IMG/VR virus record: IMGVR_UViG_3300020183_000404
Coordinates: 1-26,101 of that record
From: a virus
Length of the DNA: 26,101 bases
Strand: one strand, 5' to 3'
The notes beneath the pieces were generated by a model, which did not search any database, was not told where the DNA came from, and saw only the letters and a list, made by a program, of their open reading frames with translations. Below are positions 1 through 26,101 of this stretch, piece after piece (position 1 is the stretch's first letter; the number at the start of each line of letters is the position of its first letter). The position numbers were made by a program, and so were the translations under genes.

Positions 1-1315
1 CTGATGAAATTATATTAGATCCAGGTGCATATACATTAACTCTTGGTCCACAATTACTAAAATCTGATTTTTGTTCTAAATCTGGATCAGTTCCCAGTGA
101 TCCTACACAAATTACATTATTAGCAGACCCTGGAGAACTTCCTTGAGAATGATAAATTGTAAGACCTCCGGTTGTTGTAACACTATTATTATAATCAGTT
201 CCTCCAGGAACATCAATTTTCCAAAAACTGTTTCCTGCAGAAGAAATAACTACAACGCCATCATTTATGGCATCTTGAATATCTGCATCCAAAGCTGTAA
301 ATCTAGCAGGAGTTTCAAAGAGAAATGTTCCTGTTGGAACTGGAACTCCATTTGCTTCTAATGTTGTCTTTCTTTGAGGATTAGTTCCAGTAACAGTTGT
401 AGTCTTTTTTCTATAAGTTACAGTGGAAATGCCACTTAAACTAATAGAAGATCTTATATATCCCCAACTGTGATTAGTAATTGTTGGATTTCTTCTTCCT
501 GTTGTGGCATTAATTGATTTATTTTTATGAAAATGACGCAAGTAATCAAAAATATATAAAGACCAATCAGTTGTTGTAATTTGACCAGCAGCTGGAGCTC
601 CTGAAACTGCCCCAGCATAATTAAATTCCATATTGTAAATATTTGCATCTGTTGCCCAACCTTGAGTATTTCCTGCTGCAGTTCCTGCAACATGAGTTCC
701 ATGATTAGAAGATACAGTTGCATAGCTGTAAGAACCATTACTTGTATAACCTAGTGCAGAACTGTATTGAAACCAATTAAATTGATTGACTCTAGTTCCT
801 CCAGTACCATCAACATTTACAGCAAACTCTGGATGAAGGGGATTAATGTGAGAATCTACAATAACAACATCTACATTTTTTCCAGAACTTGTAGTTTTTA
901 TAGTCGCAATTGATGTGCTAGATCCTCCAGTGGGAACAGGAAATGCCCATGCATTAATACTTGCTGGTTTTCCAAGTTCTCCAATACATCTAAGCAATCC
1001 CCAATTTTTTTGAGTGCTCGTAATTGTAGAATTTTTTTGAAAATCTGCAGTTTGACTCCAGTATGGAGTAGGTACTAATCCAAGTTCTGATGGAAGAAGT
1101 TCTACTGCAAGAACTCTTTTATCCTTTCTTAAAGTTTCTGCTTCTTCGTCAGTCAATAAGTAATGTGTATTCCTACTAATAGGTCTTTTATTAACACATG
1201 CAATTTCTCTTTCTGGAACTCTATGAGGAAAACAATTTCCCTGTGTTTCCATTTCATCATAAAAAGAATCTAAATCATCATAATTTTTTAGTGTGACTAC
1301 GTATTCTCTTTCCAT
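1..1315 (-). CDS. Subtilisin-family serine protease (S8), C-terminus outside window
   Basis: Translation from the ATG at 1315 is open to the window edge (438 residues). The subtilase catalytic landmarks are present in order: Asp154 in VDVVIVDSHINPLHPEF, His205 in SSNHGTHVAGTAAG, and the oxyanion Asn362 in VVVISSAGN. The catalytic Ser (GTS motif) should lie just beyond position 1 and cannot be checked. Residues 1-75 (REYVVTLKNYDDLDSFYDEM, then RNTHYLLTDEEAETLRKDKR and VLAVE) look like an I9-type propeptide, which in the family acts as chaperone and inhibitor until autocleavage. There is no signal peptide, unlike secreted bacterial subtilases, so it probably acts in the infected cell or within the virion. 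It starts one base after the collagen-like gene's TGA, without a Shine-Dalgarno sequence, implying coupling. Substrate unknown. Confidence 0.9.
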   Translation of the reverse strand, partial: MEREYVVTLKNYDDLDSFYDEMETQGNCFPHRVPEREIACVNKRPISRNTHYLLTDEEAETLRKDKRVLAVELLPSELGLVPTPYWSQTADFQKNSTITSTQKNWGLLRCIGELGKPASINAWAFPVPTGGSSTSIATIKTTSSGKNVDVVIVDSHINPLHPEFAVNVDGTGGTRVNQFNWFQYSSALGYTSNGSYSYATVSSNHGTHVAGTAAGNTQGWATDANIYNMEFNYAGAVSGAPAAGQITTTDWSLYIFDYLRHFHKNKSINATTGRRNPTITNHSWGYIRSSISLSGISTVTYRKKTTTVTGTNPQRKTTLEANGVPVPTGTFLFETPARFTALDADIQDAINDGVVVISSAGNSFWKIDVPGGTDYNNSVTTTGGLTIYHSQGSSPGSANNVICVGSLGTDPDLEQKSDFSNCGPRVNVYAPGSNIISS

Positions 1316-1316
1316 A

Positions 1317-2420
1317 TCAGGATTCTAATTGAACTGCAGTTAATGTAACTGTTATTGCAGCAGAAGCTCCAGATTTATTAACGACTTTTGCATAAATGCT
1401 TGCGCTGGGAGGAACATCATTATTCCATCCAATAGTTGCTGGAGTAAGTAATACAGTTCCTGATGCAGTGGTGATAATTTCAGCAATTACTCCAGACCCT
1501 GGTAATGGATCAACTTGCTCACCTCTTGTAGCATCTGCAGTTCTTGTAGCATCAGAAACATATAAAGTAATCCATGCTGCATGACTTGTTCCAATTTTTG
1601 ATAACAAGTAACTCTTGAAACCAGTTAATGTAATATTTGCAGAAGCATTATTTGCTATAGAAGTTGTTGTTCCAGTTATTGTAGTTCTTGCAAGATTTCC
1701 TGCAGAACCTGATGCACCTTGTGATCCTTGGGGACCTATTTTACCCTGAGGTCCAATACCACCTCCAACTCCTTGAAATCCTTGAGCACCTGGAGAACCT
1801 GCAGAACCTTGAGGTCCTTTTGATCCTTGAGGTCCAATAGCACCTGCAGAACCTTGAGGTCCTCTTGATCCTTGAGGTCCTGTAGAACCTGAAGAACCTT
1901 GAGGTCCTCTTGATCCTTGAGGTCCTGTAGAACCTGCAGACCCTTGAGGTCCTCTAGAACCTGCAGACCCTTGAGGTCCTCTAGAACCTGCAGACCCTTG
2001 AGGACCAACTCTACCCTGAGGTCCTACATCTCCTCTTGTTCCTAAAAGACCCTGTGCTCCTTGAGGACCAACTCTACCCTGAGGTCCAATAGCACCTGCA
2101 GAACCTTGAGGTCCAATAGCACCTGCAGAACCTTGAGGTCCTCTTGATCCTTGAGGTCCTGTAGAACCTGAAGAACCTTGAGGTCCTCTTGATCCTTGAG
2201 GTCCTGTAGAACCTGCAGACCCTTGAGGTCCTCTAGAACCTGCAGACCCTTGAGGACCAACTCTACCCTGAGGTCCTACATCTCCTCTTGTTCCTAAAAG
2301 ACCCTGTACTCCTTGAGGACCAACTCTACCCTGAGGTCCAATAGCACCTTGTGGGCCAATGGTTCCCTGTGGTCCCCTTGATCCTTGTGGACCTCTTGGT
2401 CCTTGTGGTCCAACTGCCAT
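1317..2420 (-). CDS. Collagen-like fibre protein
   Basis: After MAV, residues 4 to about 241 are an almost perfect run of about 79 Gly-X-Y triplets, mostly GPQG, GSAG, GSRG and GAIG. Such a run predicts a collagen-type trimeric triple helix, as in many phage fibres. Proline falls mainly in the X position, where it needs no hydroxylation. The C-terminal 126 residues form a globular domain (SYLLSKIGTSHAAWITLYVS, DATRTADATR, DPLPGSGVIAEIITT, KVVNKSGASAAITVTLT) of a type I know from the ends of marine phage fibre proteins; it probably trimerises or binds a receptor. There is no signal peptide. The gene follows gp14 in a position where T4 has gp15, so a neck whisker or side fibre is possible, but tail fibre is equally open. 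A late-promoter-like AATAAATA lies 25 bases upstream. The stop is one base before the protease ATG. Confidence 0.88.
   Translation of the reverse strand: MAVGPQGPRGPQGSRGPQGTIGPQGAIGPQGRVGPQGVQGLLGTRGDVGPQGRVGPQGSAGSRGPQGSAGSTGPQGSRGPQGSSGSTGPQGSRGPQGSAGAIGPQGSAGAIGPQGRVGPQGAQGLLGTRGDVGPQGRVGPQGSAGSRGPQGSAGSRGPQGSAGSTGPQGSRGPQGSSGSTGPQGSRGPQGSAGAIGPQGSKGPQGSAGSPGAQGFQGVGGGIGPQGKIGPQGSQGASGSAGNLARTTITGTTTSIANNASANITLTGFKSYLLSKIGTSHAAWITLYVSDATRTADATRGEQVDPLPGSGVIAEIITTASGTVLLTPATIGWNNDVPPSASIYAKVVNKSGASAAITVTLTAVQLES
1824..2078 (-). repeat. Collagen gene internal repeat, copy 2
   Basis: This encodes residues 115-199, beginning GRVGPQGAQGLLGTRGDVGP. It differs from copy 1 mainly by Val to Ala at one place and an extra 9-residue (27-base) SRGPQGSAG unit, itself a tandem copy of its neighbour. 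The offset between copies is 84 residues (252 bases), which keeps both the reading frame and the Gly-X-Y phase. Confidence 0.85.
2103..2330 (-). repeat. Collagen gene internal repeat, copy 1
   Basis: This encodes residues 31-106 of the collagen-like protein, beginning GRVGPQGVQGLLGTRGDVGP. It is repeated as copy 2 in the same frame, with the marker LLGTRGDVG (the only leucine-containing stretch of the helix) in both. The nucleotide sequence is nearly identical over most of its length. Confidence 0.85.
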
Positions 2421-2445
2421 GACGTCTATTAATTTCTATTAATAC

Positions 2446-2453
2446 TATTTATT
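2446..2453 (-). promoter_or_regulatory. Late-promoter-like octamer upstream of collagen-like gene
   Basis: The minus strand reads TTAATAAATAG in the 36-base gap between gp14 and the collagen-like gene, the longest gap between genes here. It ends 25 bases before the ATG, the same distance as upstream of gp25. No terminator hairpin is seen in the gap. Confidence 0.6.
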
Positions 2454-2456
2454 AAT

Positions 2457-3833
2457 TTAAACTTCCCCAAAAGGATTTATTTCAGTAAAATCTATTATAC
2501 TATCAAACTCATCTTGTATATCATCAGATGAATCATATGTTTGAGCAGTTTCAAAATCTCCACTATCTCTAATAATATACATGGCACTTGAAGCAGCACC
2601 AACAACAACATCTCCAGTTATAAAAGCAGTTCCAAAACCAGTGACTTTAAGTATTTTTGTTTCTGAATCCCAGTTTTTAACTAATCCAGTAGCACCTGAA
2701 ATAGAACCAGTTACAGTTTCATTAAAGATATAGTTTCCATAAGAAACTGTGCTTCCTGCAGAAATTGTGATAGTTGGAACCTGAGTATATCCATAGCCAG
2801 CATTTATAATTCTAACAGTAGAAATTCCACCATTTCCATTCAGAAATGCTTTAGCTATTGCAGTTATTCCACTACCAACTGGACCAGAAATACTAACTAC
2901 AGGTTCAGTGGCATATCCCTGACCAATATTTGATAGTACAATTGGACCAATACTTCCAGTAGTTGCAATACCAACTATTGCAGATGCATTGTACCCACCA
3001 CCACCATTAATAGAAATTATGGGTAAACTATTGGGATTATACCCATATCCAGGATCTTCTATGTATATTTTACTCAAACTTTTAGAAGTTAGTAATGCAG
3101 TTCTGTTTGTCATAACCCCAACTAATCTTGCTTTTTTACCGGAAAGAGGAGCTGAAATATTTACAGAAGGAACTGAAAAATACCTGTGACCACCATTTAT
3201 AACAGTGACAGTTTGAACAGCACCTGTTACAAGAGTTGTTGTGGCTGTTGCAGTTACTCCAATGCCAGAAAGTGTTAACTCTGACTCATATTGAAGATCT
3301 TTTATAGATTTATCAATGTCATTAATTGTAGTGGAAATTTCTTCATCTTCAAGTTCATATAATTCACACCTTAGTTCATAGACATAATTTTTTTGAAGTT
3401 GATAAAATGGTTTTCTGTTTTCAACATATTTAATTTCCATAAAACTGTCACTTAATGGAATATAAATTAAATCTCCCTCATTTGGACGTAAAGAATTTTT
3501 TACTAAATCAATGTCTTTCATCAACTCACCAATGTAAGTTTCAAAACGTTCTTTTGAAATAATTAAATTCATCTCATCAGTAATTTTGACTCCAAATTTA
3601 CTCATGAGAATACTATTATTATCAAAACCCTCATATGATGCAAGATATGCTTCTATTGGAAATGCTTTTGTAAATTTTGAATATAAAACTTCTCTCATAA
3701 CTTTTCCTTCTGACACAATTTCTCTTGGCATATAATAAACTTCTATGCCATACATTTTCAACTGTTCATTAATTAAATCCTGAACAAGACTTTGTTCCCC
3801 TGATGTGCCTTGTATAAAAAATGGATTTAACAT
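2457..3833 (-). CDS. 14: Neck protein gp14 with inserted beta-repeat region
   Basis: Residues 1-100 match T4 gp14: LNPF near the start, SLVQDLINEQLKMYGIEVYY then MPREIV, and SKFTKAFPIEAYLASYEGF then SKFGVKITDEMNLII; T4 has [24 protein letters not shown] and SKFTKAWQFVAYLNTFEGFE. T4 gp14 has 256 residues, while this has 458. The excess lies between about 210 and 421: four repeats of a G-x-[GR]Y...P-x-[IV]-x-[IV] unit (NGGHRYFSVPSVNIS, DPGYGY...LPIISI, NIGQGYATEPVVSIS, NAGYGYTQVPTITIS), followed by a TVTGSISGATGLVKNWDSE module that resembles modules in the 2131-residue protein. The ending (DEFDSIIDFTEINPFGEV) looks like a family C-terminus, so this is an insertion and not a fusion at the end. 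An AGGA Shine-Dalgarno (3838-3841) lies 4 bases before the ATG. The repeats may be a surface-exposed collar decoration (inference). Confidence 0.9.
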   Translation of the reverse strand: MLNPFFIQGTSGEQSLVQDLINEQLKMYGIEVYYMPREIVSEGKVMREVLYSKFTKAFPIEAYLASYEGFDNNSILMSKFGVKITDEMNLIISKERFETYIGELMKDIDLVKNSLRPNEGDLIYIPLSDSFMEIKYVENRKPFYQLQKNYVYELRCELYELEDEEISTTINDIDKSIKDLQYESELTLSGIGVTATATTTLVTGAVQTVTVINGGHRYFSVPSVNISAPLSGKKARLVGVMTNRTALLTSKSLSKIYIEDPGYGYNPNSLPIISINGGGGYNASAIVGIATTGSIGPIVLSNIGQGYATEPVVSISGPVGSGITAIAKAFLNGNGGISTVRIINAGYGYTQVPTITISAGSTVSYGNYIFNETVTGSISGATGLVKNWDSETKILKVTGFGTAFITGDVVVGAASSAMYIIRDSGDFETAQTYDSSDDIQDEFDSIIDFTEINPFGEV

Positions 3834-3834
3834 A

Positions 3835-4665
3835 TTATCCTATAAGATCAAATGGAGCAGTTTCAAATTCACTAATCATTCTCATTCTAATATCTTCTAA
3901 TTCTTTGACAGCATCATCATAGATTTGACGTCCATTCAGTTCAATGCCACCAGGAAGTTTGACTCCTTGGAATTTGATTAAGTTCTGTCCCCACTGTTTT
4001 TTGAGAGATGCTGTAAAATACAGTTTTAAGAAGTAATCATTATAGACTTTAGAATAATTTGCTGGGTCTAAAATTCTATAACACTCCATGATAAGATAGT
4101 TTCCTTCCACAATAGTGTCCCAACTCATATCAATATACAGTCTATTTTGTCTCTTGTTAAATCTAATTTGTCTTTGTGGGTTTACGATCCAATCAATATC
4201 TTCAAGATATCTTTTGGTAACATAATAATTTACAAGTTCAGTAGAACTGAACCAGTAAATATCATTCAAGAATAACTGATAATTGACATTAAACAAGTTT
4301 GATGTGATAGTTCTGTTATCAAGTTTGAATACTTTTTCTATACCAACAATTGTGTCAGGAACTGGAATGTAGTTTGAGTTCTCTTCCCAACTGTAAGTTC
4401 CCAACGGACCAGTTGCAGTTGTAGTTACAATGCCAGCAGTTTTTGCTCCACCACGTGCCCTACCCCTATCAATATCATTTTGCGTGAACTTGTACTTCAA
4501 GTACATCTTTTCAACACCATCAAAATGCCTCTCATTAAAATATTGAAGAGCATCATCTAATCTATCATCTATCTGTTCTTCAGAAACATTAATTTCCAGA
4601 ACAGGAGCACCAAGTTGTCTTAAAGCATAATCAATTAATTCTTGTCTTGATGCTGGTTTTGCCAT
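3835..4665 (-). CDS. 13: Neck protein gp13 (head completion)
   Basis: This 276-residue protein is recognisable as T4 gp13 (309 residues) from its N-terminal block: SRQELIDYALRQLGAPVLEI, then NVSEEQIDDRLDDALQYFNE and RHFDG at residues 6-50, against T4 [41 protein letters not shown]. Later blocks near 180-240 (NRLYIDMSW, YLIMECYRILDP, YFTASLKKQWGQNL) are also typical of the family. Gp13 and gp14 form the neck that closes the portal after DNA packaging and prepares the head for tail joining. A CTAAATA late-promoter-like element lies 18 bases upstream; no Shine-Dalgarno sequence is visible. The stop is followed one base later by the gp14 ATG, consistent with equal production of the two partner proteins. 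Confidence 0.92.
   Translation of the reverse strand: MAKPASRQELIDYALRQLGAPVLEINVSEEQIDDRLDDALQYFNERHFDGVEKMYLKYKFTQNDIDRGRARGGAKTAGIVTTTATGPLGTYSWEENSNYIPVPDTIVGIEKVFKLDNRTITSNLFNVNYQLFLNDIYWFSSTELVNYYVTKRYLEDIDWIVNPQRQIRFNKRQNRLYIDMSWDTIVEGNYLIMECYRILDPANYSKVYNDYFLKLYFTASLKKQWGQNLIKFQGVKLPGGIELNGRQIYDDAVKELEDIRMRMISEFETAPFDLIG
3838..3841 (-). promoter_or_regulatory. Shine-Dalgarno AGGA of gp14
   Basis: The minus strand reads AGGATAATATG: AGGA spans the end of gp13, whose stop TAA lies between it and the gp14 ATG. Terminating ribosomes could therefore restart at gp14. Confidence 0.55.
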
Positions 4666-4683
4666 TATTTTATACTTTTTAAG

Positions 4684-4690
4684 TATTTAG
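4684..4690 (-). promoter_or_regulatory. Late-promoter-like CTAAATA overlapping stop of 58-residue gene, upstream of gp13
   Basis: The minus strand reads CTAAATA; its TAA is the stop codon of the 58-residue gene. This variant matches the relaxed late promoter form described for cyanophages. It ends 18 bases before the gp13 ATG, close to the spacing seen for gp8. Confidence 0.5.
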
Positions 4691-4863
4691 AGATTTTTAG
4701 AAAAGTTAGATACAACTTCAGTTTGCTTCATGTACAACTTTGCGTAACATTTACACAGATTTCTCATCAAATCAATATCAGTACAAGCATCAAGTTCCCT
4801 TGAAATTTTTTCATACTCAAATAATTTTGAAATAGTTTCAAGTTCTAATTCATCAGGATTCAT
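4687..4863 (-). CDS. Small conserved-looking protein (58 residues), unknown function
   Basis: The protein (MNPDELELETISKLFEYEKI, then SRELDACTDIDLMRNLCKCY and AKLYMKQTEVV) looks helical and resembles small hypothetical proteins I recall upstream of gene 13 in marine T4-like phages; no function is known to me. I chose the ATG at 4863 over an in-frame TTG at 4869 because AGGA (4872-4875) lies 8 bases before the ATG, an ordinary spacing, but only 2 bases before the TTG. This is the clearest ribosome binding site in the window. The first 11 bases overlap the end of the 75-residue gene in another frame. Three cysteine/charged positions (C26, C35, C37) are visible but form no known metal motif. The TAA lies inside the CTAAATA element upstream of gp13. 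Confidence 0.75.
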   Translation of the reverse strand: MNPDELELETISKLFEYEKISRELDACTDIDLMRNLCKCYAKLYMKQTEVVSNFSKNL

Positions 4864-5080
4864 TTGCAATGTCCTTTAATAATTGTTTTACTTCTTCTAT
4901 TGATGATTTAAGTTCAAGCAATTCAGTTTCTATTTTATCAACTCTTAACTTTTCCTCTTCTTTTTTTCTTTTTGCAATACTATAGTGGTCTGAAGAAATT
5001 TTATCTGTATTAATGATGGCATTTGTTTTTAAATCTCGTAAAAGGTTTAAATGACCTTCAACTTTAGCATAATAGTTCAT
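4853..5080 (-). CDS. Small coiled-coil protein (75 residues), unknown function
   Basis: I do not recognise a family. The protein is short and highly charged; residues about 33-72 (AKRKKEEEKLRVDKIETELL then ELKSSIEEVKQLLKDI) have a heptad-like spacing of I/L/V that predicts a coiled coil. There is no signal peptide or membrane segment. Its ATG overlaps the stop of the 2131-residue gene as TAATG, and its 3' end overlaps the next small gene by 11 bases, so it is embedded in a tightly coupled cluster. That packing and the position just upstream of gp13 argue that it is a true gene. A role as an assembly helper or minor virion protein is possible, but nothing in the sequence proves it. Confidence 0.72.
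   Translation of the reverse strand: MNYYAKVEGHLNLLRDLKTNAIINTDKISSDHYSIAKRKKEEEKLRVDKIETELLELKSSIEEVKQLLKDIANES
4872..4875 (-). promoter_or_regulatory. Shine-Dalgarno AGGA deciding start of 58-residue gene
   Basis: The minus strand reads AAAGGACATTGCAAATG. AGGA stands 8 bases before the ATG at 4863 but only 2 before the in-frame TTG at 4869, so the ATG is favoured. Most other genes in this window have no recognisable Shine-Dalgarno sequence. Confidence 0.65.
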
Positions 5081-8000
5081 TATCTTATTGCAAGAACCCT
5101 GAGTTCTTTAATTAATGGAGAATATGCTTGATTGGTACTTGTCCCAACAATTTTAATTTGGAATCCAGTAAATGCTGTAAGATTATCAATGCTATAGGTG
5201 TAATCTAAAAATTCATTATTCAAACTACTTCTCACATTTCCATCAGACCTTCCATCATTATTAGCAGAATTAATAACATTTCCATTAACATCTAAATTAT
5301 CATACCCAGGGAATAATTGCCACACTTGATCTTCGTCTGGAGAATCATTAGTGAAAATTTTGTAAAGAACTCTTATGTCTGATGCAGCATTTCTATATGC
5401 AGAGAACAATACTTTAAGTGAATCTGCACTTTGATCCAAATCAACTCTATTTGATAGATGAATAAATGAATGTGGATCATCAGAACTGGCATTTACTCTA
5501 TTGTCTGATGCATAAGAAGATATCCCAATTGGTTGATTGACATTATAAACTTTTGTAGTTATAAAGTTTTGTTCTAAATTAATGATTGGAGAAACATTAA
5601 CATCAGTGGTGTTTAAATTTAACTCTAAAGTAAATGATCTTTGTCCAACAAAGTTGGTTGAATTTAAATATTGAGATTCATTTTGTCTAGATGCCACCAT
5701 CCTTACGGTATCAAACTTAGTAACACTTCCAATTCCAATAGATTCTGTTGCATTATCAACATAAGGAGTTTCTGTGCCACCTACACTTCTGGATGATATT
5801 GATCTTATTGATGCTAAAGTTTGAGTGTTATTAAATGTTGTTATAGAATCTGAATTCAATTGAACTTCACTGAATTGTTTATTTTTGGAAGCATAAACAT
5901 TATCTCCTCCAGCAGTTTTAGTTTGTGTAAATGAGGATCCAGCACTCACTTGAATGTGATATGAATCTATTGTGGGGGTTGGATTAGTTAAAATAGTATG
6001 AGTGGTATTAATCTTATTCAAAGAAACATTATTAAATTCATACTTATAAACTAAGTCATTAACATTATGAGAATTTGGAGATGTCCCATAAACACCTCTA
6101 GTAACATCTAAGAGTTGATTATTATCATTAACATTTTCATACCTAATAATTTCATTTGAAATCTGAACATATCCAGGATTAATATTACTTACTGGAGATC
6201 CTTCAAATGTAGCAAATATTGCAGTGCTTGCGACAGAAATTGCTCCACTATCAGTAATTGCATAATCCACTGTTAATTTTTCTGGTAAAACATCAGATTC
6301 AACTCCTGTTATCTCAACTCTATTATTCAATCCATACATTCCATGATTTGGGTGAAATACTAAAATATGTCTCCCACTGTTAGGAGATCCAGAAGTAGAG
6401 ATAGCTGTTATTGGATTAGTTGGAAGTTCATTTTCTGGAGATACTAATTCCTCTGTAGTATTATAGAATCTTGCTGTTCCTCCAGTTGTAATGAACTTTG
6501 CTTTTTTTAAAGTGAATTTTAAATCTTCTAAAGGACTTGGAACCCAAGTAGTTCCATTTTGAGATTTAAATAAAGTTCCTAGAGAAGGTTGTTTAGTAAT
6601 GAATACTTTGTTTATAGCTGGAAGATTCACTGTAGAAATGTCCTCAGACCCTAATTCAGATACCCAAACTTGATATTCATTAGAATCTGAAATCAATACT
6701 ACAGCATATTCATTAGGTTCTAATCTCTTTAATGTGTCAAACGTGAATCTTGTTTTAACACTAGCATTAGAACTTGTATTAATTTCTGATGCTGACAAAA
6801 TTTTATTTACAATAACTTTATCAGGTCCTCCAGGAGTTCCTAAAGAAACTTCTCTAATCTGCAATTCAATTGGAATGTTTGAATCTTTTGTGTAGAAATA
6901 AACATCAACAGAAGTTGGTATAATGCCATTATCATCTTCAACTACAAACGTTTGTGCTAATGGATCATAGTAAGTAATTTTAGTTGTTGTAATTTCAGTC
7001 CCCTCAGTTGTAAAAATAGCACTTGATGAACTATCAGCAATTTCTCCAGGAACTTTTGATGTTGGATCATTTAAAACTAAATCTACTAAACTTTTTCCAG
7101 TTGAGAATTTATCATCCTCATCTATCCAAATGCTTCCAATTAATGCACCCTCTTCATTAGTAATTAATCTAATGTCAGATACAGTTGCAGTTGCTCTACT
7201 TGTAGATCCAACCAATTTGTTTTCTTTTTTAATTTTGCCCCAGAATCCACTAATATCTTCTCTAGAAAGACTTTCTACATCCACATTTAAAAATGTGGAT
7301 TGTACTCCATATTGTGTAGAAATTCCAACTGATATATTGTATGGATTTTTTACAAAAACTGTTGATGGTGAAGTTATAGAACCATGTTTGTGATTGGGAG
7401 AACAAATTCTAAAAATACAAGATACTTCCCCTTTAAAATTTAAGCATTTAACAGTTTCCCCAGGTTGGAATAATCCAACAACATTTTTAATTTCTAAAAA
7501 CTTTGGAAATACTGTTGATTTTAAAATATTTGTAGTCAAATCTTTTTTATCAAAAAGAAGTTTGAACCTTGTATTTGGTTTTAATTTTACTGATGTAAAT
7601 CTTATATTTCTACTTCTTATGTAAGGTATGTTTTTACTTGTTACTGTAGTTCTATCTTTTCTACTACCAGCAATTCTTTTGTTTTTTTCAATACTAACTG
7701 TCCATCTGTCAGTGTTTGGACTAAGTTCCAAAACACCTGCCCAGGTAATTATATTAAATGGATTGACATTGACTACTTTACTTGCGAAAGGTTGTTTTGA
7801 AGCAACTACTTCAGAATAATTTAAAGTTAATTGCTTTCCAGTAATTTTTAAATTATCACAATTAGTATTTGCCAAATCAATTGCAGATGTTGAAGTATAA
7901 TCATCAGTATAAAATAAAGATAAGTTTATTTTTTCTTCTCTTACAGGAGAACTTAATGTTTTATTTTCAATTAGAGCATTGTAATCTACACTATTTTCAT

Positions 8001-11000
8001 CTGATGTGTCATAGTTATTAAACTCATCTACAAAAAATCCTGATTTAAATCTATTCAATCCATTTTGATCAGTTATTAAAAGATTTTGTGTTGATTGCTC
8101 AAGTAAAGAAAGTGTTGTGTAAAACTCTAAGTTTGAAACTCTATTGTCTATATCTCTCAAGTCAGACATAGTATATCTCTTATGATCAGATAAAATAATT
8201 TTTACATCTTCTTTAATATTATAAACATAAGCATTACTAAAAATAGTTGCGACATCCAAAACTTCATTTGAGATTAGGGGAGCAATTGGTATTTCGCTTG
8301 GATCTCCAAATACAATATTAAAGACTTTATCTTTTGATAAAGTTAATTTATCTGTTCTTGGCAAATAGAAGTCATAGTCAAATATGAAATTTTCATCAGG
8401 GGATAAAATCTGAGAAGTATTATTTGAAGATGTTTCAAAATTTCTTGATGTAAAATCAAATGGACTTTTTGTAGATGCTGAATAATTAGAAACTCTTGGT
8501 CTAATATCTATAACATCACTATTTCTAATATTATTAAATGTTGGAATTATCCCTTTAATTAAAGTTGATGGATAACTATTGACAGTAATTAAATCTCCAT
8601 AGTCATTTGAATCATATGTAAAGTTATCATAAAATACTGTTAATCTTCCTGCAGGTTCTTTTGCATTTTGAATTTTAACTAATCTACTAAAATCATAAAA
8701 ATGGGTTCTTTGTCCATTGTCTAGTATAAATTGCTCTACAATATTTTTATCTCCAGAAGTAACTGAAGATACTGTTGCTGAATATTCACTCTCAGAAAAA
8801 GATACTTGTTCTCCAACAAAGAAAGGAGTATCATTTTTATTAATCAAATAAAGTTCTGATGAGGATTTTTTCTGAGCATACACAGCAACAGCACCAGAAG
8901 TTGTTCCAATAACCAATTCCCCAATAATTAAATCATCAACTACATTATTTTCGCTATTGAGACCTGAAACAGTGATATGAGGAATTGCTGGATCTGCTGT
9001 GGTAGATGATTCAAATACACCATGAACTTTAAGTACATCAGGAATATTTAAACTAATTTGATCATCTTCCACCCTTGTTCCATATATTGATGTATAAGCA
9101 AGACCTGCATTTGGAGGAGTGCTGTACTTAGTATTTGCAATTGTCAGTGAATTACACTTTGAAAGTTGTTTAAATTTACTAGTTACATTAGACTTAATTT
9201 GAGTGGTAACAACTCTACATGGACCTGCCGTTGAAGAAAGACCTGTAAATTGAGCAGTTTTTCCACCATCTGACAAAGTAAAAGTTGCATTGTCTAAATT
9301 TTCAATACTATTATTACTATTAACTACAATATATCTTTTTGCATCATAAGTTGAATATACATAATCACTTCCAGATAAACTTGGAAGAGTTAAAGTTGTA
9401 GAAGACTTTGCAACAGATTTATAAAAAACTTTTGTGTAAATACTAGAGTTTGTTAAATTTATATTAGAAATATTTGAATGATTTAATCTTGCAGTTAATG
9501 AAGAATCATCTGTCTGTCTAATTTCAGACTTAATTATAGAGACGTTTTGAAGAGATGTAGTAACACCTAAGGTTCCCGCACAAACACCAAATACAACTGA
9601 TACAGGAACAATTGTTATACTATTTTTAGTAGCAGAAACTACAGTAATCCTTGCATAAATATCAGATCCAATTCCTGCTTGAGTGTATTTAATGACATCA
9701 GTTGCTTTAAGATTTGATGCAAATGATGATCCATTATTTGACTTAATTGTTCCAATTCCAGCATTTACAGTTAAAGAAAATGGTCCCACTAAAGCAGTTT
9801 CTTTTGAAAGAACTGTATCTGCAGTAAAGTTTCCATTAACAACTGATTTAACATCTTCTATACTGTAATTTGTAAATGTTCCTACAGAAACAGTAGATCC
9901 AATTCCATTTACTATTAGAGATTCATTTTTAACAAAATTTCCAGAAGTTTGGTATAAAGTTAATGTTTGTCCAGAACTACCTTGAACAAAAGCAGTTGCT
10001 CCACTATTGTTTCCTTTAAGATAATCTCCAACTACTATTGATGAAAGAACAGAGTCTGAAACAATATTACTGTAAGTTTGAATATCAAATAAATTTAAAT
10101 TAAATTGACTTGTTGAATTATTATATGAAGTAATATATGAAGATATATCGTATACCCTAGCTACGCCAATTTGAGATCCTGCAGTGGATCCATTTAAAAG
10201 TCTTTGATTATAAAGATTAATAGATTGATCAGTGGTCAATCCTATATTGGGAACATTTGTTGTGTTATTAATTCTTATCAAGTTTCCAGTATAGAAAGAT
10301 GATGAAGATGATTCAACATGCTTTGTTGTTCTTGGTTTGGGAAAACTTAATAGTTCAGTATTTGTTGGTACTTCATAACCTTTGATATATGCTTTTCCAG
10401 GAGAAACTTTAATAACTCCATTATTTTCTGATGTAACTATATCATTAAATGTATTTTTTCCTTCAGAATATAATCCTCCATTTCCAAGATTGTCGTTTAA
10501 AGATTCTAGTGCCTCTGCATTGAAAGGAAGAACATAATAATTTCCAGATTCATCATATGTTCTTCTTGCTAAAATATCAGCAATATAAGAACTATCTGTT
10601 TGATTCTTAATTTGAATTAAGACGCCATTTTCAACTCTAAAAAGTTCAATAAAATTTTCATCATTAAAATCATTTAATTTTTTTGCTATTAAGGAAAGAG
10701 ATATTTTTAATCTGTCTGCACCAGGAGCAGCATAATTTGAAAATCCTTGTGCATTATCATATAGTGATGAATCTTGATTTGCGTTTACAATTTCTTCTAA
10801 AATGTTCAATCCAACTCTATATGAAGGAGTATTTGTATATTGATCTAAAATTAAAGTGTCCTGAGAAACATTTACAAAAAACCCTCTTACAAAATATATT
10901 CCATTGTCAATTTTAGCAGCAGATCCAACTGAAGTTGACTTTCTGTTTGTGGGTGCAATTGTTTTTGCTACTGATGATCCACTTAAGATTGAATTATTTG

Positions 11001-11475
11001 AAAGATTTATATTTTGATTTACTACAAGTTCTTCTCCATTTGAAAAAGTTGTTGAAGTAAAACTTGAAGATGAAGATGATTGATACTTTATATAGAAAGT
11101 AGTTGTTCCTCTTACAGAAGATTCTTTTGAAAGAACTTTTTCAACTTTAGCAGTTACATTTGAAATTTTACCAGTAAGAGTTAATCCTACAAGGTTATTG
11201 AAATAACTTTCTACATTAATGCCATTAAAAGTGCTTTCGACCTCCACTGCATAATATGATGAATCATATGCAAATCCACCAGGAACTACAACAGAATTTT
11301 TCTTAAAGAAAGCCCCTCCAAGTTTTTCAATTTGATTTTGTAAAATTGTTTGAAGAGTGGTTAACTCTCTTGTTTGTACTGTGACTCCTGGTTTAAAAAG
11401 AACTTTATAAAAATTCTTTGAGTCACTAAAATCATCATAATATGGATTCGTATTTAAATTAGTACTTTGGGGCAT
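5080..11475 (-). CDS. DUF4815-like giant baseplate/tail fibre protein (2131 residues)
   Basis: The N-terminus (MPQSTNLNTNPYYDDFSDSK, then FYKVLFKPGVTVQTRELTTL and QTILQNQIEKLG) matches the opening of DUF4815-type proteins found in marine T4-like phages, which are virion proteins of unknown detailed role. A second conserved block lies near residues 935-1000 (LTVFYDNFTYDSNDYGDLIT, VIDIRPRVSNYS, SPFDFTSRNF). Modules of the form GD-x-[IL]-x-G-x-x-SGA occur at about 478-535 and 847-901. The region 1690-1815 carries HPNHGMYGLNNRVEITGVES then VQISNEIIRYEN and VTRGVYGTSPNSHN. The C-terminal 100 residues (VLFSAYRNAASDIRVLYKI, FPGYDNLDVNGNVI, SPLIKELRVLAIR) are also typical. The gene occupies the place of T4 genes 9-12, none of which I can find, so it may supply the fibre-connector or short-fibre role. 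It starts 4 bases after the gp8 stop. A host-contact or wedge-periphery role is inferred. Confidence 0.78.
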   Translation of the reverse strand: MPQSTNLNTNPYYDDFSDSKNFYKVLFKPGVTVQTRELTTLQTILQNQIEKLGGAFFKKNSVVVPGGFAYDSSYYAVEVESTFNGINVESYFNNLVGLTLTGKISNVTAKVEKVLSKESSVRGTTTFYIKYQSSSSSSFTSTTFSNGEELVVNQNINLSNNSILSGSSVAKTIAPTNRKSTSVGSAAKIDNGIYFVRGFFVNVSQDTLILDQYTNTPSYRVGLNILEEIVNANQDSSLYDNAQGFSNYAAPGADRLKISLSLIAKKLNDFNDENFIELFRVENGVLIQIKNQTDSSYIADILARRTYDESGNYYVLPFNAEALESLNDNLGNGGLYSEGKNTFNDIVTSENNGVIKVSPGKAYIKGYEVPTNTELLSFPKPRTTKHVESSSSSFYTGNLIRINNTTNVPNIGLTTDQSINLYNQRLLNGSTAGSQIGVARVYDISSYITSYNNSTSQFNLNLFDIQTYSNIVSDSVLSSIVVGDYLKGNNSGATAFVQGSSGQTLTLYQTSGNFVKNESLIVNGIGSTVSVGTFTNYSIEDVKSVVNGNFTADTVLSKETALVGPFSLTVNAGIGTIKSNNGSSFASNLKATDVIKYTQAGIGSDIYARITVVSATKNSITIVPVSVVFGVCAGTLGVTTSLQNVSIIKSEIRQTDDSSLTARLNHSNISNINLTNSSIYTKVFYKSVAKSSTTLTLPSLSGSDYVYSTYDAKRYIVVNSNNSIENLDNATFTLSDGGKTAQFTGLSSTAGPCRVVTTQIKSNVTSKFKQLSKCNSLTIANTKYSTPPNAGLAYTSIYGTRVEDDQISLNIPDVLKVHGVFESSTTADPAIPHITVSGLNSENNVVDDLIIGELVIGTTSGAVAVYAQKKSSSELYLINKNDTPFFVGEQVSFSESEYSATVSSVTSGDKNIVEQFILDNGQRTHFYDFSRLVKIQNAKEPAGRLTVFYDNFTYDSNDYGDLITVNSYPSTLIKGIIPTFNNIRNSDVIDIRPRVSNYSASTKSPFDFTSRNFETSSNNTSQILSPDENFIFDYDFYLPRTDKLTLSKDKVFNIVFGDPSEIPIAPLISNEVLDVATIFSNAYVYNIKEDVKIILSDHKRYTMSDLRDIDNRVSNLEFYTTLSLLEQSTQNLLITDQNGLNRFKSGFFVDEFNNYDTSDENSVDYNALIENKTLSSPVREEKINLSLFYTDDYTSTSAIDLANTNCDNLKITGKQLTLNYSEVVASKQPFASKVVNVNPFNIITWAGVLELSPNTDRWTVSIEKNKRIAGSRKDRTTVTSKNIPYIRSRNIRFTSVKLKPNTRFKLLFDKKDLTTNILKSTVFPKFLEIKNVVGLFQPGETVKCLNFKGEVSCIFRICSPNHKHGSITSPSTVFVKNPYNISVGISTQYGVQSTFLNVDVESLSREDISGFWGKIKKENKLVGSTSRATATVSDIRLITNEEGALIGSIWIDEDDKFSTGKSLVDLVLNDPTSKVPGEIADSSSSAIFTTEGTEITTTKITYYDPLAQTFVVEDDNGIIPTSVDVYFYTKDSNIPIELQIREVSLGTPGGPDKVIVNKILSASEINTSSNASVKTRFTFDTLKRLEPNEYAVVLISDSNEYQVWVSELGSEDISTVNLPAINKVFITKQPSLGTLFKSQNGTTWVPSPLEDLKFTLKKAKFITTGGTARFYNTTEELVSPENELPTNPITAISTSGSPNSGRHILVFHPNHGMYGLNNRVEITGVESDVLPEKLTVDYAITDSGAISVASTAIFATFEGSPVSNINPGYVQISNEIIRYENVNDNNQLLDVTRGVYGTSPNSHNVNDLVYKYEFNNVSLNKINTTHTILTNPTPTIDSYHIQVSAGSSFTQTKTAGGDNVYASKNKQFSEVQLNSDSITTFNNTQTLASIRSISSRSVGGTETPYVDNATESIGIGSVTKFDTVRMVASRQNESQYLNSTNFVGQRSFTLELNLNTTDVNVSPIINLEQNFITTKVYNVNQPIGISSYASDNRVNASSDDPHSFIHLSNRVDLDQSADSLKVLFSAYRNAASDIRVLYKIFTNDSPDEDQVWQLFPGYDNLDVNGNVINSANNDGRSDGNVRSSLNNEFLDYTYSIDNLTAFTGFQIKIVGTSTNQAYSPLIKELRVLAIR

Positions 11476-11479
11476 TTTT

Positions 11480-13036
11480 TTAGAATTCTAAAATGATTTT
11501 AATGTCTTCTCTTTGTTGCGATGACCTAGTTACTGAAGCCCTATTATCAACATATACAATGTCACCACTCTTTGTATTTATGTCTGGATTTGAAAGACCT
11601 GCAGTAAATGTTTGACCAAGATAATATGTAGTTGCCCCAATAGTAACCTTATCTCCAAAAAAACTAGTGTCTATTGTGTAAGTATTGTTTCCAATTTTAA
11701 TTTGACTTGAATCAAATGCTTTTAACTTATAATTTGCAGAAGTTTGAATTCCTGAAATGCTATTTGCAAATTGATAATCAATCTGCAAATCAGAGTCCAC
11801 TGCATATGTATCAATGTGATTTGTTCTTGGTTGGATATATTTTAAAACCTTTGTAGTAGAATCAAAACTAATTAAGTTCCCAATTGCTCCAGTGTTATTT
11901 TGTGTTATAAGAGAATCATAAGATTCTTCAGAAGCATTTTCATTTAGTTTTAATGCATAAATTCCAGATCCAGTATTTTGAGAAAATGTTTGAATGCTAC
12001 CATTTGATTCTATGTTTTTTATAATTCCAATTCTTGAAAATTGATTTCCTACAATAAAGTCTGGATTTGTTGAACTATTTTCAATTCTACTGTAGACTAA
12101 TGCTCTGAATGCACCAAGTTCGTCATAAATGTTTTTTCCATGCCCACCTGGAGGTGGTATAATAACATTAAATACAGTTTTAGTTCCACTAGTTGGTTGT
12201 AATATAGAATTTAAATCTAATGTTGCAAAAGTATAATCCTTCCCACCATCAGTCACAGTTACTTTAATTGGTTTCCCCTGCTCATTAAATGCTATAGAAG
12301 CTTTAGCATCAGAGGATCCATCTGTAGATGTTCCATCTCCTCTAATAGGAACATTTGTAAGAGTTCCAAAATATGGATAAGAAGCGTTGTTATTTTCTAT
12401 AATAATCGTTTCTATCTTACCATTAACAGAGGCATCTCTTACTCTTGAAATTTCTGCATTCGCTGTGGTAGTCCAATTATTTGGAACACTAATAAAATTA
12501 GTAGAATCAAATTTTAAAACATCTGATGGATTTAAGGTGTACAAATATTTCCAAGCATATCCATCTGATTCCAATCTTGGGGCTAAATCTGTATGAAGTG
12601 GTTCTTGAGTTGATACTGGAATTTCTCTATTATTTCCTGGAGTTGAATTATTGTTGATGCAAATGTAAACTCTATATTCACTATTCATGACATAGAAGGA
12701 AGAATCATATAATCTAGTAGAAGAAGTTATTGGTGTTGTATTATATAAACTATAATCATGTCTATACATTTCATATTTTTTTCCTTTTGACCAAACATTT
12801 TTTGGAATAACTCTGATTACATCTGAAGATGTAATTTGTTTGACACCTAAAATATTGTCTCTATAAGAATTTAAATGAAAATAATTGTCTATTGGATTTG
12901 GTCTAGTAGAATCCCAACTTGGATAAAATGAAGCAGCATTTGGGAATCCTACAAATGTATAATAACTTTCGTTAGAAACGCTATTAACAAAATTTGAACA
13001 ATTGACTATTCTTAATTTATCTGTTACTACAGCCAT
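11480..13036 (-). CDS. 8: Baseplate wedge protein gp8, enlarged
   Basis: The 518-residue protein shows T4 gp8 hallmarks at both ends. The N-terminal half has NILGVKQITSSDVIRVIPKN (T4: VLGVTDM...VKVLP...VIPRRDW), then at about residues 153-170 SDGYAWKYLYTLNPSDV (T4: GDGYVWEYLFEIPPDV). The C-terminus, GDIVYVDNRASVTRSSQQRE followed by DIKIILEF, aligns with the T4 ending GEMIYMENRPPI...TEEINILFTF. T4 gp8 has 334 residues, so about 180 are added in the middle; part of this, near 230-272, holds a VTVTDGGKDYTFATL motif like the GG-x-[DN]Y repeats in neighbouring genes. By family knowledge gp8 dimerises in the wedge and binds gp7 and gp10. A late-promoter-like octamer overlapping the preceding stop lies 19 bases upstream; no Shine-Dalgarno sequence is seen. 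The gene ends in a palindromic GAATTC/TAA, four bases before the next ATG. Confidence 0.88.
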   Translation of the reverse strand: MAVVTDKLRIVNCSNFVNSVSNESYYTFVGFPNAASFYPSWDSTRPNPIDNYFHLNSYRDNILGVKQITSSDVIRVIPKNVWSKGKKYEMYRHDYSLYNTTPITSSTRLYDSSFYVMNSEYRVYICINNNSTPGNNREIPVSTQEPLHTDLAPRLESDGYAWKYLYTLNPSDVLKFDSTNFISVPNNWTTTANAEISRVRDASVNGKIETIIIENNNASYPYFGTLTNVPIRGDGTSTDGSSDAKASIAFNEQGKPIKVTVTDGGKDYTFATLDLNSILQPTSGTKTVFNVIIPPPGGHGKNIYDELGAFRALVYSRIENSSTNPDFIVGNQFSRIGIIKNIESNGSIQTFSQNTGSGIYALKLNENASEESYDSLITQNNTGAIGNLISFDSTTKVLKYIQPRTNHIDTYAVDSDLQIDYQFANSISGIQTSANYKLKAFDSSQIKIGNNTYTIDTSFFGDKVTIGATTYYLGQTFTAGLSNPDINTKSGDIVYVDNRASVTRSSQQREDIKIILEF

Positions 13037-13055
13037 CTGAGTGTGTACTTTATCT

Positions 13056-13063
13056 TATTTATT
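13056..13063 (-). promoter_or_regulatory. Late-promoter-like octamer overlapping stop of 808-residue gene, upstream of gp8
   Basis: The minus strand reads TAATAAATA at 13064-13056 and the first TAA is the stop codon of the 808-residue gene. The octamer ends 19 bases before the gp8 ATG, compatible with a late promoter giving a short leader. Confidence 0.58.
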
Positions 13064-15488
13064 AGGATTTTCTGTAGAAAGAAAGTAAAGACGTATTAAC
13101 ACCAACTGGAGATGATGAATAGTCAGTTGATCCTATACCGACAATGTTGGAATCAATTGATACTATGGTTACTCCAGTTCCAACATATTCACCTTCAATA
13201 TAATCACCTACAATAATATTAGTAGTATTAACACCAATAAAATTAGTAGTAATACCAGTGAATGTTCCTACATAATTTGCTATATTTGTAAATAAGGTCA
13301 TACCAGAATTTTGCTCATATCTAGATTTACTTATAAAAGTTCCATCTATTATTTTATCTACACTTTGTGGAGTCCAATCTACTGCTCTAATTTGAGAAGA
13401 ATTGTCAGAAATTCCAACATCAGAATATATGTTTGTTTTTAAAACATCTGAACTCATAAATTCCTTTATAATTCTTTGTTTTTGTTGAACTGGGGGAGGA
13501 TTGTAAATATCTTGTGAGATTTGCAACAAATCTCCTTCTTTCAATTTGGAAATGCTTTGTGCAACAAAAGTATCTCCATAGTAACCTTTATATAAGTATA
13601 TTTTGACATTACTTCCTGAAGGAATTCCCTCTGTAAAAGTTATTATAGATCCATTGATAAATGTATAAGAAGTATCTGGTGGTTGTAAAATGTCATTGAC
13701 AAAAACTAAAAGATTATACCTTAATTCAACTTCATATTCCAAATCAGTGTCTAAACTAATTCTTTGTTGATTTTTAGTTAGGTTGAATGTTTTTCTTACT
13801 CCATTAACTTTATCACTTAAATCATCTAACTTTTCTAATATTCCAATATTCCAAGAATTAAAAGTGTCTTTTGTAGTTTCATCAATTTTTATGTGTATTT
13901 TATCGTTAATTGTTTGAGATCCATTTCCAATGGTATTTTCTGGAACTAAAATTTCACCAACTTTGTAATTATATCCTCTATTTGTAAATTTAAAGTTGTT
14001 TACATTACCATAAAAATCAGTATTAAATGAAACTGAAGCACCAATTCCAGAAACTGATCCTGTTAAAGGAACATCATTAAAGGAAGTTGAGGATTGATAA
14101 TTTGATCCTGACGTTGTTCCATAAGAGACAATAATACCACCTCTTGGATATTCTTTCACATTTACATCATATGTTTTGCCTACAAATCCAGTACTTCCAA
14201 CTCCAACAAAATTTATAAAAGTACTTGAACCACTTTCAACAAATGAAAATGATTCATCAGATCCAGGATATTGAAAAATATTATTAATTAATAATACTCC
14301 ATTGTCACTTTTTATACCAACTGTGTTTATACCTGAAGATTTTAACTCAAATGAACTTGTTATTCCTGTGAATTGTTCAGAAATATCATCAAAAACAGAA
14401 TTTCCATCATAGTTTGATTTTAGAAATACTCTTCCATTAAAACTATTTGTTTCACTTGGATAATAATATGTAATTTTAAAATTAGTAATACCAAGTCCAT
14501 TTTTAGATTGATTGCTAAAAATAATTTTATTCCCTAAAATTGCATTGGCATAAGATGATGCAAAACTAAAGTTATTATTATTATTTTTTATTAAATAATA
14601 TATTCCTTGTATATCAAGTTCTTTTGGAGGATTTTCCCATAATATAAACACTTGATCCCCAGTAACTAATTTATCAGAGATTAAGTTAAAACTATGAGAA
14701 TTATATATTATATCTGATGGTAATACTCTATAACTAATTTTATTTGATTCTAAAGGTGGATCATCAAAATAAATTATATCTTTAATTATATTGTAATTTC
14801 CTCCCAAAACTTGTGCATAACTTCCTATTAAAGATGAAGTAAATGGCACTAATTCTGTTCCTAAAACAGATGCTCCTCTAGAAATTCCTATTACTTTAGT
14901 ATCATAGTTAATAGAGGCAACTCTAACTATTTCTTCATTAACTTTTAAACAAGTCCCCAATTTAATATTTTGTAAACTAGCAACAGTTAAAGAAGAATTT
15001 GTGTAATTTAAAATAGAAACTGTTGAACCAATTGAAATTGGAGATTGAATAATATCGTTAATTTGAATTAAACATTTTGAGTTCTGTTTAAAACACTCAA
15101 ATGAATGTTGAGTTCCTATTCCAAGAGATGTAATATTTACATATTGATTTGATGTTGCATATGTAGATCCTAAAGATATTCTAATATTATCTTTATCAAC
15201 TACTATTGGATAAACAACAGATGGAAAAGAAGTTATTCCAAAAGCTCCTGGACTTGTACTTGCAATACCAACGGCAGAATTACCTGAGTCATATGAATAT
15301 TTTAAAGGTTCACCAGTTTTAAAAAAATGATTTGAAATATAAATTGAATCTTCACTTAAATTAACTATACTTGAACTTTCTGAATTAAAAACCTTATAGA
15401 AAATTGGATCGTTTTTATGCTTCAATGGAAAAGAAGTTCTTCCATAAATTGAAGGAGTATATATTGTACCAATTTCGTTAATAGGCAT
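13062..15488 (-). CDS. Modular tail/baseplate structural protein (808 residues)
   Basis: I do not recognise a named T4 homologue. The protein sits between the giant structural gene and gp8 and is built from the same modules as its neighbours. An H-x-F-x-T-G-E module occurs at about residues 50-110 (SNHFFKTGEPLKYSYDSGNS), a second version near 267-310 (KLVTGDQVF then GIYYLIKNNNNNFSFA), and an [ND]EEIVR...ISRGASVLGT module at about 176-224. The C-terminal third (about 550-715) carries VNDILQPPDTSYTF, ITFTEGIPSGSNVKIYLYKG and a later SSQIRAVDWTPQSVDKIIDG segment, motifs I know from structural proteins of marine T4-like phages. It is acidic and beta-rich with no signal peptide or transmembrane segment. 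It probably joins the wedge or carries a fibre. The start ATG lacks a Shine-Dalgarno sequence, and a late-promoter-like octamer lies only 9 bases upstream, so the mRNA could be nearly leaderless. Confidence 0.72.
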   Translation of the reverse strand: MPINEIGTIYTPSIYGRTSFPLKHKNDPIFYKVFNSESSSIVNLSEDSIYISNHFFKTGEPLKYSYDSGNSAVGIASTSPGAFGITSFPSVVYPIVVDKDNIRISLGSTYATSNQYVNITSLGIGTQHSFECFKQNSKCLIQINDIIQSPISIGSTVSILNYTNSSLTVASLQNIKLGTCLKVNEEIVRVASINYDTKVIGISRGASVLGTELVPFTSSLIGSYAQVLGGNYNIIKDIIYFDDPPLESNKISYRVLPSDIIYNSHSFNLISDKLVTGDQVFILWENPPKELDIQGIYYLIKNNNNNFSFASSYANAILGNKIIFSNQSKNGLGITNFKITYYYPSETNSFNGRVFLKSNYDGNSVFDDISEQFTGITSSFELKSSGINTVGIKSDNGVLLINNIFQYPGSDESFSFVESGSSTFINFVGVGSTGFVGKTYDVNVKEYPRGGIIVSYGTTSGSNYQSSTSFNDVPLTGSVSGIGASVSFNTDFYGNVNNFKFTNRGYNYKVGEILVPENTIGNGSQTINDKIHIKIDETTKDTFNSWNIGILEKLDDLSDKVNGVRKTFNLTKNQQRISLDTDLEYEVELRYNLLVFVNDILQPPDTSYTFINGSIITFTEGIPSGSNVKIYLYKGYYGDTFVAQSISKLKEGDLLQISQDIYNPPPVQQKQRIIKEFMSSDVLKTNIYSDVGISDNSSQIRAVDWTPQSVDKIIDGTFISKSRYEQNSGMTLFTNIANYVGTFTGITTNFIGVNTTNIIVGDYIEGEYVGTGVTIVSIDSNIVGIGSTDYSSSPVGVNTSLLSFYRKS

Positions 15489-15497
15489 TTTTATGAG

Positions 15498-15505
15498 TAT
15501 TTATT
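15498..15505 (-). promoter_or_regulatory. Late-promoter-like octamer overlapping stop of giant gene, upstream of 808-residue gene
   Basis: The minus strand reads TAATAAATA at 15506-15498, where the first TAA is the stop codon of the giant gene. Only 9 bases separate the octamer from the next ATG, so a transcript from it would have almost no leader. That shortness makes it less certain than the others. Confidence 0.45.
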
Positions 15506-18500
15506 ATTGATTAGGTGCTAGTATACTAGATTCATAAATGGTAATTTTATAATTTGCAGAAGTAATGGGATTGAAGAATAATGTGTAATTATTATTTGCA
15601 ATACTATAATAAGATTCAAAATTCAAATCATTTAAATCTACAGTACCATTCATATCATAAATTATGTTATTTAAATAATCTTGATTGTGTAATGAATTTA
15701 TTTGTACTAATGATCTTTGAGTACTAACTCCTATTGTTTGTGTAATGTCTAAGATATATTTTGTATATCCATAAGTTGCAGAAACTGTTGATATTCCTGT
15801 TGAATTAGAATTTGTAGTTATTTGAGAACTTGAGAATTTAGTAAAGGTTTTAATTATACTGTCATTACCAGCATAAGTATTTGTTAATAGTTTCAAGTTT
15901 GCACTTAAAGTTACTGCAACTCCAACAACTTCAGTGTATACGAATTCAATATTTGAACCATTTTTGTAAATATTCACCTCTCCCAAATTATTTAAAGTAT
16001 TTTCTGAATAAGCACTCACAAGTAAATCAGATTGTGTATTTACAAATGAACATTCAAAAGATTTTTGAATGCTATTAGTTACAGAGGAAATTCCAACAAT
16101 TAATGATCCAGAATTGCAATCCAGACTTGAAATGCTGTAAAATACTGTTGATCCTATTCCTGCAGCATACTGCTCACAAGTTTCTACATTTTTAACATAT
16201 CCAAAAGAAGTAGTTGCTATTCCAACAGTGTTTGGAGCCATTTCTTTTACTGCTTTTATATCTACAGTAATAAATGGATTTGTTGGAGTAAAATTTAAAA
16301 CAATTTCAGAGTTATTTGTAGAATTAATTTCAGCAGTAAATACACCTAAAAATGGATTTAATTTTCCAAACTCAAAGTAATTTGAATAAGATGTTAAGTT
16401 AATAATATCTTTATCTCTTGTAACAAATAATTCAAATATTTCTGGGGTTACAAATTGTCCAAAGAATGAATCAGTTCCTGTTAAATAAAATTGATATTTT
16501 AAAACTGTTGGAAAACTTCTATCCAAAACAATAGATGGGATAGTTGGTTGATTATTGAACAAATTTGAAATATCATCTATTGATAATACTCTATTATTTG
16601 TGAATTTTAAACTTTGTCCAAGTTTTAACCTTAAAAATCTTAAGTATTGAGTATGTTCTCCATTATTGTCCTCCAAATCTATTTCATTAACTAAATCATA
16701 ATCGCTAATGCGATTTACATTTCCATATGAATCTAAAATAATATTAAGAGTTGATTCCTCCATTGGTAGAATGACAGATTCTGTTGCAATTGATTCTACT
16801 GACAAATCACTAAATTTTTTATATCCAAGTATGTGTGAAGTGTCTGATACTGGAGATTCCCATTCAGAATATGATTTTTTACTTTTTAAAGAATATGCAA
16901 ACTTTTGATAATAATCATTATCTGAAAGTTTTTGGAAATTTGATGATAAGAAACTTCTATTTTCTGTTCCACCCAAAATTTCAGATACAGAATAATCAGA
17001 AGTAAAAGTAGAATTAAAATTAGTTATTTCATTTACAGTTCCTTTAGAATTTGAAGATTTTCCTATGATAACATCATTGGCAGAAATATTTTTTGGATCT
17101 TTGACCTTTATGAGATTAGTTAATGGATTATTATTGACGTTATTAGTTATTTTAGCAGTATTAACAGTTTCATTATTATGAAAAGAATTTTGTTTAAAAA
17201 CTGCTTCAATTTTTGGTATGTATGAAAATGGAGTTACATAAGCTTCATATGTATCTTGACTATCATAAGATCCTGGATTTACATTTAATTCATATCTAAT
17301 TATAGCAGAATCTTGAGACCCAAATGCAGGGTTTACAAAAGATACTGTAAATGGTTGATATCCATAATCACTAGAATTAAACCCATTCCCATTAAAAACA
17401 ATTCCTTCTACAAAAATTTCATCACCAACTTCAACTGGTAATGGGTTTGATGTGGTAAATCCTGCAGGGGGAGTTTTTAATGTTAGAGTAACTGTATAGG
17501 GGGCACTAGAACCAGTTACAGAAACATTTATAATATTAAACCCATTGGTATTATCAGTGACTATTACTTTACTGTCACTAGATTTCAATCCATTTCCAGG
17601 ATTGAGAATTTGAACATTTTCAATGGAATTATTTTTTAACGTAGCAGATGCTGAAAAATCAACAATAATTCTTTTATCTCTTGAATTGTATAATTTTATT
17701 TGTGGTTCAAAAATGTAATTTTGTCCACCATTTATAACATTCAAAGAATCCACAGTATAATTTTCAATAAGTTTTAGAGCAGAAAATACTTTTGATTCTG
17801 GTCTTAGAGTTTTGTCTGATGGGCAAACATATTTAGTATTAATTACTTTGACTTTTTCAATTTTTCCTATGGTTTCACTATCTGCAAACAAGTTGCATCC
17901 AGTTCCATAATTACTAATAACAGACTTTATTTTAGGTAATTTTTTATATCTAGATCCTTTAGAAGTTATTTCAACATTAGAAATAGGGCCCAATACACCT
18001 TCACTTAAAACTGAATATGACAAAGATGACAAATCTGATTTATATAGAGATCTCTCAGGAGTATCATCTAAATTGACTGTAAATGTATAATCAGTTGAAG
18101 ATACTACAGAAGTTTTAGTATTATACTTACTTTCACTAATTTTTAATTGATTATAGTTATCAACATCTATGTCAATATTAGAATCTGATAAATTGTAAAA
18201 AAGATTTCTGGGAGTGTTATTATTGATGTTTAAAATTAGTGAAGTTGAAGTTTTAATTATTTCATTGGATTTAAGGTTTCCAGAATATGGATTTAAGAAA
18301 TTTTTATCCTCATATAAATCAAAAGTATTTTTATTTAGAGGAAGATTAGATAAATCAAAAGTTACAACATCATTTGCATACACATCTATTTTTGGATTAG
18401 TTTGAGAATTTATCAATACTCTATTATTTGAATAAGTTACTGTAAAAGTAACAGCTACTCCAGATTTAACATTTAACTTAATTACATCTCCTACAGAAAG

Positions 18501-21500
18501 ATTATGAGTGGAGGCAGTTGAAACTAGACAATTATTTTTTGTAATATTTCCAGTAATAATATTTTTATTTGTGGTAAAATTATGTAAATTTCCAGTTCCT
18601 GTTGAAGTATAAGTTAAAATAGTATTTTGATTTGAAAGATTTGATCTACTAGTTACTATTCCAATAATATCTGAATCGAGTTTTAGTGCAAAAAGATTAG
18701 AAAACGTATTCAAATTTCCATAATTTGTAATTATTGTTGATGTTCCTGGAGTGTAAATAATTTCATCTCCAGTATTAAATTTATTATTTGGTAAATAAAT
18801 CCCTCCTGGTGGAACATATTTTGTGTATGAGTTTCCTAAACCTAAAGGATAAATTGATAAAGTGTTGCCATATCCAACTCCAATTGTTGTTCCAATAGAA
18901 ACACTTTGAGTAGAATCAAAATAATAAGATTCATTCTTTTCAGAATAAGAAGGAGTAAAGTCTTGAGCAACAAATGTAAATTTATTTGGAAGTAAGTAAA
19001 CAGGATCAAGTGCTAAGTGTGATGTTGAATTTGATGGCCTTAAGATATTAATGAGATTATTTTTATAATCCAACCCAATAATCTTTACAATTTCCCCATC
19101 AATAGACCATTGAGAATCTATATCAAAAGAATAAATGGATCCTGCTACTTGAATAGATGTGACAATACCAGTGATTGTTGATGGTCCAAGATTGGATATT
19201 AACTTTGTAGTTATATCAGAAATAGTGATTTTTCTAAATCCTTCAATTGGTTTAAATGAAGTTGTTGAAATTCCTGATATATTAATGTAAGAGTTGTTTT
19301 TAAATGAATGATAAGTTGAAGCAATTCCCACCAAAGATTTCCCATCAGATGTAAAAGATACTCCAGAAAAATTTGAACTTTGAGATTGTATGCTAGAAAT
19401 TCCAACTCCAGAAACTTCAGAAACTTTTGCTAATGCTCCAAATCCAGAAGTTCCTTCATCATCAAACAATATAGAATCATTTACTTGATAATCAAACCCT
19501 CCATCTACTATTTTAATTTTATCAATAAATCCTGTTGAAGATTGCTCTATTAAAATATCTTTATCATTTGCATTTTTTGATAGTTGGAAATATTCATATT
19601 TTGAGTTTGAATCTTCAACTCTATATGGAGAAGTCCATTTAACGATATTTAAATTGTTAAAATTTAAACTTTGATTAATTTTTAAATTAAAATTATCCTC
19701 TACTGGTTCGCAGTTGTATTGTGGTCCTATAGTATATGGGAATTTTGGAGAATTGTTATCATCAAATGTACAGAAATATGCATATATCCCTTGTGGATAT
19801 TCTGGGGTTATGCAAAATCTTCCATTGTACTTATCCAGAGTTCCTGAGCCTTCAAAAACATATTCTTCTACTAATTTAAATTCACTATTAATTACACTAA
19901 TATAAGAGTATCCACTCTTCATTCTAGATATTCCACCAGTTCCATTTGAATTTGTATATCCATATGGACCATAAATTGGGCAACCATCATAGGACCATCC
20001 AACTATTGGAGAATGTGATGTTGGTGTAGATGGTATATTTAAAAAAGTTTTTAACTTAGAATTTAAAAAATATACACCAAAAGTATTTTTATCAAGGGAG
20101 TAATTTTTTCCAAATATTTTACCATCTTCAATGTTAATTAATTCATATCTTTCAACATCATTTATTGTCCAAGATTTTAAGTTTGCTTTTAATTTGAGAC
20201 CAGTTCCTATTGGATTGATATTAATTTTGGTATTATTTTCACTATAATTAACTCCACCATTTACAACTTTAACACTGACAAAAGAACCATTTGATATAAC
20301 TGGAGTTAATTTAGCACCAAATCCATCTCCTACCACAACAAGATCTAAAGAGTTAAAATATCCCGATCCAAAATTTTTAACAATTACTTGTTTAATTTTA
20401 CCATCTACAATTAATGGTTGTAAAACTGCACCCTCACCTTCAATAACCCTTATGGTTGGACTATTTTCATAATTGATGATATTTTTTTCGCCAAAACTAT
20501 CCATAGGGACAGACAAACTATTTGGTCTCTTTTCTACCAAAGCACTTGTCACAGAACCGCTAATTGTTGGTAAAATGGAAGCTTCATATCCAACAGTAGA
20601 TGAAACCCCACTTATTGTCAATGACCCAAAAATTTCAACTCTTACTGGAGAATATTCAAGGAAATATATGCTATATGGTTCTGCTTGACTAAAGTTAAAA
20701 TAGTTTGTAGAATTTTTTGTTTCAGAAAGTCTAAATTGATCATCATCAATTTTTGTGATATAATAATAGTTTGTTGTGGATAATCCAATAGATCCTCCAT
20801 TGTATCCAGGTATTGGGTTCCAACTATAAACAACTTCATCGTCAGTTGAAAATCCATGATTTTTTATTGTAATGATATTATCTTGATCATCAACATCTGA
20901 ATAGACAAAAGATACTTTTTTATATTCAAAATCTTTTTCATTTTGTATAACAGTTACTTCATCAATTGCCTTTCTAGGAATATCTGCAACAAAACTTTGA
21001 AGACCTCCTCCATATGTTCTTAATTTAATCAAATTAGTTTTAGACAGAGCATCACTTCTATTAAATGCAAGAGACATTGAAGTTCCTGCTCCAATACTTA
21101 CAGCATAATAAACTGAATCATTAATTAAATTTCCATCAGATACATTAGTACCAATGCCAATTGGAATTGAAGCATTGGTTTTGTAAATGACAGGTTCTCC
21201 AGTTTCAAATCTATGCTTTGATGTGAAATTGAATTTGTTATTTACTGTGTCAATAACAGTATCCTTAGTTGTTGCATTGAAGTCAACTTGATTTATCACA
21301 TTTTTCATCTTAACGTCTGCCACAACAGAAAAATTATTTCCTCCTAAAATCTTTACTGTTGGAGTTTCAATATAATCAAATCCAGGATCTGTGACTAAAA
21401 GATTAATTAATTTCCCTTTCAGTTGTGGAATTATTTTTGTATACAATGATTCAGATTCATCATATACCACTTTAAATTGTGGTGGATTTAGTATGTTATA

Positions 21501-23783
21501 ATAGTTACCTGGATTTAATACTGTTATTGAATCTACAGGTCCATAATAAATTTTGTCAAATGATTTATAATTTCTAAGTTCTACTCCATTTACAAATACT
21601 CCAACATTTCCTGGAAAAGTATTGATCTTACTTTGTGATGGAGATATTGTTTTTGGAAATTTTTTAAATAATTTACTTGATCCTATTGCTCTATTATATT
21701 CTGATGATGGAACTAAATTGACACTAGAAAGTCTTCCTGTTTCATCTCCTAAAATATTATATTCAATGAGTGGAATAAAAGAAGATAATCCTACGTTTTC
21801 TTTTGATTCGCATAATTTAATAGTATTATTGCTATCTTTTCTTATAAAATAATAATTTCCAGTATTTATACCAATGTTATTGTTAAATCCTGGTGATGTT
21901 GAGTAATTAGACACAACAACTTCATCACCATTTTTAAATTGATGGTTTCTAAGTGGGGATGAAATTAACAAATAAGTATCTGGTGCAGCATTGAGGGGAG
22001 GGGGTGGAGTAGTAAATGACCCATTATTTAATAAAGGGTTGACTTCATATTCTGGCAATCCATTTGAGGTCAAATAATAAAAATTAGAATCTAAGTAAGA
22101 ATCTTGAACATTTGCACTTAAGTTTAAATTTTGATATGGAGATTTCTTTAAAGTTCTTTTAAATAAAATTATTTTTCCAAGTAAGAAATCCAAACTTTGG
22201 GATAATTGTGATACTGATTGTAAAACTGATGTGATTGGAATTGAAAATTCTTTAGAATTGAAAACATTAACAGAAAGATTAATTGCTATTAATTGATCAG
22301 TATTTGCAATATACATATCAACTATATCACCTGTTTTCAAATAATGAGGATACTCGCATAAAGCAGACCCATTAGATATTGAAAAAGCTTGTTTTTGATT
22401 ATTTCTAATCTGAGTAGTTATGGTCCTTACTGCTTCTCCACAAGATACAGTTATTGGATGATTGTAGACTAAAGATTGTAAAAGTTTAGATTCTTCAGTT
22501 GATCCTAAATGATCTATTTGAATTGGATCACCATCATAGGAATAAATTGCAGTGGAAGAAGTTAACCCAGAAAGAACATTATTTAATTTAAATTTTACCA
22601 AATTGCCATTAGTTTTTTCATAAGCATAAATGTAATGATTAGAAAAAACTTTAGATTTTTTAAGTATATTACTGGTAACTCCTGAACAATTTAAAAATTG
22701 ATTATTAGTTTTATCTGTGTATGAAATTGACAATTCATCAATTTCCAAAATACCAGTGTTTTCAAATCCAACTGTAGAATCAACCGTTATTGTTTTGGAA
22801 CCAACTCCAATATTTTCAATAACATATGTTTTGGGAGTAGTGGCAAAAGTACCATTAATACTTCCCTTTGGGTTTAAGTTATTTGAATATCCAGAAAAAA
22901 GTTGTATTTTATAGAATTTTTCCTCATTAGAAGTAAATGCTTCTACATTATAAATTGACCCATTGGCAGATTCAATATTATACTCAGGAAACTTATCTTG
23001 ATATAAAGTCTGTTCTCTAACATCAAATGGATTTCCACTTACTAAATTACAAACAAAAGTTTCTACTACTCTCCATTTATCATCAGATGGGGTAAAGCAG
23101 AAGTCATCTGGTTTTATAATTTTCACATCTTCTGCATACAATACTTTAAATAAAATTTTGAAAGCTTCATCAGTTCCCTTTGTCTGATAAAATGTTTTTG
23201 CTTTACTGATAAAATTTTGTGGATTTATTTTGAGATCAAACTCAAGTTCTTCAAATCCTGGAGTAAATTGATATTTGATTTTTTTGAAGAACTCTTTTAA
23301 AAAAAGGTTGCTTAAATTAATTACTGTTGATTCAGAAGTATGAGAATCAGTTTCTGTTTGAGAAAAAACTAAAAATTCTGGATTATTTTCTTGAGATAAA
23401 GATGATATTCCACTAAATCCACGAATACATCCAGTAAATGTAGTAGAAGTAATTCCAGTATAAGTAATGATTTCATTATCAATTTTTAATAATCCATATT
23501 CTTGTGGCCAACCTGCAGTTGAACTTACATTAATGGAGTCATCAAAAAAATCTACTTCAGATGTTAATGTAGTTTCTGAAATTAAATTTGTGGTATCAAA
23601 ACTATCTAAATTTTTATAAGATATTAAATTTTCTGCTATGTCTACAGTAGAACCTTGAACTTCCTGGGAAATATAATATTGCTTTAAAAATTCTACAAAG
23701 TTTGGATTCTCTGAAAGAATAAACTCTGGAATTTGATTTTGAACTACGTCACTAATTTTAACTACTTTTTTTTCTTGATTCAT
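15504..23783 (-). CDS. Giant modular tail/baseplate structural protein with YHYH-like domain (gene 7 position)
   Basis: This 2759-residue protein follows gp6, in the slot of T4 gene 7 (1032 residues), but I see no gp7 sequence signature, so only its place is shared. Residues 1-250 look like a conserved anchor (QIPEFILSENPNFVEFLKQY, then YQTKGTDEAFKILFKVLYAE near residues 215-235). The rest is a string of beta-rich modules: a membrane-fusion-unlike DNEIITYT...CIRGFSG module at 95-140; H-x-F-x-T-G-[DE] modules near 478, 613, 856, 975 and 1666; and GG-x-[DN]Y or GxGY repeats throughout. A YHYH-like domain occupies about 1235-1360 (HSPIVGWSYDGCPIYGPYGY, then NGRFCITPEYPQGIYAYFCT and FPYTIGPQYN). 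A PPPP linker lies near residue 594. The C-terminal 350 residues seem to hold three related beta-sandwich domains. No signal peptide or membrane segment is visible. Likely a baseplate or fibre structural protein; exact role unknown. Confidence 0.75.
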   Translation of the reverse strand: MNQEKKVVKISDVVQNQIPEFILSENPNFVEFLKQYYISQEVQGSTVDIAENLISYKNLDSFDTTNLISETTLTSEVDFFDDSINVSSTAGWPQEYGLLKIDNEIITYTGITSTTFTGCIRGFSGISSLSQENNPEFLVFSQTETDSHTSESTVINLSNLFLKEFFKKIKYQFTPGFEELEFDLKINPQNFISKAKTFYQTKGTDEAFKILFKVLYAEDVKIIKPDDFCFTPSDDKWRVVETFVCNLVSGNPFDVREQTLYQDKFPEYNIESANGSIYNVEAFTSNEEKFYKIQLFSGYSNNLNPKGSINGTFATTPKTYVIENIGVGSKTITVDSTVGFENTGILEIDELSISYTDKTNNQFLNCSGVTSNILKKSKVFSNHYIYAYEKTNGNLVKFKLNNVLSGLTSSTAIYSYDGDPIQIDHLGSTEESKLLQSLVYNHPITVSCGEAVRTITTQIRNNQKQAFSISNGSALCEYPHYLKTGDIVDMYIANTDQLIAINLSVNVFNSKEFSIPITSVLQSVSQLSQSLDFLLGKIILFKRTLKKSPYQNLNLSANVQDSYLDSNFYYLTSNGLPEYEVNPLLNNGSFTTPPPPLNAAPDTYLLISSPLRNHQFKNGDEVVVSNYSTSPGFNNNIGINTGNYYFIRKDSNNTIKLCESKENVGLSSFIPLIEYNILGDETGRLSSVNLVPSSEYNRAIGSSKLFKKFPKTISPSQSKINTFPGNVGVFVNGVELRNYKSFDKIYYGPVDSITVLNPGNYYNILNPPQFKVVYDESESLYTKIIPQLKGKLINLLVTDPGFDYIETPTVKILGGNNFSVVADVKMKNVINQVDFNATTKDTVIDTVNNKFNFTSKHRFETGEPVIYKTNASIPIGIGTNVSDGNLINDSVYYAVSIGAGTSMSLAFNRSDALSKTNLIKLRTYGGGLQSFVADIPRKAIDEVTVIQNEKDFEYKKVSFVYSDVDDQDNIITIKNHGFSTDDEVVYSWNPIPGYNGGSIGLSTTNYYYITKIDDDQFRLSETKNSTNYFNFSQAEPYSIYFLEYSPVRVEIFGSLTISGVSSTVGYEASILPTISGSVTSALVEKRPNSLSVPMDSFGEKNIINYENSPTIRVIEGEGAVLQPLIVDGKIKQVIVKNFGSGYFNSLDLVVVGDGFGAKLTPVISNGSFVSVKVVNGGVNYSENNTKININPIGTGLKLKANLKSWTINDVERYELINIEDGKIFGKNYSLDKNTFGVYFLNSKLKTFLNIPSTPTSHSPIVGWSYDGCPIYGPYGYTNSNGTGGISRMKSGYSYISVINSEFKLVEEYVFEGSGTLDKYNGRFCITPEYPQGIYAYFCTFDDNNSPKFPYTIGPQYNCEPVEDNFNLKINQSLNFNNLNIVKWTSPYRVEDSNSKYEYFQLSKNANDKDILIEQSSTGFIDKIKIVDGGFDYQVNDSILFDDEGTSGFGALAKVSEVSGVGISSIQSQSSNFSGVSFTSDGKSLVGIASTYHSFKNNSYINISGISTTSFKPIEGFRKITISDITTKLISNLGPSTITGIVTSIQVAGSIYSFDIDSQWSIDGEIVKIIGLDYKNNLINILRPSNSTSHLALDPVYLLPNKFTFVAQDFTPSYSEKNESYYFDSTQSVSIGTTIGVGYGNTLSIYPLGLGNSYTKYVPPGGIYLPNNKFNTGDEIIYTPGTSTIITNYGNLNTFSNLFALKLDSDIIGIVTSRSNLSNQNTILTYTSTGTGNLHNFTTNKNIITGNITKNNCLVSTASTHNLSVGDVIKLNVKSGVAVTFTVTYSNNRVLINSQTNPKIDVYANDVVTFDLSNLPLNKNTFDLYEDKNFLNPYSGNLKSNEIIKTSTSLILNINNNTPRNLFYNLSDSNIDIDVDNYNQLKISESKYNTKTSVVSSTDYTFTVNLDDTPERSLYKSDLSSLSYSVLSEGVLGPISNVEITSKGSRYKKLPKIKSVISNYGTGCNLFADSETIGKIEKVKVINTKYVCPSDKTLRPESKVFSALKLIENYTVDSLNVINGGQNYIFEPQIKLYNSRDKRIIVDFSASATLKNNSIENVQILNPGNGLKSSDSKVIVTDNTNGFNIINVSVTGSSAPYTVTLTLKTPPAGFTTSNPLPVEVGDEIFVEGIVFNGNGFNSSDYGYQPFTVSFVNPAFGSQDSAIIRYELNVNPGSYDSQDTYEAYVTPFSYIPKIEAVFKQNSFHNNETVNTAKITNNVNNNPLTNLIKVKDPKNISANDVIIGKSSNSKGTVNEITNFNSTFTSDYSVSEILGGTENRSFLSSNFQKLSDNDYYQKFAYSLKSKKSYSEWESPVSDTSHILGYKKFSDLSVESIATESVILPMEESTLNIILDSYGNVNRISDYDLVNEIDLEDNNGEHTQYLRFLRLKLGQSLKFTNNRVLSIDDISNLFNNQPTIPSIVLDRSFPTVLKYQFYLTGTDSFFGQFVTPEIFELFVTRDKDIINLTSYSNYFEFGKLNPFLGVFTAEINSTNNSEIVLNFTPTNPFITVDIKAVKEMAPNTVGIATTSFGYVKNVETCEQYAAGIGSTVFYSISSLDCNSGSLIVGISSVTNSIQKSFECSFVNTQSDLLVSAYSENTLNNLGEVNIYKNGSNIEFVYTEVVGVAVTLSANLKLLTNTYAGNDSIIKTFTKFSSSQITTNSNSTGISTVSATYGYTKYILDITQTIGVSTQRSLVQINSLHNQDYLNNIIYDMNGTVDLNDLNFESYYSIANNNYTLFFNPITSANYKITIYESSILAPNQ

Positions 23784-23784
23784 C

Positions 23785-25659
23785 TTAATTTCTTATTTTG
23801 GTTCCAAATAGATAACTTGATTCAGGAGTAAATCTACTTCCAGAAGAATTTTCACCAGAAGAAACTATATCTTTTACTAAATCAATTGTACTTTTTCCAA
23901 TATCCAGTTTTAAATAAACTGATTTTTTGGCAACAATGTCATTTGAATATGGTGTTACTTCAACTTCAATGATGTTGTTGGATTTTAATGTAGAAGATAC
24001 ATTTATATTATCTATATTCAAAATTCCATTGACATAATCAATTGAACCTATATTATTAGATTCAACAACAACTTTATCTCCATTTAAAGAAAATAAGAAT
24101 AATTTTCCAGTAGTCATATCTGAATTTGGTACATCTGAAATATAAACTAATTTTGTTATTGACTGAACATAAAATCCTGAAGTGCGAACATTATATCCCT
24201 CTGGATCTACATGAAATCTATTTTCAAAACAAACATAGTAATTTGTAGGTTCATTTAAGATAGTGCCAATATTTCTTCTGATTTTTACTTTTGTAATATT
24301 TGATGTGATTGCAGTGTTTGTTGCATCAATAATTCTCAATGCTTTACTGTACTTAAATCTTCCACCAAATTTATTTAAGTCAGTAGAGTTTGCAAAAGAT
24401 GTTAATGAATTGCTTACTTGTGTTTGTAGATCACTAACAGTCCCAACATAATTTGAATTATAATAAACAGTAGAATCAAGTTCAACATAAACTACATTAA
24501 TGTCAACAAATTCAGGTTTAATACCTGCTACTGAATATTTTTTTAAAGAATTTAAAATAGAATCTTTAGTTGCCTCTGACAAGTAATCAGAATTCTTAGG
24601 CTTTGCTGCAAGAAATACTTTCCCATATTGTGGTGGAGTCAATTCTTCTCCACCATATGCAGTCACTGATTCAATATTTGGATAAATTGAAGGTAAAAGT
24701 GCCTCATAATCATTTGCAGTTACTGCTCTATATTGTGATGCATACAATCTTGGAGCATAATATCTTACAGATTCTGGTGTTTGGATATTATCACCATTTT
24801 GAGCAGAACTATTTGTTACTACAGAACCTGTTAGGGGGTTTGTAATATTATTGTCATTATCTCTTAATGTCCCAGAGAAAGTAAAATTAGATGCTCCATT
24901 ACCTGCTGGACCATTTGTGACTATGTAAGAGACAGTAATTTGACTGCCATTGGTTAATTTTTTACCAAAAACACCATCACCAAAGAAAATTTCATATTTT
25001 TCATCAGAAATTTCTTGAATTAAAAAGATTTGTGATGTAGAATTAATGCCTACAATATTATCTACAGCAACATACTGTTCGCTTGTTCCATTTTCTACAA
25101 CATTTACTCTAATTGTAGAGGTATCTACATAAGGATTTGGGATGATATACTTTTGATTTGGTTGTGAATTATCTACAGTAAAGGTTTTTGTAAGATATGT
25201 TCCCTCATAAATGTCAATCTCAGAAAAAACTGCTTCATTATTTGCTACTCCAACAGTAATATCTTCTGGGATTGAGAAAATGTAACTAGTATTATCTAAT
25301 GATCCAGTGCAGACAATTCCTGATTTAAGAGTGAGTGTTTTTATAAAAGGGTTTAAGTTAGTAGCAATGAAAGAAATATTTGCTTTTGCTGCTCTTCTGG
25401 AGAGGGGTACAAACCCTATGTTCCTTGCAAGAGACACTACGTTCTCTCTGATGGTTGCACTGTCCAGGAATGCCTCATTTGCCACCATATTGGTGTTGTA
25501 GGCAGTCAGATAACTGTTATAGGCAAGTATATCAATCAGTATAGAAAAGTTAGATCCCTCAAAATCAAAGTCGCTAAATGTTGAATTTGCTCTAAGATAA
25601 TCTTTAATAGAGGTTCTAATCTGATCAAAATCAAGATTAGTAAAATCTGTGAATGCCAT
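23785..25659 (-). CDS. 6: Baseplate wedge protein gp6 (baseplate J-like)
   Basis: This 624-residue protein is close in length to T4 gp6 (660) and follows gp25 directly, as expected. The N-terminal segment has the gp6/baseplate J signature: an acidic start (MAFTDFTNLDFDQIRTSIKD), then NTNMVANEAFLDSATIREN and VVSLARNIGFVPLSRRAAKA at about residues 55-95. A second conserved region at about residues 298-345 (YYAPRLYASQYRAVTANDYE, then the GGEELTPPQYGKV segment) is typical of the J-like domain. By family knowledge gp6 forms the continuous ring that joins neighbouring wedges and contacts gp25, gp7 and gp53. The start ATG overlaps the gp25 stop as TAATG, with no Shine-Dalgarno sequence, so coupling to gp25 is likely. 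The gene ends one base before the ATG of the giant gene. Nothing appears truncated or frameshifted. Confidence 0.92.
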   Translation of the reverse strand: MAFTDFTNLDFDQIRTSIKDYLRANSTFSDFDFEGSNFSILIDILAYNSYLTAYNTNMVANEAFLDSATIRENVVSLARNIGFVPLSRRAAKANISFIATNLNPFIKTLTLKSGIVCTGSLDNTSYIFSIPEDITVGVANNEAVFSEIDIYEGTYLTKTFTVDNSQPNQKYIIPNPYVDTSTIRVNVVENGTSEQYVAVDNIVGINSTSQIFLIQEISDEKYEIFFGDGVFGKKLTNGSQITVSYIVTNGPAGNGASNFTFSGTLRDNDNNITNPLTGSVVTNSSAQNGDNIQTPESVRYYAPRLYASQYRAVTANDYEALLPSIYPNIESVTAYGGEELTPPQYGKVFLAAKPKNSDYLSEATKDSILNSLKKYSVAGIKPEFVDINVVYVELDSTVYYNSNYVGTVSDLQTQVSNSLTSFANSTDLNKFGGRFKYSKALRIIDATNTAITSNITKVKIRRNIGTILNEPTNYYVCFENRFHVDPEGYNVRTSGFYVQSITKLVYISDVPNSDMTTGKLFLFSLNGDKVVVESNNIGSIDYVNGILNIDNINVSSTLKSNNIIEVEVTPYSNDIVAKKSVYLKLDIGKSTIDLVKDIVSSGENSSGSRFTPESSYLFGTKIRN

Positions 25660-26063
25660 TAGTATCTGGTTGGTTGTAATATGAAGTTAATTGCCTGTGT
25701 TGGAACAGCAAGTCCAACAATATCATAAGTAATAGTTACATCAAGTTCATTATCTTCAGGAAATAAATCAACATTTACAACTCTAACAACAACTCTTGGT
25801 TCAAAGTTAGAGAGAACAGTCTTAATTTCTTCCTGTAAAGGATCTACAATACCACTATCTGCAAGTTCAAAGAAGTAACTTTCAACTTTTGACCCTAAAA
25901 GTGAGTTAAAAAACCTTTCTCCAACTCTTGTTCTGATTAAATTGACTACAGATCGCTTAATTGCATCTTCATTTGAGAGTGTTCCAATATCATTAGTCAC
26001 AGGATGCCTTAGAAAGGACAAGCTGATATCTTTAAATCCTCTTGAAATATTCTCTAAAGGCAC
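25659..26063 (-). CDS. 25: Baseplate wedge protein gp25 (GPW/gp25 family)
   Basis: This 134-residue protein matches the T4 gp25 family in length (T4 gp25 has 132) and in its conserved core, seen around residues 18-58: RHPVTNDIGTLSNEDAIKRS followed by VVNLIRTRVGERFFNSLLGS. Gp25 is a small lysozyme-fold wedge component that, by family knowledge, binds gp6 and gp53 in the baseplate and helps trigger sheath assembly; it is structural and not an enzyme. The start is a GTG at 26063: an in-frame TAG lies two codons upstream, so no earlier start is possible, and the MPLENISRGFKDISLSF N-terminus fits the family. No Shine-Dalgarno sequence is visible. A late-promoter-like AATAAATA lies about 25 bases upstream, making this the first gene of the block. 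Its TAA overlaps the ATG of gp6 (TAATG), which suggests translational coupling. Identification is firm. Confidence 0.93.
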   Translation of the reverse strand: MPLENISRGFKDISLSFLRHPVTNDIGTLSNEDAIKRSVVNLIRTRVGERFFNSLLGSKVESYFFELADSGIVDPLQEEIKTVLSNFEPRVVVRVVNVDLFPEDNELDVTITYDIVGLAVPTQAINFILQPTRY

Positions 26064-26088
26064 CTGTGACTATCAAATACATTACTTT

Positions 26089-26096
26089 TATTTATT
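26089..26096 (-). promoter_or_regulatory. Late-promoter-like octamer upstream of gp25
   Basis: The minus strand reads CAATAAATA here, matching the T4-type late promoter -10 element (TATAAATA) and the relaxed NATAAATA/CTAAATA forms described for cyanophages. It ends 25 bases before the gp25 GTG, a suitable distance for a transcript start and short leader. Confidence 0.6.
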
Positions 26097-26101
26097 GAGG
26101 T

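Follow-up and report, generated by a model that had tools for sequence, protein, structure and literature searches.

YHYH domains (PF14240) in phage structural proteins have already been annotated and published (PMC7824862, PMC7029224). They were proposed to be Zn hydrolases with three His and one Asp conserved, AOO14285.1 being the example given for the zinc-hydrolase prediction, and fusions to concanavalin-like lectins were reported (PMC7824862); the other study grouped them, within the structural operon, with domains for carbohydrate binding and host recognition (PMC7029224). In cellular members of the family the domain forms one contiguous unit of a protein of about 400-700 aa, whereas in the phage protein described here it is distributed over three segments of a 2759-aa virion protein. 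The nearest annotated records are those of the Kyanoviridae (cyanomyoviruses), whose gp7, termed 'baseplate wedge initiator' (S-SM2, P-SSM2, Bellamy; AOO14285.1), is the same gene at the same position and carries a split YHYH domain devoid of the predicted site, at about 30% identity.

The window, i.e. the whole stretch of DNA that was analysed (26,101 nucleotides), makes up the entire 26.1-kb record, which is a virus fragment. Its 2759-aa ORF (15504..23783, minus strand) matched phrog_2885, 'baseplate wedge subunit', at residues 6-1779, and a profile of 23 N-terminal gp7 sequences found T4 gp7 (PDB 5hx2/5iv5) with an E value of 7e-6 over a short stretch, residues 185-216 against T4 727-758. 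The minus-strand order was gp25 - gp6 - 2759-aa ORF - 808-aa ORF - gp8, with a gp25-type baseplate wedge subunit (25659..26063; phrog_261, E 4e-48; gp25 by position, compare S-SM2), the gp6 baseplate wedge (23785..25659; phrog_219, E 6e-193; Pfam Gp6-like_1st), the 808-aa ORF (13062..15488) and a gp8-type baseplate wedge (11480..13036; phrog_438, E 1e-134), all on the minus strand. The same order, gp25-gp6-gp7-gp8, is found in S-SM2, and T4 gp7, a protein of 1032 aa, occupies the same place after gp6. Synteny and the profile match to T4 gp7 thus identify the 2759-aa ORF as gp7 of a T4-like, Kyanoviridae-related myovirus.

Kyanoviridae gp7 often reaches 3500-7300 aa, whereas in the lineage of the window the C-terminal part is a separate gene. 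The 808-aa ORF has its best stretch of phrog_2885 at 3615-3873 and matched, by blastp, residues 2500-3800 of gp7s of 3500-4160 aa; it is the counterpart of the C-terminal region of the longer proteins, so gp7 is encoded here by two genes (2759 + 808 aa) separated by 15 bases, where many relatives have one undivided gene of 3500-7300 aa. More than 10 relatives have a gp7 ORF of comparable length (about 2750-2790 aa). Farther along the same strand (5080-11475), at the VrlC position of S-SM2, lies a protein of 2131 aa that matches DUF4815 and phrog_358 (unknown function).

The only PF14240 match of the window was obtained by hmmscan at gp7 residues 1236-1343 (nt 19755-20078), with an E value of 6e-22 and 79 bits against a family cut-off of 25. 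A sequence-only reading had postulated a YHYH domain inside a giant baseplate-region protein on the basis of three peptides (residues 1257-1276, within 1316-1337, and 1348-1357; nt 19956-20015, 19773-19838 and 19713-19742, respectively) and had suggested this HMM search; both the match and the gp25-gp6-gp7-gp8 context bear the proposal out. The PF14240 match, an alignment of 42 sequences and the AlphaFold core delimit a segment, hereafter c, at residues 1250-1366 (19686..20036, minus strand), with the signatures HSPI.GW.YDG.PIYGP, LDkyNGRFC.TPEYP.G.YAYF and FPY.IG. The order of strands is the same as in the cellular members, and the signatures HSP..DG.P.YG and NGR...P..P.G.YAY are common to both; the GH...YHxH motif and its Asp, in contrast, are present in the cellular members and absent from gp7 of the window.

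The match covers profile positions 72-185 of 193 only, and could be taken for a truncated domain; this reading was rejected because two further segments were found upstream. A query profile built from 29 cellular YHYH domains matched gp7 in collinear pieces, with the N-terminal strands about 500-700 residues before the part detected by Pfam. Segment a comprises residues 552-582 (NLNLSANVQDSYLDSNFYYLTSNGLPEYEVN; 22038..22130, minus strand; hhalign 96.5% to the N-half of cellular YHYH) and contributes the first two strands of the fold. Segment b comprises residues 699-741 (KLFKKFPKTI..NTFPGNVGVFVNGVELRNYKS; 21561..21689, minus strand; hhalign 96.4%). Among 45 chunks taken along gp7 of the window family, only three, which overlap the a and b regions, exceeded a profile-profile probability of 1.3%, the other 42 giving at most this value; the stretch directly before HSPI showed no match to cellular YHYH (0.4%).

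In the window itself HMMER scores the single sequence only marginally, at an i-E of 0.005 for segment a and 0.008 for segment b, as would be expected if these segments were unrelated to YHYH and gp7 possessed a C-terminal half-domain only. The evidence from the relatives makes this alternative very improbable. In the region before segment c of 67 gp7s, 115 weak N-half matches were found in 65 sequences, with two collinear pieces in 39, whereas the control, in which segment c was kept intact and only the preceding part was reversed or locally shuffled, gave 0-3 such matches and no collinear pair. An earlier control with whole proteins reversed or shuffled was dropped as unfair, since sequences without segment c fail the sequence threshold. 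The profile-profile probability of about 96% for both segments also speaks against a half-domain, as does the contiguity of a and b in some gp7-type proteins. This arrangement, which distinguishes gp7 of the syn9/S-RIM14 type from that of the window, was matched in syn9, Syn33 and AOO14285.1 with E values of 4e-17 to 7e-16 (4e-17 for AOO14285.1), the values for gp7-type proteins other than that of the window ranging from 1e-12 to 1e-17. A second YHYH copy in S-BM3 gp7 spans profile positions 9-208 without interruption (E 6e-45). N- and C-terminal halves of PF14240 are thus both present in gp7, discontinuously, and by profile comparison the protein holds a complete YHYH domain in three segments.

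The AlphaFold model of a cellular YHYH member was of high quality (pLDDT 91, pTM 0.90); that of the window segment had a mean pLDDT of 61 and was confident for the core only, the core residues of segment c reaching about 70-92. The strands of the cellular model that follow the metal-site loop pair one to one with the segment c strands of the window model, and the earlier ones correspond to segment a (E25-30, E34-39) and segment b (E62-67, E84-88, E93-95), both insertions falling in loops when secondary structure alone is compared. Together with the profile matches, this correspondence suggests that segments a, b and c may fold together as one domain. The PDB offered no template: the cellular YHYH profile matched no chain among the PDB sequences, T4 gp7 included; the window protein gave chance-level sequence matches only; a Foldseek search with the window and cellular models returned nothing at E <= 0.001; and the PDB copy searched yielded no gp7 structure with a YHYH domain.

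The two insertions showed no match to the cellular domain except at their edges. Insertion 1 (residues 583-698, about 116 residues; 21690..22037, minus strand) is the least conserved stretch of gp7, with an identity to the window of 0.27 against a mean of 0.39. Insertion 2 (residues 742-1249, about 508 residues; 20037..21560, minus strand) consists of beta-rich modules of the GxGY..P.V and HGF..D.V.Y types, and is placed where the cellular members have the metal-site loop. The C-terminal extension of a head-closure-type protein of the window (2457-3833, minus strand; phrog_460) resembles a beta module of insertion 2 (phrog_2885 983-1152, E 2e-11; weak by blastp, E 0.003).

The residues meant in PMC7824862 are probably D118, H123, H131 and H133 of the cellular profile. 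With copies not deduplicated and gaps scored as absent, all four were found in 69 of the 70 cellular rows (the remaining one, L126, being a contig end), in 26 of the 31 copies in viral proteins below 1000 aa and, where the viral protein measures 1000 aa or more, in only 6 of 142 copies. Exceptions to this absence in large viral proteins are L166, L167, L168 and L171, whose giant proteins, with ORFs of up to 4650 aa, combine FG-GAP repeats with a contiguous intact-site YHYH domain. The sequence-only reading had noticed that no literal YHYH precedes HSPI and supposed that a putative metal site had been lost, to be checked by comparing the conserved His and Asp positions with bacterial members. 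That comparison agrees with it: the cellular rows keep the site, and gp7 of the window is devoid of all four ligands. No YHxH tetrapeptide occurs: residues 531-1400 contain no His other than 614, 857, 976 and 1257, and H1257 is the single His of the three domain segments. The name-giving YHxH, the GH and the Asp are missing, the site itself being unaligned in gp7; since this motif is absent, the domain is to be regarded, on its sequence, as a YHYH relative by descent and not as a motif-bearing member.

The three His and one Asp of PMC7824862 are likewise missing from AOO14285.1, the example cited for the prediction, which proved to be a 6198-aa gp7-type protein of S-RIM14 without the site and without Y[HN]xH anywhere. 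A tree of 85 segment-c sequences, based on 127 columns and with many forks open, placed the window in a clade of 22 rows, all without the site (99/96). The site would have been lost at least 2 times as judged from starred branches, with 7 label changes by parsimony, both figures being rough. The loss of the proposed metal site in gp7 is therefore supported.

Could the domain in gp7 still be a metal-dependent hydrolase in the sense of PMC7824862, acting through H1257, D1266 or some other residue? These two residues correspond to profile positions His147 and Asp156, which are kept in nearly all copies, and another activity or metal geometry is conceivable; moreover, some phages encode paralogues with the full site within the same operon, and L219 provides an intact viral copy joined to a Peptidase_S8 domain. 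This explanation is nevertheless considered improbable, with all four predicted ligands missing in the window, a single His in three segments, the ligand-holding stretch no longer recognisable, and the cited example itself lacking both the site and Y[HN]xH. Since the predicted zinc ligands are gone, catalysis has most probably been lost in the gp7 domain, which appears likelier to be a conserved structural component of the tail than an enzyme.

The small phage YHYH proteins (phrog_2576, phrog_25852; AOO14286.1, PTIM40_100) belong to the same family as the gp7 domain and differ from it in being contiguous and in possessing all four predicted ligands, whereas the domain in the window is split and has none of them. 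An intact YHYH gene of 528-592 aa directly follows gp7 in S-SSM4, P-TIM40 and S-RIM14; in the latter it is AOO14286.1, the gene next to AOO14285.1, and its site is intact. S-SSM4 and S-RIM14 also carry a third, degenerate YHYH copy. Neither the window nor related contigs of up to 143 kb yielded a small intact YHYH protein; in these records, and in a more distant one of 194 kb, all of them perhaps fragments, the gp7 copy was the only one. A constant pairing of the gp7 domain with an intact copy was consequently rejected, within the limits set by records that may be incomplete.

Other viral copies vary in architecture. In L178, L189 and L245 two adjacent genes encode YHYH proteins, one (about 595 aa) with the site intact and one (about 613 aa) without it; by eye, the intact copy of L178 has an alpha/beta-hydrolase-like C-terminal part and its site-less neighbour a cupredoxin-like insert, neither of which was reported by Pfam. 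The viral contig L219 encodes (2126-4741, plus strand) an 872-aa protein with a Peptidase_S8 domain followed by the intact YHYH domain. It is tempting, though decidedly speculative, to think of an enzyme/pseudoenzyme pair in baseplates, in which an ancient and widespread dead YHYH scaffold in gp7 would be accompanied, in some phages, by an adjacent intact, baseplate-borne enzyme, possibly docked on its dead relative and acting on the host envelope.

The YHYH domain occurs in 463 phage records and lies at a comparable place in most of the gp7s examined, and the conservation of segment c (0.56) is well above the gp7 mean of 0.39, only the N-terminal 250 residues being similar or higher. These features weigh against the sequence-only proposal of a receptor- or polysaccharide-binding module, for which a variable sequence linked to host range would be anticipated. 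Loss of catalysis with retention of binding is a common evolutionary path, and the old active-site groove might bind a surface polysaccharide of the host without cutting it. The published grouping with carbohydrate-binding and host-recognition domains (PMC7029224) and the lectin fusions (PMC7824862) point in this direction. Set against the strong conservation and the similar position, the absence of any match to a lectin or carbohydrate-binding fold in the Foldseek search of both models against the PDB, and the presence of a separate tail-fibre-type gene in the window (1317-2420), such a binding role seems rather unlikely. A scaffold role is favoured over receptor binding because few parts of gp7 are as conserved as this domain.

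The mechanism that we consider the most plausible, with fair but not high confidence, is that a complete YHYH fold is assembled from three separated segments (about 552-582, 699-741 and 1250-1366) of a T4-like myovirus gp7, that beta-rich virion modules have been inserted in two of its loops, and that the domain, most likely dead after the loss of one Asp and three His predicted to bind zinc, would be retained in the baseplate wedge as a rigid unit for scaffolding or docking. In the literature searched on gp7 or on YHYH in cyanophages, which covered few subscription journals, no description of the split architecture, the loss of the site in gp7 or the intact neighbour was found.

The gp7 protein is common to hundreds of sequenced marine myoviruses and has a large central part without known function. 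The recognition of a complete but split YHYH domain in this part provides domain boundaries for structural work on gp7. Because the predicted zinc site has been lost in gp7, the idea of an envelope-cutting hydrolase in phage YHYH proteins would belong with the small intact paralogues, and it is on these, not on gp7, that it should be tested.
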